A program made the translations under genes and the position numbers. DNA of 54,678 bases from a virus. The stretch is from IMG/VR virus record IMGVR_UViG_3300028283_000235, positions 1-54,678 of that record. One strand, written 5' to 3'. The first letter of the stretch is position 1; the number at the start of each line of letters is the position of its first letter. The notes beneath the pieces were generated by a model that was given only the letters and a program-made list of their open reading frames with translations, was not told the DNA's origin and ran no database searches. Shown one piece after another: positions 1 to 54,678 of the stretch.

Positions 1-1079
1 GTTCCATCTTTTCCACTAGATCCACTAGATCCACTAGATCCACTAGTTCCTGATATTCCACTAGATCCACTAGTTCCATCTTTTCCAGATGTTCCACTAG
101 TTCCTGATATTCCACTAGATCCACTAGTTCCATCTTTTCCTGATATTCCACTAGTTCCTGATATTCCACTAGTTCCTGATGTTCCACTAGATCCATAACC
201 ACCTGAATTTCCTCCACCTGATCCTGAATGCACGTAAGATATTAAATATTCTTTTCCATTTGTGGCATTACCATCAGCAGAATAAACTGTAAATCCACTC
301 ACTTGATAAACATTTGATCCTATCGTGGTTGTGTGTCCAGATGGCACATTATATATTCCAACAACAGAAAGATTTTCTCTCTCTTCTATTTTTAATATTC
401 CTTGTAAATTCCAAGATTGTAACCACGCTGATAATAATACACCATCATCGTCTTTTTTATACAATCTTATCGAAGATAGGGATCCAAAATTATTTGTATT
501 AAAATATACTGTACCAATTACAACAGGAGGATTATTATTATTATCATATATCCATTTACGTGTTGCGCCACCGTAAGCTCCGTCTAAAGCACTACTACCA
601 CTTGTTCCAGATGAACCGTCTAAACCATTTATACCCGAACTACCCGTATCTCCCGATGTTCCTGAAATACCAGATGTTCCACTAGTTCCTGATGTTCCGG
701 ATGAACCAGAACTACCAGCAGTTCCAGTTTTACCAGAAGTTCCGCTAGTTCCAGAAGTGCCTGTTCCTCCACTAGTTCCACTAGTTCCATCTACACCAGT
801 TCTACCTGAAGATCCGCTTTTACCAGAAGAACCAGCAATTCCTGAACCACCAGATGTTCCAGATGATCCAAGAAATTGACCATCAACTCCAGAAGACCCA
901 GCAATTCCTGATGTTCCACTAGTACCACTGGCGGAAGTGCCGCCAGTAGTAATATAATGCCACGAACAATCGTCGAATTTTTCCCAAAGTCCTATTGAGT
1001 CTCTACCAAGATAAATGTGCCCAATGTCTGGACAACCTATATTTTCAGGACTAATAAGTTGAATTTTCTTGAAACTCAT
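1..1079 (-). CDS. Collagen-like tail fibre protein, C-terminal part outside window
   Basis: The reading frame starts at the ATG at 1079 and stays open to the window edge, so the C-terminus is missing. The first 45 or so residues (MSFKKIQLISPENIG, then HIYLGRD and GLWEKF) closely match the N-terminus of the fibre gene at 1668-3191 and probably attach the fibre to the virion. A GTSG/GSSG-rich collagen-like stretch follows, then a globular insert after DGAYGGATRKW, then a second Gly-Ser-Thr repeat running off the edge. Collagen-like Gly-x-y repeats are typical of trimeric phage fibres. The two paralogues probably bind different receptors or act as alternative adhesins. The exact virion position is not visible from sequence. 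Confidence 0.8.
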   Translation of the reverse strand, partial: MSFKKIQLISPENIGCPDIGHIYLGRDSIGLWEKFDDCSWHYITTGGTSASGTSGTSGIAGSSGVDGQFLGSSGTSGGSGIAGSSGKSGSSGRTGVDGTSGTSGGTGTSGTSGTSGKTGTAGSSGSSGTSGTSGTSGISGTSGDTGSSGINGLDGSSGTSGSSALDGAYGGATRKWIYDNNNNPPVVIGTVYFNTNNFGSLSSIRLYKKDDDGVLLSAWLQSWNLQGILKIEERENLSVVGIYNVPSGHTTTIGSNVYQVSGFTVYSADGNATNGKEYLISYVHSGSGGGNSGGYGSSGTSGTSGISGTSGISGKDGTSGSSGISGTSGTSGKDGTSGSSGISGTSGSSGSSGSSGKDG

Positions 1080-1158
1080 TACATATTTTATTTTATATCT
1101 CTATATATATAAAAACCACATCAAAACACAGTTGATAGATTTATTTCTATATATAAAA

Positions 1159-1660
1159 TTATAAAACTTGAAAATTAATAAGATCGATTAGGAAATATGA
1201 AATTAGTTTTCCATCTTCTATACTATGACGCCATTCGTCAACGTAAAAATTTCTGAGTGTTGTTGTAGCTGTCCTATGTTCTGATAAGACGTGATAATCT
1301 AATTTTTTAACATTTGTGTAAGCATAAATCGGTATAGTCCCAGAATCGACTACCGACCGTTTTAAAAAAACCAGCATAAAGATAATCTGTAAAAGGTTTA
1401 CCAGCATCTGAATCCATATTAATCCAAAAATCTATATAATTTATACTTTGAAATATTCATCATAATCTAAAGGTCCACCATCACAATGAATAGATGTTTG
1501 TGTAAATTTTTGTTGAACATTGGAATTTGCAACTAGATCACTTAAATTGGTAACAGAACTCCACGATAAGAAGAGTCAACAAAAAATGTACTTTGATCAG
1601 CTCCTTTGGAATGAACTAATAATAATCATTACCAAAACCGTTATTAGCGTTATTTATCAT
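1159..1660 (-). pseudogene. Broken gene between the two fibre genes, four frameshifts
   Basis: No single frame is open, but conceptual repair gives a continuous protein of about 165 residues. It begins MINNANNGFGND (ATG at 1660) and passes through HSKGADQSTFFVDSSYRG, TNLSDLVANSNVQQKF, HCDGGPLDYDEYF and IDFWINMDSDAGKPFTDY to a C-terminus ending LIDLINFQVL (stop at 1159). Frame changes lie near 1610-1622, 1558-1566, 1436-1448 and 1350-1372, the last beside a run of A/T. It starts 7 bases after the upstream fibre stop, so it was probably a receptor-binding or fibre-associated protein of the same operon. Neighbouring genes are intact, which argues for real decay, although local sequencing error cannot be excluded. 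I do not recognise the family. Confidence 0.6.
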
Positions 1661-1667
1661 AATTTGT

Positions 1668-3191
1668 TTATGATTTTACAAATGTCGCTTGAAGTGTTAA
1701 ATCGTTGGCTTGATCACCAACACTGGCTGATGTTTCTATCTCGACTGTATCGTTTAATCTAATATAATAATTTGTTCCATCTATATCATTAGCTGTTGAT
1801 GCCCACGCTGTTGTAACTGTTATTCCTGATGTTGTATTATCAGTACTAACAGGAGATCCAGCTATCATCACGTTAACTTTTGGATTAGTTGTACCGGCGT
1901 TCACTTTATGGATTACAGAAAATCTAACACAATAAGAAGGACTAGTGTGCCATCTATAATATGTATTTAAATCATTGGCTAGTAACGTAGTGTCTGCTCC
2001 ATCCGAATAAGCACCACCAATTAAGAAAGATTCGTTCCAGACCATTTCAGGATTACCTACATATACTGTACTTGTAGTTAAACCCGCACAACTTGGACCT
2101 GATACTGATATAGTTGACGAAGTAACACCTGTTACTATACCGTAATATACAACACTGGATACAGTATATTTTATAGGATAACCTACTACCACCACACCTG
2201 TTTGATCAACAGATGTAGATATTGTCCCTATTGTGGCAGAAGTTATACCAGTAACATTTGTCCATCTTGATGCTGTTCCACCCCCTGAAGGACCCGATGG
2301 TCCTTGTGCTCCAGATGTGCCCGAACTACCAATGCATGATGTGCCACTACTTCCAGATCTACCGGATTTTAAAAAGGAAATTAAATATCTATTACCATTT
2401 ACAAGAGATCCACCACCATTTAAACAATTTAAACTTGATATTTGGTAAGTTCCTGGTGTTATTTGAGTTGATACAACACCATCGTATATTCCAAAAACAG
2501 CAAGATTTCTCCATTCTTCTATTTTTAATATACCATTTGACCAAGTTGGCAACCAAAATTCTACAACTTGATTATCGTAATCAGTTACGTTTACTATTAA
2601 ATTAGTTATTAGAGATAAATCAGTTACACCATTAGCGTAAAATTCACCGTCGATTGGGTTTACTGTGTTAATAAAAGTCCAAGATCTTGTTGCTCCTCCA
2701 TAAGCACCATCCAGTCCAGATGTGCCAGAAGATCCAGTTAAACCTGATGTTCCTGATGATCCATTACCTGACGTACCGGAAGAACCTGTTATACCTGAAG
2801 ACCCTGATGTTCCACTAGATCCAGATGTTCCTGATGAACCAGTTCTACCACTTGTGCCTGATGTTCCATGAATACCAGAAGTACCAGAAGTACCAGCTGT
2901 TCCATCAGTTCCAGTTCTACCAGAAGATCCACTTTTACCAGATGATCCAGATGCTCCAACACCTGACGTGCCAGATGATCCAAGAAATGATCCGTCTTTA
3001 CCAGATGATCCTGCTAAACCAGACGTGCCACTAGTACCGGCTCCTGTTGTGCCACCAGTTATAATATAAACCCATTCACCGTTGGAATATTTTTCCCACA
3101 GACCTACATTATCTCTACCTAAATAGATATGTTCTGTTTCAGGACTACCTACATTTTGAGGACTTATGATTTGAAATTTCTTGAAACTCAT
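1668..3191 (-). CDS. Collagen-like tail fibre protein
   Basis: This 507-residue protein has the N-terminal module MSFKKFQIISPQNVG...HIYLGRD...GLWEKY also found in the fibre gene at 1-1079. A long GTSG/GSSG collagen-like region follows (about residues 50-165), then an insert starting DGAYGGATRSW, a short second repeat (GSSGTSGAQGPSGPSGG) and a globular C-terminal domain of about 200 residues rich in Thr, Ser and Val, probably the receptor-binding tip. Collagen-like triplets are common in phage fibres and favour trimers. The paired paralogues with a broken gene between them suggest an adhesin locus that recombines or diversifies. The assignment to a fibre is confident; the receptor is unknown. 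Confidence 0.85.
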   Translation of the reverse strand: MSFKKFQIISPQNVGSPETEHIYLGRDNVGLWEKYSNGEWVYIITGGTTGAGTSGTSGLAGSSGKDGSFLGSSGTSGVGASGSSGKSGSSGRTGTDGTAGTSGTSGIHGTSGTSGRTGSSGTSGSSGTSGSSGITGSSGTSGNGSSGTSGLTGSSGTSGLDGAYGGATRSWTFINTVNPIDGEFYANGVTDLSLITNLIVNVTDYDNQVVEFWLPTWSNGILKIEEWRNLAVFGIYDGVVSTQITPGTYQISSLNCLNGGGSLVNGNRYLISFLKSGRSGSSGTSCIGSSGTSGAQGPSGPSGGGTASRWTNVTGITSATIGTISTSVDQTGVVVVGYPIKYTVSSVVYYGIVTGVTSSTISVSGPSCAGLTTSTVYVGNPEMVWNESFLIGGAYSDGADTTLLANDLNTYYRWHTSPSYCVRFSVIHKVNAGTTNPKVNVMIAGSPVSTDNTTSGITVTTAWASTANDIDGTNYYIRLNDTVEIETSASVGDQANDLTLQATFVKS

Positions 3192-3201
3192 CTAAAATGA
3201 A

Positions 3202-3238
3202 AAACCGATTTTTTATACTATATATAAAAAATCGGTTT
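3202..3238 (-). terminator. Perfect AT-rich hairpin between pncA and fibre gene
   Basis: AAACCGATTTTTTATA at 3202-3217 pairs perfectly over 16 bases with 3223-3238, with a 5-base loop (CTATA). It lies after the pncA stop and just before the fibre start. It may terminate the NAD operon, and it also contains a TATATA-type promoter-like core, so a dual role is possible. Confidence 0.6.
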
Positions 3239-3258
3239 CACATTTTAATTTACAAAGT

Positions 3259-3939
3259 CTAGAACTTCATCTCATATTTTAATTTAAAACTTAATTCATC
3301 ATCTAAACTTTTCATTGTATGAAATTTCTCATCAGATAGAAATATATCCAAATCATTTGAATTGATAATCATGACCCCATTCTTCGCTAAATCTTCCACC
3401 GTTGACGTCATTTCACCAATAAAACGAGTAGCGTCCACAATAAAATAAGTCTTAAAGAATACTGAACAATCTAGAGCTGTGTCCTTTACACAATAATCAC
3501 CAGCCAATCCTACAACATAAACTTCATCAACACCAGAGTCTTTGAAATACTTCTCAACAGATACACCGTCATCGTTTACCCCAACAAATCCACTAAAAGG
3601 GTGTTCTGATTTATTATCACCTTTAGTGAAAATAGGTGCTCCATATAATTGAAGATCAGGATGAAATTTAGCACAGTCCGTAAATTGTACACAATGAGGT
3701 GGCCAGATAATCATATCTTTTCCATCTACTTTAACTACATCCAAAACATTTGTTCCTGGATTATTAGATGTAAATGACATGTGATCTTCTGGATGCCAAT
3801 CTCTTGACACGATCACCATATTAAACTTATCTGAAATTTTATTAATAATAGGCACAATTTTATCCCCAAAAGGTACAGCCAAACTTCCACCTGGCATAAA
3901 ATCTAACTGAGGATCTACGATAAATAACGCTCTTTTCAT
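3259..3939 (-). CDS. pncA: Nicotinamidase
   Basis: The product (226 residues) hydrolyses nicotinamide to nicotinate and ammonia, the first step of deamidating NAD salvage. It has the isochorismatase/nicotinamidase fold with the full set of expected residues: Asp9 (IVDPQLDF), Lys106 (IFTKGD) and Cys150 (GLAGDYCV) as catalytic triad, and Asp47, His49 and His53 (SRDWHPEDH) for metal. WPPHCVQ is the family signature; the residue after VQ is Phe-Thr rather than the usual Gly-Thr. Length is normal for PncA. It is the last gene of the NAD cluster, 1 base after a lipoprotein gene. Its product would feed PncB (11375-12550). Confidence in the family is high. Confidence 0.93.
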   Translation of the reverse strand: MKRALFIVDPQLDFMPGGSLAVPFGDKIVPIINKISDKFNMVIVSRDWHPEDHMSFTSNNPGTNVLDVVKVDGKDMIIWPPHCVQFTDCAKFHPDLQLYGAPIFTKGDNKSEHPFSGFVGVNDDGVSVEKYFKDSGVDEVYVVGLAGDYCVKDTALDCSVFFKTYFIVDATRFIGEMTSTVEDLAKNGVMIINSNDLDIFLSDEKFHTMKSLDDELSFKLKYEMKF

Positions 3940-3940
3940 A

Positions 3941-4300
3941 TTATTTTATATTAATTGTATTACCAACTTTATCAAAGGTCTGTTTCTCAACTAATGTATC
4001 TGGTAACGTAAAACTTTTACCGTCTTTAGTCACCATTATAGTTCCTCTTTTAGGAAAATGAATAGGATTAGGACAAGTTCCACTATGAGTTAGAAAACTA
4101 TTATATGTAGGATGAATTGAAAAATCCCCGTTTGGTTTTAAATATCCTAAATATTCATGACCTTCAATATTGTAAACATATATTGTTGCTCCATTCACAA
4201 CAACACTCCTAACAGATCCCGCTTGATCTTTCGGTTTATCTGACTTTCCACACCCAAATAAAAATAAGAACGCCACTAAAATTAATATTATTCTTTTCAT
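3941..4300 (-). CDS. Small lipoprotein of unknown function
   Basis: The 119-residue product starts MKRIILILVAFLFLFGCGKSD, a lipoprotein signal peptide with lipobox LFGC, so it should be lipid-anchored at Cys17 in the periplasm or outer membrane. The mature part has several Tyr/Gly-rich beta-like segments and a Cys (SGTCPNP) but no family I recognise. It sits between pncA and nadR in the operon that also holds a TBDR. Phage lipoproteins such as T5 Llp block the receptor against superinfection, so an exclusion or receptor-associated role is possible; this is inference from context only. Confidence 0.7.
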   Translation of the reverse strand: MKRIILILVAFLFLFGCGKSDKPKDQAGSVRSVVVNGATIYVYNIEGHEYLGYLKPNGDFSIHPTYNSFLTHSGTCPNPIHFPKRGTIMVTKDGKSFTLPDTLVEKQTFDKVGNTINIK

Positions 4301-4320
4301 ATCACAAAGTTAATTATTTT

Positions 4321-5304
4321 TTACTTACTAAAAAAAAAATTTTTCTTAACAATATCTATAGCCTTCTTCGTCCTACTATCCCAATCAGTCCCAGTTACTA
4401 TCTCCATCTTCAAACCTTTAGATTTTAAATAGTTATAATGATAATTACGAAGTTCGTTTCTTTCTTCTATTGGCAATCTTGTGCCGTCTTGTACATATGG
4501 AGCGTCACATTCTAGGAAGATATGAAGATCAAATGTATTTGCTTCCTCAACCCAATTTTCGTATTCAGGTATTTTATCAAAGAAGTATTTAGAATACATC
4601 TTAGTAGTATTTAAATCAGTATCACTAAATAATATTTTATTAGCGTAATGAACTTTACCAATTAAATCTGTGGCGTGTGCTTTCCCAATGTTTACAATAT
4701 CTTCAATTGTAGTTTCAAGTGAGGCTTTTACTATTCTTCTTCCCCACTCAGGCACGTGGTTAGTATTGAAATGTCTAGCTAATATTTCTGTTAATGTAGT
4801 TTTACCTGTTGATTCCGTTCCACATATACATATTTTTCTTACGAAATATGGTCTAGCCTCCTTTGAAATGAAATCCCAATATTTAACAGGATTGTTTCTG
4901 ATTTCGGTTCCGCTAATAGGTACTACTTCTCTTTGTTGATCAAACATAATATGTTCAATTCTCATACATTCAGCCACATAATCACCGTAAGGTTCGGAAG
5001 AGAAGATAACATCTAAATCTGGAAACATTTGTTTAAGATGTTTAGCCCATACTTTTGATACTTCCATATCTGATACAGATGTATAGGGAAGTTTGGCGTC
5101 AGTATATCGAATAACAACTTTATCGTCTGTTCTATACGTATTTAATAACCAATTTAACCTAATGTTTCCAGGTATATCTTCCTCATCTTCATTCATACAA
5201 AGAAGCACATATAAAATATCACATTTATCTTTAGCGAAGTTTATAAGTGCCTCATGTCCTAAATGCATTCCATCAAATTTTCCTAATACCAGCCCTCTTA
5301 TCAT
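4321..5304 (-). CDS. nadR: NadR-like NMN adenylyltransferase / ribosylnicotinamide kinase
   Basis: This is a 327-residue two-domain enzyme. The N-terminal nucleotidyltransferase domain has GKFDGMHLGH (HxGH at residues 14-17) and ISGTEIRNN near residue 130, the two ATP-binding signatures of NMN adenylyltransferases. The C-terminal half is a P-loop kinase with GTESTGKTT (Walker A, near residue 160), as in the ribosylnicotinamide kinase domain of NadR. The helix-turn-helix repressor domain of enterobacterial NadR is absent, so this is the enzymatic form only. It would turn imported nicotinamide riboside into NMN and then NAD. Its start overlaps the stop of the upstream nuclease gene by 4 bases (ATGA). 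Whether it also accepts NaMN cannot be told from sequence. Confidence 0.92.
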   Translation of the reverse strand: MIRGLVLGKFDGMHLGHEALINFAKDKCDILYVLLCMNEDEEDIPGNIRLNWLLNTYRTDDKVVIRYTDAKLPYTSVSDMEVSKVWAKHLKQMFPDLDVIFSSEPYGDYVAECMRIEHIMFDQQREVVPISGTEIRNNPVKYWDFISKEARPYFVRKICICGTESTGKTTLTEILARHFNTNHVPEWGRRIVKASLETTIEDIVNIGKAHATDLIGKVHYANKILFSDTDLNTTKMYSKYFFDKIPEYENWVEEANTFDLHIFLECDAPYVQDGTRLPIEERNELRNYHYNYLKSKGLKMEIVTGTDWDSRTKKAIDIVKKNFFFSK

Positions 5305-6182
5305 ATGAAAATATTTTTTATTTTTTCAAAATTGTTATTTACTATTAAATGATATTGAAATTGTTTTTCAGCCTCTTTCATTTTGATTTCGTTTATTTCC
5401 TTATTTTTGTTCCAAAGATAATCTGATTTAATTTCGAATACTATATCAGTATCTTTAATCTTATAATCTATATAATAATTGTGTTCTTTTTCGTTTAAAT
5501 CCTTATAACTAATTCTCGGTCCTCTTTCTATCAAATCCATTTTACCTATCGATTCAACATATTTTAAAAATTTCAATTCATAAGAACTTTGATAATCGAT
5601 ATCTTTATATTGTCTGATTTTAGCGTTTCCCCAGCCACTATTGGGTTTCCTTCTTCCATTTTTAAAAGCATCAATCGCTGATAAACTCATTCTTTTCCTT
5701 GTCTCATCAGATAGTTTAATCCCTCTTCTCTTTTCAGCCACTTTTAACCAACCTTGTTTTTCTTTTATTTTTTCTTTAGAAGACTCCCATGTAAAAGGGT
5801 TGCCGTTTTTTTCCATCCATGTTTTATGGGATAATTTTTGGTGTTCAGACGGAGATATTCCAAATTTCCCATTTCTTTGCCCCTTATTTTTACATTTACT
5901 ACACAAATGATAATTTTTGATCGGATCTAAATCTCTTATTCTTCTTTCAAAAATTTCTTCACAATCGTCACATTTAACCTTTATAAATTTTGTCCTATAT
6001 TCTCTTTTAGTTTTCAATTTAGACCAATGTAATAAATATTTAGTATTTATCACAGGCATAAATTCAAAATCTTTCTCCCATCTAGCACATTGCGATTTAT
6101 TATTTAATACGATCTCTACATTTTCATGCCCTCTATATACATAACTGATTTTTATTATTATATATAAATGTATAAAAATCAA
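5301..6182 (-). CDS. Homing-type endonuclease with PD-(D/E)XK-like core
   Basis: The product of up to 293 residues has a Cys-x2-Cys pair (CDDCEE, CSKCKN) resembling a zinc finger. A NUMOD3-like DNA-binding segment follows (RRGIKLSDETRKRMS), then a C-terminal nuclease-like core with SSYELKFLKYVE, YYIDYKIKD and VFEIKSDYLW, which fits a PD-(D/E)XK or Vsr-like active site. Such genes are usually mobile and free-standing. It is inserted between nadR and pnuC and overlaps nadR by 4 bases. The start is uncertain: the longest frame opens with TTG at 6182 and the first in-frame ATG is at 6059. A role in NAD metabolism is unlikely. Confidence 0.65.
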   Translation of the reverse strand: MIFIHLYIIIKISYVYRGHENVEIVLNNKSQCARWEKDFEFMPVINTKYLLHWSKLKTKREYRTKFIKVKCDDCEEIFERRIRDLDPIKNYHLCSKCKNKGQRNGKFGISPSEHQKLSHKTWMEKNGNPFTWESSKEKIKEKQGWLKVAEKRRGIKLSDETRKRMSLSAIDAFKNGRRKPNSGWGNAKIRQYKDIDYQSSYELKFLKYVESIGKMDLIERGPRISYKDLNEKEHNYYIDYKIKDTDIVFEIKSDYLWNKNKEINEIKMKEAEKQFQYHLIVNNNFEKIKNIFI

Positions 6183-6202
6183 TTTTTACCATTTCATACT
6201 GG

Positions 6203-6775
6203 TCATATTTGATTTTTATACGTTTTTGTCCAATTGACTAATCCGTAAGTGGCTATAGCAGTGATTAAGATATATTCAATTGAAATTAAATTAATCCCTT
6301 TTAAGTAAAATAAAGCTATACTTAGTATATCTACTATAATCCATAATACCCAAGCTTCTAAATATTTTTTTGATAAACCAAATACTGCAACCATACTTAT
6401 AACAGTTATTGTAGCGTCCAGTATAACATACTCAGTTTGGAAAAAACTAAGAATAAAAGTTCCAATTAAACATAGAAAAGCTGTTATTAAACTATATGAT
6501 ATAATATTTTTTAATCCTATTGTTTTAATTTTTTTACCTGCGTCTCTATCCCAATAATACCAACCATATATGGATACTCCAGTAAAAAATGTTTGAAGAA
6601 CCATTTGTCCAAATAATCCATTTTTTAAGAATAAAAAGAAGAAAAGTATTTGCCCAACAATACCAATGGGCCAATTCCATATCTTAGCTCTAGTCGCAAA
6701 TAAAACTGCTATAAGCGATACAATAGATCCAAATAGTTCTAAATAAGATAGTTCGTACCCTAATACTAACATCAT
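6203..6775 (-). CDS. pnuC: PnuC-family nicotinamide riboside transporter
   Basis: The 190-residue protein is almost entirely hydrophobic, with about seven membrane segments. It carries PnuC-family features such as WNWPIGIVGQ, a Trp/Tyr-rich YGWYYW motif and EAWVLWIIVD. PnuC proteins let nicotinamide riboside cross the inner membrane by facilitated diffusion, trapped afterwards by the kinase activity of NadR. In Bacteroidetes the close relative PnuT carries thiamine, so substrate is decided here by context: nadR, nadE, pncA and pncB lie in the same cluster and no thiamine gene is seen. It overlaps the HAD gene upstream by ATGA. Two ATG codons stand in tandem at the start. Confidence 0.88.
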   Translation of the reverse strand: MMLVLGYELSYLELFGSIVSLIAVLFATRAKIWNWPIGIVGQILFFFLFLKNGLFGQMVLQTFFTGVSIYGWYYWDRDAGKKIKTIGLKNIISYSLITAFLCLIGTFILSFFQTEYVILDATITVISMVAVFGLSKKYLEAWVLWIIVDILSIALFYLKGINLISIEYILITAIATYGLVNWTKTYKNQI

Positions 6776-7341
6776 TTTTTAATTAAAGGATGATTTATTC
6801 TATCAAGAAAATCAACAAGAGCTTCGTAAGCTGATTCCATACCAGCCCTATCGTCAATTAAAATACTGTAAAATATTTTAGGACTTGATGAATTAAAGAA
6901 ACTAGGATTCTCATTTATTTTATGGAAAGGAATTTCATTCTTATCAAGATATTCTTTTACAAAATCGTATCTTTCTTTAGCACTACCAGTCCAAACAATT
7001 AATTCAATCCCAGGAACTTTTCCAAGTTTACGAATTAATTCAATTACCATTTCATAAGATTCTCCTCTGTTATGATAATCGAATACAGTATTATCAAAAT
7101 CGTAAGCTACGATTAAATCTCCGTGTAATTTATATTCTGTTACTAGTCTATCTACCACATTTTCGTGGTTCATGTAATGATCTCTCATATATTTAGTTTT
7201 AGATTTATTATTCCACCATTTCTTCAAAAAGTTAATAGTATCAGTAAGAGATTGACCTTGATCAAAATCACCACCATGCACTTCTTCAACTACAAATCTT
7301 TTAAGTATTCTATAAACACTCTGATTATATTTTTCTTTCAT
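6772..7341 (-). CDS. HAD-superfamily phosphatase-like protein
   Basis: Motif I is AYDFDNTVFD (DxDxT), motif II WTGS and motif III ILIDDRAG, which together define the haloacid dehalogenase fold with the nucleophilic and acid Asp residues present. It should be a phosphatase acting on a small molecule or nucleotide. Its 3' end overlaps pnuC (ATGA), so it is co-translated with the transporter; dephosphorylation of NMN to transportable riboside is one possible role, but nothing in the sequence fixes the substrate. The ATG at 7341 is chosen because upstream ATGs at 7356 and 7389 overlap the preceding gene by 32 and 65 bases, and AGGA precedes 7341. Confidence 0.75.
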   Translation of the reverse strand: MKEKYNQSVYRILKRFVVEEVHGGDFDQGQSLTDTINFLKKWWNNKSKTKYMRDHYMNHENVVDRLVTEYKLHGDLIVAYDFDNTVFDYHNRGESYEMVIELIRKLGKVPGIELIVWTGSAKERYDFVKEYLDKNEIPFHKINENPSFFNSSSPKIFYSILIDDRAGMESAYEALVDFLDRINHPLIKK

Positions 7342-7567
7342 TTTTCCTTTTATCATATTGTGCGTTATATCTTTTCTCACTCCAACCACTTATACTATTA
7401 CAGTAGCCACAACCACACTCTATTATAAATGCCCCACAATGTTTACAATGCCATTCGCTAGCTTCACAATAAGGTGTGCCACAATGAATTAGTTTTAAAT
7501 AATTATTGTTTGGTTCGTGTTTACACTTACTGACCTTATCCCAAAATTTATTTGTTATTTTTTCCAT
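7325..7567 (-). CDS. Small Cys/His-rich zinc-ribbon-like protein
   Basis: The product has 80 residues and nine Cys, with CKHEP, HCGTPYC, HCKHCG and CGCGYC, enough for one or two zinc sites. The His-Cys-Lys-His-Cys-Gly pattern resembles a zinc ribbon. It lies between the TBDR and HAD genes, overlapping both by about 20 bases, so it belongs to the NAD operon by position. I see no link to NAD chemistry; a small regulator or nucleic-acid-binding protein is possible. Confidence 0.65.
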   Translation of the reverse strand: MEKITNKFWDKVSKCKHEPNNNYLKLIHCGTPYCEASEWHCKHCGAFIIECGCGYCNSISGWSEKRYNAQYDKRKNERKI

Positions 7568-9653
7568 AATTCAAAGTCATTTTTAAAGAAGCAAAAAAGT
7601 TAATTGGTGCACCAACAAAATATAATGGTTTTGTACCGTCCCAATTCAATTGTCCACTATTAAAATATTTTACATCTGTTATATTATTTACAAATATGTT
7701 AAAATCAACCCATTTCCAATTAATACCTATTCTACCGTTAAGTGTATAGTAAGCATCTATAACTTCAGCCAAATCATATCCCATATAAGGAATATATCCA
7801 ATAACGCTATAATCTTGATATCTATAAGCTAAACCAACAGTAAACCATTTATATTTATAATACCCTTCAACATTACCAATCCATTTAGGAGATAATATCG
7901 GTGTAGTTATCATGTTATTACTTTGAACAACACCACAATCATTATAAGATCCATTTATATTTACACCAAATCCGTTATCACATTTATATCTAAAATCAGT
8001 TTCGATACCTCTCCTATAACTCTTATCTACATTATCGTGTAAAGGGACACCACTAGCTCCAATTTTACCGTTTAATACAATCTCGTTGCTAAAATTCATA
8101 TAAAAGAAATTGAAATCCCAAGAAAGGTTATCAGTTAAAACTCTAAAACCTAACTCGTTATCAATTGATCTTTCAGGATGAAGATTATTATATACGGGAT
8201 TTCCGATAGAATCACATGGTAAATAGTCATATCCATTAAATATATCATTTCTAGATGGTTCTCTATTTGTAACACCAAAACTGTAATAGAAAACTGTATT
8301 ATTATACTTGTAATCAATACCTAAATCATAATTAATAAAATTCCAAGTAAATGTTGGGAGATTAACGTTATAATGAGGCATGTAATATTCATCATATGAA
8401 ATATCGCCATTGTATTTGAAATCTGTATATCTATATTGAATATCACCAAAAAGATTTAACCCTTCCCAAACATTGTATCTAGCTTTAAAATAAGCACTTA
8501 ACTCATTCCTGTAACCAGTGTTTGTGTACATATACCCATAAAGATCATTATTATCAGAGTGCTGTCTGTTATATGTATAAGCATGAGTTCCAACGTAAAA
8601 ATTAAATCTACTGATTCTCTTAGTGAGATTAACGTAAGCACCAACCCAATTAGATTTGAAATTATATTTATCTATACCATAATTAACTGAGCTATCAGAA
8701 GATGGAATTCCTAAAAAGTTTTTATAATCAAATGTATAATAACCAGTTAAAAAATTATAATAGACAGCGTAATTCAATCTTGTATTTGAATTAAAATCTA
8801 TAGCGTGATGGAATTGAAGATGGTATTGTTCAAATTGATCATGCTCTTTATCTGTTGCTCCATTAGTTCTTCTATCTCTCCAAACTGAATCATAAGGAAC
8901 TCCTAACCACGCTAATTGATTTTGTTGTCTTCCAGCAAAAGCTATAAATTTTAGTTTGCTCTTACCTATATCATAGAATGAATTTAAGAAAAAACTCTGA
9001 CTATGATTACCAGAGTGGTATTTATATCCGTCTGTTGATATATCAGAAAACTGAATATAGAATCCCCCTTTTTTCCATTTTTGATCTATTTGGAAACCAA
9101 TTTTCATAGAATTGAATGATCCATATCCAAATGTCGCAGATACACTAGTTTTTATTGGTAAATGAGAATCAAAATTTAAACTTCCACCAAAACTAGATAC
9201 ACCGTTTTTTGTTAATCCGTTACCCCTTTGGATTTGAATCATATCAAGTGTCTGAAAGAAATCTGGATAATTAGAGAAGTAACATCCCTGATCCTCAGGT
9301 TCATTCATGGGCACTCCATTCAAAGTGAAGTTGATACGAGTCTGATCAATACCTCTTAATCTAATATATGAATATCCCCAAGGGCTACCTGCATCTGAAT
9401 ATGATGTAATAGCTGGTGTAGTATTTAATATAGTAGATGGCTCTTGTCCGTAATTTTTTGTTTCTATTTCTTGTTTTGAAAGATTATCAAAAGTAATAGG
9501 AGTAATAAAAGTTGCTTGGTGTGGATAAGGTGCAGAAACTTCTATTTGCTGAAGTTTAATTGTGTCCTTATGTAGAGTATATCCTTTAAGGGTATCTTGA
9601 CTAAATCCATTTATAAATAAAATGGAGAAAAATAAAATTAATATTTTTTTCAT
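7548..9653 (-). CDS. TonB-dependent outer-membrane receptor
   Basis: This 701-residue protein has a signal peptide (MKKILILFFSILFINGFSQ), a TonB-box-like QIEVSA near residue 40 and a plug domain (STILNTTPAITSY, YIRLRGIDQTRINFTLNGVPMNEPED, GGSLNFDS). A long region of alternating aromatic beta-strands follows, as expected for a 22-strand barrel. No N-terminal carboxypeptidase-like SusC domain is seen. TBDRs take up scarce ligands with energy from TonB-ExbBD. Placement between pnuC and nadE suggests it brings nicotinamide riboside or a related pyridine across the outer membrane; thiamine or another ligand cannot be excluded. A TBDR in a phage genome is unusual. A short TonB is encoded at 53272-53781. 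Confidence 0.9.
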   Translation of the reverse strand: MKKILILFFSILFINGFSQDTLKGYTLHKDTIKLQQIEVSAPYPHQATFITPITFDNLSKQEIETKNYGQEPSTILNTTPAITSYSDAGSPWGYSYIRLRGIDQTRINFTLNGVPMNEPEDQGCYFSNYPDFFQTLDMIQIQRGNGLTKNGVSSFGGSLNFDSHLPIKTSVSATFGYGSFNSMKIGFQIDQKWKKGGFYIQFSDISTDGYKYHSGNHSQSFFLNSFYDIGKSKLKFIAFAGRQQNQLAWLGVPYDSVWRDRRTNGATDKEHDQFEQYHLQFHHAIDFNSNTRLNYAVYYNFLTGYYTFDYKNFLGIPSSDSSVNYGIDKYNFKSNWVGAYVNLTKRISRFNFYVGTHAYTYNRQHSDNNDLYGYMYTNTGYRNELSAYFKARYNVWEGLNLFGDIQYRYTDFKYNGDISYDEYYMPHYNVNLPTFTWNFINYDLGIDYKYNNTVFYYSFGVTNREPSRNDIFNGYDYLPCDSIGNPVYNNLHPERSIDNELGFRVLTDNLSWDFNFFYMNFSNEIVLNGKIGASGVPLHDNVDKSYRRGIETDFRYKCDNGFGVNINGSYNDCGVVQSNNMITTPILSPKWIGNVEGYYKYKWFTVGLAYRYQDYSVIGYIPYMGYDLAEVIDAYYTLNGRIGINWKWVDFNIFVNNITDVKYFNSGQLNWDGTKPLYFVGAPINFFASLKMTLNYGKNNK

Positions 9654-9666
9654 ATTTTAGATTATT

Positions 9667-10602
9667 TTAGATGTACGAAGCCTCTAAGAGATTGTCTATG
9701 GCTTTATAATTATTATCCCTATCGAAATAAGGAGGATTGTTTCTTTTATGATTACCAGCAACAATCATTCTTTCAACTTTATCAATGAGTTTCTCGTCAA
9801 TTTTTGCAGCCTTCACTTTAGATGTTTCTTTCATGTAATGACCGATATTCTGCCATTTAATATCACGCTTATCGTCAATTTTAACTATGTGTTTCTTAAA
9901 CATCCCTAAATTAGAGTTGTTCCCACCTGTGAAGTCTTCTCTAATAGTCAAATATTTATCAATATCATCGTATTTGAAACCAATTTCGTCTTCGTCAGTC
10001 TGATCAAACCATAGCCCAGCAGAAGGAGCCTTAGTGATAATCCTTTCAGGTACACCTAATTCTCTTGCTAATTCTCTAATTTCATATTTGAAAAAATCAG
10101 CAATAGGTTCGATATCAACCCCCGCTCCACCGTCACCAGCCTTGGTATAATAACCAAGGTACTCTTCTGTTTTATTAGTTGTCCCCAAAACAAGATAACC
10201 AAGTTCTTCGGCTAATGCCCTGAGTGTTACCATTCTAAGACGAGCTTTAATATTAGGAAGGACAAGTTTAGAAGAGTTGCCAACCATTGGTGTGATTTCT
10301 CCACCAAAAAGAACAGATGCTGTTCTACCTAAATTAATTGTATCTAAAGTTACACCAAATGCTTCGGCAACAAGTTTGGCGTCTTCTTCGTCTTCAACTC
10401 TTAACTGCTGACCTTCAGCAGCGCAGGGTAAAGCAAAACACCTAACATTTTCTTTACCAACAGCTTTGACCGCTAATCCTAAAGATACAGCAGAGTCAAT
10501 GCCACCAGATAGTCCGAGTACAAAACCTTTAAAACCTGTTTTTTCAACGTAACTTTTCAACCACATAGAAGTGATTTCGATATTTTCTTTAATGTTTTTC
10601 AT
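9667..10602 (-). CDS. nadE: NAD synthetase, ammonia-dependent type
   Basis: The 311-residue enzyme amidates nicotinate adenine dinucleotide to NAD using ATP and ammonia. The PP-loop SGGIDS is at residues 32-37. Other family regions are visible: TTNKTEEYLGYYTKAGDGGAG, DIEPIADFFKYEIRELARELG and PSAGLWFDQTDEDEIG. The N-terminal glutaminase domain of long NadE is absent, so it should depend on free ammonia, some of which PncA would release. It lies between the TBDR and a small gene overlapping by ATGA. It completes the deamidating salvage route begun by PncA and PncB. Confidence 0.95.
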   Translation of the reverse strand: MKNIKENIEITSMWLKSYVEKTGFKGFVLGLSGGIDSAVSLGLAVKAVGKENVRCFALPCAAEGQQLRVEDEEDAKLVAEAFGVTLDTINLGRTASVLFGGEITPMVGNSSKLVLPNIKARLRMVTLRALAEELGYLVLGTTNKTEEYLGYYTKAGDGGAGVDIEPIADFFKYEIRELARELGVPERIITKAPSAGLWFDQTDEDEIGFKYDDIDKYLTIREDFTGGNNSNLGMFKKHIVKIDDKRDIKWQNIGHYMKETSKVKAAKIDEKLIDKVERMIVAGNHKRNNPPYFDRDNNYKAIDNLLEASYI

Positions 10603-10871
10603 AAATATTTCCTTCCTTTTTTAATCCATTTATAATCGTAATTTTCAACACTGCTGCTTTTTCCGTCTGTTGGTATTACTATTGTAATTGAATGTAAATA
10701 TTTTATACACTCGTACATTTGTATGTATTTTCCAAACCAAATGTATTCACCGATGCCCATCTTTGTTGGAAGATAAGCGTACTTTATAACTGATTTTTTG
10801 CTCCCTTCTGTGAGGTTCCCACACATTAGATTTGGATCAGCCTGCACAAATATTTCTTTAGATTTTTTCAT
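10599..10871 (-). CDS. Small hypothetical protein
   Basis: About 90 residues, beginning MKKSKEIFVQADPNLMCGN. No domain is recognised; the sequence is soluble, mixed alpha/beta-looking and basic at the C-terminus (YKWIKKGRKYL). It overlaps nadE by 4 bases (ATGA), implying translational coupling, and overlaps the upstream HAD-like gene by 14 bases. The ATG at 10871 is preferred over a GTG at 10883. Its function within the NAD operon is unknown. Confidence 0.6.
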   Translation of the reverse strand: MKKSKEIFVQADPNLMCGNLTEGSKKSVIKYAYLPTKMGIGEYIWFGKYIQMYECIKYLHSITIVIPTDGKSSSVENYDYKWIKKGRKYL

Positions 10872-11373
10872 GATATGTTTCACTTGTTTTAAAACTCCAA
10901 TTTTTATTAGGAATATTCTTTGTTTTCTTAAAGTATTTCAAAAACGGTTTCCAATCTTTCTCAGGTCTAAAACCAGCCTTATCTTCAAAATAAACATTAA
11001 AGTAAGGTTTCTTATCGTAACAACCAAAACATCCACTAGCTTCAGAAATTTCAGGGTTTTCATTAACATATTTAAAGTGAATTCCATCCATTTCAAACTG
11101 TTCCATATAACTCTTTATCTCATTAGGATAAGAAGAAGTATGAATAAACAAAACCATATCAGGACGATTCTTACTAATATACTGTAAGGTTTCCTTAGCG
11201 TAAGGATAATAATTGATTCTAAACTCTTCACCACTTTTTCTATAATCTGGTTTAGATATAACACCATGAATATCAAAGGCGTGATAAGTTTCATACCACT
11301 GTTTGTTAAAAGCGTGAGCAAACATTTTTTCAGTCCACTCGAGTAATGCTGGTTTATAAAATGGATTTCTCAT
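10858..11373 (-). CDS. HAD-like protein with altered motif I
   Basis: The 171-residue product shows HAD-fold traces: HAFDIHGVI as motif I, FIHTSSY as motif II and NVYFEDKAGF as motif III. The second Asp of DxD in motif I, the usual general acid/base, is replaced by His, so phosphatase activity may be changed or lost. The spacing resembles the other HAD protein of the cluster (6772-7341), which keeps DxD. It lies 1 base from the end of pncB. A role as phosphatase, phosphotransferase or binding protein in pyridine metabolism is possible but unproved. Confidence 0.6.
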   Translation of the reverse strand: MRNPFYKPALLEWTEKMFAHAFNKQWYETYHAFDIHGVISKPDYRKSGEEFRINYYPYAKETLQYISKNRPDMVLFIHTSSYPNEIKSYMEQFEMDGIHFKYVNENPEISEASGCFGCYDKKPYFNVYFEDKAGFRPEKDWKPFLKYFKKTKNIPNKNWSFKTSETYHEKI

Positions 11374-11374
11374 A

Positions 11375-12550
11375 TTACGAAATTTTTAAAACTCTTTTTG
11401 CTAATTCAATAGTTTCTTTATCACCTGTATATTTACCAGGTTCGTCTGATAATTTAACACAGGGTACCCATTCACCATCAATTAAAACTGAGTCCATCTT
11501 TATTACAATATTCAAAGGTTTCACTCCAGGAATGTCGTTGGTAAACCAAGTTCCAATTCCATATGATGTATTAATTCTACCTCTAAAACAATTTTCAATT
11601 TTTAAAACTTTATCAAAATCAAGTGCGTCACTAAAAACAATAGTTTTAGATTTAATTACACTATCATCAATTCCTAATTTCTTATAATGTTCAATAACCT
11701 TTTCACCAAATTTAATAGGATCTCCACTATCGTGCCTCACTCCATCAAATGTTTTAGCAAAAAGTGTGTCGAAAGAATTGAAGAAAGATTCAGTTGTATA
11801 GGTATCAGATAAGGCTATACCTAAGTCTCCACCATATACTTTAACCCAATTCTGTAAGGCTATTTTGTTTGCCTCGTGGAAACCATATTTGGCTCCGTGA
11901 AACATAATCCATTCGTGTGCCATTGTACCAATGGCTTTTATACCGTATTTCAAAGCGAAATATACATTAGATGTACCTACAAAATTATCGCCCGCTGATA
12001 ACATAAGATGGTTAATAACAGCACTCTGGTTATCGTGTGAAAATCTACGACGAGTACCGAAGTCTGCAAACTTAATACCAAAAGTCTTAAAATCTTTACC
12101 TTTTTTAGTGTTGATTTCATATAATTGTTTAACGTCTTCTGGGTATTCCTGGCCAGTCATTCTATAATAAGTTTCGGAAATCATTGCAAGTAAAGGAACT
12201 TCCCAAAGGATTGTTCTAAACCAATATCCTTCAATTAAAATTTCCACATCACCACCTTTTTGTGTGATCTGAACTTCGTCTCCATCAAATTCGTAACCAC
12301 TAATATAGTCAATGTAAAAAGGAGATAAGAATCTGATTTTTTTAAGGTTATCTCTACCCGAGAACTTTTCACTGGTAATGAAGGCCAAATTGTCTATCTC
12401 TTTTCTGAGTTCAACTGCAAACCCTTCAGGGAACTGTGTTTTACCACGATTGATAAATTTATATCTCACTATTTCTTTAGGATATAAAGCAATGACGGCC
12501 TGCTGTTGCGTTAGCTTATATAAATCATTATCTAAAATTCCGTGTATCAT
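11375..12550 (-). CDS. pncB: Nicotinate phosphoribosyltransferase
   Basis: The 391-residue enzyme joins nicotinate with PRPP to give nicotinate mononucleotide. Family signatures include LDNDLYKLTQQQAV at the N-terminus, FADFGTRRRFS, GTMAHEWIM with the catalytic His, SDTYTTESFF, GVRHDSGDP and FSDALDF, followed by the phosphate-binding YGIGTWFTND. These separate it from the nicotinamide phosphoribosyltransferase NadV. Length is typical of bacterial PncB. It is the second gene of the operon read from 13205, directly after a GIY-YIG gene. Its substrates are supplied by PncA (3259-3939) and the phage PRPP synthetase (30686-31636). Confidence 0.95.
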   Translation of the reverse strand: MIHGILDNDLYKLTQQQAVIALYPKEIVRYKFINRGKTQFPEGFAVELRKEIDNLAFITSEKFSGRDNLKKIRFLSPFYIDYISGYEFDGDEVQITQKGGDVEILIEGYWFRTILWEVPLLAMISETYYRMTGQEYPEDVKQLYEINTKKGKDFKTFGIKFADFGTRRRFSHDNQSAVINHLMLSAGDNFVGTSNVYFALKYGIKAIGTMAHEWIMFHGAKYGFHEANKIALQNWVKVYGGDLGIALSDTYTTESFFNSFDTLFAKTFDGVRHDSGDPIKFGEKVIEHYKKLGIDDSVIKSKTIVFSDALDFDKVLKIENCFRGRINTSYGIGTWFTNDIPGVKPLNIVIKMDSVLIDGEWVPCVKLSDEPGKYTGDKETIELAKRVLKIS

Positions 12551-12554
12551 AACA

Positions 12555-13205
12555 TTATATTTTAATTGTTTTAATATATTTCCAACCTTTATATTCTTTA
12601 TTTTCGTTTTTGATTAAATCTTTAAATGTGTTAATTGATATTTTTTGTTTTCTTGAAAATTTCACTATACCCTCCTTAGTTTCATATTCTCTTCCATCTG
12701 GTCCTTTAAATAAATATATTTTAACATATTTTCCGAGATTTTTACCAATCATGGAACTTTTCATTTTCTTTAATGTTTCTTCTGTGTGAGGATGTTCAAT
12801 TTTTCTTTTATCCCAAGCTTTAGATAAAGATTTTTTATGTACTTCTGATTTTGGTTTATTTTTAGAAGCATCACTCATTTTTTTTCTAGATTCATCAGTC
12901 CTTTTTTTACCAGTGTTTTTTAATACTATTTTATCAATAGTTTCTTGTGTTATTCCACTAAATCCATCCCCACCATATGATCTTCCAATTGAATTATAAA
13001 AAATTATATAGTGTTTTTCTTTATCATTTAACTCTTCGTAATTATTACATTCACATAATATACATTTATCAAAATTTTCTTTACCGTATTTTTTAATAGC
13101 TTGTTTAATAACTATTCCACTACCAAAATAATTTTTCTTATTTCTTGTATCTTTACCTATATAAATTTTACCATTTATTTTGTTTGTTATTTTATAAATT
13201 TCCAT
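12555..13205 (-). CDS. GIY-YIG homing endonuclease
   Basis: The N-terminus IYKITNKINGKIYIGKDT matches the GIY-YIG nuclease core, and GSGIVIKQAIKKYGKENF provides the following helix of the fold. The C-terminal half carries NUMOD3-like DNA-binding repeats (TDESRKKMSDASK, TEETLKKMKSSMIGK) and a final NUMOD-like part. Free-standing GIY-YIG genes are selfish elements common in T4-like phages. It is the first gene of the operon, 4 bases upstream of pncB, so transcription of the NAD genes may pass through it. An exact TATATATTAAAA promoter-like motif lies 15 bases ahead of its start. Confidence 0.85.
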   Translation of the reverse strand: MEIYKITNKINGKIYIGKDTRNKKNYFGSGIVIKQAIKKYGKENFDKCILCECNNYEELNDKEKHYIIFYNSIGRSYGGDGFSGITQETIDKIVLKNTGKKRTDESRKKMSDASKNKPKSEVHKKSLSKAWDKRKIEHPHTEETLKKMKSSMIGKNLGKYVKIYLFKGPDGREYETKEGIVKFSRKQKISINTFKDLIKNENKEYKGWKYIKTIKI

Positions 13206-13220
13206 ATAACTTTTTATTAT

Positions 13221-13232
13221 TATATATTAAAA
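13221..13232 (-). promoter_or_regulatory. Candidate phage promoter for the NAD cluster
   Basis: An exact TTTTAATATATA on the minus strand, 15 bases before the GIY-YIG start that heads the NAD gene run. The same 12-mer recurs before other genes in the window. The following 240 bases up to the PspC gene hold no gene I can see, only AT-rich DNA with two copies of TTATACAAAT. Confidence 0.5.
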
Positions 13233-13475
13233 ATAAAAAGTCATATTTATACAAATCGTTATCTATAACAATTTTTCTGTTTTGTTATACAAATTTAACG
13301 CTTATTTTCATACCAAAAAAATAAAGGTACTGTTAGTTGTATAACTACTGAGGTTTTCTTTTTCACATTCATTTGGGGCAAATATAAGAAAATTAAAACA
13401 ATAAAAAAAATTATTTATAAATATGTAACCTAATAGAGATACAAGCATCTAATATCTAAAATAAAAACATAAACT

Positions 13476-13718
13476 ATGAAAAGATTGTACAGAACACCTA
13501 AAGACCGTATCCTCGGTGGAGTTTGCGGGGGAATTGGAAAATACTTTGATATTGATCCAGTGATTGTTAGATTAATTTGGGCTTTATTCGGATTTGCTTT
13601 CGGATTTGCTTTCTTACTTTACATCATTGCTTGGATAATTATACCTAAAGAAACAATAGTTGTGATTACTCCTTGTTGTGAGACTAAAGATTGTGAAACA
13701 GAAGAAACTAAATCCTAA
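13476..13718 (+). CDS. PspC-domain membrane protein
   Basis: The 80-residue protein carries a complete PspC domain: LYRTPKDRILGGVCGGIGKYFDIDPVIVRLIWALFGF, followed by a membrane segment ending IIAWIIIPKE. The C-terminal tail contains three Cys (CCETKDCE) and is acidic. PspC proteins sense or respond to inner-membrane stress; in a phage it may protect the membrane or alter host phage-shock response. It is read from its own promoter, opposite to its neighbours, and its stop overlaps the convergent gene's stop (CTAA). Family call is firm, role is inferred. Confidence 0.88.
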   Translation: MKRLYRTPKDRILGGVCGGIGKYFDIDPVIVRLIWALFGFAFGFAFLLYIIAWIIIPKETIVVITPCCETKDCETEETKS

Positions 13719-14380
13719 ACGTTTATAGGTTTTCCGAAAAGAATTTCCTTTACTTCAGTACCAACGTTTATAGTTCTTTTGTACCAGATATGTTCGGGGT
13801 CTAGGAAGATAGCATCTTTACCATATTCCCCGAATATTTCTTTTATTACATCAATATCATGAACCACAGGAGCATCATGCCTTAATAACATTTTACCCAC
13901 TTTACCACACGCCTCTATGAAATAACCAATAGTACTTAACAACTTAATCAAATGATCTATTAACGTTCCAGTACTATCTATTTTAGTTGTGTGTCCAAAT
14001 CCTGATATTTTTATACCGTATTTTGTTTTCTTTCCAAATATTACAGCGTCAGCGTAGGGATCGTTGTTATTCACATCTATCGCAGTCCAAAAATTGAGTT
14101 CCTGGTCTTGTACGACCTTATCTGGTGAGTTTATTCTGACGTGCCCACCAATATCATCATAGGCTAAATTAACTAGTGTGAAGAGGTTATTTTTGATAAG
14201 TGGTTTATTATTATTTACCAAGTACCACTTATGTTTTGAGTAAATATCATCGAATGCTTTTTTATCCGTGTTAAGAAGTTTATGACGTAATTCTTGATTC
14301 TGTCTGAATTCTCTGTACTCTGGTGGTCTAAACTCATCAGATTCGAATATTTTATATGAAGCTATATATCTGTTTTTCAT
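13715..14380 (-). CDS. Conserved phage protein, tandem paralogue, CTS-like N-terminus
   Basis: The 221-residue protein is a paralogue of its upstream neighbour (14377-15015). Shared blocks are ELRHKLLN, LYSKHKWY-like, KNNLFTLVNLAYDxIGGH, FWTAIDxNxxDPYAD and VIFGxKxKYGIKxSGxGH. The NLAY..GGH..I...FWTA.D block resembles conserved phage proteins that might have a GNAT-like fold, but I cannot confirm this. The N-terminus IASYKIFESDEF contains I-F-E, fitting a capsid-targeting peptide cleaved after Glu. It overlaps the upstream gene by ATGA. A virion-packaged protein is possible. Confidence 0.7.
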   Translation of the reverse strand: MKNRYIASYKIFESDEFRPPEYREFRQNQELRHKLLNTDKKAFDDIYSKHKWYLVNNNKPLIKNNLFTLVNLAYDDIGGHVRINSPDKVVQDQELNFWTAIDVNNNDPYADAVIFGKKTKYGIKISGFGHTTKIDSTGTLIDHLIKLLSTIGYFIEACGKVGKMLLRHDAPVVHDIDVIKEIFGEYGKDAIFLDPEHIWYKRTINVGTEVKEILFGKPINV

Positions 14381-15015
14381 ATAACTGGGCTCCCTAACAT
14401 TACTTTTTTAACTTTTTTACCGTGTTTAATTCTTTCGTACCATGTATTACTTTCATCGACGAAATGTGCGTCAGAATTTGGAAAAATCTTATTTATAATT
14501 TCAATATCTTGTACTACTGGTACATTTTTCCTTAAAGATACTACAGCAGGAACTCCTTCAACCTCAGCCCAATAACCTGGTTTCCTCAATAAGTCCATCA
14601 TGTGTCTCATTAGTTCTTCTTTTCCTCTGACTGATTCGTTATGACCAATTCCAGATAATTTTATACCATATTTATTTCTACCGAATATTACAACATCAGC
14701 GTAAGGATCGTCGTTTATATCTATTGCTGTCCAAAAAGTCATATCTTTATCTCTAACAACTTTGTCTGGATAATTTATTTTTGGATGTCCTCCAATACTA
14801 TCGTAGGCTAAATTTACAAGCGTGAAAAGATTATTTTTAACGTCTTTTCTATTACCTTCAATTGAATACCATTTGTGTTTTGAATATAATTCGTTAAATT
14901 TTTTCTTATCCATATTAAGGAGTTTGTGACGCAACTCTAGATTATCCTTAAAATTTCTATATTTAGGTAATCTAGAATCAGCCTCAAACACTTTATATTT
15001 CAATAGATATATCAA
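14377..15015 (-). CDS. Conserved phage protein, tandem paralogue, TTG start
   Basis: This paralogue of 13715-14380 shares the same blocks (FTLVNLAYDSIGGH, FWTAIDINDDPYADVVIFG, GIKLSGIGH). The start is set at the TTG at 15015 because it overlaps the upstream stop as TTGA, and the protein then begins LIYLLKYKVFEADSRLP, aligning with the N-terminus of its paralogue. A longer frame from 15078 would overlap the upstream gene by 67 bases. KYKVFE|A resembles a capsid-targeting peptide (V-x-E). Function unknown. Confidence 0.68.
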   Translation of the reverse strand: MIYLLKYKVFEADSRLPKYRNFKDNLELRHKLLNMDKKKFNELYSKHKWYSIEGNRKDVKNNLFTLVNLAYDSIGGHPKINYPDKVVRDKDMTFWTAIDINDDPYADVVIFGRNKYGIKLSGIGHNESVRGKEELMRHMMDLLRKPGYWAEVEGVPAVVSLRKNVPVVQDIEIINKIFPNSDAHFVDESNTWYERIKHGKKVKKVMLGSPVI

Positions 15016-15935
15016 AGTTTGGCTCTTATTTTTTTGAATTCGTCTTCTTTTACAAGTAAAACTTTTGAATCTGTCCAACCTGGTTGATAACCACCACCGT
15101 GTACATTATTTACAGCAACAGCAGAATGCGGATGATAACATTCTTCAACACTCATAAGTTTAAAATCATTTTTCTTAGGACCAAAACAATAGTCTAAGAA
15201 TATTGGTAAATCTTTTTTCTCGTGTAATTCCATTTTATTTTTAAGAAAATTCAGAACTCTTGGAGTATCTACTTTACTCATCATACCAACATGTGAAAGA
15301 ACTGATACAGAACCATCTGTTTCCATTATTGGACCGTTTAGTTCTCTCAAACATTTTATAGTAGTATCTGGATCTGTGAAATCAAATTCTTTTTTAAAAA
15401 CATCTTCGTAAGCACCTTGTATGCTTTTACATAATGAAGTTGTTGGCATATCGAAAACGTGTTTTACGAATTTCATATATCTACCAATCATCTCAGGAGC
15501 GTTAGCGAGTCTAGCCTTATTATAAGGAACTATCACGTAATGATTATCCATCTCTGAAACCACACCAGATGATCTTGAGTACCAAAAATCTATGCTCCTG
15601 TACTTATCTGGAAAATTACCCCACGTTTTTGATTTATCTATAACGTGAAGAAGAATATAATTATGATACCTACCTTGTGGAAATCTCAATTCGTGTTTTG
15701 ATCCGTCAACTAACATCATTGATGGAACTTCTTCTTTAGTAAAGATACTTCTACTTAATTCAACTCTAGTAAGATCCCATTCACTACATTCTGTTTTAAG
15801 AAGGTGAATGAACTCATCTTCGTTCAATGGAGTATTGTATGATTTATAATCTAAATCATGTACTTCATTTATAAGATTGTAGGATTTATATTTCAGTATC
15901 ACCAGACATAAGATTTTTTTAATCTTTAAACCCAT
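15012..15935 (-). CDS. Hypothetical phage protein with CTS-like N-terminus
   Basis: The product of up to 307 residues has no family I recognise. The segment LKYKSYNLINEVHDL contains I-N-E, like the capsid-targeting peptides of other proteins here. A GTG at 15902 would place this peptide right at the N-terminus and remove the 17-base overlap with the upstream gene, so it may be the real start; the ATG at 15935 is reported as the longer option. The protein is soluble, with several His/Tyr-rich stretches (EECYHPHSAVAVNN). It stands in the operon between an SCM-family gene and the tandem pair. Confidence 0.65.
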   Translation of the reverse strand: MGLKIKKILCLVILKYKSYNLINEVHDLDYKSYNTPLNEDEFIHLLKTECSEWDLTRVELSRSIFTKEEVPSMMLVDGSKHELRFPQGRYHNYILLHVIDKSKTWGNFPDKYRSIDFWYSRSSGVVSEMDNHYVIVPYNKARLANAPEMIGRYMKFVKHVFDMPTTSLCKSIQGAYEDVFKKEFDFTDPDTTIKCLRELNGPIMETDGSVSVLSHVGMMSKVDTPRVLNFLKNKMELHEKKDLPIFLDYCFGPKKNDFKLMSVEECYHPHSAVAVNNVHGGGYQPGWTDSKVLLVKEDEFKKIRAKL

Positions 15936-17382
15936 ATGTAACCTCAGTTTTGGTTTTTTTTGGGTCTTTACCTGGTACTTTTTTAGTATCTAAAGCTACT
16001 AATAAATCAATATCATAGTAATCGTCACCAACTTTACCAATAGTCTTATTGAGTTCAAATCTATGAGTTAGATCTGGTTTTTGTTTTTTGTTTCTATCGT
16101 GATAAACTTCCACAGCGTATTTTTTCCAAATCCAAGTATTAAGCAATTTTGAAAATTCACAATCTTCCTTAGCGTACCATTTTTTAGTATAAGGTAAATC
16201 TGAATAAACTATATGTGGAGAGTTAGGAAAAGCGTATTCATTATTATAAGATAACCTCACGGCGTCATTTGAAGCTATATAAGAATTATCATATTTACAC
16301 CAAGTCGCTCTACTTTCTGGTATATCTTGGTCGTTATACCCGTCATGTACCATAGGATCATAATCCTCATCACCATTACCCCAACCATTATATTCTTCAT
16401 AGTGTCCTTCTGTATCTGTTAAAGTTATGTACTTGCCTTCACCCTTAGTGTGACTAGCCATCATTCCACTTTCTCTGTAAAAATATCTTAATGTATCAAC
16501 GTAAGGATATAAATTGAAATTAACGTCTTTCAATATGACTTCGAGTTCCATTTCTTTTGATCCTTCACCAGGCACAATTATATGTGTACCTCCATATTTT
16601 TGCTCGTTTTTATATAACCACCCTTGTCTTTTTGCGTAATTCGTGAATAACATTTCATCATCATCATTGTTTGTATAAACCCTATCCATAAAAATAGCGT
16701 CCTTTGGTTTTGATAATTTCCAAACAATAGCCCTTCCTCTAATTTTATCCCCATCTTTATTCTTGAGGACCAACATTTTACATTCTCCTGGGTTATTTTT
16801 ATAACAATTTAGATAGCGACCAGCTTCTGGTCCGCTCATACAAGATGAGCCTAATGTTCCGTATTCTGAATCGTAATTTCTAGCGTCGTACCAATAAACT
16901 ATATCATCGCCTTCTACCATTTCAAAATTACCAGCTTCTTCTGATTCTTTTACTATTGATTTGAACTTTTTAGTGAATTTTTGAATAGAATCTTCACTAA
17001 ATTTCGGAAGTGTTTGACCAATGAATCTGGTGATTTTTTGTTTGGTTCTCATTTTCGAAGTCCAAAACTCTTCCAATGGCTTACCTTCTTTAGTAAGTCT
17101 TTCTATTCTAGATGATTGTAAAAAAGAAACATTTTCACCGTCGTTGTCCACGTCAACATAAGACAGGTCAAAAACTCTATCTGACGATGGTGATTCAAGT
17201 TCTAAAAGACGTTTAGAGATGTTGCTAGCTTTAATATTTTGTATAGCTATAAGTACATCTCTAAACTTATCTGATAGTATCATTTTTTGATCTGGCATTT
17301 TCACTTTTTTCTCGCCTTTTGCGGCTGGTTTAACTTCATCTGCCTCTTTGATCAAATATTGTTGATAATTTATTACACCCAT
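15919..17382 (-). CDS. SCM-family phage protein with CTS-like N-terminus
   Basis: The 487-residue protein belongs to a family with six members in this window. Order of shared blocks: MILSDKFRDVL, DLSYVDVDNDGENVSFLQSSR, a basic helix (KMRTKQKITRFI), VEGDDIVYWY, LGSSCMSG near residue 180, YKNNPGECKMLVL, IRGRAIVWKL, FMDRVYT, GWLYKNEQKYGG. A C-terminal part holds TWCKYDNSYIASNDAV, the WC module shared with other proteins. The N-terminus INYQQYLIKE|ADE fits a capsid-targeting peptide (I-K-E). The invariant Cys in SCM could be catalytic, but no known enzyme family is recognised. I infer a packaged, injected protein. Confidence 0.72.
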   Translation of the reverse strand: MGVINYQQYLIKEADEVKPAAKGEKKVKMPDQKMILSDKFRDVLIAIQNIKASNISKRLLELESPSSDRVFDLSYVDVDNDGENVSFLQSSRIERLTKEGKPLEEFWTSKMRTKQKITRFIGQTLPKFSEDSIQKFTKKFKSIVKESEEAGNFEMVEGDDIVYWYDARNYDSEYGTLGSSCMSGPEAGRYLNCYKNNPGECKMLVLKNKDGDKIRGRAIVWKLSKPKDAIFMDRVYTNNDDDEMLFTNYAKRQGWLYKNEQKYGGTHIIVPGEGSKEMELEVILKDVNFNLYPYVDTLRYFYRESGMMASHTKGEGKYITLTDTEGHYEEYNGWGNGDEDYDPMVHDGYNDQDIPESRATWCKYDNSYIASNDAVRLSYNNEYAFPNSPHIVYSDLPYTKKWYAKEDCEFSKLLNTWIWKKYAVEVYHDRNKKQKPDLTHRFELNKTIGKVGDDYYDIDLLVALDTKKVPGKDPKKTKTEVTYGFKD

Positions 17383-17399
17383 TTATAATTAGATATTTT

Positions 17400-18821
17400 T
17401 TAGAAAGTCATAGTCGCAACGTCAACTCTTAAATCTTTTTCTTTGTCTTTAAATGAAACCTTAACAATGATTCTATCTGGACGAATTCCTATAATTCTAC
17501 CTTCACCAAAAGTAGGATGTTTTACAAGTAATCCCTCTTTCAAGTCCTTCTCTGTTAATTTAGTAGTACCAATACCAGCTTTCATTTTAAATCCGTAAGT
17601 CAAGAACTTATCTGGTGGTACTATAAACTTACTATTAGTAGTAGTTAATATAGTAATTTTATCATCTATATTAGCCATAGTGCCAAAGAGTTCACCGCTC
17701 TTACTGTAAACTTCAAGATCCTTCTTGATGTCGTTCATATCGATTGGTTTCAAAGAACCACCAGCTCCAGCAACTTCTTTTTTCTTAACCTTTGCTGGAT
17801 CGAAATCTGGGGTGGTGTAGAACCCAACGTATTCAACCCAAATAGCGTCTTTCTTTTCACACCATTGTTTATCGTATTCACACCATTGTGCTTCGGCTGT
17901 TTTAATTTGATTACCGAGATAATCGTTAACAAATTCGGCGTTTCCAATTGCACCAGGTCCAACTGCGGTAGCTTTGGTTGTAGGTGTAGCGTAACCGCCA
18001 CCTTCCCACCATCTATCGTTATCCCATTCTGAACCGTGATATTTACTACTTCTTGAGTAAGATGAGTAAGAGTGCTCAACTTTAGTTTGATCTCTTTTAG
18101 TTGGTAATGTTTCCCAATCAACTTTAACACAAGCCTCAGCAAGCTTTGCTAAGAAAGCTATATTTTGTTCTTCTCTAACTGAGTGTTGATCTTTATAACC
18201 AACTGATAAATTTGTACATTCTGAAAAGATACCAGCCAAATGATGTGAGTCAGTCACAGCTCCAGTAGGATCTTTCTTATATTTAAAACCACCCGCATCA
18301 TTTAATCTTTTTGCCAATTCGTCACCAAACTCGTCCGAACAACATCTTTCACCACATTGGAATGTAATAACACTATCGTCATCTCTACGGTCTAGGGATA
18401 CAACCTTAGTAATTTTTTTATATAGTTCGTCTTCTTTATTGCTTTCTAGATGTCTTTTCAAAGCGTTAGAACCAACACAACCGTGCTCTTCATTTAAGAA
18501 GAAATAGTACAATCCAACTTTCCCTTTTTCTATCATGTGTATCATAATAGTAGTTCCAGCTTTATCGTCAGCACCGAGTATTGTTTTTCCGTCAGTTTCG
18601 ATTATATCACCTTTAATGACGTGGGTTACTTCTTTTGGTTGACCACTATCTGCTGTATCTATGTGACTAGTAAACATCGTTGTAGGATCACCAATTTTTA
18701 TGTAATAGTTACCATGAAAATCTTTCTTCCACCCTTTAGGGAAGTAATTTTCCATCAACTTTTCATGACCGTTTGGCATCGTTGATTTGGTTAACTTTAA
18801 AAATAGGTCTTTAATTGACAT
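17400..18821 (-). CDS. M20/M42-like metallopeptidase with C-terminal extensions
   Basis: The first 250 residues look like a zinc aminopeptidase of the M20/M28/M42 type: FTSHIDTAD (metal His), ILGADDKAG (bridging Asp), LNEEHGCVGS (catalytic and metal Glu) and a later SVGYKDQHS. The closest relative in the window is 22689-23831. After a Ser/Tyr linker comes the WC module (AQWCEYDKQWCEKKDAIWVEY), then a C-terminal Tudor/CarD-like segment LLVKHPTFGEGRIIGI. Fusion of a peptidase to the same module found in SCM-family proteins suggests it acts on, or with, them. Substrate unknown. Confidence 0.78.
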   Translation of the reverse strand: MSIKDLFLKLTKSTMPNGHEKLMENYFPKGWKKDFHGNYYIKIGDPTTMFTSHIDTADSGQPKEVTHVIKGDIIETDGKTILGADDKAGTTIMIHMIEKGKVGLYYFFLNEEHGCVGSNALKRHLESNKEDELYKKITKVVSLDRRDDDSVITFQCGERCCSDEFGDELAKRLNDAGGFKYKKDPTGAVTDSHHLAGIFSECTNLSVGYKDQHSVREEQNIAFLAKLAEACVKVDWETLPTKRDQTKVEHSYSSYSRSSKYHGSEWDNDRWWEGGGYATPTTKATAVGPGAIGNAEFVNDYLGNQIKTAEAQWCEYDKQWCEKKDAIWVEYVGFYTTPDFDPAKVKKKEVAGAGGSLKPIDMNDIKKDLEVYSKSGELFGTMANIDDKITILTTTNSKFIVPPDKFLTYGFKMKAGIGTTKLTEKDLKEGLLVKHPTFGEGRIIGIRPDRIIVKVSFKDKEKDLRVDVATMTF

Positions 18822-18848
18822 CTTATTTTATATTATTTTTTGTTCAAC

Positions 18849-18860
18849 TATATATTAAAA
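18849..18860 (-). promoter_or_regulatory. Candidate phage promoter motif
   Basis: Exact TTTTAATATATA on the minus strand, 27 bases before the ATG of the peptidase gene at 17400-18821 and just after the preceding gene's stop. Confidence 0.45.
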
Positions 18861-20069
18861 ATTATTTTTGAGTATGTACTTACCTGTCTCGTCTTTTTCA
18901 GTATGTTCTTTTAAACATATCATTCCATCAACTTTTACAAACTCGTGTTCGGGTGTCACGTAACATTCCTCCCCCATATAATCCAATAGAACCGCGTCAG
19001 TATAATGTACGTAAACTTGATCTATATCTGACCATCTTAAATTTCCTTCGTGTACTATTCTACCAAGATAATCAATTTTAAATGTTTCGCCATCGTCTTG
19101 ATAAAAACCACCACTAGCTAAAACTAAACTGTAATATTTTTTATTGTGAAATTTTTTCACATCACTAGTTAGTGTTCCGTCCTTTGGATTATAGAATTGT
19201 AACGTATCTACGTAGGGGTAGTAATCATATTCTTTTGGTTTTAAATTTACAGTCATTACTAATTTTTCACTCTTTCCATTCACTATAACAGGAATAACAC
19301 TTCCTCCATATATTTGTTTACTCTTATAAATCCAATTGTTTTTAATAGCGTAATCTATAAAAAGTTTTATTTGCCAATCAAATGTTGTATAAATCCTATC
19401 CATAAATATTTTACCAACAGGTTCATCCAAATACCATACATTTGCTCTACCATATATTCTACCTGTCGGATCTTTAAGTATCAACATATTCATTTTTTCT
19501 GGATTATCCTCATATATACCAAAGAATACATTTCTATCAGATTGTCTCATACAAGATCTTTGAAGTTGACCGTTTGATTCTTTACTATAATTCGATCCCA
19601 GATAATATCTTGTTACATCTTTTCCTTTAACTAACTCAAATTGATCTACTTTGTCAGAAGCTAAAGCAGCCTTATAATTTTTTACAAATTCCTCTATCTC
19701 TTTCTGACCAAATTTATTACCAAATATTCTAGCAATAAATCTAGATAATTTTTGCTCTTGTCTATTACTAATCCAACATAAATTCTCACCCTCTTTACGC
19801 TTTTTTATTGATGTGTATTTATCAAGTATAGGTTTAGCCTTATTTGATGTTATGTAAGAAATAGTATCATCTTTATCGGTGAGATCTATAAAAGATACGT
19901 CAAACTTATTTTTATTACCCTCAGCATTTTTTATTTCTGTTGCTATTTTATCCCCTTTTAATACCATATTATATAAAAGTAAATTAAATCTATTAGAGAT
20001 AATTAACTCTACGAAATTTTCTTCACTCTTAGCTTCATTCATGTAAGATTTGAAATCAAATAATAGCAT
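18855..20069 (-). CDS. SCM-family phage protein with CTS-like N-terminus
   Basis: The 404-residue paralogue has the N-terminus MLLFDFKSYMNE|AKSEE, fitting the capsid-targeting pattern (M-N-E then Ala). It then shows FDVSFIDLTDKDDTISYITS, LSRFIARIFG, VKGKDVTRYYL, LQRSCMRQ, YEDNPEKMNMLIL, IYGRANVWYL, FMDRIYTTF and WIYKSKQIYGG, the family blocks in order. Near the C-terminus, LRWSDIDQVYVHYTDAVLLDYMG is a degenerate WC module that has lost its Cys. The repeated family architecture with an SCM Cys and a GRA..W.L strand points to one conserved fold of unknown activity. Confidence 0.72.
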   Translation of the reverse strand: MLLFDFKSYMNEAKSEENFVELIISNRFNLLLYNMVLKGDKIATEIKNAEGNKNKFDVSFIDLTDKDDTISYITSNKAKPILDKYTSIKKRKEGENLCWISNRQEQKLSRFIARIFGNKFGQKEIEEFVKNYKAALASDKVDQFELVKGKDVTRYYLGSNYSKESNGQLQRSCMRQSDRNVFFGIYEDNPEKMNMLILKDPTGRIYGRANVWYLDEPVGKIFMDRIYTTFDWQIKLFIDYAIKNNWIYKSKQIYGGSVIPVIVNGKSEKLVMTVNLKPKEYDYYPYVDTLQFYNPKDGTLTSDVKKFHNKKYYSLVLASGGFYQDDGETFKIDYLGRIVHEGNLRWSDIDQVYVHYTDAVLLDYMGEECYVTPEHEFVKVDGMICLKEHTEKDETGKYILKNNF

Positions 20070-20103
20070 TTAATGTTTTTATTTTTTCTTCTATATATAA
20101 ATT

Positions 20104-21063
20104 TTAAAAATCGAAATCTTTCCTTAACTCATAACCACCTGTGTGATCACACAAATCATAATATTCCTCGCAACCAATACTCTTCAAATATTTCGGATCA
20201 TTAGTAAGTGAAGCACTGTTTGGATCGTAAAATCCAAGATTATCAACAAATGGAAAATACTCAATGTCCTCTTTTCTTACTTTTACAACCATAGTGGCCT
20301 TAATCACTTTATTATTTGATACTACATTCAATATGTTATCCATACTCTCAAGTTTATATAACCAATTATGTTTAATCGCGTAATTTATAAACATGTTGAG
20401 TATAAAGTCGTTGGAAAAATACACTCTATCCATAAACACTTTACCTGATGGTCTATCTAGGTTCCAAAGTAATGCTCTACCTAAAATTTTCTGTCTGTCC
20501 TCGTCTAATAGAATTAGTAATCTAACTTTATCTGGATTATGAGTATATAGATCAAGAAATATTTGGCAGAACCTATGTCTCATACAAGAGTCTTTAAGGT
20601 TTCCACCACCTTCCGCGTAACTATCGTGTAGGTACCATTTTTTTATATCATCCCCTTTTACTATTTTAAAATTTCTATTTAATTTTTTAGCTTTAATTAT
20701 TGATTTATATTCATTTACAAAACTTTCAATCTCTGGTCCTTGAACTTTTTCACCTAATAATCTGAATACTAATCTACCTATTCTTATTTCGATTCTTTGA
20801 TTGTTAGACCAACATTCTCCTTCAATGTCAGCAACTTTATCCTCTATCATTTTATTGACTTTATCGGAAGTTATGTACGATACCATATCTTCCTTATCAG
20901 TTCTATCTATAAAAGATTCTTTAACTTTAAATTCTGTAGCTGATAACTTTAATAGTTCGTTTGATACATTATCATTTATTCTTTTTAAAATTTTAACAAA
21001 CCTTTTGGACAATATTAAAGGATATAAATCTGGATTTGAGATATTATCTTTATCAATGCTCAT
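20104..21063 (-). CDS. SCM-family phage protein without CTS
   Basis: Start is the ATG at 21063, since the upstream frame opens with TTG at 21123 and overlaps the previous gene. The 319-residue protein begins MSIDKDNISNPDLYPLILSKRF and so goes straight into the family domain without an F-x-x-E peptide. Family blocks are KESFIDRTDKEDMVSYITS, RIGRLVFRLLG, VKGDDIKKWYL, LKDSCMRHRF, YTHNPDKVRLLIL, LGRALLWNL and FMDRVYF. It ends soon after the domain and lacks the WC module. It may be a cytoplasmic partner or regulator of the tagged members. Confidence 0.7.
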   Translation of the reverse strand: MSIDKDNISNPDLYPLILSKRFVKILKRINDNVSNELLKLSATEFKVKESFIDRTDKEDMVSYITSDKVNKMIEDKVADIEGECWSNNQRIEIRIGRLVFRLLGEKVQGPEIESFVNEYKSIIKAKKLNRNFKIVKGDDIKKWYLHDSYAEGGGNLKDSCMRHRFCQIFLDLYTHNPDKVRLLILLDEDRQKILGRALLWNLDRPSGKVFMDRVYFSNDFILNMFINYAIKHNWLYKLESMDNILNVVSNNKVIKATMVVKVRKEDIEYFPFVDNLGFYDPNSASLTNDPKYLKSIGCEEYYDLCDHTGGYELRKDFDF

Positions 21064-21109
21064 TTTAAATTGTTCATTTGTTCGTATATATTTTATTTTG
21101 AATTTGGTT

Positions 21110-22555
21110 TTACGAACCTCCAAAAATTGCTCTCCTTTTCTTTTTCTTTGGCTCTGGTTTATTTTCTTTTATTCCCATCATTTCTCTTACGTAGAGAGAA
21201 CTTTTCATAAGTTCATCAAGTTCCTTTCTTTCCATTTCATTCTGCTCTGAAATCTTTTTCTCATCGTATTCATCTTTGAAATAATATTCTCCGTCTACAC
21301 CTTTCACCAAAAGATCCATGATGTAGTAATTACCTTTACAACGTTCGTAAGTCTTACCCCTATCACTTCTGAAAAAATTATCGTAATATTTCTTGTCTTT
21401 AGTTACGTAAACTCTATGAATATCAGACTCCATTAAAAATGAACCAACAACTTTAGAGTAAGCACTAGACTGCGAATTTAAAAATCTTTTATGATATACA
21501 GAATACCTTAATTCAGTTGGATAAACATATTCATCAAATTCTTTAATAAAGAAAGCGTTATTCTTATGAGTGTAACCGTCACCGTAAAAACAGAAATGAG
21601 AATCTTCAACATTGATGAATTCTCCATTAAGAGCGTCAAAGACAAAGTTTTCGTTACCGGAATCTTGTCCGTTGATTTCTCTTAACTTAATCATATCTGG
21701 AATAGTATTATATTCCTCCTCAATGTTAGTCAAGTACTTATCTTTCTTATTGAAAAATAAAAGGGTGTCGATGTAAGGGAAGTATCTGTAATCACCCCTC
21801 ACATGAACTCTCATATCAATACACACATCATCACCAGCTTTCACAACTTTCACTGCATCAAATGTTTGCGCGCTTTTATAGAGCCAACCATTTTTCTCTG
21901 CGTGTTTTTTGAAAAGGATGGCGTCTGAATCTTCTTTAACGTAGATTCTATCTAGTAACCAGGTATCGGCTGGTTCGTCTAATTTCCAAAGAAGAGCTCT
22001 ACCACCGATAATATCTTTACTACCCTCAAAGAGGACTAGCATTTTAATTTTATCTGAATTTTTGATATAAAGATCCATCCACTCTGCACATTGATCGTGC
22101 CTCATACAGGATTTGTTGAGTGAGCCGTTACCACGAGCGTATCTTTTACCGTTATAGAATTTTATAATATCGTTTCCTTCGATAACTTTGAATTTAATAT
22201 TCTTTAAAGCGTTTTTATATTCAGCTTTAAAAGCGTTAACCCATTTCTCAATCTCGAAAGGTTTAAAGAAAGGGGCTATTTTGTTGATTAATCTACCAAC
22301 TCTGATTTCATTACGTGAGTTACACGACCAAGCTATATCACCGTTACCTCTTTCTTTTGGAAGTTCGTTGTATTTATTAGCTTGTAAAAATGATATAGTG
22401 CTTTCATCCTCAGTTATATCTAAAAAACTGAATTGGAAAGTATAGTCATTATTTTCTTCTAACGACATAATAAATTTAGAAACACCGTCGTTTATTTTGT
22501 ACAAGATGTCTCTAAGCCGTGAAGATAGAATTATCGGCATGTAAGTATTTTCCAT
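21110..22555 (-). CDS. SCM-family phage protein without CTS
   Basis: The 481-residue protein begins MENTYMPIILSSRLRDILYKI, directly at the family domain with no targeting peptide. Blocks in order: FSFLDITEDESTISFLQ, EIRVGRLINKI, IEGNDIIKFY, LNKSCMRHDQC, YIKNSDKIKMLVL, IGGRALLWKL, LLDRIYV and GWLYKSAQTF. A C-terminal WC-like module follows (SHFCFYGDGYTHKNNAFF) with further Tyr-rich repeats and a basic tail (EPKKKKRRAIFGGS). It is the first gene of the minus run from 22555 and faces the divergent peptidase at 22689. Confidence 0.7.
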   Translation of the reverse strand: MENTYMPIILSSRLRDILYKINDGVSKFIMSLEENNDYTFQFSFLDITEDESTISFLQANKYNELPKERGNGDIAWSCNSRNEIRVGRLINKIAPFFKPFEIEKWVNAFKAEYKNALKNIKFKVIEGNDIIKFYNGKRYARGNGSLNKSCMRHDQCAEWMDLYIKNSDKIKMLVLFEGSKDIIGGRALLWKLDEPADTWLLDRIYVKEDSDAILFKKHAEKNGWLYKSAQTFDAVKVVKAGDDVCIDMRVHVRGDYRYFPYIDTLLFFNKKDKYLTNIEEEYNTIPDMIKLREINGQDSGNENFVFDALNGEFINVEDSHFCFYGDGYTHKNNAFFIKEFDEYVYPTELRYSVYHKRFLNSQSSAYSKVVGSFLMESDIHRVYVTKDKKYYDNFFRSDRGKTYERCKGNYYIMDLLVKGVDGEYYFKDEYDEKKISEQNEMERKELDELMKSSLYVREMMGIKENKPEPKKKKRRAIFGGS

Positions 22556-22569
22556 AAATGAAATTTAAA

Positions 22570-22581
22570 TTTTAATATATA
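22570..22581 (+). promoter_or_regulatory. Candidate phage promoter motif in divergent region
   Basis: Exact TTTTAATATATA in plus orientation, 107 bases before the peptidase gene at 22689. A host-type element TTACTTTTG, matching the Bacteroidetes -7 consensus TAnnTTTG, lies nearer the gene at about 22656-22664. Confidence 0.35.
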
Positions 22582-22688
22582 ATCCAAAAAAGAACACTTT
22601 TTTAAATTGTTTTACAAAATTAACAAATATTTTTAATAATACAAAATTATTTCTTACTTTTGTAAAAATAAAAGAATTAAAAAGATAT

Positions 22689-23831
22689 ATGGACATTAAG
22701 GCTAAATTCTTAGAATTAACAACTAAAACATATCCAATGGGAACAGAGAAAGCAGTGTACAACTTTCTCCCAGATGATTTTATCAAAGATAAGTACGATA
22801 ATCTGTATTGGATCATAGGTAAATCAGATACCTTATTCTGCGCCCACCTAGACACCATCGATCGCACAGATAAATCCCAAGACGTAGTACACGTTATGGA
22901 AGGGGACATGGTAAAGACAGACGGTAAAACAACACTAGGTGCTGACGATAAAGCTGGTGTGGCGATCATGTTATATATGATTGAAAAACAAATACCTGGT
23001 TTTTATTTATTTACAGTAGGTGAAGAAAAAGGTTGTGTTGGTTCATCTAAGTTGTCTGCTGCTTTGCAAACAAAAATGGACGATAAATACAAAGGTATTA
23101 AAAAAATAGTTGCCTTCGACCGTTCGGGATATGATTCTATTATTACACACCAGATGGAGCAAAGATGTTGCTCAGATGAATTTGCTATAGCTTTAATTGC
23201 TGAATTAGGTAAAGCTGGGTTAAAATATCAAATTGATACTGGTGGTTATTATTGTGATTCAGCAGAATTTGCAGATATTGTTTCAGAATGTACAAATATA
23301 TCTGTTGGATATTTTGATCAACACGCTAATATAGAAAGACAAGATCTAGCTTTTCTTGAAAGATTGGCAGAGGCATGTTGCCAAGTCAACTGGAACAAAT
23401 TACCAGCAAAGAGAGATCCAAAAAAAGTAGAATATATTGATAGTTATTATTTTAGTAAAAAGAAGAGAGTAAGAGAAGGTGAAGAAGAAACTGAATTTGA
23501 TGATTATGATTTTCATCCATTCGCTGTTGAAGATAATAAAGACGTAGAAGTATTCTATTTTGAAGATAAAAAATTTAATTATATATCTGATATATCATAT
23601 CTTAATGGGCAAATTATTGATGTTACATTAAGTCAAAAAAGAGTAGAATACGAACTTGAAATTATAACAACTGCGATGGAGGCTAATCAAGTTGCTTACG
23701 ATTATTGTGTCTGGGACGGGTTGATTTTAACTATTGAACTTGATAAACACGAAACTAAATTAACAAGAAACGATCTTTTAGAATATTGTCCCGAACTTGA
23801 TATAGATGCAATAAAAAAACAAAAAAAGTAA
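22689..23831 (+). CDS. M20/M42-like metallopeptidase
   Basis: The 380-residue protein aligns with the N-terminal part of 17400-18821. It has FCAHLDTID (metal His), TLGADDKAG (bridging Asp), VGEEKGCVGS (Glu-Glu), FDRSGYDS and later VGYFDQHAN, the layout of a di-zinc aminopeptidase. Residues up to about 250 are catalytic; the rest is acidic and Tyr-rich (FDDYDFHPFAVED) without the WC module. It is transcribed divergently from the SCM-family cluster, and a TTACTTTTG host-like promoter element precedes it. Possible roles are peptide recycling or processing of virion or host proteins; substrate is unknown. Confidence 0.8.
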   Translation: MDIKAKFLELTTKTYPMGTEKAVYNFLPDDFIKDKYDNLYWIIGKSDTLFCAHLDTIDRTDKSQDVVHVMEGDMVKTDGKTTLGADDKAGVAIMLYMIEKQIPGFYLFTVGEEKGCVGSSKLSAALQTKMDDKYKGIKKIVAFDRSGYDSIITHQMEQRCCSDEFAIALIAELGKAGLKYQIDTGGYYCDSAEFADIVSECTNISVGYFDQHANIERQDLAFLERLAEACCQVNWNKLPAKRDPKKVEYIDSYYFSKKKRVREGEEETEFDDYDFHPFAVEDNKDVEVFYFEDKKFNYISDISYLNGQIIDVTLSQKRVEYELEIITTAMEANQVAYDYCVWDGLILTIELDKHETKLTRNDLLEYCPELDIDAIKKQKK

Positions 23832-23846
23832 AACAAGCCTGACCTT

Positions 23847-23858
23847 CTTTAATATATA
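23847..23858 (+). promoter_or_regulatory. Candidate phage promoter motif
   Basis: CTTTAATATATA, one base from the exact 12-mer, lies 19 bases before the ATG at 23878. Confidence 0.45.
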
Positions 23859-23877
23859 AAAGAAAAAAGAGAACGTC

Positions 23878-24339
23878 ATGCTTGTACACCAATTAACAAA
23901 CGCAAAGAGGGCATTAGATAATGTATCTAATTATCAAGGTTTAGAATTCGCCTACGCTGTTTTCAAAAACAAACAACTTATAGATAATAAATTAATGGAA
24001 GTAGATTTCATTAAAAACGTATCACCCGAAGTCATTGAATACGAAGAAAAAAGAGTAAAACTTTGCGAAGAATACGCAAATAAAGACGATAAAGGGATGC
24101 CAATAATCGAAAACGATCTTTATATCATAACAGATAAAGATACATTCAAAGCAAAAATGGACGCCTTATTAACACAATATAAACCATTTGTGGAAGAAAG
24201 ACAAAAACAAATAGAACTATTTAACGATAAAATGAACAACACTGTTGATTTTCAATTCGTTAAGATTAAAAAGGAACAAATTCCACCACAAGTTCAAACA
24301 GCTAGGGAATTAGAGGAAATATCATTTATGATAGAATAA
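23878..24339 (+). CDS. Hypothetical phage protein
   Basis: The 153-residue protein starts MLVHQLTNAKRALDNVSNYQG and is mostly helical and charged, with a middle EEKRVKLCEEYANKDDKG and an end RELEEISFMIE. It has no signal peptide or membrane segment and no motif I recognise. It has its own promoter-like motif 19 bases upstream and is followed at once by a strong bidirectional terminator, so it may be a monocistronic early or middle gene. Confidence 0.75.
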   Translation: MLVHQLTNAKRALDNVSNYQGLEFAYAVFKNKQLIDNKLMEVDFIKNVSPEVIEYEEKRVKLCEEYANKDDKGMPIIENDLYIITDKDTFKAKMDALLTQYKPFVEERQKQIELFNDKMNNTVDFQFVKIKKEQIPPQVQTARELEEISFMIE

Positions 24340-24362
24340 TTGTTACCAGGATGAAGACAAGA

Positions 24363-24388
24363 AAAAACCAGTCAAATGACTGGTTTTT
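24363..24388. terminator. Bidirectional rho-independent terminator
   Basis: AAAAACCAGTCA (24363-24374) pairs with 24377-24388 around a 2-base loop. A and T tracts on both sides let it serve the plus gene ending at 24339 and the minus gene ending at 24392. Confidence 0.88.
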
Positions 24389-24391
24389 CTT

Positions 24392-24649
24392 TTATATAGA
24401 AGGTGGTTTAAAACCAGTTAGTGATAATAGATAAGAAAGTAAAAAAACTTGTGAGAAAAGAGATATCATTACTATAACAGTAATAATATTTTCACTTTTT
24501 TTATCCATATTTGAATTAGGTAGTACCTTATCCAATATTTCAGTGCATTTTGGTATAAATGTTGATAATACTGCTAATACCACGCCAACTAACAATCCAG
24601 GCACAGAGAAACAAGCGATTGCGGTTAAAATTTCTTTCTGATTAAGCAT
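24392..24649 (-). CDS. Small membrane protein
   Basis: The 85-residue protein has two hydrophobic helices (about residues 9-31 and 55-78) joined by a polar loop (NSNMDKKSEN). No family is recognised. It is the last gene of the minus run from 29336, ending at a strong terminator. Small two-helix proteins are found among phage lysis, exclusion and membrane-modifying factors, but no holin evidence such as a linked endolysin is seen. Confidence 0.65.
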   Translation of the reverse strand: MLNQKEILTAIACFSVPGLLVGVVLAVLSTFIPKCTEILDKVLPNSNMDKKSENIITVIVMISLFSQVFLLSYLLSLTGFKPPSI

Positions 24650-24660
24650 ATCTTTTAAAT

Positions 24661-24942
24661 TTAGTTCATATTTAACTCTCTCAATAACTTATTTACAAAA
24701 TCTACTGCTTTCATAGTCTCTACATTTACCTTAGCTTCATATTCAGCTTTCTGAACAGCGTGTAGCAAATCTGGATAAATCAACGTTCTGGTAGCTAACT
24801 GAACTTCATCGGCCAAAAGTTTTTCATTATCAGTATAAAGAGCAGCAATCACAGAATATAGAATGGCAGCAACCTGAATGTTGTCCTTCTCACATTTGAA
24901 TGCCAACTTATCCAATTTATCAATCAATTTATCTCTATTCAT
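24661..24942 (-). CDS. Small hypothetical protein
   Basis: The 93-residue, helical protein begins MNRDKLIDKLDKLAFKCE and ends NKLLRELNMN. No known motif. Its start codon shares one base with the stop of the upstream ligase-like gene (TGATG), so translation is coupled to it. Confidence 0.68.
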   Translation of the reverse strand: MNRDKLIDKLDKLAFKCEKDNIQVAAILYSVIAALYTDNEKLLADEVQLATRTLIYPDLLHAVQKAEYEAKVNVETMKAVDFVNKLLRELNMN

Positions 24943-25577
24943 CAGTGAGTATAGTTTTTAGTTGGTTTACGGCATTTACACATAGAACGAGTGTTGTTCT
25001 TTTCAGTTACACCTGGCTCAAGACCAGCATCTTTTCTTTTAAGAACAAGACCCTCAAGCATATCAATTGTAACAAATTTATCCCAAAGTTTACCAAATCC
25101 TTTGTAAAAAGTCTTGGTAAGGAAAATATTATCACTAAGTTTGAATGAGTAGTCGTTTTCTTCTGAAATTTTATTTCTGAATAATTCTACCAGTAAATCC
25201 ATTCTTTCCTGAAAGGTTGCACCAATGAGGTGGTCGTTACTGATAACGAGAATATCAAAAATCATAAATTTGTTGTTGAACACTTTACCTAATTCGTTCT
25301 TTTTAGAAGTGTTCATATATTCACCCACAATAAGATGAGTACCAGGTAAATGACCAATGAGTCCACCCATTTCATCTTTTGTGATTTTAAATTCTGTAAG
25401 ATCTCTGTGTCTATTGTAGATTTTCCAAACATCTTCCCCGTAATATACTTCTGTGCATTTCCCGTTGAATTTGGGTTGTGCCATATAAACGCCGTTATCG
25501 AAGGTGTCCATCCCTGTACGGGGAAAACATTTTTCGGGGCGAGGTGGAAAAATATATTTTGAAGGTTTGTAAATCAT
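24942..25577 (-). CDS. Nucleotidyltransferase-type ligase core (DNA or RNA ligase-like)
   Basis: The 211-residue product has the motifs of covalent nucleotidyltransferases: KFNG at residues 36-39 with nucleophilic Lys36 (motif I), GEYMN (III), FDILVI (IIIa), EGLVLKRK (IV) and CKCRKP (V). Only the adenylation domain is present, with no OB-fold behind it, so it is shorter than replicative DNA ligases and closer to minimal or RNA-ligase-like proteins. The ATG at 25577 is chosen because a GTG at 25619 lies inside a terminator hairpin. It would seal nicks or repair RNA; which cannot be decided. Confidence 0.75.
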   Translation of the reverse strand: MIYKPSKYIFPPRPEKCFPRTGMDTFDNGVYMAQPKFNGKCTEVYYGEDVWKIYNRHRDLTEFKITKDEMGGLIGHLPGTHLIVGEYMNTSKKNELGKVFNNKFMIFDILVISNDHLIGATFQERMDLLVELFRNKISEENDYSFKLSDNIFLTKTFYKGFGKLWDKFVTIDMLEGLVLKRKDAGLEPGVTEKNNTRSMCKCRKPTKNYTH

Positions 25578-25598
25578 TTTTTGGAAAATTAAAAGGGG

Positions 25599-25622
25599 TG
25601 AGTGGTAATCTCTTACCACTCA
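25599..25622 (-). terminator. Rho-independent terminator after 25642-26262 gene
   Basis: TGAGTGGTAA at 25599-25608 pairs perfectly with 25613-25622 around a 4-base loop. On the minus strand it is followed by CCCCTTTTAATTTT. It separates the highly expressed-looking gene upstream from the ligase gene. Confidence 0.7.
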
Positions 25623-25641
25623 GTGCCCTTGATTCAAAAAA

Positions 25642-26262
25642 TTAACCCTGTACTTTTGCGCCTTTCATTGCGAAGATAGGCTGGATGTCTCTGATGAAGT
25701 CAGCTACTTTTCCCTTACCCCAGGTGAAGGCTTTTTCGATTGAACCTTTGCTTACTGAGTAAGCTACTTTAGCCTGGATGAGTTCACCTTTGTCGTCGTC
25801 TGCGATATCAGGGCAGTGCTCAATCAAATCAGAAAGAACTTCACCGTATTTATCAATCAGAGCGGCGTTGAGAACGAATTCGGTTTTTTCGGTTACAACA
25901 TCGTCACCGTAAGCGTCTTTGAGTTCGTTGAAACGGTTCTCATCACATTTGATGTATTTATCCATAGGGACAAACATAATCGAAGACTGTGAATCTGAGG
26001 AGAGAATGAAAGAACCAGGATACCCACCAGTTTTAGCGTAAACGTCATTGAAAGTTTTCACACCAATTTCTTTCACAATGCCCTTTGCCATTTCGAGTTC
26101 AGCTGTGAGCTGATCAATCTGAGCCTCGAGCTGAGCCATTTTGGTAAGATTCTGATCAAATTCTGCACCATTTACGGTCACATTCAATTTATCATTTTTC
26201 TTTTCGGCTTTTGCAGCTCCTTTTTCTTTAGCTTTTGCGAAGAGATTTCCTTTGGTTGCCAT
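25642..26262 (-). CDS. Abundant-looking phage protein of unknown function
   Basis: The 206-residue protein has a basic, Ala/Lys-rich N-terminus (MATKGNLFAKAKEKGAAKAEKK), a coiled-coil-like stretch (AQLEAQIDQLTAELEMAKGIVKEI) and an alpha/beta remainder. Codon choice is more G/C-rich than in neighbours (GCC, CTG, GTC), a possible sign of high expression or separate origin. It is bounded by a terminator downstream and a 160-base gap upstream, so it is likely transcribed alone. A DNA-binding or single-strand-binding role would fit but no motif proves it. Confidence 0.7.
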   Translation of the reverse strand: MATKGNLFAKAKEKGAAKAEKKNDKLNVTVNGAEFDQNLTKMAQLEAQIDQLTAELEMAKGIVKEIGVKTFNDVYAKTGGYPGSFILSSDSQSSIMFVPMDKYIKCDENRFNELKDAYGDDVVTEKTEFVLNAALIDKYGEVLSDLIEHCPDIADDDKGELIQAKVAYSVSKGSIEKAFTWGKGKVADFIRDIQPIFAMKGAKVQG

Positions 26263-26424
26263 TTTGTTTGGTTTTTAAAAGGGTTTATATTTTTTGAATA
26301 GTTTTTGTCTTAATTTGATAACACAAAGATACGCCAATGGCTGGACATAAAAAAATTACACCAAACATTTTTTAGCAGGCAAATCAATGAGTTACAAAAT
26401 ATTTTTATATTTTGTGTTTCTTTT

Positions 26425-26832
26425 TTAGTCAAATTTTGGTTCTTCGTAGACTACTTTAGCTTTGGCGTCTTGTTTTATACCGTTTTTAAAATAGTATCTA
26501 TCAGTTCCTCCCTCTTCCCACTCTACGTCTAACTGAAACATAAGAGTTGGATATTTCTTTGAAAATTTCTGAATATCATCAGGTACATCGTACCCACTAC
26601 CACATTCTCTACCTTTACCTGTATCTTCTAAAACAAAAGAACAATCATCACTTAATTTCCTGAGTTCACCTATGATCTCTTTCTTATCTACTGGCGCTTG
26701 AATTATATCCAATGGTGTTCCGCAATCTGGGCAGAACTTACCAGCTATCTGGATTTTACATGTTGGGCAAAATGTTACTGGTTTTGTAACTTCACCCTGA
26801 ATCTTTAAACTAAAATAATTATCGTATCCCAT
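26425..26832 (-). CDS. Zinc-ribbon protein
   Basis: The 135-residue protein has a clear double-CxxC zinc ribbon, FCPTCKIQIAGKFCPDCGTPL, near residues 21-41. A globular C-terminal domain follows (SYVLEDTG-like core, LMFQLDVEWEEGGTDRYYF). It may bind nucleic acid or protein. The neighbours are small phage genes with no shared pathway. Confidence 0.72.
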   Translation of the reverse strand: MGYDNYFSLKIQGEVTKPVTFCPTCKIQIAGKFCPDCGTPLDIIQAPVDKKEIIGELRKLSDDCSFVLEDTGKGRECGSGYDVPDDIQKFSKKYPTLMFQLDVEWEEGGTDRYYFKNGIKQDAKAKVVYEEPKFD

Positions 26833-26850
26833 TTTTTAAATTTTTAATTG

Positions 26851-27333
26851 TTATTTATCCCAATCTTCTTCCCCGTAAGGGTCAATTTCTTTTCTTAATT
26901 TGAATATATTGATGTTTACAAATTTAAGATTATAATTATTAAATACGTGAACTATAAATATTATCATAAATACTAATAGGGCTAGTACATTAGCTATTAA
27001 AATTATACAACAAAATATAGTAACAATCTGGTATCCAGCACTAATCTTTCCCATATCTTGATTAGTCATGTTAAATGTTACTCTTTGTCCAACTTTTACA
27101 GAAAAATAAGTATCGGCTGTAACAAGAATCTCTTTAGTTTTTTCCACACTGTCGAATTTCACAATAAGCTTTTTCTGTATAGAATATACGTCATTGCCTT
27201 TATCTCTGAGTTCGTCTTGGTATCTATATTTAACTATACCACTATAATCTTTTTTACCTTCTATTTTTTCACATCTTTTACCTGTGAACATTAATACAGG
27301 CAATATGGTTACTAATAATATAGTAAACCACAT
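26851..27333 (-). CDS. Membrane protein ending in DPYGEEDW motif
   Basis: The 160-residue protein has an N-terminal signal-anchor (MWFTILLVTILPVLMF), an extracytoplasmic beta-rich part of about 80 residues and a strong helix near residues 103-130. The C-terminal tail ends KEIDPYGEEDWDK. The DPYGEE(D/E)W peptide also occurs in 38227-38529 and 40477-41610, which are otherwise unrelated, so it is probably a docking or sorting tag. No enzyme motif is seen. Confidence 0.65.
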   Translation of the reverse strand: MWFTILLVTILPVLMFTGKRCEKIEGKKDYSGIVKYRYQDELRDKGNDVYSIQKKLIVKFDSVEKTKEILVTADTYFSVKVGQRVTFNMTNQDMGKISAGYQIVTIFCCIILIANVLALLVFMIIFIVHVFNNYNLKFVNINIFKLRKEIDPYGEEDWDK

Positions 27334-27387
27334 TTTATTAATCTGGGAATTTACTTCCTATATGTTTTATTACTATTTTGTACATAA

Positions 27388-27759
27388 TTAATTAAAATTA
27401 CTAAATACAAACAACTTAGGATCGTATTGAAATTCTCTATCTAGCATATCCATAACAGTATAACCACCAAAGAGTTCAACAAATTTCTCTTTAACTTTAT
27501 CAAAATCCATATCATCGTAGGTGATTTCTTTGAATTCAAACCCTGTATCTTCGTAAGCTCTAGCTAGAACTTTACCAAACACAGCGTAGTCACCACACAT
27601 TTGATCAATAATGATACCAAATTCACAACCCTTTCTCCCTTCAATGTATGGTAAAAATGTATCATCGTGCCAATTAATTCTTTCACCAGAAATGACGTTA
27701 TTGAAATTATAAGGTAATTTATAACCTATAATTACGTAATCCGTTCTATCTACTCCCAT
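27388..27759 (-). CDS. Hypothetical phage protein
   Basis: The 123-residue soluble protein begins MGVDRTDYVIIGYKLPYNF and includes GCEFGIIIDQMCGDYAVFGKVLARAYEDTGFEF. No known family is recognised. It overlaps the WC-module gene upstream by 14 bases and belongs to the minus operon from 29336. Confidence 0.68.
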   Translation of the reverse strand: MGVDRTDYVIIGYKLPYNFNNVISGERINWHDDTFLPYIEGRKGCEFGIIIDQMCGDYAVFGKVLARAYEDTGFEFKEITYDDMDFDKVKEKFVELFGGYTVMDMLDREFQYDPKLFVFSNFN

Positions 27760-28147
27760 TTTCTTCCTCCAATTTTCCTTTTTTATACCACCTAACTGCT
27801 ACTGTTTTTTCTTCCTTTTCTTTAATATTACTTAAAGTGACGTCTGATAAATCACCAAAAAATTCTTCCATTTCTTTTCTAGTACAAGTAGGCTTTTCGA
27901 AGTCCTCTGGTTTAGAATATTCTGGTGTTGTCCAAAATCCCATATAATCGATCCAAATAGCTTCGTCTCTATGGCAATACTTCTTATCCCATTCACACCA
28001 TACCGCGTCTTCAATTAGTAAAAGATCTCCTTTATAATCAAAAACATCTCCTCGTTGTGCTGGTTTCAAAACTACCTCAGCACAAGGATTTTCAGTTCTG
28101 GAAATTCCAGCAAACTGGTGTAAATCGTACATATCACGAAAATTCAT
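27746..28147 (-). CDS. Small protein with WC module
   Basis: The 133-residue product contains AVWCEWDKKYCHRDEAIWIDYMGFWTTPEY at about residues 48-77 (quoted in parts elsewhere as the WC module), almost identical in pattern to the peptidase at 17400-18821. Here the module makes up most of the protein, which suggests it can fold or bind by itself. A Cys pair five to six residues apart may bind metal. It overlaps the genes on both sides (14 and 4 bases). Confidence 0.68.
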   Translation of the reverse strand: MNFRDMYDLHQFAGISRTENPCAEVVLKPAQRGDVFDYKGDLLLIEDAVWCEWDKKYCHRDEAIWIDYMGFWTTPEYSKPEDFEKPTCTRKEMEEFFGDLSDVTLSNIKEKEEKTVAVRWYKKGKLEEENGSR

Positions 28148-28476
28148 TTCATTAAAGTTTTTCTCAATGAATCCAACTCATCCCTCACCCCCACAATAAT
28201 AGATGCTAACAGTTTACAAAAAACTAAAACACAAACAATAATAGAAGCGAAGAAAGAAAATATGGCCCATCCTATTCCACCTAAAAAATAAACGCCAATA
28301 GGAATACCTACAAGTAGCAATACTGATACTATAACATATAGAACGATGTAAATAAACATATCTTGGTAAAGATCAATACCTTTAACAACAGTATTTCCAA
28401 CACCTAGTGATTTACTATCAGTCTTGTGATTTTCAAGATAACGTTTTGCTATAATTTTTGATAAAAATTTAATCAT
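28144..28476 (-). CDS. Small membrane protein
   Basis: The 110-residue protein has two adjacent membrane helices (about residues 36-58 and 62-88) with a basic N-terminal segment (SKIIAKRYLENHK). No known family. It overlaps 27746-28147 by ATGA and shares one base with the PPK2 gene, so it is translated together with both. Confidence 0.65.
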   Translation of the reverse strand: MIKFLSKIIAKRYLENHKTDSKSLGVGNTVVKGIDLYQDMFIYIVLYVIVSVLLLVGIPIGVYFLGGIGWAIFSFFASIIVCVLVFCKLLASIIVGVRDELDSLRKTLMK

Positions 28477-29336
28477 TATTTTTCGTTTAAAAGTTGTTCT
28501 TTATAAGTTGATAACATATCTGCTTTTTCCTTTGGTAAAACTGGATATTGTAAATCAAGTTCCTTCATTTTGTCTATGAGGATCTGTGAAACCAGAAGTC
28601 TTGCTAATTTTTTCTTATTACCAGGAACAACATACCAAGGAGATTTCTTTGTGGAAGTACCATTAATCATATCCTCGTAAGCTTCCATATAATTATCCCA
28701 ATAAGCTCTCTCCTTGAGGTCTGCATCAGAGAATTTCCAATTCTTTAACTTATCGTCAATTCTTTCAATAAGCCTTTCTTTCTGTTCATCTTTAGAAATG
28801 TTCAAGAAAATTTTAACAACTTCGATTCCATTACGTTGAAGATGATCCTCAAAACAACGAATATCCTTATATCTCTCTTCCCAAATATCTTTACCGATAA
28901 GAGATGGATGAATTTTTTGTTTTTCAACAAGGTTGTGAACTTTTACAACTAGCACTTCTTCGTAATAAGAACGATTGAATATACCTATATTACCACGTTC
29001 GGGTGCGAGTTTCTGAGCCTTCCATAACCAAGTGTGGTCCAGATCTTCAGCGGTTGGTTGTTTAAATGGATAAACGTTAGTAGCTTGTGGATTCAATCCA
29101 CTCATAACGTGTTTAATGATACCGTCTTTGCCACAAGTGTCCATTCCTTGTAAGATAATCAGCATTCCGTATTTGTCCTGCGCGTAGAGCATATCTTGCA
29201 TATGAGCAAGATCTCTAATACTTTCTACTAATTTAGTTTCAATTTCTTCTTTATCCAAATTAGTTTTAATTTCATTATTAAACTTAATTAATTTGAATTC
29301 TTTTAAACCTTCTATGGTATAGTCTTTAATTTTCAT
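28476..29336 (-). CDS. ppk2: Polyphosphate kinase 2 family protein
   Basis: The 286-residue protein has the PPK2 Walker A GMDTCGKDG (residues 64-72), the lid region WLWKAQKLAPERGNIGIFNRSYYEEVL with Walker B-like features, and FLNISKDEQKERLIERIDD. PPK2 enzymes transfer phosphate from polyphosphate to nucleoside mono- or diphosphates. The lack of tandem duplication and the Cytophaga-like sequence fit class III, which can phosphorylate AMP and ADP, but class is uncertain. ATP is consumed by NadR, NadE and Prs of this phage, so PPK2 may supply energy for NAD rebuilding from host polyphosphate. It leads the minus operon ending at 24392. Confidence 0.9.
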   Translation of the reverse strand: MKIKDYTIEGLKEFKLIKFNNEIKTNLDKEEIETKLVESIRDLAHMQDMLYAQDKYGMLIILQGMDTCGKDGIIKHVMSGLNPQATNVYPFKQPTAEDLDHTWLWKAQKLAPERGNIGIFNRSYYEEVLVVKVHNLVEKQKIHPSLIGKDIWEERYKDIRCFEDHLQRNGIEVVKIFLNISKDEQKERLIERIDDKLKNWKFSDADLKERAYWDNYMEAYEDMINGTSTKKSPWYVVPGNKKKLARLLVSQILIDKMKELDLQYPVLPKEKADMLSTYKEQLLNEK

Positions 29337-29406
29337 ATTTTTTTTATTTCAAACAAAATTAAACATTTTTATTGAAATAAAAAAAGAAAAATATGACTTT
29401 TAATTA

Positions 29407-29416
29407 TTAATATATA
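29407..29416 (+). promoter_or_regulatory. Candidate phage promoter motif
   Basis: TTAATATATA lies 22 bases before the ATG of the ribbon-helix-helix gene at 29439. A separate inverted repeat (TTTTTATTTCAA at 29341-29352 with 29372-29383) lies nearer the PPK2 start. Confidence 0.4.
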
Positions 29417-29438
29417 ATAATAAATAATAAGAAGTAAT

Positions 29439-29606
29439 ATGAAAAAAGTTTTTAGTTTTTCAATTGATGATGATGTTATAAAGGATCTTGACGTTTATTG
29501 TAAAGAAGGCTTAATTACTAAATCAAAACTAATAAATAAAATATTGAGAGATTACATTGAAAAAAATAAAGAAGAACAACATGATAATCTACAAAGTAAC
29601 AAATGA
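29439..29606 (+). CDS. Ribbon-helix-helix DNA-binding protein
   Basis: A 55-residue protein beginning MKKVFSFSIDDDVIKDLDVYC, followed by two predicted helices (SKLINKILRDYIEKN). A short beta-strand then two helices with I-x-D and S-K-L-I is the pattern of CopG/Arc-type ribbon-helix-helix regulators, which bind DNA as dimers. The 3' end overlaps the GIY-YIG gene by 26 bases. It may regulate that gene or the divergent PPK2 operon, across an intergenic region with an inverted repeat at 29341-29383. Confidence 0.65.
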   Translation: MKKVFSFSIDDDVIKDLDVYCKEGLITKSKLINKILRDYIEKNKEEQHDNLQSNK

Positions 29607-30252
29607 AATAAATAACAAGATATACATAGGACAAACAGTGAACTCACTAGATAAGAGAAAGTCTCAGCATAAAGCAGATTCCAATAATAAAAAGAAATTG
29701 ATAAGATATTTCTATTTAGCAATAAATAAATACGGTTTTGATTGTTTTCAATGGGAAATTTTAACTGAAGCAAAAAATTTAGAAGAATTGAATGAATTAG
29801 AAAAATATTATATTCAATTATATGACAGTACTAACCCACAAAAAGGGTATAATATCTCAAAAGGCGGATTGGGAAGAGGAAATTATGAATATAGCAATGA
29901 AACTAGAGAAAAAATAAGCAAATCTTTGAAAGATAGGTATAAAAATGGATTGATCGTTTGGAATAAAGGAATAAAAACTAATAAATCTTCTTGGAATAAA
30001 GGGTTGAAATTTAATCACACACAAGAATCGAAGAAAAAAATATCTAATTCTCAAATAATTCCAATCTTTATGATTGATAAAAGTGGTAATAAAACAAAAT
30101 ATTCATCTTTAAAAGAATGCGTCGAAAAAATTGGAATAAATAGATTTACTATTCAAAATTGTATAAAAAATAATCAACCCATTAAAAAAGGAAAGAATAA
30201 AGGTATTAGATTCGAGCACTCTTCCAATAAAAAATCAAAATTTAATTTATAA
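29581..30252 (+). CDS. GIY-YIG homing endonuclease
   Basis: Starting at ATG 29581, the protein opens MIIYKVTNEINNKIYIGQTVN, a clear GIY-YIG core, with the helix RKSQHKADSNNKK next. The middle contains NUMOD3-like NETREKISKSLKDRY and HTQESKKKISNSQ. The end has a NUMOD1-like helix-turn-helix region (YSSLKECVEKIGINRFTIQNCI). The longer frame from a TTG at 29557 adds a poorly supported N-terminus. It overlaps the ribbon-helix-helix gene and ends overlapping a convergent gene by 11 bases, as expected for a mobile insertion. Confidence 0.83.
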   Translation: MIIYKVTNEINNKIYIGQTVNSLDKRKSQHKADSNNKKKLIRYFYLAINKYGFDCFQWEILTEAKNLEELNELEKYYIQLYDSTNPQKGYNISKGGLGRGNYEYSNETREKISKSLKDRYKNGLIVWNKGIKTNKSSWNKGLKFNHTQESKKKISNSQIIPIFMIDKSGNKTKYSSLKECVEKIGINRFTIQNCIKNNQPIKKGKNKGIRFEHSSNKKSKFNL

Positions 30253-30454
30253 TTTTTCTATATTTTCTATCGTATAAATCAATTTGTTCTTCCATTCTTT
30301 CAATTCCATCTCTGGACCCATCATGTGAACCAGATCCATCTGCATATATTTTAGAACCACATCTTTCACAATAGATATAATCCTTTATTTCACCAACTTG
30401 TTGTTGTTCAGTTCCACATGATAAACAGAAATTTATTTTCATTTTCATTTTCAT
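30242..30454 (-). CDS. Small zinc-ribbon protein
   Basis: The 70-residue product has FCLSCGTEQ and YCERCGSKIY, two CxxC knuckles forming a zinc ribbon, and a Gly/Ser/Asp-rich linker (GSGSHDGSRDG). The N-terminus MKMKMKINF offers three alternative ATGs. It overlaps the convergent GIY-YIG gene. Function unknown. Confidence 0.6.
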   Translation of the reverse strand: MKMKMKINFCLSCGTEQQQVGEIKDYIYCERCGSKIYADGSGSHDGSRDGIERMEEQIDLYDRKYRKIIN

Positions 30455-30468
30455 AAAACTATTTTCTT

Positions 30469-30705
30469 TTATCCGATTAAAATAATTTGTTCGTTGCTTT
30501 CATATGGTTTATCATTCAAGTAATCCAAATCAGAAGTTAAATGTACTACATTGTTAAGTTCTCCCTTCTGAATTGACCAAGATCCATTCTCCCCATCAAA
30601 GGCTACTATTAAATTCGGATTATGTGCTTCATATACTTGAAGATATACTATCAAATCTCTAACTGTACAATTTTTTTTCATATCTTTATTTGCTACTATT
30701 ACCAT
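30469..30705 (-). CDS. Small hypothetical protein
   Basis: The 78-residue protein begins MVIVANKDMKKNCTVRDLIVYL and contains PNLIVAFDGENGSWSI. No family recognised. It overlaps the 3' end of the PRPP synthetase gene by 20 bases and is thus in its operon. Confidence 0.6.
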   Translation of the reverse strand: MVIVANKDMKKNCTVRDLIVYLQVYEAHNPNLIVAFDGENGSWSIQKGELNNVVHLTSDLDYLNDKPYESNEQIILIG

Positions 30706-31636
30706 TTAAAAATAACTTACTAATTGATTTGTAGTCAACAATATTTCTGATAGCCCTTGATAAAAGAGTTCCCACAGAAATAACTGTAATCTTTTCAGAT
30801 TTTTCTCTCAGCGCAATTGTATCAGTAACAATGAGTTCCGTTAGAGCTGATTTTGTTATGTTTTCATAAGCGTGTCCACTCATAACTGGGTGAGTACAAA
30901 CCGCTCTCACACTCATTGCCCCTTTTTCCATCATCAGAGCTGCACATCTACAAAGAGTTCCACCAGTGTCGATAATATCATCAACAATAATTACGTGTTT
31001 CCCTTTAACGTCACCGATGAGTAACATTTCATCTATCTCGTTGGCTTTTGAACGATGTTTATAACAGATAACCATTTCTGCTCCAAGATGATTGGCTAGA
31101 TGTTTTGCCTTTTTAGTTCCACCAAGGTCTGGTGATGCTACCACTATATTTTCTAATCCTAATTCTTTGAGATAAGGGACGAAAACGTATGAAGCGTATA
31201 ACTGATCAACTTTAATATCAAAGAAACCGACAATTTGGTCGGCGTGTAGGTCGATGGTTATAACTCTTGTTGCCCCAGCGCTTTCGAGAAATTTCGCGAT
31301 TAATTTCGCACTAATACCAACTCTTGGTTGGTCTTTTCTATCTTGTCTACCGTAACCGTAGTAGGGGATAACAGCCACAATTTCTTTAGCTGATGCTTTC
31401 TTGGCTGCGTCTACCATTTGGAATAACTCCCAATAATTTTCAAATGGTGCTTGACCTGATTGAATCAGGAACACTTTTCTACCTCTGATATTTTCTTTAA
31501 AGACTGGTAGAATTTCACCATCAGAGAACTTCTGAAGTTCGTATTGTCCCAATCCTATTTTCAGGTTTCTGGCCACAATTTTAGCTAATTCAGTGCTACC
31601 ACTACCTGCGAAAACCTTAACCTTTTTCTTATTCAT
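30686..31636 (-). CDS. prs: Ribose-phosphate pyrophosphokinase (PRPP synthetase)
   Basis: Starting at the ATG at 31636, the 316-residue enzyme makes PRPP from ribose 5-phosphate and ATP. It shows FSDGEILPVF, YYGYGRQDRK (catalytic region), TIDLHADQIVGFF, VASPDLGGTKKA and the PRPP loop VDDIIDTGGTL. All are typical of class I PRS, and length is normal. The GTG at 31687 gives a longer frame without homology-like content. PRPP is the cosubstrate of PncB, so this gene, though 18 kb away, fits the NAD pathway; it also supports nucleotide synthesis. Confidence 0.95.
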   Translation of the reverse strand: MNKKKVKVFAGSGSTELAKIVARNLKIGLGQYELQKFSDGEILPVFKENIRGRKVFLIQSGQAPFENYWELFQMVDAAKKASAKEIVAVIPYYGYGRQDRKDQPRVGISAKLIAKFLESAGATRVITIDLHADQIVGFFDIKVDQLYASYVFVPYLKELGLENIVVASPDLGGTKKAKHLANHLGAEMVICYKHRSKANEIDEMLLIGDVKGKHVIIVDDIIDTGGTLCRCAALMMEKGAMSVRAVCTHPVMSGHAYENITKSALTELIVTDTIALREKSEKITVISVGTLLSRAIRNIVDYKSISKLFLNGNSSK

Positions 31637-31734
31637 AAAGTGTGTTTTTGATTTATACTCAAAAAACTGAACTTTGTTTCCAAACACAAAGATAAAAATA
31701 AATTTTAATATAAAAAATTAATTGAACTAATATC

Positions 31735-31746
31735 TTTTAATATATA
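31735..31746 (+). promoter_or_regulatory. Candidate phage promoter motif
   Basis: Exact TTTTAATATATA, 22 bases before the ATG of the Ig-domain gene at 31769. Confidence 0.5.
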
Positions 31747-31768
31747 CCAGCAAATTACATTATAATAA

Positions 31769-32941
31769 ATGGCCACACAACTTGAACAATTACCTATAAA
31801 CATTGAAAAGTTAATGGATAAAGTTTACAAATTAACTTCTAAAACTTTTTTAGTTCCACCTATGCCGTCAATAGATATAAAACCTTTTCTTATGACTGAT
31901 AGACAAATAGCTAAGAAAATTATTTTAATTACCGCTGGATCTATTACTGCTGCTGGAAAAATAATAGAAACTGGTACAGTAGCAGCTGGTAGTACTGTAG
32001 CAGGGGCCAATACTCTTGGAGCTGGTATTAATCCAAGTGGATTGAATAATGTTACTAATAGCAACGAGATGGCAATGGCTATGAATGCATCTAGAATGCT
32101 TGGTCAATATGTTACACCAGAATCCGCCCACTTTATAGTTTACGGAAAATTTAAAAGAGACGCAAATGGTAAATTAATAGATAATGAAATTCAAGATCCA
32201 GATTGTGTACTAACAAAAATAGCAATGCCTTCATCACACCCCACAATGTCTAGTATTAAAGTTATGATTTCACAAGTTACTAAAGTGTTAAAGATGATGG
32301 GCATAAAACAAGCACAATTACTAGATGATATCGCACAATCAACTATAGCAATCGCGGCTTCGATTACATCAATAGCTTCAGCCGCAGCCATATTACCACC
32401 AGGCGCAGGTATTCCTGTCGCTTTTGCCGCTTTCCAAGGATTAATGGCAAATATAATGGCTTTAGTCGCTAAAATACCAGGAGTAACACAGGATATGGAA
32501 TATCTAAATTATCTTCCACTTTTAGTAGAAGTCGAAAAAATAGACGCCGTTATAGGATTAGTAAATATACAAATAATAGCACTTAATACTATATTAAGCA
32601 CAATAGACGGATTAACAAAAATTCTACCTAGCGTACCAACACCACCAGGGGTTGGAAACGAACCAGGTAATCCTGTCACTATCGAAGTTACAGCAACACC
32701 AAATTCAATAACACGCGGCGTACCTGTTGGTGGTCAGGATGTTACATTAAAAGCAACTGCTTCAAATGGGTCTTGGGAGTTTGATTACAACTGGTCTGGT
32801 CCTAATGGATTTAATTGGGACGAAAAAGAAGTAACCATACAAGGTGGCCCATTTGAAACTAGCACTTACACCTGTACTGCTACAGATAAAAAAGATAGCG
32901 CCAACAGTGCTTCTGGGAGTGTAACTGTTACGGTTATTTAA
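31769..32941 (+). CDS. Probable virion protein with C-terminal Ig-like domain
   Basis: The 390-residue protein has an Ala/Gly/Ile-rich helical centre (IAIAASITSIASAAAILPPGAG) and a long mid-region without known enzyme motifs. After a Pro-rich linker (LPSVPTPPGVGNEPGNP), a C-terminal domain of about 85 residues shows ITRGVPVGGQDVTLKATA, YNWSGPNGF and TYTCTATDKKDSANSASG, typical of PKD/Ig-like domains that decorate phage structural proteins. It has its own promoter-like motif. Its end overlaps the convergent phosphatase by sharing TTAA at the stops. Location in the virion is not known. Confidence 0.7.
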   Translation: MATQLEQLPINIEKLMDKVYKLTSKTFLVPPMPSIDIKPFLMTDRQIAKKIILITAGSITAAGKIIETGTVAAGSTVAGANTLGAGINPSGLNNVTNSNEMAMAMNASRMLGQYVTPESAHFIVYGKFKRDANGKLIDNEIQDPDCVLTKIAMPSSHPTMSSIKVMISQVTKVLKMMGIKQAQLLDDIAQSTIAIAASITSIASAAAILPPGAGIPVAFAAFQGLMANIMALVAKIPGVTQDMEYLNYLPLLVEVEKIDAVIGLVNIQIIALNTILSTIDGLTKILPSVPTPPGVGNEPGNPVTIEVTATPNSITRGVPVGGQDVTLKATASNGSWEFDYNWSGPNGFNWDEKEVTIQGGPFETSTYTCTATDKKDSANSASGSVTVTVI

Positions 32942-33690
32942 AGATCAATCTTGTAGAAAATATCACATACTGCGTTACAATCACAATAAGTAACCTTAGT
33001 AAGATCGTAGAAATCATAAGTCCTAGGACAAGGTACTGGAGTATGTCCAACAATCTGGTGATAACCAGCTAATGGTTTGGTATAAGTTTCGATCTTATCA
33101 GCCCAAAGAGGACCACCAACCTTGTTGTGTCCACCACGATGATGGCTAACCATAAAGATAGCAGGATGCTTAAATTCATACATCAAATTCAAAAGATCCG
33201 CGATATTTTTACAATCTCCAAGAAAATCCCTGAAACGAGTTTCCTCTGTTCCGTTAAGGATAGGTTGAACGTGATATTGGTACCAACCTTTATGGATACC
33301 AGCGTGGGTCCAAATTGTATTCTTGTACTGGTAAGCGATCTTGAATAAATCACGATTTTCGTGAAAAAGTTGATAAAGATCTGGTCCCATTTCTGGACGA
33401 TGTCCACTGATACCATTATCATTCATGATATAAGCAACGTCGTGATTACCAAGAAGTAACTCAACATTATCAGGATAGTCTTTCTTTAATTGGATGATTT
33501 CCTTTAAATTGTGGAGGATTTCAACGTTGCTTAATCCCCAATCATCAACGTAATCCCCTAAAAATACAACCTTATTTATTGTAAAATTGATATTACAGTA
33601 CATTATTTCACCAGTATCTTCGTTGATGCGATACACTGCATTTTTCCATTTATCATGGCCGTGGACGTCTCCAATTGTAACGATTTTCAT
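32938..33690 (-). CDS. Calcineurin-like metallophosphatase
   Basis: The 250-residue protein has the metal-binding motifs of PPP-type phosphoesterases in order: GDVHGHDKW (residues 7-15), FLGDYVDDWG (about 44-53), LLGNHDVAY (about 81-89), WTHAGIH and IVGHTPV. Lambda phage phosphatase and bacterial PrpA/ApaH are relatives. It may dephosphorylate host proteins or dinucleotides. It is read toward the Ig-domain gene with a 4-base stop overlap. The family call is firm; the substrate is unknown. Confidence 0.85.
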   Translation of the reverse strand: MKIVTIGDVHGHDKWKNAVYRINEDTGEIMYCNINFTINKVVFLGDYVDDWGLSNVEILHNLKEIIQLKKDYPDNVELLLGNHDVAYIMNDNGISGHRPEMGPDLYQLFHENRDLFKIAYQYKNTIWTHAGIHKGWYQYHVQPILNGTEETRFRDFLGDCKNIADLLNLMYEFKHPAIFMVSHHRGGHNKVGGPLWADKIETYTKPLAGYHQIVGHTPVPCPRTYDFYDLTKVTYCDCNAVCDIFYKIDL

Positions 33691-33695
33691 TTTTA

Positions 33696-34493
33696 TTAAT
33701 TATAAATCCAAGTAGTATCTGGATATTTTATTGAATTTTTAGCTTTACCGTTAAGAATATTATTTAACGCCTTATAACTTATTTTTAACACATCGGAAGC
33801 TTCTTTAGCATTTAAATATTCTTTTATAAATATTCCATTTTTATATTCTTTTATTTTTCTATTACGTAGAATGATTTTGTCTCTGATAGAGTCGATTTTT
33901 ATTGGATAATTATCAAAATAATAGAAAAATCTAAATTCTTTTGTGTGTTCTGAATGATTTTTCAAACATGAAGATATTAAGTTTTTATTTATATTTAATA
34001 TAACAGAAGCAGTCTTAATGCCTTTTATTTCTTTAATGAAATTTCCGTCAATATCATATACTAGTATGTTCTTTTTAATATTTTCCAATGCTTTTTCGTC
34101 GTTCAATCTTTTGTGTCCTATTTTAAATTTTCCATTATTTTCTTTTTTACTAGATTCACTTATTTTTTTCTTTGTTTCCACGCTGTGTTTAAACCCAATC
34201 GGTAACCCATCTCCACCATCAGTTAAATTTGTTAAATTATAAATTTTTCTAAAATAATAAATCCAATATATTTCTCTATCGTTTAATTCATTCTCGTTAC
34301 ACAATTCCACTGTTCTTATTAAAGGTTTTAATCCATTTTCTTTTAAAGATTTGATCCAACTAGTTTTATGAGTAATTGATTTATCTCTACAATGATTCCA
34401 CAATCTTTTCTGTAAAAGAGATACAGTTTTTCCAACATATCTAACATCATTTGTGATTGGATCTATTAAAATATAAATTTGTGGAATTTTCAT
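33696..34493 (-). CDS. GIY-YIG homing endonuclease
   Basis: The 265-residue protein begins with IPQIYILIDPITNDVRYVGKT, a GIY-YIG core with YVG in place of YIG, followed by LWNHCRDK and an Arg/Glu-containing helix. A NUMOD3-like SVETKKKISESSKKEN and two NUMOD1-like repeats (KGIKTASVILNINKNLI, LNAKEASDVLKISYKAL) follow for DNA binding. It lies 5 bases before the phosphatase gene and has the TATATATTAATT motif 11 bases ahead of its ATG. A mobile selfish gene. Confidence 0.83.
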   Translation of the reverse strand: MKIPQIYILIDPITNDVRYVGKTVSLLQKRLWNHCRDKSITHKTSWIKSLKENGLKPLIRTVELCNENELNDREIYWIYYFRKIYNLTNLTDGGDGLPIGFKHSVETKKKISESSKKENNGKFKIGHKRLNDEKALENIKKNILVYDIDGNFIKEIKGIKTASVILNINKNLISSCLKNHSEHTKEFRFFYYFDNYPIKIDSIRDKIILRNRKIKEYKNGIFIKEYLNAKEASDVLKISYKALNNILNGKAKNSIKYPDTTWIYN

Positions 34494-34504
34494 GTTTTTA
34501 CAAG

Positions 34505-34516
34505 TATATATTAATT
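34505..34516 (-). promoter_or_regulatory. Candidate phage promoter motif
   Basis: AATTAATATATA on the minus strand, 11 bases before the GIY-YIG start at 34493; it matches the core TTAATATATA. Confidence 0.4.
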
Positions 34517-34588
34517 TTTAATACCCAAAAAAACATAATATTCAATTTTATTTGTACAAAGATAGGGAAATTAAATTAAATTAAAAAA

Positions 34589-36088
34589 TTAACTGGTTTT
34601 TTTACGAAACCTTCCCATCTTATCTCTATAATATGTTGGATGATAATCTTCTTTATCCATAGGCTCTCCCCAATCATCGAGGTTTTCCGCTGGTTTAATT
34701 CTTGGTTGTAATTGATCTTTTTCATCTGAAATTTTAGTGTTCTGATCAACAACAACTTTTGGTTCTAGTTGGACCACAGGTTGTGGAACCTTATCTGTTA
34801 GTTTATCAAGATCTTCTTCCGTTAAATAAAAACTACCTTTTTCATCATATGGTGGCATTGTGCTTCTTTGAGCCATAATAAGTTTTCCATCAGCGTCTAT
34901 ATTTTTAGCCCAAGTATAATGTGGGAAATAATGGCATAACGCTTCGTATTCTTCATTTGTTAACGGCCTTTTAAAAGGTTGCTTTGGATTAACTGATCCA
35001 CTTGATTTTCTTGGATCAATATCTATTTTTGGTGTATGAGACTTTTCTTCCTCTAGTCTTTCTTTAACATATTTCTTTGGGCAAAAAGCGTGATAAGTAT
35101 TTACCCAACTATAATTACAGTACGGTGACGGTAAACTACTAGGATTATCTGTTAATAAATTATGTTCAAAATTCACATACATAGAATCAAAAGGACAATA
35201 ATAAGTAAATCTTGTTTCTAAAGATATACACAAACCACTATAATTAGGACCACCCTGTTTTACTACAGCATTTGGGTATTTCTTTCTTAAATAATCTAAC
35301 ATCATAACATCATATTTTCCACTTACACCGTAATAATTTCCCCACACAGTATGAAATTCGCCTTTCTTCCATAATTTACTATCACATACCTGAATACCTT
35401 GTTGGAAAGATCTTCTAGCCATAATAACACCATTATCCCAAACTACAACTACCCCGCATTGTTCAGGATTTTTAGTATAAATATCGAATTCACTAACTTT
35501 AGGTTCTGTGTATTTTCCAAAACTATTTTCAGCCTGATGGAAATTAGCACAACTATATCCAAAATTCTTTGATAATTCCTTCTTATAATTATAAGCTCTC
35601 AAAGAATCCATACCTCTGAATTCCTCTACTCTACAAGATGTATCCTTTACACTTGCTAATTTATTCACAAACGCTTCAATATCAGTCTGTTTAATGTTAG
35701 TATTAATATATTGTTCGTTAAAAATTTCCTTTAAAACTTTAGTTGCTTTCATCTTGACTCTTCTTGTAGAAGACCATTTATCTGGTGATTCATCGAAATA
35801 TCTGGATTTCAAAAAAGAAATATTACCTTCATCATCAATATCAAGGTAGTTAACTGGATCTTTTGCCAAATACTTCCTAGTAACTCCGCCTTCTAATTTT
35901 GATAAAAGTTCAGCAACTTTATAACTGTCCTTCATAGAAGAAATAAGTTTCTTTAATTTTTCAGATATATGAAAATTAACCACTTCTTCTGGATCAATAG
36001 CAACAGGCTCAGGTCTAACATATACTGGTTTAACATCTTGATCTAAACCTTCGTTTAAAAATTGTAAAAATTTTCTAATTCTAGTCAT
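34589..36088 (-). CDS. SCM-related phage protein with CTS-like N-terminus
   Basis: Starting at the ATG at 36088, it begins MTRIRKFLQFLNE|GLDQD, fitting a capsid-targeting peptide (L-N-E then Gly). It is a close paralogue of 36095-37411 and more distant from the cluster at 15919-22555. Shared features are ISEKLKKLISSM, YLDIDDEGNISFLKSRYF, RRVKMKATKVL, FRGMDSLRAYNY, GYSCANFHQ (Cys kept, SCA for SCM), YTKNPEQCGVVVV and RRSFQQG. A degenerate WC module (TYYCPFDSMYVNFEHNLL) follows, with a Pro-rich tail. I infer a packaged protein; activity is unknown. Confidence 0.7.
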   Translation of the reverse strand: MTRIRKFLQFLNEGLDQDVKPVYVRPEPVAIDPEEVVNFHISEKLKKLISSMKDSYKVAELLSKLEGGVTRKYLAKDPVNYLDIDDEGNISFLKSRYFDESPDKWSSTRRVKMKATKVLKEIFNEQYINTNIKQTDIEAFVNKLASVKDTSCRVEEFRGMDSLRAYNYKKELSKNFGYSCANFHQAENSFGKYTEPKVSEFDIYTKNPEQCGVVVVWDNGVIMARRSFQQGIQVCDSKLWKKGEFHTVWGNYYGVSGKYDVMMLDYLRKKYPNAVVKQGGPNYSGLCISLETRFTYYCPFDSMYVNFEHNLLTDNPSSLPSPYCNYSWVNTYHAFCPKKYVKERLEEEKSHTPKIDIDPRKSSGSVNPKQPFKRPLTNEEYEALCHYFPHYTWAKNIDADGKLIMAQRSTMPPYDEKGSFYLTEEDLDKLTDKVPQPVVQLEPKVVVDQNTKISDEKDQLQPRIKPAENLDDWGEPMDKEDYHPTYYRDKMGRFRKKTS

Positions 36089-36094
36089 ATACAA

Positions 36095-37411
36095 TTATTT
36101 CTTTTCTTCTTCTACGTGTTTAATATTTTTGGGATTACAAGCGAATAATTTACCCGTTTCGTCCCATCTTATTCTATATTTACCATCTTCTCTAGTCTCA
36201 ACAAAAACTGCTGTTTTACCAAAATAGTCTGGTTTTTCTGCAACTACTTCTTCGTCTTTAGCTTTACCTGCTTTTGGAGCTTTAGCAGCCTTAGGCTGTC
36301 TTACGTAAACAACTTTTTCACCAGGTAAAAATGGTCTTGGTGGTGGAGGTGGTGGCGGTACTTCTGGCATTGGTTCTGGTTCTAATTCACCTTTTTCTTC
36401 TTTAATTCTTCTATTAACTAAATCTTTAGGACAATGAGCGTGATAAGTGCCAACCCATCTTAAATTCTTTGGGTACCCTTCTTTTTCTAAAGATTGGTTT
36501 CGTCCACCATATCCATCAGATAATAAATTGTATTCAAAACAAACATTCATACTATCGAACGGACAGTATTCAGCAAACCTTGTTTCCATTTTTATAACAA
36601 AATTACCACCACCCATTGATGCTGCGTTATATTTATTTATAAGATAATCAGTTACTAATTTATCAAACTTTCCCCCTCTACCAGCCACACCGTAACCGTT
36701 TCCATATACTGTGGCCAAATCTCCTTTTTTAAATTTTCCTCCATCTATTAAGTTAGCACCTTGTTGAAAGGAACGTCTGTACATAACTTTACCATTTTCC
36801 ATAATTACAACAACACCACAATTTTCAGGGTTCTTCACATATACATCGTATTGTGCCAGTGTTGGTTCGGCGTGACCTCCGAAATTATTTTTCCTTTGGT
36901 GAAAATTAGCACAAGTGTAACCAAAATCTTTAGCACATTCTTCTGTGTAATTATAAGCTCTCAATAAATCTTTACCTCTCCATTCTAATATTTGAACACC
37001 TTTTTTGGCTTTTATTGCGGCCAATTTAGCGAGATATGTTTCAACATCAGTGTCCTTAATGTTAGCTTTTGAAAAATCTTCACTGAAAGTGTCTCTTAAC
37101 ACTTTTCCAGTTTTTTGTTTTATTCTTCTTTTAGTTGCCCAAAAGTCACCATCTGGAAAATATCTAGATTTCAAATAACTCACGTAATCACCGTCGTCTT
37201 CCAATTCAAAATAATTTGCTGGATCCTTTGATAAATCAGCTTTATTTACGCCTTCACCCAATTTTAAAAATAGATCAGCTATCTTATATTCTTTTCTTAA
37301 AGGGGTTAAAAACTTAATCATTTTATCAGATAAATGTAATTTAACCACTTCTGGTTCTCCTACTCCATCTTCAACTAATTCATTTAAAAACTGATTATAT
37401 TTCTTTACCAT
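36095..37411 (-). CDS. SCM-related phage protein with CTS-like N-terminus
   Basis: The 438-residue paralogue opens MVKKYNQFLNE|LVEDG, one of the clearest capsid-targeting-like peptides (L-N-E). Family blocks: LSDKMIKFLTPL, YFELEDDGDYVSYLKSRYF, EWRGKDLLRAYNY, GYTCANFHQRKN, YVKNPENCGVVVI and RRSFQQGANL. A degenerate WC module (AEYCPFDSMNVCFEYNLL) is followed by a Pro-rich linker (PEVPPPPPPPRPF) and a short basic C-terminal domain. Gene order suggests a tandem duplication with 34589-36088, 6 bases apart. Confidence 0.7.
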   Translation of the reverse strand: MVKKYNQFLNELVEDGVGEPEVVKLHLSDKMIKFLTPLRKEYKIADLFLKLGEGVNKADLSKDPANYFELEDDGDYVSYLKSRYFPDGDFWATKRRIKQKTGKVLRDTFSEDFSKANIKDTDVETYLAKLAAIKAKKGVQILEWRGKDLLRAYNYTEECAKDFGYTCANFHQRKNNFGGHAEPTLAQYDVYVKNPENCGVVVIMENGKVMYRRSFQQGANLIDGGKFKKGDLATVYGNGYGVAGRGGKFDKLVTDYLINKYNAASMGGGNFVIKMETRFAEYCPFDSMNVCFEYNLLSDGYGGRNQSLEKEGYPKNLRWVGTYHAHCPKDLVNRRIKEEKGELEPEPMPEVPPPPPPPRPFLPGEKVVYVRQPKAAKAPKAGKAKDEEVVAEKPDYFGKTAVFVETREDGKYRIRWDETGKLFACNPKNIKHVEEEKK

Positions 37412-37425
37412 AGCTTTTTTATTTA

Positions 37426-38187
37426 TTATCTAGCCATCTTAAACCAAGATGTCGTACTTTGCTCTTTTATATAAGTCTTTACTTCTTCTACCATTTCCTT
37501 ACCTTGTGTTATAATATCATTAGCATTATATGTGAAGTTACCTGGCATGTTAAAATTAAATCTACCCAACAATTCACCCATTCTTGCTCTACAAGTTCCA
37601 ATTATAAATCTTTTAAACATTTCAAAATCAAAGAGTTCTTCCTCCTGTATTCTCACCCAACATTCCAACATAAGATTGGATTGATCCTCAATTGCCGATA
37701 AAAAGTGTAATCTTTTATTTATATGGTTAAAGTTATGAGCAATTGTATTTTTTGTGAGTTTATTGATTTCATCTGCGAAATAACTGATAGTTGATCTATA
37801 TAAGGCTAAATCACCAGCGGTAGTTACAAATGATGTTAAGAATGGTTGGTTAGTTACACCTAGGTTTATTGAAAGGTTTGGTGCTTGAATACCTAATCTA
37901 AATAAAGAAGTATCTTCCATTTTAACAATTTTAGTGATGGCTTCTACTTCTTCTGGTAGTTGGAAGTATTGGAAAGTAGCGTATGTTTCACGCATAAGAT
38001 GGTCGTATTTAACGAAGTAGTAAAATTTTTGAACAGCGAACTGGTAATTCTTATAGAACCATTCTAGAGTAATTTCTTTGATCATACGTTTAACTTCTTG
38101 ATCCGGTAACACTTTTGGAAGAGCTCCTGAAAAAGTTAAATCTTGTTGAACTATATCTATTAATTGTTCTAAAGTAATTGAAGCCAT
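37426..38187 (-). CDS. Probable phage structural protein
   Basis: The 253-residue, mainly helical protein begins MASITLEQLIDIVQQDLTFSG and ends TSSWFKMAR. It has no CTS, signal peptide or membrane helix. Composition and size fit a neck, head-completion or tail-terminator protein, but no motif confirms this and I do not recognise the family. AATTAATATATA lies 19 bases before its start. Confidence 0.55.
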   Translation of the reverse strand: MASITLEQLIDIVQQDLTFSGALPKVLPDQEVKRMIKEITLEWFYKNYQFAVQKFYYFVKYDHLMRETYATFQYFQLPEEVEAITKIVKMEDTSLFRLGIQAPNLSINLGVTNQPFLTSFVTTAGDLALYRSTISYFADEINKLTKNTIAHNFNHINKRLHFLSAIEDQSNLMLECWVRIQEEELFDFEMFKRFIIGTCRARMGELLGRFNFNMPGNFTYNANDIITQGKEMVEEVKTYIKEQSTTSWFKMAR

Positions 38188-38206
38188 AATAACAATTTCT
38201 TTTTGC

Positions 38207-38218
38207 TATATATTAATT
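38207..38218 (-). promoter_or_regulatory. Candidate phage promoter motif
   Basis: AATTAATATATA on the minus strand, 19 bases before the start at 38187. Confidence 0.4.
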
Positions 38219-38226
38219 TATTATTA

Positions 38227-38529
38227 TCATTTTATAATTTCACAACAATCTCTTGGTATTAAATAACCAATTGTATTTGGATTTGGATCTGTATCTATTT
38301 CTGGATATACTACGTAACAAAATACATCGTGATATATCTCGGGTAAAGGGTCTTTAATCTCTGCTGTTTTACCAATAAAAGATCTAAATTTTTCTTTAAA
38401 CATACAGGCGTCTACGTAATCATTTAGTTTTGGTGTAATCTTCACAAGCACAGGACTAACATTTCCCCATTCGTCTTCTTCACCGTATGGATCTAAATCA
38501 TTTTCAAATAATTTGAAATTAGTTATCAT
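38227..38529 (-). CDS. Small protein with CTS-like and DPYGEE motifs
   Basis: The 100-residue protein starts MITNFKLFE|NDLDPYGEEDEWG. KLFE fits the L-x-E cleavage pattern, and DPYGEEDEW directly after it matches the peptide in 26851-27333 and 40477-41610. A beta-rich body (LVKITPKLNDYVDA, FCYVVYPEID, GYLIPRDCCEII) follows. If cleaved after Glu9, the mature protein would start two residues before DPYGEE. Function unknown. Confidence 0.65.
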   Translation of the reverse strand: MITNFKLFENDLDPYGEEDEWGNVSPVLVKITPKLNDYVDACMFKEKFRSFIGKTAEIKDPLPEIYHDVFCYVVYPEIDTDPNPNTIGYLIPRDCCEIIK

Positions 38530-38537
38530 TATGTGGT

Positions 38538-38549
38538 TATATATTAAAA
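38538..38549 (-). promoter_or_regulatory. Candidate phage promoter motif, divergent pair
   Basis: Exact TTTTAATATATA on the minus strand, 8 bases before the start at 38529, and 13 bases from an identical copy on the plus strand. Confidence 0.5.
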
Positions 38550-38562
38550 AATGATTACGAAC

Positions 38563-38574
38563 TTTTAATATATA
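38563..38574 (+). promoter_or_regulatory. Candidate phage promoter motif, divergent pair
   Basis: Exact TTTTAATATATA on the plus strand, 17 bases before the ATG at 38592. It forms a divergent pair with 38538-38549. Confidence 0.55.
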
Positions 38575-38591
38575 AAAATAAAAAATCTGCG

Positions 38592-39188
38592 ATGAAGGTG
38601 ATAAAGTTCTCTGACTACTTAATAGAATCCCAGAACATAAGTCAAAACGACGGAATATTAGTGGTTGTTGACGTTCAAAAACAATTCGATAAATTCATTC
38701 CTCAAAACTTCGAGCAAAATATATCCAAATATTGCGAAGAATTTCCTAAAGATGATAATACGGGTAAAGGAGTATACCAGATTTGGGACGCCAATAAAGC
38801 GCAGAACTTTAGTTATAATTTCCCCAACACTATACAAACAGTGAAGAAGAATTATGGCACTAAATTCGATAACGGTATAAAACAAATAGCAGATAACCTT
38901 CTTAAACAAAATCCAAAAGTGGGTGCAAAATTTAAAATCAATAATAAAAACGCTTACCTTATTAGAGTTGATAATAACCACAAATGGTTTTACGTGAACG
39001 AAGATCTTTATAGTCTTTATCTTAAATTAAAAGGTAAGAGTATAGTTTTAGTTGGTGGCGCAGATGATGAATGTCTTGAAGACGTCTACGTATCAATGAA
39101 AGCATTTGGAGTAAATCCAACATATAATCACGATTACATATATGACGCACAAAATAACGATAAGCAAGTAGCTGCACCAAAGAAATAG
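38592..39188 (+). CDS. Isochorismatase-fold protein with CTS-like N-terminus
   Basis: The 198-residue protein opens MKVIKFSDYLIE|SQNIS, fitting the capsid-targeting pattern (L-I-E). The body has the cysteine-hydrolase fold of nicotinamidase and isochorismatase: ILVVVDVQKQF with Asp27, a Lys in the middle (NYGTKFDNG) and LVGGADDECLEDV with the candidate nucleophile Cys. The metal-binding His residues seen in PncA (DWHPEDH) are replaced (WDANKAQNF), so it is not an ordinary metal-dependent nicotinamidase. It may hydrolyse a related amide or be inactive. It has its own promoter-like motif and terminator. Confidence 0.72.
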   Translation: MKVIKFSDYLIESQNISQNDGILVVVDVQKQFDKFIPQNFEQNISKYCEEFPKDDNTGKGVYQIWDANKAQNFSYNFPNTIQTVKKNYGTKFDNGIKQIADNLLKQNPKVGAKFKINNKNAYLIRVDNNHKWFYVNEDLYSLYLKLKGKSIVLVGGADDECLEDVYVSMKAFGVNPTYNHDYIYDAQNNDKQVAAPKK

Positions 39189-39194
39189 GCATAA

Positions 39195-39222
39195 AAAAAG
39201 GGAACCAATTGGTTCCCTTTTT
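39195..39222. terminator. Bidirectional rho-independent terminator
   Basis: AAAAAGGGAACCAA at 39195-39208 pairs perfectly with 39209-39222, with A and T tracts on both sides. It lies between the convergent genes ending at 39188 and 39240. Confidence 0.9.
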
Positions 39223-39239
39223 CATTTTAGTAAAACTTC

Positions 39240-40322
39240 TTACTTTTTACCAGTGAGAGCGTTAATGTCCATTAAGAACATATTTCCACCGCTTCCACCT
39301 TTATCGCCACCACTACCAGTCATAAGGACATTAGGTACTTGTGATCCACCAGCCTGCCAAGCATTGATCCATTCGAGAACGATAATCTTTGGGTTTTGAT
39401 TGATAGCATTACCCTTGATTTTGAGGGCTTCTGCTTCACCCTGAGCGCCTTGGATAACGATATCCTTATCAATTTTAGCTTGAATTAACAGCTCGTTCTT
39501 CTGTTTGGTTACTTCGATTAAAGTAAGAGCCTTCTGTTCTTGAACTTTCTTGTTCTTGATTTCAGCTTCGTACTGTGGATCGTAGTAAACTTCACGAATA
39601 TCAATCTGATCAAGAATGAGTCTCCAAGAAGCCAATTCAAATTTCATTTTCTTCAAAACTTTATCCTGAATCTCCTGACGCTTCATAGAATAAACCTCAA
39701 TTGGGGTATATTCTGATACAACAAGAGCAAGACAAGATTTCAGTTTAGCTCTAATAACGTTTTCTTCGATCCAAATGTAACGAGAAGCCTCATTTCCATC
39801 TTGAGGAGTTACGTTCTGGTAAATCCAAGGAGCCTGATTTCCGTCAATCTTCCAAGATGCTGAAATATCAAAACCCATCTTGATACCTTCCGAAGTAGGT
39901 GCCCAAATAGCGTCGTCGTCTATTTTCTGTCCTTCTTTTGTTGCTTTTGCGCAAGTGTAAACCCAAACGGTTTTATCCATCATATGAATATCCCACCAAG
40001 GCATTACCACGCGCCAACCTGTATGAACTGCTTCATTTTTAACACCTGCTGGTGTAGTAATAACACCAACACTCTGTCCGTCCACCTTTACTACAAAAAT
40101 CCAGAAAAGGAAAAACAAAACAAACATAATTCCCGAAATAATACTAATTGGGAGAGTGAAGGGGAGTTCAATTTGAGGAGGTGCGTTCTTTCCTCTGTTT
40201 CCCCCAGCGGCTTGTGTTTTTAAGAAATCTTCGCGATTCATTTTTGAAACTTTGTTGGTAATCGCTCCACCAACGCCATAAATTAGCCCAAAAAGAGCTA
40301 TAATCACTAATATTGCTACCAT
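39240..40322 (-). CDS. SPFH/prohibitin-like membrane protein
   Basis: The 360-residue protein has an N-terminal membrane helix (residues 2-22), a second one (about 57-77) and then an SPFH (band 7) domain: VGVITTPAGVKNEAVHTGWRVVMPWWD, FDISASWKID, YTPIEVYSMKRQEIQDKV. A helical part follows (IREVYYDPQYEAEIKNKKVQEQKAL, AQGEAEALKIKGNAI) as in prohibitin and HflK/C. The tail is Gly-rich. SPFH proteins build large rings in membranes and regulate proteases or phage lysogeny. In a phage it could modify host membrane domains or FtsH activity. Confidence 0.85.
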   Translation of the reverse strand: MVAILVIIALFGLIYGVGGAITNKVSKMNREDFLKTQAAGGNRGKNAPPQIELPFTLPISIISGIMFVLFFLFWIFVVKVDGQSVGVITTPAGVKNEAVHTGWRVVMPWWDIHMMDKTVWVYTCAKATKEGQKIDDDAIWAPTSEGIKMGFDISASWKIDGNQAPWIYQNVTPQDGNEASRYIWIEENVIRAKLKSCLALVVSEYTPIEVYSMKRQEIQDKVLKKMKFELASWRLILDQIDIREVYYDPQYEAEIKNKKVQEQKALTLIEVTKQKNELLIQAKIDKDIVIQGAQGEAEALKIKGNAINQNPKIIVLEWINAWQAGGSQVPNVLMTGSGGDKGGSGGNMFLMDINALTGKK

Positions 40323-40476
40323 TTTTTTATTGGTATTAATAAATTGTCTACTCTATTCACCATTTTCGACATCCTGGTTTTTGATAACACAAATTTAAGA
40401 CGATTTTTGATTAAAAAAAAATAATCGATAAAATTTATTTTACCTTCGATTATATAAAGAAAAAATTGTGAAGTTT

Positions 40477-41610
40477 TTACTGACTATAAATTTTATCGTA
40501 AAATCTTGTTATTACATCTATTATTTTCTTAATCTTACCTTCTTTTCTCAATTTCTTAAATACTAAATTTTCAATTGAAAATTCACCTTCTTCCGTAAGA
40601 CCTTCCTTCCTAGACTTCATAATCTTAGATTTTAACTCTTTGGCGTTTTCGTAATATTCTTCTGCTTCTTCTGGTGATAATTCTTGTTTAGATAACTTTT
40701 CGTATTTAAGAATATCATATACTCTTGCGTCATATTTAACATTCACGTCTTTAGTATCTACGTTAGGTGGATTATAAACAGGTTTTGTTATCCATTCATC
40801 ATTCAATAACGAATATAAACCAGTGGCGTTATGTTCTTCTGTTTCATCTTGAATATACAATTCTACATCGTGTCCTTTTATAATAATATTATGTCTTAAA
40901 TTCCATATAAATCTTTGACCATCAATGGCTTTCTTAACTAGTTCAGTGTCTTCATTTATGTCTTTAAAATCACAAACTATATGAACGTCAATATCTGATT
41001 CTTCTGTATAGTTATAGTTTGCCATAGATCCAGTGAGATAAATATCTTTAATTTCTGTTTCTAATTCAACGTCATTGAAGAAGTCTTTAGCTATCTTTAT
41101 AAGTTTTTCTCTTATTCTTTCTATAAGTTTATCATCTTCCCATAAATCTTGGCAAAGAGTTTTCTTGTATGGAATTTTTCTTTCTTCTTTCAACATATCA
41201 TCCCATTCTTCTTCACCGTAAGGATCAAATTCTTTCATGTCATCTATAAATTTTTGTTTTGCTTCTTCTTTCCTTTTAATTTCTTTATCTCTTTCTATTC
41301 TATTATTATTCAATTCTTTCCTTTTACTTTTATATTCTTTCTCAGTAGAATAAAGATCTTCCCTATTTATCCATTTAATCTCTTTCCCACTTTTTTTATT
41401 TCTTAAAGCGTACCAAATCAGATCATTAATGTCTTCATATGTATTAATAACTTCATTTTCACCGTAATATTTAGATAACATTGAAAATCCAGCAACGTAC
41501 CAAACAGTGTCCCCTTTCTTAAACTTACTAGCTTTTAAAAGTTTAGATAATCTTTTATCAAATTCAGTAAGCTCATATTCTTCTTTTATAAATGAATTGT
41601 ATTTTAACAT
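40477..41610 (-). CDS. Polymerase-beta-like nucleotidyltransferase with CTS-like N-terminus
   Basis: The 377-residue protein starts MLKYNSFIKE|EYELTE, matching the capsid-targeting pattern (I-K-E). A middle part is coiled-coil-like and carries EFDPYGEEEWDDM, the DPYGEE motif. The following domain has IYLTGSMANYNYTEESDIDVHIV, with GS and D-x-D of the nucleotidyltransferase fold, and VELYI for the third acidic position. Such proteins add nucleotides to RNA or proteins, or act as toxins of the MNT type. A packaged nucleotidyltransferase delivered at infection is an attractive inference. Confidence 0.78.
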   Translation of the reverse strand: MLKYNSFIKEEYELTEFDKRLSKLLKASKFKKGDTVWYVAGFSMLSKYYGENEVINTYEDINDLIWYALRNKKSGKEIKWINREDLYSTEKEYKSKRKELNNNRIERDKEIKRKEEAKQKFIDDMKEFDPYGEEEWDDMLKEERKIPYKKTLCQDLWEDDKLIERIREKLIKIAKDFFNDVELETEIKDIYLTGSMANYNYTEESDIDVHIVCDFKDINEDTELVKKAIDGQRFIWNLRHNIIIKGHDVELYIQDETEEHNATGLYSLLNDEWITKPVYNPPNVDTKDVNVKYDARVYDILKYEKLSKQELSPEEAEEYYENAKELKSKIMKSRKEGLTEEGEFSIENLVFKKLRKEGKIKKIIDVITRFYDKIYSQ

Positions 41611-41615
41611 GAATC

Positions 41616-41627
41616 TATATATTAAAA
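41616..41627 (-). promoter_or_regulatory. Candidate phage promoter motif
   Basis: Exact TTTTAATATATA on the minus strand, 5 bases before the ATG at 41610. A related CTATATATAAAAG on the plus strand (41664-41676) precedes the AAA gene. Confidence 0.45.
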
Positions 41628-41692
41628 AGAGAAACTAAAAAAATAAACCTACCACTTTTATATCTATATATAAAAGAAAAACTATTTACACT

Positions 41693-42973
41693 ATGATAAG
41701 AAAGAAAGATGAAGACATTATTACAGCTTTAAGAAATGTGATGGATAATAGTTATTTCAGGGATATGACTTCTGCTCTCAAATCTAATGGGAAAAGTAAG
41801 CCAGTTGAAGACTTTAACATCCTTGATGAATATCAATCAAGTTTCAACGAGACACCAAGTTTATTAAAAATAACTCACGACGATTGTGATCTTTTCTTAT
41901 ACGAAAAACTAAAGAAAATGTTAAAAGAAGAATTTGGTGCATCCAGAGTCCTCTTCAACGATACAGAATACAATTTAAAAAGAGAAAAATATATCGCTAA
42001 CCGCGAAGTGTGGTACATCGCTGACGGCTATCTTCTTAACCTCTGGACTAGCGAATCTAAAAACATATACGCTAACCCAGAACTGGACGTGAAATTAAAT
42101 AAACACGACCAACTTATAGAAGGCAACACTCTTCTTGTTCCACCACACGGTTCAAATAGAACTAACAAGGATATAGAAGAAAGAGTTATCAAAACATTCA
42201 AAACTACAACTATCAAAGAATACGAAAGAAACTCTATCGGCATGATGAGCGTTGAAGGTTCTGGTGATCTTTACGTGAAAGAATTTACCCTAGATAAGAA
42301 ATTTAAAATCAACGATCTAGATCTTCATTACGGTGATGAATTTAAAACATTTCATGCTGAACTCTTCAAGAAACTTAAAGGTGATAAGAAAGGATTAGTA
42401 CTATTACATGGCGATCCTGGCACAGGTAAAACATTCTATATTAGATATTTACTACAATGTTTAGCTAAAACTAAGAAGAAGGTATTATATTTTCCACCAA
42501 GTATGGTAGAGGCTGTAACAGATCCAACCTTTTTTAATTTTATCACAAATTGGACAATGGATAACGGTAAGAATTCGATTCTTTTAATTGAAGACGCCGA
42601 GCCACTTTTGGTTTCTAGGGAGGCTAATCGTAATATGGGTATAACAAATCTTCTTAATTTAACTGATGGTATTTTAAATGATATACTTTCAATTCAGATT
42701 ATAGCCACTTTTAATACTAGTCTTGGTGAATTGGATAAAGCTTTATTAAGACCAGAAAGATTAATTGCTAGAAAAGAGTTTAAGAAATTAACAATTGATA
42801 ATTCTATGAAATTGGTAGAATTGCTTGGAATGGACCCAGCGACTGTAAAAAAGGAAATGTCTTTGGCTGAAATTTATTCAGTTAAAAATGATAACGAGGT
42901 TTTACTTCACGGGGTGGATAAAACAAAGGCTGCTGGGGAAAGAACAGCGATAGGGTTCGGAAGTAAGAGATAA
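41693..42973 (+). CDS. AAA+ ATPase
   Basis: The 426-residue protein has an AAA+ module in its C-terminal half: Walker A GDPGTGKT (residues 240-247), Walker B ILLIEDAE, sensor 1 FNTS and arginine-finger region LLRPERLIARKEF. The order and spacing resemble BCS1/FtsH-type unfoldases. The N-terminal 200 residues have no recognised domain and probably bind substrate. It is bounded by a promoter-like motif upstream and a strong terminator downstream, so it is expressed alone. Confidence 0.85.
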   Translation: MIRKKDEDIITALRNVMDNSYFRDMTSALKSNGKSKPVEDFNILDEYQSSFNETPSLLKITHDDCDLFLYEKLKKMLKEEFGASRVLFNDTEYNLKREKYIANREVWYIADGYLLNLWTSESKNIYANPELDVKLNKHDQLIEGNTLLVPPHGSNRTNKDIEERVIKTFKTTTIKEYERNSIGMMSVEGSGDLYVKEFTLDKKFKINDLDLHYGDEFKTFHAELFKKLKGDKKGLVLLHGDPGTGKTFYIRYLLQCLAKTKKKVLYFPPSMVEAVTDPTFFNFITNWTMDNGKNSILLIEDAEPLLVSREANRNMGITNLLNLTDGILNDILSIQIIATFNTSLGELDKALLRPERLIARKEFKKLTIDNSMKLVELLGMDPATVKKEMSLAEIYSVKNDNEVLLHGVDKTKAAGERTAIGFGSKR

Positions 42974-42974
42974 T

Positions 42975-43005
42975 AAAAAAAGGGGAACTTAGTTCCCCTT
43001 TTTTT
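42975..43005. terminator. Bidirectional rho-independent terminator
   Basis: Seven A, GGGGAAC, loop TTA, GTTCCCC, seven T (42975-43005). It lies between the AAA gene (ends 42973) and the minus gene ending at 43007. Confidence 0.92.
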
Positions 43006-43006
43006 A

Positions 43007-44149
43007 TTAGAATGGCATTTCATTTACGAAATCGTCTGGTTGTTTACCTTGTGCTGTAGCTATCGCATTTCTTACTTTTATTAATGTGTTTTTATCTGGA
43101 ATGTTTACTATATTTCTTAATAGTTTAGATAAAGAAGCTCTGTGTTGATCATCTACTGCTTTTGATCCTTTTGCTATTGTATCATATGGATCACCTTGTC
43201 CTGTCGCTGCACCGGCTGGCGCTTTAACTTGTTTTACTTTAGTTAAAGCAGTACCAAACATAGCGTTCTTCAATAGTGTGTTCACTCCCTCTTTTAAAGC
43301 ATTTACATCGCCTTTAGGAACACCACCGTTAGCTTGGTCTGGTTTGGCATTTGGATCTGGTTTAGCATTTGGATCTGGTTTAGCATTTGGATCTGGTTTA
43401 GCATTTGGATCTGGTTTGGTGTTAGTCGCCTTATTTCTAGTAGATACAGGATTTCCGTTAGCGTCGTATTCGTATTCTTCGTTTAATTCGTCAGTAGAAC
43501 TGAAATTGTATTTTTCGATAGGTTGTCCGCCTGGTAAATTTGTTTTAACATTATCCTTCGGATTTGTTTGTTTTTGTTCTGGTGTATTTGTATTTGTTGT
43601 GGCTGCTGGGGTTGTTTCAACTTTAGTAACATCTTTATTACTTTCGAGATAAGTTTTTAATTCTGCGTCATTATAAACACCTTTAGCTCTTTGTTCTAAC
43701 ATTAAATTACAAGCGTCTACAGCGTGTTTAGTAAATTCTTCTGATTTATCAAAATTGAACAAATCTGCTGCGGCCGTACCTTCAAATATTTTTTTAGGCG
43801 CTAACTCTGGGGATTGATATTTGTTAGACATTTCTTGTAAAGTTAAAAATATCATACTAGCGTTATCGTAAAGAACCTTTCTAACACCTAAAGGTCCAGT
43901 TGCGGTCTTCATCGCCTCATCACATAACATCATTCTATCTTTAGTTGATTGTTCGTATAATCTGATAGAATCGTTCCAATTTTTAGACGCGTCTAATTTC
44001 TTCGTGAACTCAGCTACTTTATCTGCTAACTTCTTATCTATATTTCCAAAAATCTTACCGAAAAGATTTTTGATGGCGTCCCATAATAACTCTTCATTAA
44101 CAGCGTCTTTGAATTCCTCAAAATGTCTAATATTTTTTAAATCTTCCAT
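43007..44149 (-). CDS. Probable packaged/structural protein with KPDPNA repeats
   Basis: The 380-residue protein begins MEDLKNIRHFEEFKDAVNE|ELLWDAIK, where V-N-E after an aromatic-rich stretch fits a long capsid-targeting peptide. The N-terminal half is helical (LADKVAEFTKKLDASKNW). A Thr/Asn/Pro-rich linker follows, with four KPDPNA-type hexapeptide repeats near residue 250, then an Ala/Lys-rich C-terminal helix region. No enzyme motif. It looks like an internal head or tail-associated protein with a flexible linker. Confidence 0.62.
   Translation of the reverse strand: MEDLKNIRHFEEFKDAVNEELLWDAIKNLFGKIFGNIDKKLADKVAEFTKKLDASKNWNDSIRLYEQSTKDRMMLCDEAMKTATGPLGVRKVLYDNASMIFLTLQEMSNKYQSPELAPKKIFEGTAAADLFNFDKSEEFTKHAVDACNLMLEQRAKGVYNDAELKTYLESNKDVTKVETTPAATTNTNTPEQKQTNPKDNVKTNLPGGQPIEKYNFSSTDELNEEYEYDANGNPVSTRNKATNTKPDPNAKPDPNAKPDPNAKPDPNAKPDQANGGVPKGDVNALKEGVNTLLKNAMFGTALTKVKQVKAPAGAATGQGDPYDTIAKGSKAVDDQHRASLSKLLRNIVNIPDKNTLIKVRNAIATAQGKQPDDFVNEMPF
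43341..43412. repeat. Four 18-bp tandem repeats coding PDPNAK
   Basis: The unit GGTTTAGCATTTGGATCT is repeated four times, the first unit with one base change. It codes a hexapeptide repeat in the minus-strand gene and may vary in copy number. Confidence 0.9.
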
Positions 44150-44169
44150 ATTTATTAATTTTATTTTTA

Positions 44170-44529
44170 TTATACATCCACATCTTCGTCATCTCTCATC
44201 CAATGCATAGGCATTTTATCTAACCTGCCTTGAAAACTAGATTTTTTACCTGTTTTAGTGTTAAAAGTAAATCCTCCGCCTCTATTTATCTCACCAATTT
44301 CTTCAAGTCCTTCTTTGGTCTCTTCGAGTTTAGCCAAGCCTGCTTTCATTTTAGCTATTTTTAAAACGTCTTTTTCTTTAGCAATTTCTTCTTCCATTAA
44401 TCCTAAAACATAATCAATGTCTTCTAATATATTAGTGCCGTGTAATTTCTCGTATTCATCTAGATAATTACCTTCGTAATAAGTGATTACATCAGGATTT
44501 CTTTTCATTGTTAATATAAAATCTGCCAC
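44170..44529 (-). CDS. Hypothetical helical phage protein
   Basis: The 119-residue protein begins MADFILTMKRNPDVITYYEGNY, has a charged helical centre (LMEEEIAKEKDVLKIAKMKAGLAKLEETKEGLEE) and ends GRLDKMPMHWMRDDEDVDV. No family recognised. It is 20 bases from the repeat-containing gene and probably co-transcribed with it. Confidence 0.65.
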   Translation of the reverse strand: MADFILTMKRNPDVITYYEGNYLDEYEKLHGTNILEDIDYVLGLMEEEIAKEKDVLKIAKMKAGLAKLEETKEGLEEIGEINRGGGFTFNTKTGKKSSFQGRLDKMPMHWMRDDEDVDV

Positions 44530-44585
44530 ATTTGAAATTACATTACCAGATCAGATTATTCATAATTTGTTCTTTTATTTTGAAC

Positions 44586-44597
44586 TATATATTAATA
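44586..44597 (-). promoter_or_regulatory. Candidate phage promoter motif
   Basis: TATTAATATATA on the minus strand, 56 bases before the start at 44529. It lies between this gene and the tnpB start, so could be original phage promoter DNA displaced by the insertion. Confidence 0.35.
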
Positions 44598-44650
44598 TTA
44601 TTTTTTCATTTTCTTGAAAAAGAACGCTTGGGTTTTTTATATATATAGTT

Positions 44651-45937
44651 ATGAATACAGAAAAAAATGACTTTTTTCATTTAATATATAAGTATATAGA
44701 AACATTAAAAAACCATATACTCATGAAATTAGTAGAGAGACATATAATAAGTAAATCTGACAAACGATGGAAATCATTAGATAATATATGCTTTTTATCT
44801 AAGAACTTATATAACAGCGCTATTTATAAAATTAAAAAAAATTATGAAGAAACTGGAAAATTTATAAGATATAATGATTTAGAGAGAGAATTTAAAATAA
44901 ATAATCAACCAGATTATAGAGGAATGGTTATAGGATCTTCTCAACAAACATTAATGTTAGTAGATAAAAGTTTAACTAGTTATTTTAAACTTTTATCTAA
45001 ATATAAGAAAAATAAAAAATCTTTAAACGGTTGTCCTAAATTTCCTAAATATAAAGATAAAATAAAAGGGAGATTTATAGTGGTTTTTACAATTGGTCAA
45101 GCTAAATTAAAAAATGGATATATTTATTTTCCTAAAAGATCTGGTATAGAACCGATTAAAACTAATGTTCAATCATTAAAACAGGTTCGTATAATACCTC
45201 AATCCAGTTGTTACATTATTGAAGTTGTGTACGAAAAACAAGAAAAAGAAAAAATAAACAATGATCATTATTTATCTATTGATCTAGGTGTCAATAACTT
45301 GATGACTTGTTACGATACTAAAAACAATAAATCTTTTATTATTAACGGCCGACCTTTGAAATCGATAAATCAATATTATAATAAAAAGAAATCTAAATTG
45401 CAAGAACGATTGATGAAAAATCATAAAAAATATAACTCAAATAGGATCAATAAATTAACATTAAAAAGAAACAATAAAATTAGCGACTGTCTCCACAAAA
45501 GCTCTAGGTTTATAGTCGATTATTGTGTAAGAGAAAATATTGGAAACGTGATAGTTGGATATAATAAAGAATGGAAGAGTGATTGTAATATTGGAAAGAA
45601 AAATAATCAAAACTTCATTCAAATTCCACACAGAATAACGCTAAACATGTTGTCTTATAAATCTTTATTAGAAGGACTAAATTACATAGAAAATGAGGAG
45701 AGTTATACCAGTAAATGTTCAGCGTTGGATTTAGAACCATTGAATAAACAAAAAAAATATATGGGCAAACGTGTTAAACGTGGTTTATTTGTTAGTTCAA
45801 CTGGAATAAAAATCAATGCTGATCTAAATGGAGCTTTAAATATTTTAAGAAAAGTGGCACCTGATAAGGAACAAGAAATTGTTCAATCTCTAAGGTGTAT
45901 AGGCCAAGCGATTTGGCCATTAAAGATTAATCTTTAA
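44651..45937 (+). CDS. tnpB: TnpB-like RNA-guided nuclease (IS605 OrfB family)
   Basis: The 428-residue protein has a TnpB layout: an N-terminal RNA-binding region (LSKNLYNSAIYKIKKNYEETG, SSQQTLMLVDKSL), then a RuvC nuclease with SIDLGVNNL (Asp), ENEESYTSKCS (Glu and zinc-site Cys) and INADLNGALNI (Asp). The KRVKRGLF stretch between them is characteristic. All three acidic residues appear present. There is no TnpA partner. TnpB proteins use an omegaRNA made from the 3' end of the element and can act as homing nucleases. It lies just before the giant structural gene at 45958. Confidence 0.88.
   Translation: MNTEKNDFFHLIYKYIETLKNHILMKLVERHIISKSDKRWKSLDNICFLSKNLYNSAIYKIKKNYEETGKFIRYNDLEREFKINNQPDYRGMVIGSSQQTLMLVDKSLTSYFKLLSKYKKNKKSLNGCPKFPKYKDKIKGRFIVVFTIGQAKLKNGYIYFPKRSGIEPIKTNVQSLKQVRIIPQSSCYIIEVVYEKQEKEKINNDHYLSIDLGVNNLMTCYDTKNNKSFIINGRPLKSINQYYNKKKSKLQERLMKNHKKYNSNRINKLTLKRNNKISDCLHKSSRFIVDYCVRENIGNVIVGYNKEWKSDCNIGKKNNQNFIQIPHRITLNMLSYKSLLEGLNYIENEESYTSKCSALDLEPLNKQKKYMGKRVKRGLFVSSTGIKINADLNGALNILRKVAPDKEQEIVQSLRCIGQAIWPLKINL
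45902..45935 (+). ncRNA. Candidate 3' omegaRNA/element-end hairpins of tnpB
   Basis: GGCCAA (45902-45907) pairs with TTGGCC (45913-45918) and the palindrome AAAGATTAATCTTT follows (45922-45935), both at the very end of the tnpB coding region. The omegaRNA of TnpB elements overlaps the 3' end of the gene in this way. The exact RNA borders and guide are inferred, not seen. Confidence 0.4.
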
Positions 45938-45957
45938 CAAAAAATAATTTTTATATC

Positions 45958-48900
45958 GTGGACTCCATAAATTCATTTGTTACATTAGCGGAAAAAATCA
46001 CAATCCTTAACAAGAATTGTGTTGAAATATTAACAAAAGTGAACGATTTAGTATCCAGTCAAAGCGATAGTGTAAATATCGTTTACGACGACAACGGTGC
46101 AGTAAATTCATTTTCTCAACCTACTGTTGGATATTTGAAAAATCAAATAGACGTTCTCAATCAAAATATGAAAAGAATGGCGTCTATTGATGGATATACC
46201 TTTATTAGAGACGGTCAATCATTCAAAAGAATTATGACTTCTGATCTTAATAGAGAACCAGCATCTATTCAAGAAATTAATCAAGTAACTACATTTACAC
46301 CTGTAAACAATCATTTCTTTGAGTCCTTAATGAACCCAATGCTAGCAGTAACTATTAACCTGAGAGATAAAGTGGAGCAAGTTGTTAATAAAATTGTATC
46401 ACGTAGATATATCGTTAGATTTGAAAAGAATCTTGATGGTAGTCTTACTGAAGCAGGTCTCAGATCTTTTAATAGTTTCTCTACTACTTTTTTAAATCAA
46501 ACTGGTATTAACATCTCAGACTTCATCGCTTGGTACGATAATCCTTCAAATGACGGACTTATTGTAGATACTGTTAAACCATATGACGAACAAATTTACG
46601 ATTTAGCTCTTAAAACATTAAATTATTACGGTGTGTTCTCTGTTATAAAAGTGGAAATAGACGACATTAATAATAAAATGTGGTACCACCTTAACGATAT
46701 TAAATATTATGGTAACGATGGTACAATCAAGAATTTAACCATAGGTGACGAACTTATTGTTAATAGATTAAACGCTGGAACAAGATATAAAATTAAAGAA
46801 GTAAATACTGATTCTTCAAACACTAAAATAAGATTAGAAAATGTAGAAGGTTACGATCCAGTTGTTGTTGGTACAAATGTATTAAAATATTATAGTGATA
46901 TATCAGCAGATAAAAATGTACAAATCAATGTTGGTTTCGACGAATACATTGTACTCTTCGTTAAACCAATCAATACAGATGATAATATAGTTGGAACTCT
47001 TTGGAGTAAAGGTATATCATTTTATACTAACGATCTTATTCTTGATATTAATAATAATATAAATTTAGCAAATTATTACGTAGAAGCAGTTTACGATTAC
47101 GGTACTTGGTTAAGAGATCAATTAACAAAAAGTATTCCTACAATTTACGGGGCAACACCAAATCCTGTTACTCTAACATCTGATAATTTTAAAGTTGTAC
47201 AAATAAATAAACACTTAACAGATAACGTAGATCAAAACGCTATATTGAAAGCACACGCTGATAAATCAACTGTTAAAACGCAAATATCACAATTGAATAC
47301 GGCTATTACACAAAAGACTGGAAAACTTAATAGTGGTGGTTTAACAACAGTTGAAAAACAATCTTATTTAACTGAAATCAATAAGATGAAGACTGATTTG
47401 AACATATCAACAAATAATTTGTCTTCTTTAGTAACTGAAATCACAAATTTAAGTACAGGACAAAATAATAACGTAGCAGCCAAATATAGAGTAAGAGGAT
47501 TTTGGACAATGCCAGAACCTATTCAAACAGGTAAAACCCCTCCTCAACACGTTGTTCAATTTAGAGTTCAATATAGATATAGCTCAAGGAGTGGTAATTC
47601 TAATAATATTCAAACGTTTAATTACGTTAATGTTCAACAACCATCTACAAATACTGCCCCCACAACTACAAGTGGAACAATTGTAAGAACTAATGTGAAT
47701 ACTACAGCTAGAACAGGTGGAGCAGCATTGGCTGCGTCAGCAACAAATCAAAATAGAAATACTGGTAATTCTAATTTAGGTAAAGCTACAACTTTACCGC
47801 CAGTTAATGTTGGTAAAACAGTGCCAGTCGCTTCTACCCAAGTATCGACCACAACTGAAAATCCACCAACAGCACCAAAATATGCTAACTTTTCTAACTG
47901 GGTAGAATTTTTATCTGACGTTAGAAAAAGATATTGGGACGAAAATAGTAAACAATGGTACTGGAAAATTGAAGACGTATCAGACGCTGAGACACCAAAT
48001 ATCAATCAATTAGATATAGCAATTCAACAAAACGAAAGAGTTGAAATTAGAGTGAAATCTATTTCAGAAGTAGGTTGGCCAGATTCATTAATAGAATCAG
48101 ATTGGAGTAATGTATTAACAGTTGATTTTCCAAACGATATTAGTGACGTGTTAGCTGATAACCAATTCATTTTAGCTGAAGCCTCACAAGATAAAACATC
48201 TGTTGTATTAGAATCCACATTAAGCAGTAAAGGTGTTAATCAACACGTACAAGATAGTTATGTCGCTGGACAGGATTACGTTGCACATAAAGACACTAGC
48301 ATTCAAGTTGGTATTGGGTTCAATACTATTAATAATCCAAATCTATTCCAATATTTAACATATTTAACAGACAGAATAGCCAAGTTAGAACAGACTATAT
48401 CTGGGGCTAAAGGTACTCTTAACATCACATTGTTTAAGAAATCTACAGAACTAAAGACTATTACTAATAATACGACTACCATAATTAATGTGGAATGTGA
48501 AGATTACGGTACAGTCGTAACCGGGAGAACATATGTGAATTCAATCAATATCATAGAAGATTATATTCTTTCTTTTGAAAACACAAATCAAAGTGGTAAT
48601 TTGGGTTTCTTATCTAGCAGACTTTATACAAGTGGTGGTACCAACGCTTTTTATTCAGATGGCGGTAAAGATCATAAAGTGTTATTAGTTGACTGGAACA
48701 GTAATCTTTATACTCAAAATGATAATCAATTTGTATGGTTTGCTGACAGAGATAATAATGACTGGATATCAAGTGGTGCTACAAATCTTAACACAACAAG
48801 TATTCTAAACCAATCGTATTATAATTTTGGAGCAACTGGAACATCATCAGCGAATGCCCCCTTATGGAATGTTAATTCTATATTTAACTCATCCACTGGT

Positions 48901-49236
48901 GATTTATTATGTGCTGTATTCCCATATTTACCAGATATTACAAATTTTATTGAGAACGGTCAAGATAAAACAAGAGTTATTAAACCACAAACCAAATTCA
49001 ATATAGGTTTGAAGATTTTCTTTAAATTTGACGGTAGTAAAAACACATCGACAGAAAGTGCGCCAACTTATTATTACGCCGGTGACGGTAATCCTATTAA
49101 TAAAAGTAGGAAAGTGAAACTATGGTTTGAAACTACCGATAATACTACTTATCAATTTATTATTAACTTCAACTTAAATAGATATAGAAGTTTCTTAAAA
49201 CCAAAAACTGATACAGGCGCAATCGAAGTTGTTTAA
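45958..49236 (+). CDS. Large virion protein with fibronectin-like region
   Basis: The 1092-residue protein has no enzyme motif. It begins MDSINSFVTLAEKITILNK from a GTG directly after the tnpB element, so the original start may have been changed by the insertion. The N-terminal half is beta-rich and Asn-rich, with a coiled-coil stretch (AILKAHADKSTVKTQISQLNTAI). A Thr/Asn/Pro linker follows, and a fibronectin type III-like part (PENWVEFLSD region, ERVEIRVKSISEVGWPD, SDWSNVLTVDFP). Size and place beside the 1340-residue gene point to baseplate or tail structure. Confidence 0.65.
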   Translation: MDSINSFVTLAEKITILNKNCVEILTKVNDLVSSQSDSVNIVYDDNGAVNSFSQPTVGYLKNQIDVLNQNMKRMASIDGYTFIRDGQSFKRIMTSDLNREPASIQEINQVTTFTPVNNHFFESLMNPMLAVTINLRDKVEQVVNKIVSRRYIVRFEKNLDGSLTEAGLRSFNSFSTTFLNQTGINISDFIAWYDNPSNDGLIVDTVKPYDEQIYDLALKTLNYYGVFSVIKVEIDDINNKMWYHLNDIKYYGNDGTIKNLTIGDELIVNRLNAGTRYKIKEVNTDSSNTKIRLENVEGYDPVVVGTNVLKYYSDISADKNVQINVGFDEYIVLFVKPINTDDNIVGTLWSKGISFYTNDLILDINNNINLANYYVEAVYDYGTWLRDQLTKSIPTIYGATPNPVTLTSDNFKVVQINKHLTDNVDQNAILKAHADKSTVKTQISQLNTAITQKTGKLNSGGLTTVEKQSYLTEINKMKTDLNISTNNLSSLVTEITNLSTGQNNNVAAKYRVRGFWTMPEPIQTGKTPPQHVVQFRVQYRYSSRSGNSNNIQTFNYVNVQQPSTNTAPTTTSGTIVRTNVNTTARTGGAALAASATNQNRNTGNSNLGKATTLPPVNVGKTVPVASTQVSTTTENPPTAPKYANFSNWVEFLSDVRKRYWDENSKQWYWKIEDVSDAETPNINQLDIAIQQNERVEIRVKSISEVGWPDSLIESDWSNVLTVDFPNDISDVLADNQFILAEASQDKTSVVLESTLSSKGVNQHVQDSYVAGQDYVAHKDTSIQVGIGFNTINNPNLFQYLTYLTDRIAKLEQTISGAKGTLNITLFKKSTELKTITNNTTTIINVECEDYGTVVTGRTYVNSINIIEDYILSFENTNQSGNLGFLSSRLYTSGGTNAFYSDGGKDHKVLLVDWNSNLYTQNDNQFVWFADRDNNDWISSGATNLNTTSILNQSYYNFGATGTSSANAPLWNVNSIFNSSTGDLLCAVFPYLPDITNFIENGQDKTRVIKPQTKFNIGLKIFFKFDGSKNTSTESAPTYYYAGDGNPINKSRKVKLWFETTDNTTYQFIINFNLNRYRSFLKPKTDTGAIEVV

Positions 49237-49252
49237 AAAATTAAATATATAA

Positions 49253-52200
49253 ATGATAAATAAAAGTTTTCAATTACTTAGAACAAATCCTTTATTAACA
49301 TCAAATTTTAAAGTTGTAGTTAGTTCTGATTACAATTTATATCTGGAGAGTTTTAATACTAACGCCGAACTTAGTAATATTAAATATAAACATTTTCCGA
49401 TGTATAAATCAGATTATTTGGAAAATAAAATTCCATATTTCTACAAAAAATTACCAATAGATACAGCGTTTGACGTTAGATATGATAAAGATAATAACAT
49501 TGTTCAGAATAGTTTTGATAAACAATTCGATACAAATTATTACGCTGGCGGTAGTTATGTCGAAGATCAATGGTACACAGAGGAATTTGATTATTTGGCC
49601 CCTCTTTATATTAGAAAAGATAATTTACCAAAAGGTTTTGTTATATTAAGAGTTGACGATCCTTCTGGATATAATCTAAATGTTAGTAATAATTTTGAGT
49701 TAAACAGTTTGAACGCTGATAATTTTCACGAAATAGTAGATAATTGGAAATGTGTTAAATTTTTCGATATGACTTATACATCTAATCTAGGTGAATGGTT
49801 ATATACAAACTACTCAAATAACGATAGAGTCCCGAAAACTGCTTTTGAATACCACCCTGAAAGAGCTGAATTCTCCAACTGGTACGGTATGGATTATACA
49901 ACAGGTATTTATACGTACAGACCTCTATTCATGGACGATAGAGATGAAATTGAAACTCCTCATTTTAGATGGGAAAAATTCATAACAGAAGGTTATAAAA
50001 GAAGTGGACTTATTTTTCCATATATTCTTAATTTGAAATTCTTATTCGACGATACACCAGCAACTCCAAGTGCTCTTAAAAAATATTCTATGAATAGGTA
50101 CTACGGCTTCTATATTGAAAATATGGATTTTGTTGGTAGTATAACTTCTTATAGAACACCAGATATGATACCAAACACTTATCTTGTTAATAATATTATA
50201 GTATCAGGTAATACCGGCATGACCACAGATCAATATTGTAAATTAGATTATTACGACGTTCCAACGGTAAATCCATTTGTTGAAAAATGGGACGATAATA
50301 AAGAATATTATGTTTTTATAGACAACACCAACGATTTCTATAGAACTAAAACTATATCAGGCCTTTATCCTGTTCAAAGAGTTTTGCAGAATAATAAATA
50401 TATTTATAAAATTGTCAGTGATGAAACCCTTGATAGTTATTGGAACACAGGATATACTAATATCAAAACTGTTGATATAAATTACGGAACATATAATATA
50501 CTTAGTGCTGTAACCAGTAATTTCTTTATTGATAAATATATTGATTGTGTAGGAGATGAGAAATATATGTACGGGGATTTATATTTAATAAGGATAGATG
50601 ATAAATTCCACGTTCTTAAATATAGTTCGGGTATGACTACGGCTAATGATTTAACAGTGAATCCGTCAACTGGTGATTTAGATGATTATAAATATTATAT
50701 ACAGACAGATTACGCTATAAACTTAAATTCAAAATTTGTAGAATATTGGATATTGGGTAAGAGTTCTCCTTATTATAGACAAACTGCGGTACAGAATACC
50801 GGATATGCACCTTTGTCTTTTCCTATATACAGAGTTAAATTTTCTGATATTAAAGATTTTGATTTTGATAGAATTAATACTGGATTTTCAGATTTTGATT
50901 ACGAAAAGACTGAGTATGTTGATACTAATGAAGAGAAGTTATACGCATTTGATTATAACGATCCTAGTATTCCACCAAGTAAAAGAGTAGAAAAACCAGG
51001 AACATCAGCTCAATATAAAGTGATCAACATTTCATCTGAATATATCGCTGGAGACGAATTATACGAAGTGTTTGATTTGGGTCAACAAAATACATTTTCT
51101 AATACCTACGGCGAAGAGAATAAATTATACGATTTAAACGATATATGGAGAAAGAATCAATCTAACTGTAAATGGGGATTCATGGGTTCAATGAGTCACT
51201 CTGATTACCCTTATAAATTAAATAACAATTATGAAATTGGTGGACCATATAATAGGACAGCAGATCCTTTTTATACTATACCAAATGTGATTTCAAAAAA
51301 TATGGATTATTTTTACAGATTAGGTAATTTCTACGATGGGACTACCGGTAATACAGTATATTATAAAAATCAAACTACAAATATTCAGTACGATTTTATT
51401 AGCGGTCAAATTGGTAGTGGATTTGATATTAAAGCCTATTTCACTTTAAATTTTGATTACTTTACATTCTTCTTTAAAAATAAAATGTATTACGAAGACA
51501 AAGCTCAAAGATATACAAAGAGTTACGATAAATACGCTGTATTTAACTACGGCGATAGTAACGTACCATCTGTGACCCTATTCAAAGGACTTAAAATTAA
51601 AATAAGAGAAGTTAAGAACATTTACACAGACGAAAACAATATAATAACAAAAGTTCTATACGGAAACAATACTTATAACAACTATAAAATGTCTATTATA
51701 TTCAATGAAAATCACGAAGGGATTAACAACGGGTTGATGAACAATGATATAGGAACATATATAGATACTACACAAAATGGAATTAGTGTTATATTAAATG
51801 AAAAATTCCAAAACGTATTAATAATAATTAACGCTAAATTACCAAGTGGTACAACTCTAAACGATATAAGTGTATTTGATGAAAAAGAAGGTTTATATTA
51901 CGGTAAGAAATTAGATGGAACTTATTTAAACGGTTATAATAATAGTAATTTAACTGGAATAACTTCTACATCTTTATTTACAGCATCTAACTTCATAAAC
52001 ACTATAAATGATTACACTAATAATTACGGACTGTCTGTAAAATATTATTACATCAGAGAGTCTAACAGTAAATTATATAACGGTAATGTTTTAATTAGTA
52101 GAGGAGTTAGTTTTAATAACGTGTCAACAATGAAAAATATTCCAAATTGGAACTATTATTTTCCACCTTTTTTATTAAATATAGAGACACCTGTTAATAT

Positions 52201-53275
52201 ATCTTTAAGTAATAATTGTTATGCAACATATCCCTACTACGTAAATAGTGTACCCGATGATTACGTTGCGACTCTATTAACATTCAACGAGAATAAAAGT
52301 TATAAAGTTCCAATTTACAGATTTCCAGGACCTTATGAACCAATTTTTAAGGACGTAAATCTATTTAAAGGTGGATATTTTTGTTACAATAACATTACAA
52401 ACGTAACGGGTATGACTTCTGGTATCACATCATCCAACGCTTCTATATCTTTCGAATATCCTAATACTGATTATAGTTGGTCAAATTTCCAAAATATGTG
52501 TAGTACTAATACGAATGGTTATGTTGAGATAAATCTAGTACCGAATACGATTGTTAATTCCAGATATCTTTGTATAAGGGGATTTGATTTTTCTAATATA
52601 CCATCAGAAGCTATTATCACTGGTTTAACATTAACCATTAGTAGGAAAGCGTTCATATATTCTTTTCCTAATATTTATGTTAAGGACGTGGGTGTTTTTC
52701 TAGCTAAAAATTCCTACGATATAAATTTAAAATCAAATAATAGAATTTCACCTTACGGTCCTACGTATTGGGACACAAATCTTACAGATATTTCTTACGG
52801 TGGCGTGGACGATACGTGGGGAGACGTTTACTCTGGCACTGGTGGATGGTCAGGTAGTACATTGAAAGGCAGTGATCTAAATAATCCTTTATTTGGTGCA
52901 CTCATACAAGTGGAAATGAAAAATAGCGGAACCAGTACTAGCACTCTTTTACCACAAATTAAATGTGTCAGATTAACAGTTCAATATACATGGAACCAAA
53001 CTACATATACAGCAGATAGAACAGTATATTTTGATAATAACTATAAATTTGATACAACTCTCAACGATTTCGCTAAGATAGACGAATTAATATATTCCAA
53101 AGTGAATGAAACCACAAATATATTGAAAAATTCGCCAGATGTATATCATATATATCCTTGTGTAGATGAATTTGGTTACGAGTACAGTGATAGATTTATC
53201 TTTAAATCTTCTTGGGATAAAGAATTCTTTACTAAAACTAATAGTAATCTGAAAACAGATTCTGGTATAGTTTAA
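49253..53275 (+). CDS. Very large virion (baseplate or tail) protein
   Basis: The 1340-residue protein begins MINKSFQLLRTNPLLTSNFKV and contains no known catalytic motif. It is rich in Tyr, Asn and Asp throughout, with repeated beta-like segments and many YxNxY and YxYxD stretches, a composition typical of large baseplate-wedge or tail proteins of Bacteroidetes phages. It lies 16 bases after the 1092-residue gene, so both are one transcription unit. The C-terminal part includes GGVDDTWGDVYSGTGGWSG, resembling a carbohydrate-binding or fibre-like beta domain. T4 gp7-like placement is a guess. Confidence 0.62.
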   Translation: MINKSFQLLRTNPLLTSNFKVVVSSDYNLYLESFNTNAELSNIKYKHFPMYKSDYLENKIPYFYKKLPIDTAFDVRYDKDNNIVQNSFDKQFDTNYYAGGSYVEDQWYTEEFDYLAPLYIRKDNLPKGFVILRVDDPSGYNLNVSNNFELNSLNADNFHEIVDNWKCVKFFDMTYTSNLGEWLYTNYSNNDRVPKTAFEYHPERAEFSNWYGMDYTTGIYTYRPLFMDDRDEIETPHFRWEKFITEGYKRSGLIFPYILNLKFLFDDTPATPSALKKYSMNRYYGFYIENMDFVGSITSYRTPDMIPNTYLVNNIIVSGNTGMTTDQYCKLDYYDVPTVNPFVEKWDDNKEYYVFIDNTNDFYRTKTISGLYPVQRVLQNNKYIYKIVSDETLDSYWNTGYTNIKTVDINYGTYNILSAVTSNFFIDKYIDCVGDEKYMYGDLYLIRIDDKFHVLKYSSGMTTANDLTVNPSTGDLDDYKYYIQTDYAINLNSKFVEYWILGKSSPYYRQTAVQNTGYAPLSFPIYRVKFSDIKDFDFDRINTGFSDFDYEKTEYVDTNEEKLYAFDYNDPSIPPSKRVEKPGTSAQYKVINISSEYIAGDELYEVFDLGQQNTFSNTYGEENKLYDLNDIWRKNQSNCKWGFMGSMSHSDYPYKLNNNYEIGGPYNRTADPFYTIPNVISKNMDYFYRLGNFYDGTTGNTVYYKNQTTNIQYDFISGQIGSGFDIKAYFTLNFDYFTFFFKNKMYYEDKAQRYTKSYDKYAVFNYGDSNVPSVTLFKGLKIKIREVKNIYTDENNIITKVLYGNNTYNNYKMSIIFNENHEGINNGLMNNDIGTYIDTTQNGISVILNEKFQNVLIIINAKLPSGTTLNDISVFDEKEGLYYGKKLDGTYLNGYNNSNLTGITSTSLFTASNFINTINDYTNNYGLSVKYYYIRESNSKLYNGNVLISRGVSFNNVSTMKNIPNWNYYFPPFLLNIETPVNISLSNNCYATYPYYVNSVPDDYVATLLTFNENKSYKVPIYRFPGPYEPIFKDVNLFKGGYFCYNNITNVTGMTSGITSSNASISFEYPNTDYSWSNFQNMCSTNTNGYVEINLVPNTIVNSRYLCIRGFDFSNIPSEAIITGLTLTISRKAFIYSFPNIYVKDVGVFLAKNSYDINLKSNNRISPYGPTYWDTNLTDISYGGVDDTWGDVYSGTGGWSGSTLKGSDLNNPLFGALIQVEMKNSGTSTSTLLPQIKCVRLTVQYTWNQTTYTADRTVYFDNNYKFDTTLNDFAKIDELIYSKVNETTNILKNSPDVYHIYPCVDEFGYEYSDRFIFKSSWDKEFFTKTNSNLKTDSGIV

Positions 53276-53781
53276 TTCAAAGTGAATTTAACAGGAATAT
53301 TGAACTGTACTCTTACAGAATTACCTCTCTGTTTACCTGGTGTCCATTTTGGCATAGACTGAACAACTCTGATAGCCTCTTCGTCACATCCGCCACCAAT
53401 GCCTCTGAGTACTCTCACGTTTGAAACAGAACCATCTGCTTCAACTACAAAGGTCACAAAGACTTTACCCTGAATTCCAAGTTCTTTGGCTTCATCAGGG
53501 TACCTGATGTTTTTACTGAGAAATTCATACATTCCTTCAAGTACAGGCTGCTCTTCAACAACAGTAAAGATTTCTGCTGGTTTTGGCTCTCTTTTAAGAT
53601 CTTTAGAAGTCTTACTCTTATTCATATAAGACGCAATAACGGGATAAGCAATCACAGTGCCCAAAAATAGAATACCAATGATAAGAGAAGTCATAAGGTG
53701 TTTACCATACTTCTTTCTAAGAACATAAGAACCGTATTCTTTGTTCCTTTTTTCAAATAAGATTTCGTCGAAAGGTTTCAT
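53272..53781 (-). CDS. tonB: Short TonB energy-transducing protein
   Basis: The 169-residue protein starts with the Bacteroidetes-type cytoplasmic sequence DEILFEKRNKEYGSYVLRKKYGKHL and one membrane helix (about residues 29-51). It ends with a complete TonB C-terminal domain: NIRYPDEAKELGIQGKVFVTFVVEADGSV, GGCDEEAIRVVQSMPKWTPGKQRG, NIPVKFTLN. The periplasmic linker between helix and domain is only about 40 residues and lacks the long Pro-rich spacer of host TonB. It may drive the phage TBDR (7548-9653), or interfere with host TonB. Its stop overlaps the convergent giant gene by TTAA. Confidence 0.88.
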   Translation of the reverse strand: MKPFDEILFEKRNKEYGSYVLRKKYGKHLMTSLIIGILFLGTVIAYPVIASYMNKSKTSKDLKREPKPAEIFTVVEEQPVLEGMYEFLSKNIRYPDEAKELGIQGKVFVTFVVEADGSVSNVRVLRGIGGGCDEEAIRVVQSMPKWTPGKQRGNSVRVQFNIPVKFTLN

Positions 53782-53836
53782 AGTTTTAATTTTATTTTTA
53801 TAAATATAATACTTTATTTTAAAAAATCCAAATTTT

Positions 53837-54295
53837 TTAATCGATATCCGTCATTTGATATAAAGCTATTTTATTCTTTACAGAATAATTCATATTGTCT
53901 ATATCCTTCAATGCTATTCTTAAAAATTCTATATGACCGTCAAGAATATCCTTCCTTTGCTCTAATTTAGCCACGTCCCATTCAATTAGTCTCATTCTTT
54001 CAGTAGCGTTGTTTGGGTAAGGGGAAAGAGCACCAGCGTAATATTCAAATCTTTCTTTTTTGAAAGCCTTTATCTTTGGCATCATCTTGGCTAACTCGTA
54101 AACCATATTCTTTATCTGCTCGTTGAGCTGTTGATAAAGACTTATAGTTTCAGCCTGTAAAGGTATAACGTCTTTAGCACTACAATTAAGTCTTTTAGAT
54201 ATATCATCTATTGTTTTAGTCCAGTAATCTTCTCTTTCGCCTAACTTAGCAATTAATTTATCAATACCAGTACCTTCTTCTTCTAATTCGGGCAT
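53837..54295 (-). CDS. uvsY: UvsY-like recombination mediator
   Basis: The 152-residue helical protein resembles T4 UvsY in its core: PKIKAFKKERFEYYAGALSPY (compare the KARLDYYSG region of UvsY), then ERMRLIEWDVAKLEQRKDILDGHIEFLRIALKDIDNM, matching the spaced helices that follow. UvsY loads UvsX recombinase onto single-stranded DNA in T4 recombination and repair. The similarity is recalled, not aligned by software. A T4-like gene here supports the T4-like lineage of the phage. Confidence 0.6.
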   Translation of the reverse strand: MPELEEEGTGIDKLIAKLGEREDYWTKTIDDISKRLNCSAKDVIPLQAETISLYQQLNEQIKNMVYELAKMMPKIKAFKKERFEYYAGALSPYPNNATERMRLIEWDVAKLEQRKDILDGHIEFLRIALKDIDNMNYSVKNKIALYQMTDID

Positions 54296-54337
54296 ATTAA
54301 TTCTCTTTATTTTTATAGAATAAATTTATTGTGTTGT

Positions 54338-54678
54338 TTAGATTTTTTTGTACGAAATGGTAAAGTAATAATCAAACTTGTATCTCCTATTATCTTTAAT
54401 TTGATTGTATATAATCTTAACAGTATCTAAATTATTTAAATAGTCTGGTGTTATAATATTAACGTTCTTTATTCTATTTTTATCTGTGAAAACCGTTTTA
54501 TTAAAATTCGGTCCTCTTAATACCTGACCTTTTGTGAATATTGTAGCGTCATTTACTACATCAAAGTAATTTGTGTAAAAAGATAATTCTGATATATTAT
54601 ATCTGTTTAATAGGTTAGCATCTATATAATCATTAATATAAGTGTTTACGTTTCTTTCTACTAAATCTTCACTCTTAA
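54338..54678 (-). CDS. C-terminal end of a phage protein running past the window
   Basis: The open frame enters from the right edge and stops at 54338. The visible 113 residues include LVERNVNTYINDYIDANLL, YFDVVNDATIFTKGQ and NVNIITPDYLNNLDTV, ending YYFTISYKKI. The Asn/Tyr-rich, beta-like composition resembles the virion proteins at 45958-53275. No domain can be named from this part. Confidence 0.65.
   Translation of the reverse strand, partial: KSEDLVERNVNTYINDYIDANLLNRYNISELSFYTNYFDVVNDATIFTKGQVLRGPNFNKTVFTDKNRIKNVNIITPDYLNNLDTVKIIYNQIKDNRRYKFDYYFTISYKKI

What the first reader, a model, noticed from the sequence alone, without database searches (positions are those of the whole stretch)
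3259..13205. Phage-encoded two-route NAD salvage cluster
One minus-strand run holds pncA, nadR, pnuC, nadE and pncB with full active-site motifs, while prs (30686-31636) supplies PRPP and ppk2 may supply ATP. This gives a nicotinamide riboside route (PnuC, NadR) and a deamidating route (PncA, PncB, NadE) in one phage. Known phage NAD modules (KVP40 PnuC-NadR-NadV; the NARP pathways that rebuild NAD after defence) use other steps. The only missing step is a clear NaMN adenylyltransferase. It could counter NAD-depleting defences.
Basis: partly seen in the sequence, partly recalled or inferred. Interest (0 to 1): 0.87.

Follow-up and report, generated by a model that had tools for sequence, protein, structure and literature searches.

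The report
Giant-phage NAD uptake and synthesis cluster
A fragment of a giant virus of bacteria carries genes that appear to pull vitamin B3 compounds through both membranes of its host and turn them into NAD by two separate routes, which could keep the infected cell supplied with NAD, for example when bacterial defences destroy it.

Summary
PncA, NadR, PnuC, NadE and PncB are intact, keep their catalytic motifs and evolve under purifying selection, in one minus-strand run of a Bacteroidota megaphage. The window is collinear with the complete 735-kb genome LR756501.

The reading needs three corrections. (1) The most unusual gene was missed: a full TonB-dependent outer-membrane receptor (TBDR, 7548-9653). 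It belongs to a conserved Bacteroidota TBDR-(PnuC)-NadR operon: 68 of 80 bacterial homologues have NadR directly downstream. The three genes recur together in LR756502, LR745206, Lak phage and many viral contigs, apparently through more than one capture. The likely function is nicotinamide riboside uptake across both membranes. (2) The 'missing' NaMN adenylyltransferase exists in LR756501, about 400 kb away, as a MazG-NadD fusion, so that genome encodes both routes completely. (3) The deamidating route is not unique: Bacillus phage G has a PncA-like gene, PncB, NadD and NadE within 6 kb, phage X1 has pncB, nadD and nadE, and 12 of 80 viral PncB loci carry all four genes.

It is a new variant of phage NAD salvage, distinguished by the outer-membrane import step and the doubled route. 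Counter-defence is plausible but untested.

The parts
11375..12550 (-). pncB, nicotinate phosphoribosyltransferase (nicotinate + PRPP -> NaMN); first gene of the run
   Evidence: TIGR01514 403 bits vs cut-off 270; nearest PDB 2im5 at 9e-94; dN/dS 0.065 vs LR756501
10858..11373 (-). HAD-like protein of unknown substrate; related ORFs lie near other viral pncB/nadE loci
   Evidence: AlphaFold model pLDDT 80; weak Foldseek matches to HAD phosphatases and BT_0820 (2obb); homologues in L145, L150, L153, L169, L185, L203; dN/dS 0.04
10599..10883 (-). 94-aa ORF of unknown function
   Evidence: conserved in LR756501; no Pfam match
9667..10602 (-). nadE, ammonia-type NAD synthetase (NaAD -> NAD)
   Evidence: TIGR00552 216 bits vs cut-off 64; 2e18 at 2e-41; no glutaminase domain
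7548..9653 (-). TonB-dependent outer-membrane receptor with signal peptide, plug and barrel; predicted uptake of nicotinamide riboside or a related pyridine compound
   Evidence: PF00593 and PF07715 over cut-offs; AlphaFold pLDDT 87.5; Foldseek top matches all TBDRs, TMt 0.83 to PqqU; 68/80 bacterial homologues precede NadR
7325..7567 (-). 80-aa Cys/His-rich ORF of unknown function
   Evidence: conserved in LR756501
6772..7389 (-). HAD-like protein (weak BT0820-family match), substrate unknown
   Evidence: NF046079 7e-6, under its cut-off; dN/dS 0.044
6203..6775 (-). pnuC, nicotinamide riboside transporter of the inner membrane
   Evidence: PF04973 156 bits; TIGR01528 100 bits vs cut-off 42; PDB match NmPnuC 4qtn
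5301..6182 (-). inserted endonuclease-like ORF (mobile, not part of the pathway)
   Evidence: absent from LR756501, where about 100 bp of its 3' end remain between nadR and pnuC
4321..5304 (-). nadR, NMN adenylyltransferase + ribosylnicotinamide kinase (NR -> NMN -> NAD), without the N-terminal regulator domain
   Evidence: TIGR01526 192 bits, below the 341-bit equivalog cut-off; PDB NadR 8x7f at 2e-39; phrog_3462 at 1e-73
3941..4300 (-). small predicted lipoprotein of unknown role
   Evidence: lipobox FLFGC after a hydrophobic start; conserved in LR756501
3259..3939 (-). pncA, nicotinamidase (nicotinamide -> nicotinate); last gene of the run
   Evidence: 2wt9 nicotinamidase at 2e-41; PRK11609 131 bits, under its 174 cut-off
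3201..3239 (-). terminator-like hairpin after pncA
   Evidence: 18-pair stem then T-run
30686..31636 (-). prs, ribose-phosphate diphosphokinase (PRPP for PncB)
   Evidence: NF002320 408 bits vs cut-off 297
28476..29336 (-). ppk2-type polyphosphate kinase (possible ATP/ADP supply; link to the NAD genes not shown)
   Evidence: TIGR03709 357 bits vs cut-off 247
53272..53781 (-). TonB energy transducer (possible partner of the TBDR; link inferred)
   Evidence: PF03544 79 bits vs cut-off 24.6; also in LR756501 at 470226-470459, not found in 27 other records

Best explanation
This is a NAD-precursor uptake and NAD-synthesis operon of a Bacteroidota-infecting megaphage. Route 1: the TBDR, energised by host or phage TonB, brings nicotinamide riboside (or a close relative) across the outer membrane, PnuC takes it across the inner membrane, and NadR phosphorylates it to NMN and adenylates it to NAD. 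Route 2: PncA deamidates nicotinamide (the product of NADase action), PncB with PRPP from the phage Prs makes NaMN, a NadD makes NaAD, and NadE amidates it to NAD. NadD is encoded elsewhere in the complete relative; in the window's own phage it is either encoded likewise or supplied by the host. Shown here: genes, motifs, purifying selection, operon linkage, recurrence, and a complete gene set in LR756501. Inferred: enzyme activities, the ligand of the TBDR, and that the benefit is a sustained NAD supply during infection, including when host NADase defences fire.
For: Intact genes with motifs and low dN/dS. 68/80 bacterial TBDR homologues have NadR directly downstream, 45 of them with PnuC between; same strand, with overlap or spacing under about 300 bp once pnuC is counted in nearly all. 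TBDR-PnuC-NadR with overlapping starts and stops in LR756502 and LR745206; the same three genes within 9 kb in Lak-C1; 23/25 viral TBDR loci with NadR. No Rfam riboswitch (no TPP) in the window or in 14 bacterial operon loci, against a thiamine system. MazG-NadD in LR756501 over the TIGR00482 cut-off, with an 88% identical copy in another viral contig. Phage NadR and TBDR copies are polyphyletic among Bacteroidota; starred branches force at least 4 label changes in each tree, consistent with repeated capture and retention.
Against: No activity data. The TBDR ligand is inferred only from operon linkage. The window's own phage is known only as a 54.7-kb fragment, so its NadD is not shown. NadR scores below its equivalog cut-off. 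Host NAD genes were not examined and may supply the same steps. Nothing here shows that the genes act against a defence.
Confidence: 0.74

Rival explanations
1. The genes are general metabolic supply: they raise NAD for the long infection of a very large phage and have no specific role against defence.
For: Megaphages carry many auxiliary genes; a 2026 review reads phage NAD genes as supply for DNA synthesis (PMC13282480). NAD-dependent ligase genes occur in several relatives (LR756502, LR745206, LR756500).
Against: LR756501 has no NAD-dependent ligase. PncA specifically recycles nicotinamide, the NADase product, and two parallel routes look more like insurance than supply. These are arguments, not tests.
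Confidence: 0.45
2. The TBDR is not a nutrient importer for the phage but a surface protein used in superinfection control or receptor competition, with the neighbouring lipoprotein as a blocker, while PnuC and NadR are separate.
For: The TBDR is the fastest-changing gene of the run (72% aa identity vs 88-96% for the others, loops more than plug). A small lipoprotein lies between nadR and pncA. Phage lipoproteins that block TBDRs are known (FhuA-Llp structure 8a60).
Against: The TBDR sits upstream of PnuC-NadR in most bacteria and in unrelated megaphages, which links it to pyridine uptake; plug and C-terminal strands are conserved.
Confidence: 0.12
3. The PnuC homologue is a PnuT-type thiamine transporter and the TBDR a thiamine receptor.
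For: Bacteroidota have TBDR-PnuT thiamine systems (PMC5613172 found; general knowledge), and PnuC and PnuT are one family.
Against: The partner gene is NadR in phages and bacteria; no TPP riboswitch in the window or in 14 bacterial operon loci.
Confidence: 0.05

Closest known systems
Vibrio phage KVP40 NAD salvage (PnuC-NadR-NadV; Lee et al. 2017, known here only through citations in PMC9723777 and PMC13282480 and general knowledge)
   Same: PnuC and NadR for the nicotinamide riboside route; NAD salvage in a large phage
   Different: KVP40 uses NadV on nicotinamide; here no NadV (the only PF04095 match in LR756501 is PncB), instead PncA-PncB-(NadD)-NadE, plus an outer-membrane receptor
Bacillus phage G cluster gp275-gp277-gp281-gp283
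   Same: isochorismatase-family (PncA-like), PncB, NadD and NadE in 6 kb
   Different: Gram-positive host; no PF04973 (PnuC) match in the genome; no receptor in the cluster; PncB only distantly related (32% over half its length)
Xanthomonas phage X1 (PMC13384950)
   Same: pncB, nadD, nadE in a phage, already discussed as a possible answer to NAD depletion
   Different: also nadM and NAMPT; no PnuC or receptor mentioned in the passages read
NARP1 (Adps + Namat, PMC12774641)
   Same: phage pathway that restores NAD
   Different: starts from ADP-ribose and nicotinamide; no Namat/NAMPT-type enzyme here
Bacteroidota TBDR-PnuC-NadR operon
   Same: same gene order, strand and homology
   Different: bacterial; in the window the order is kept, but HAD-like genes and an endonuclease gene are interspersed, and pncB-nadE and pncA flank it

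Membership tests
Phage NAD salvage module (KVP40 type) | PnuC transporter present | tested here: met
   PF04973 156 bits, TIGR01528 over cut-off
Phage NAD salvage module (KVP40 type) | NadR (NMN adenylyltransferase + NR kinase) | tested here: met
   TIGR01526 2e-56 over the full length, PDB NadR 2e-39; below the equivalog cut-off
Phage NAD salvage module (KVP40 type) | NadV/NAMPT nicotinamide phosphoribosyltransferase | tested here: not met
   The only PF04095 protein is PncB, in the cluster and in complete LR756501
NARP1 | Namat (NAMPT-like transferase) with Adps | tested here: not met
   No second PF04095 protein in LR756501; PncB is an NAPRTase equivalog
Preiss-Handler (deamidating) NAD pathway | PncA, PncB, NadE | tested here: met
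Preiss-Handler (deamidating) NAD pathway | NadD | tested here: inconclusive
   Not in the 54.7-kb window; present in the complete close relative as MazG-NadD, 124 bits vs cut-off 112
TonB-dependent receptors | plug and beta-barrel domains with signal peptide | tested here: met
   PF07715 and PF00593 over cut-offs; model pLDDT 87.5, Foldseek TMt to 0.83
Bacteroidota TBDR-PnuC-NadR operon | TBDR homologue upstream of PnuC and NadR on one strand | tested here: met
   gene order in the window and in L004, L005 as in 45/80 bacterial loci
Phage counter-defence system | protects phage from an NAD-depleting defence | not testable with these tools
   needs infection experiments

The most novel reading that the evidence does not exclude
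Megaphages of Bacteroidota repeatedly captured the host operon for nicotinamide riboside uptake, including its outer-membrane receptor (and, in this lineage, also carry a TonB), and joined it to a complete deamidating pathway, so that the phage itself controls the flow of NAD precursors from outside the cell to NAD while host defences drain it.
Probability: 0.5. Interest if true: 0.77.

Novelty: new variant of a known kind. Interest (0 to 1): 0.6.

Why it matters
Published surveys of phage NAD synthesis list NadV, NadM and NadR only (PMC9503650, PMC7824862). Here the largest known phages carry an import chain that starts at the outer membrane, and a complete second route. If the receptor carries nicotinamide riboside, phages can bypass intracellular NAD depletion by drawing on outside precursor. 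It also gives a concrete, testable role to a TBDR in LR745206 that was noted before only as a SusC-like carbohydrate receptor (PMC9723777), and suggests the ligand of a common Bacteroidota receptor family for which I found no description.

Tried and rejected
Namat/NARP1 or NadV reading of the phosphoribosyltransferase: rejected, it is a PncB equivalog and the only PF04095 protein of LR756501. Cellular contamination: rejected, 49 kb collinear with a complete phage that has terminase matches. Thiamine (PnuT) reading: no TPP riboswitch in 14 bacterial operon loci or the window, and the partner is NadR. NAD-dependent DNA ligase as the reason for NAD supply: none in LR756501, though present in relatives. 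A second adenylyltransferase of LR756501 (604331-604714) was tested as NadD and is CoaD. HAD protein as NMN phosphatase: the fold search gives only weak HAD matches, left open. A PADLOC scan of neighbouring proteins gave no defence role in the cluster. The papers on KVP40, on NARP (Osterman 2024) and on gut jumbo-phage NAD systems (Li et al. 2024, Microbiome 12:268) are not held, so the last could contain part of this; its title shows that jumbo-phage NAD synthesis is a published theme.

Full report
What the window is. The window is the whole of a 54,678-base IMG/VR virus record. Its genes are collinear with LR756501/LR756503, the 735,411-base phage genome of Al-Shayeb et al. 2020, at about 415-470 kb, mostly at 84-100% protein identity. 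That paper places the five phages over 634 kb in the Mahaphage clade with Bacteroidetes as predicted hosts (PMC7162821). LR756501 carries terminase matches. So the host of these genes is a phage, and a complete close relative can be searched.

The observation. The five NAD genes are intact single ORFs on the minus strand with strong family matches and conserved motifs. Compared codon by codon with LR756501 they show dN/dS of 0.04-0.09 at dS near 0.6-0.8, which is maintenance, not decay. The run reads pncB, HAD-like, orf, nadE, TBDR, orf, HAD-like, pnuC, [inserted endonuclease], nadR, lipoprotein, pncA, and is followed by an 18-pair terminator-like hairpin at 3239-3201. prs and ppk2 are present as stated; that they serve this pathway is inference.

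What was missed: the receptor. ORF 7548-9653 is a TonB-dependent outer-membrane receptor: plug and barrel domains over their Pfam cut-offs, a signal peptide, an AlphaFold model with mean pLDDT 87.5 and a full barrel, and Foldseek matches whose top rows are all TBDRs, with TMt up to 0.83 (to the PQQ receptor PqqU). Homologues were sought in one genome per bacterial species. Of the best 80, nearly all from Bacteroidota, 68 have NadR downstream on the same strand and 45 have PnuC as well; the spacing from receptor stop to nadR start clusters either at 0-270 bp or at the length of pnuC. No TPP or other riboswitch was found in 14 of these bacterial loci or in the window. The operon context therefore points to nicotinamide riboside or a close relative as ligand. 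The ligand itself is not shown.

Recurrence in phages. TBDR-PnuC-NadR lie back to back, with overlapping stops and starts, in LR756502 (642 kb) and LR745206 (635 kb); Prevotella phage Lak-C1 has the three genes within 9 kb. Among 25 viral contigs with the receptor, 23 have NadR and 16 PnuC nearby; several of these records carry terminase. In trees of NadR and of the receptor the phage copies are not one group: starred branches force at least four changes of the phage/bacteria label in each. The window and LR756501 group with L113 and L114 (and L112 for the receptor), away from LR756502 and LR745206. These are quick trees with SH-aLRT support only, and a few bacterial rows (L102, L108, L110, L111) may be phage contigs binned into genomes, so the exact number of captures is open.

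The missing adenylyltransferase. LR756501 has three PF01467 proteins: NadR itself, a CoaD (604 kb), and at 30.9-31.8 kb a 306-residue protein with an N-terminal MazG domain and a C-terminal NadD, 124 bits to TIGR00482 against a cut-off of 112. Another viral contig holds an 88% identical copy. In L116 a related NadD lies between TBDR and NadR with PncA and PnuC in 8 kb, and L137 has NadE, PncA, PncB, NadD, TBDR and NadR within 15 kb; these two records are fragments without a terminase match. So both routes can be complete within one phage, as LR756501 shows. Whether the window's own phage has NadD cannot be seen from the fragment.

How new it is. NAD synthesis in phages is well known: NadR alone is found in 776 phage records here. 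Surveys name NadV, NadM and NadR (PMC9503650, PMC7824862). The deamidating route is less discussed but not new: phage G, Phosso and X1, and 12 of 80 viral PncB loci hold PncA, PncB, NadD and NadE within about 10 kb, 28 of 80 PncA and NadE (weak PncA matches may include other isochorismatases). A TBDR in LR745206 was noted earlier as SusC-like and assigned to carbohydrate uptake (PMC9723777). I found no paper that links a phage TBDR to PnuC and NadR, with the caveat that Li et al. 2024 on NAD systems of gut jumbo phages is not held.

The receptor changes fast. It is 72% identical to its LR756501 counterpart where the other genes of the run are 88-96%; the plug is 83% identical, barrel strands 71%, loops 63%. 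dN/dS is still 0.16, so this is faster change under constraint, perhaps with recombination, as expected of a surface protein. A TonB gene (53272-53781) occurs only in this lineage among 28 records searched; other phages would rely on host TonB.

Purpose. Counter-defence fits: PncA recycles the nicotinamide released by NADases, while the riboside route draws on outside precursor. General supply fits too, and no result here separates the two. I hold the uptake-and-synthesis reading at 0.74 and leave purpose open.

Noticed in passing
window 5301-6182; L001:10030-10132: An endonuclease-like ORF sits between pnuC and nadR; LR756501 keeps only about 100 bp matching its 3' end, as if a mobile gene had been lost there.
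   Followed up: partly
window 12555-13205, 29557-30252, 33696-34493, 44651-45937: GIY-YIG endonuclease genes and a TnpB/IS605-like gene; the first has no counterpart in the matching place of LR756501 (the others were not checked in detail).
   Followed up: no
window 53272-53781; LR756501 470226-470459: A phage-encoded TonB with a TonB C-terminal domain and one membrane anchor.
   Followed up: partly
window 15919-17382, 18855-22555, 34589-37411: A set of large proteins of unknown function that look related to each other and stand in tandem (shared motifs such as S-C-M-x(2)-G/Q and FMDRVY).
   Followed up: no
L121:8156-8635: A macro-domain-like ORF lies between TBDR and NadR in a viral contig, another possible ADP-ribose link.
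   Followed up: no
window 10858-11373 and 6772-7389: Two HAD-like proteins in the run; relatives of the first occur near pncB or nadE in six other viral contigs, function unknown.
   Followed up: partly
L231 (Lak-C1) 7001-15891: A Lak phage carries TBDR, NadR and PnuC in one 9-kb stretch; the Lak paper that could be searched does not mention them.
   Followed up: partly
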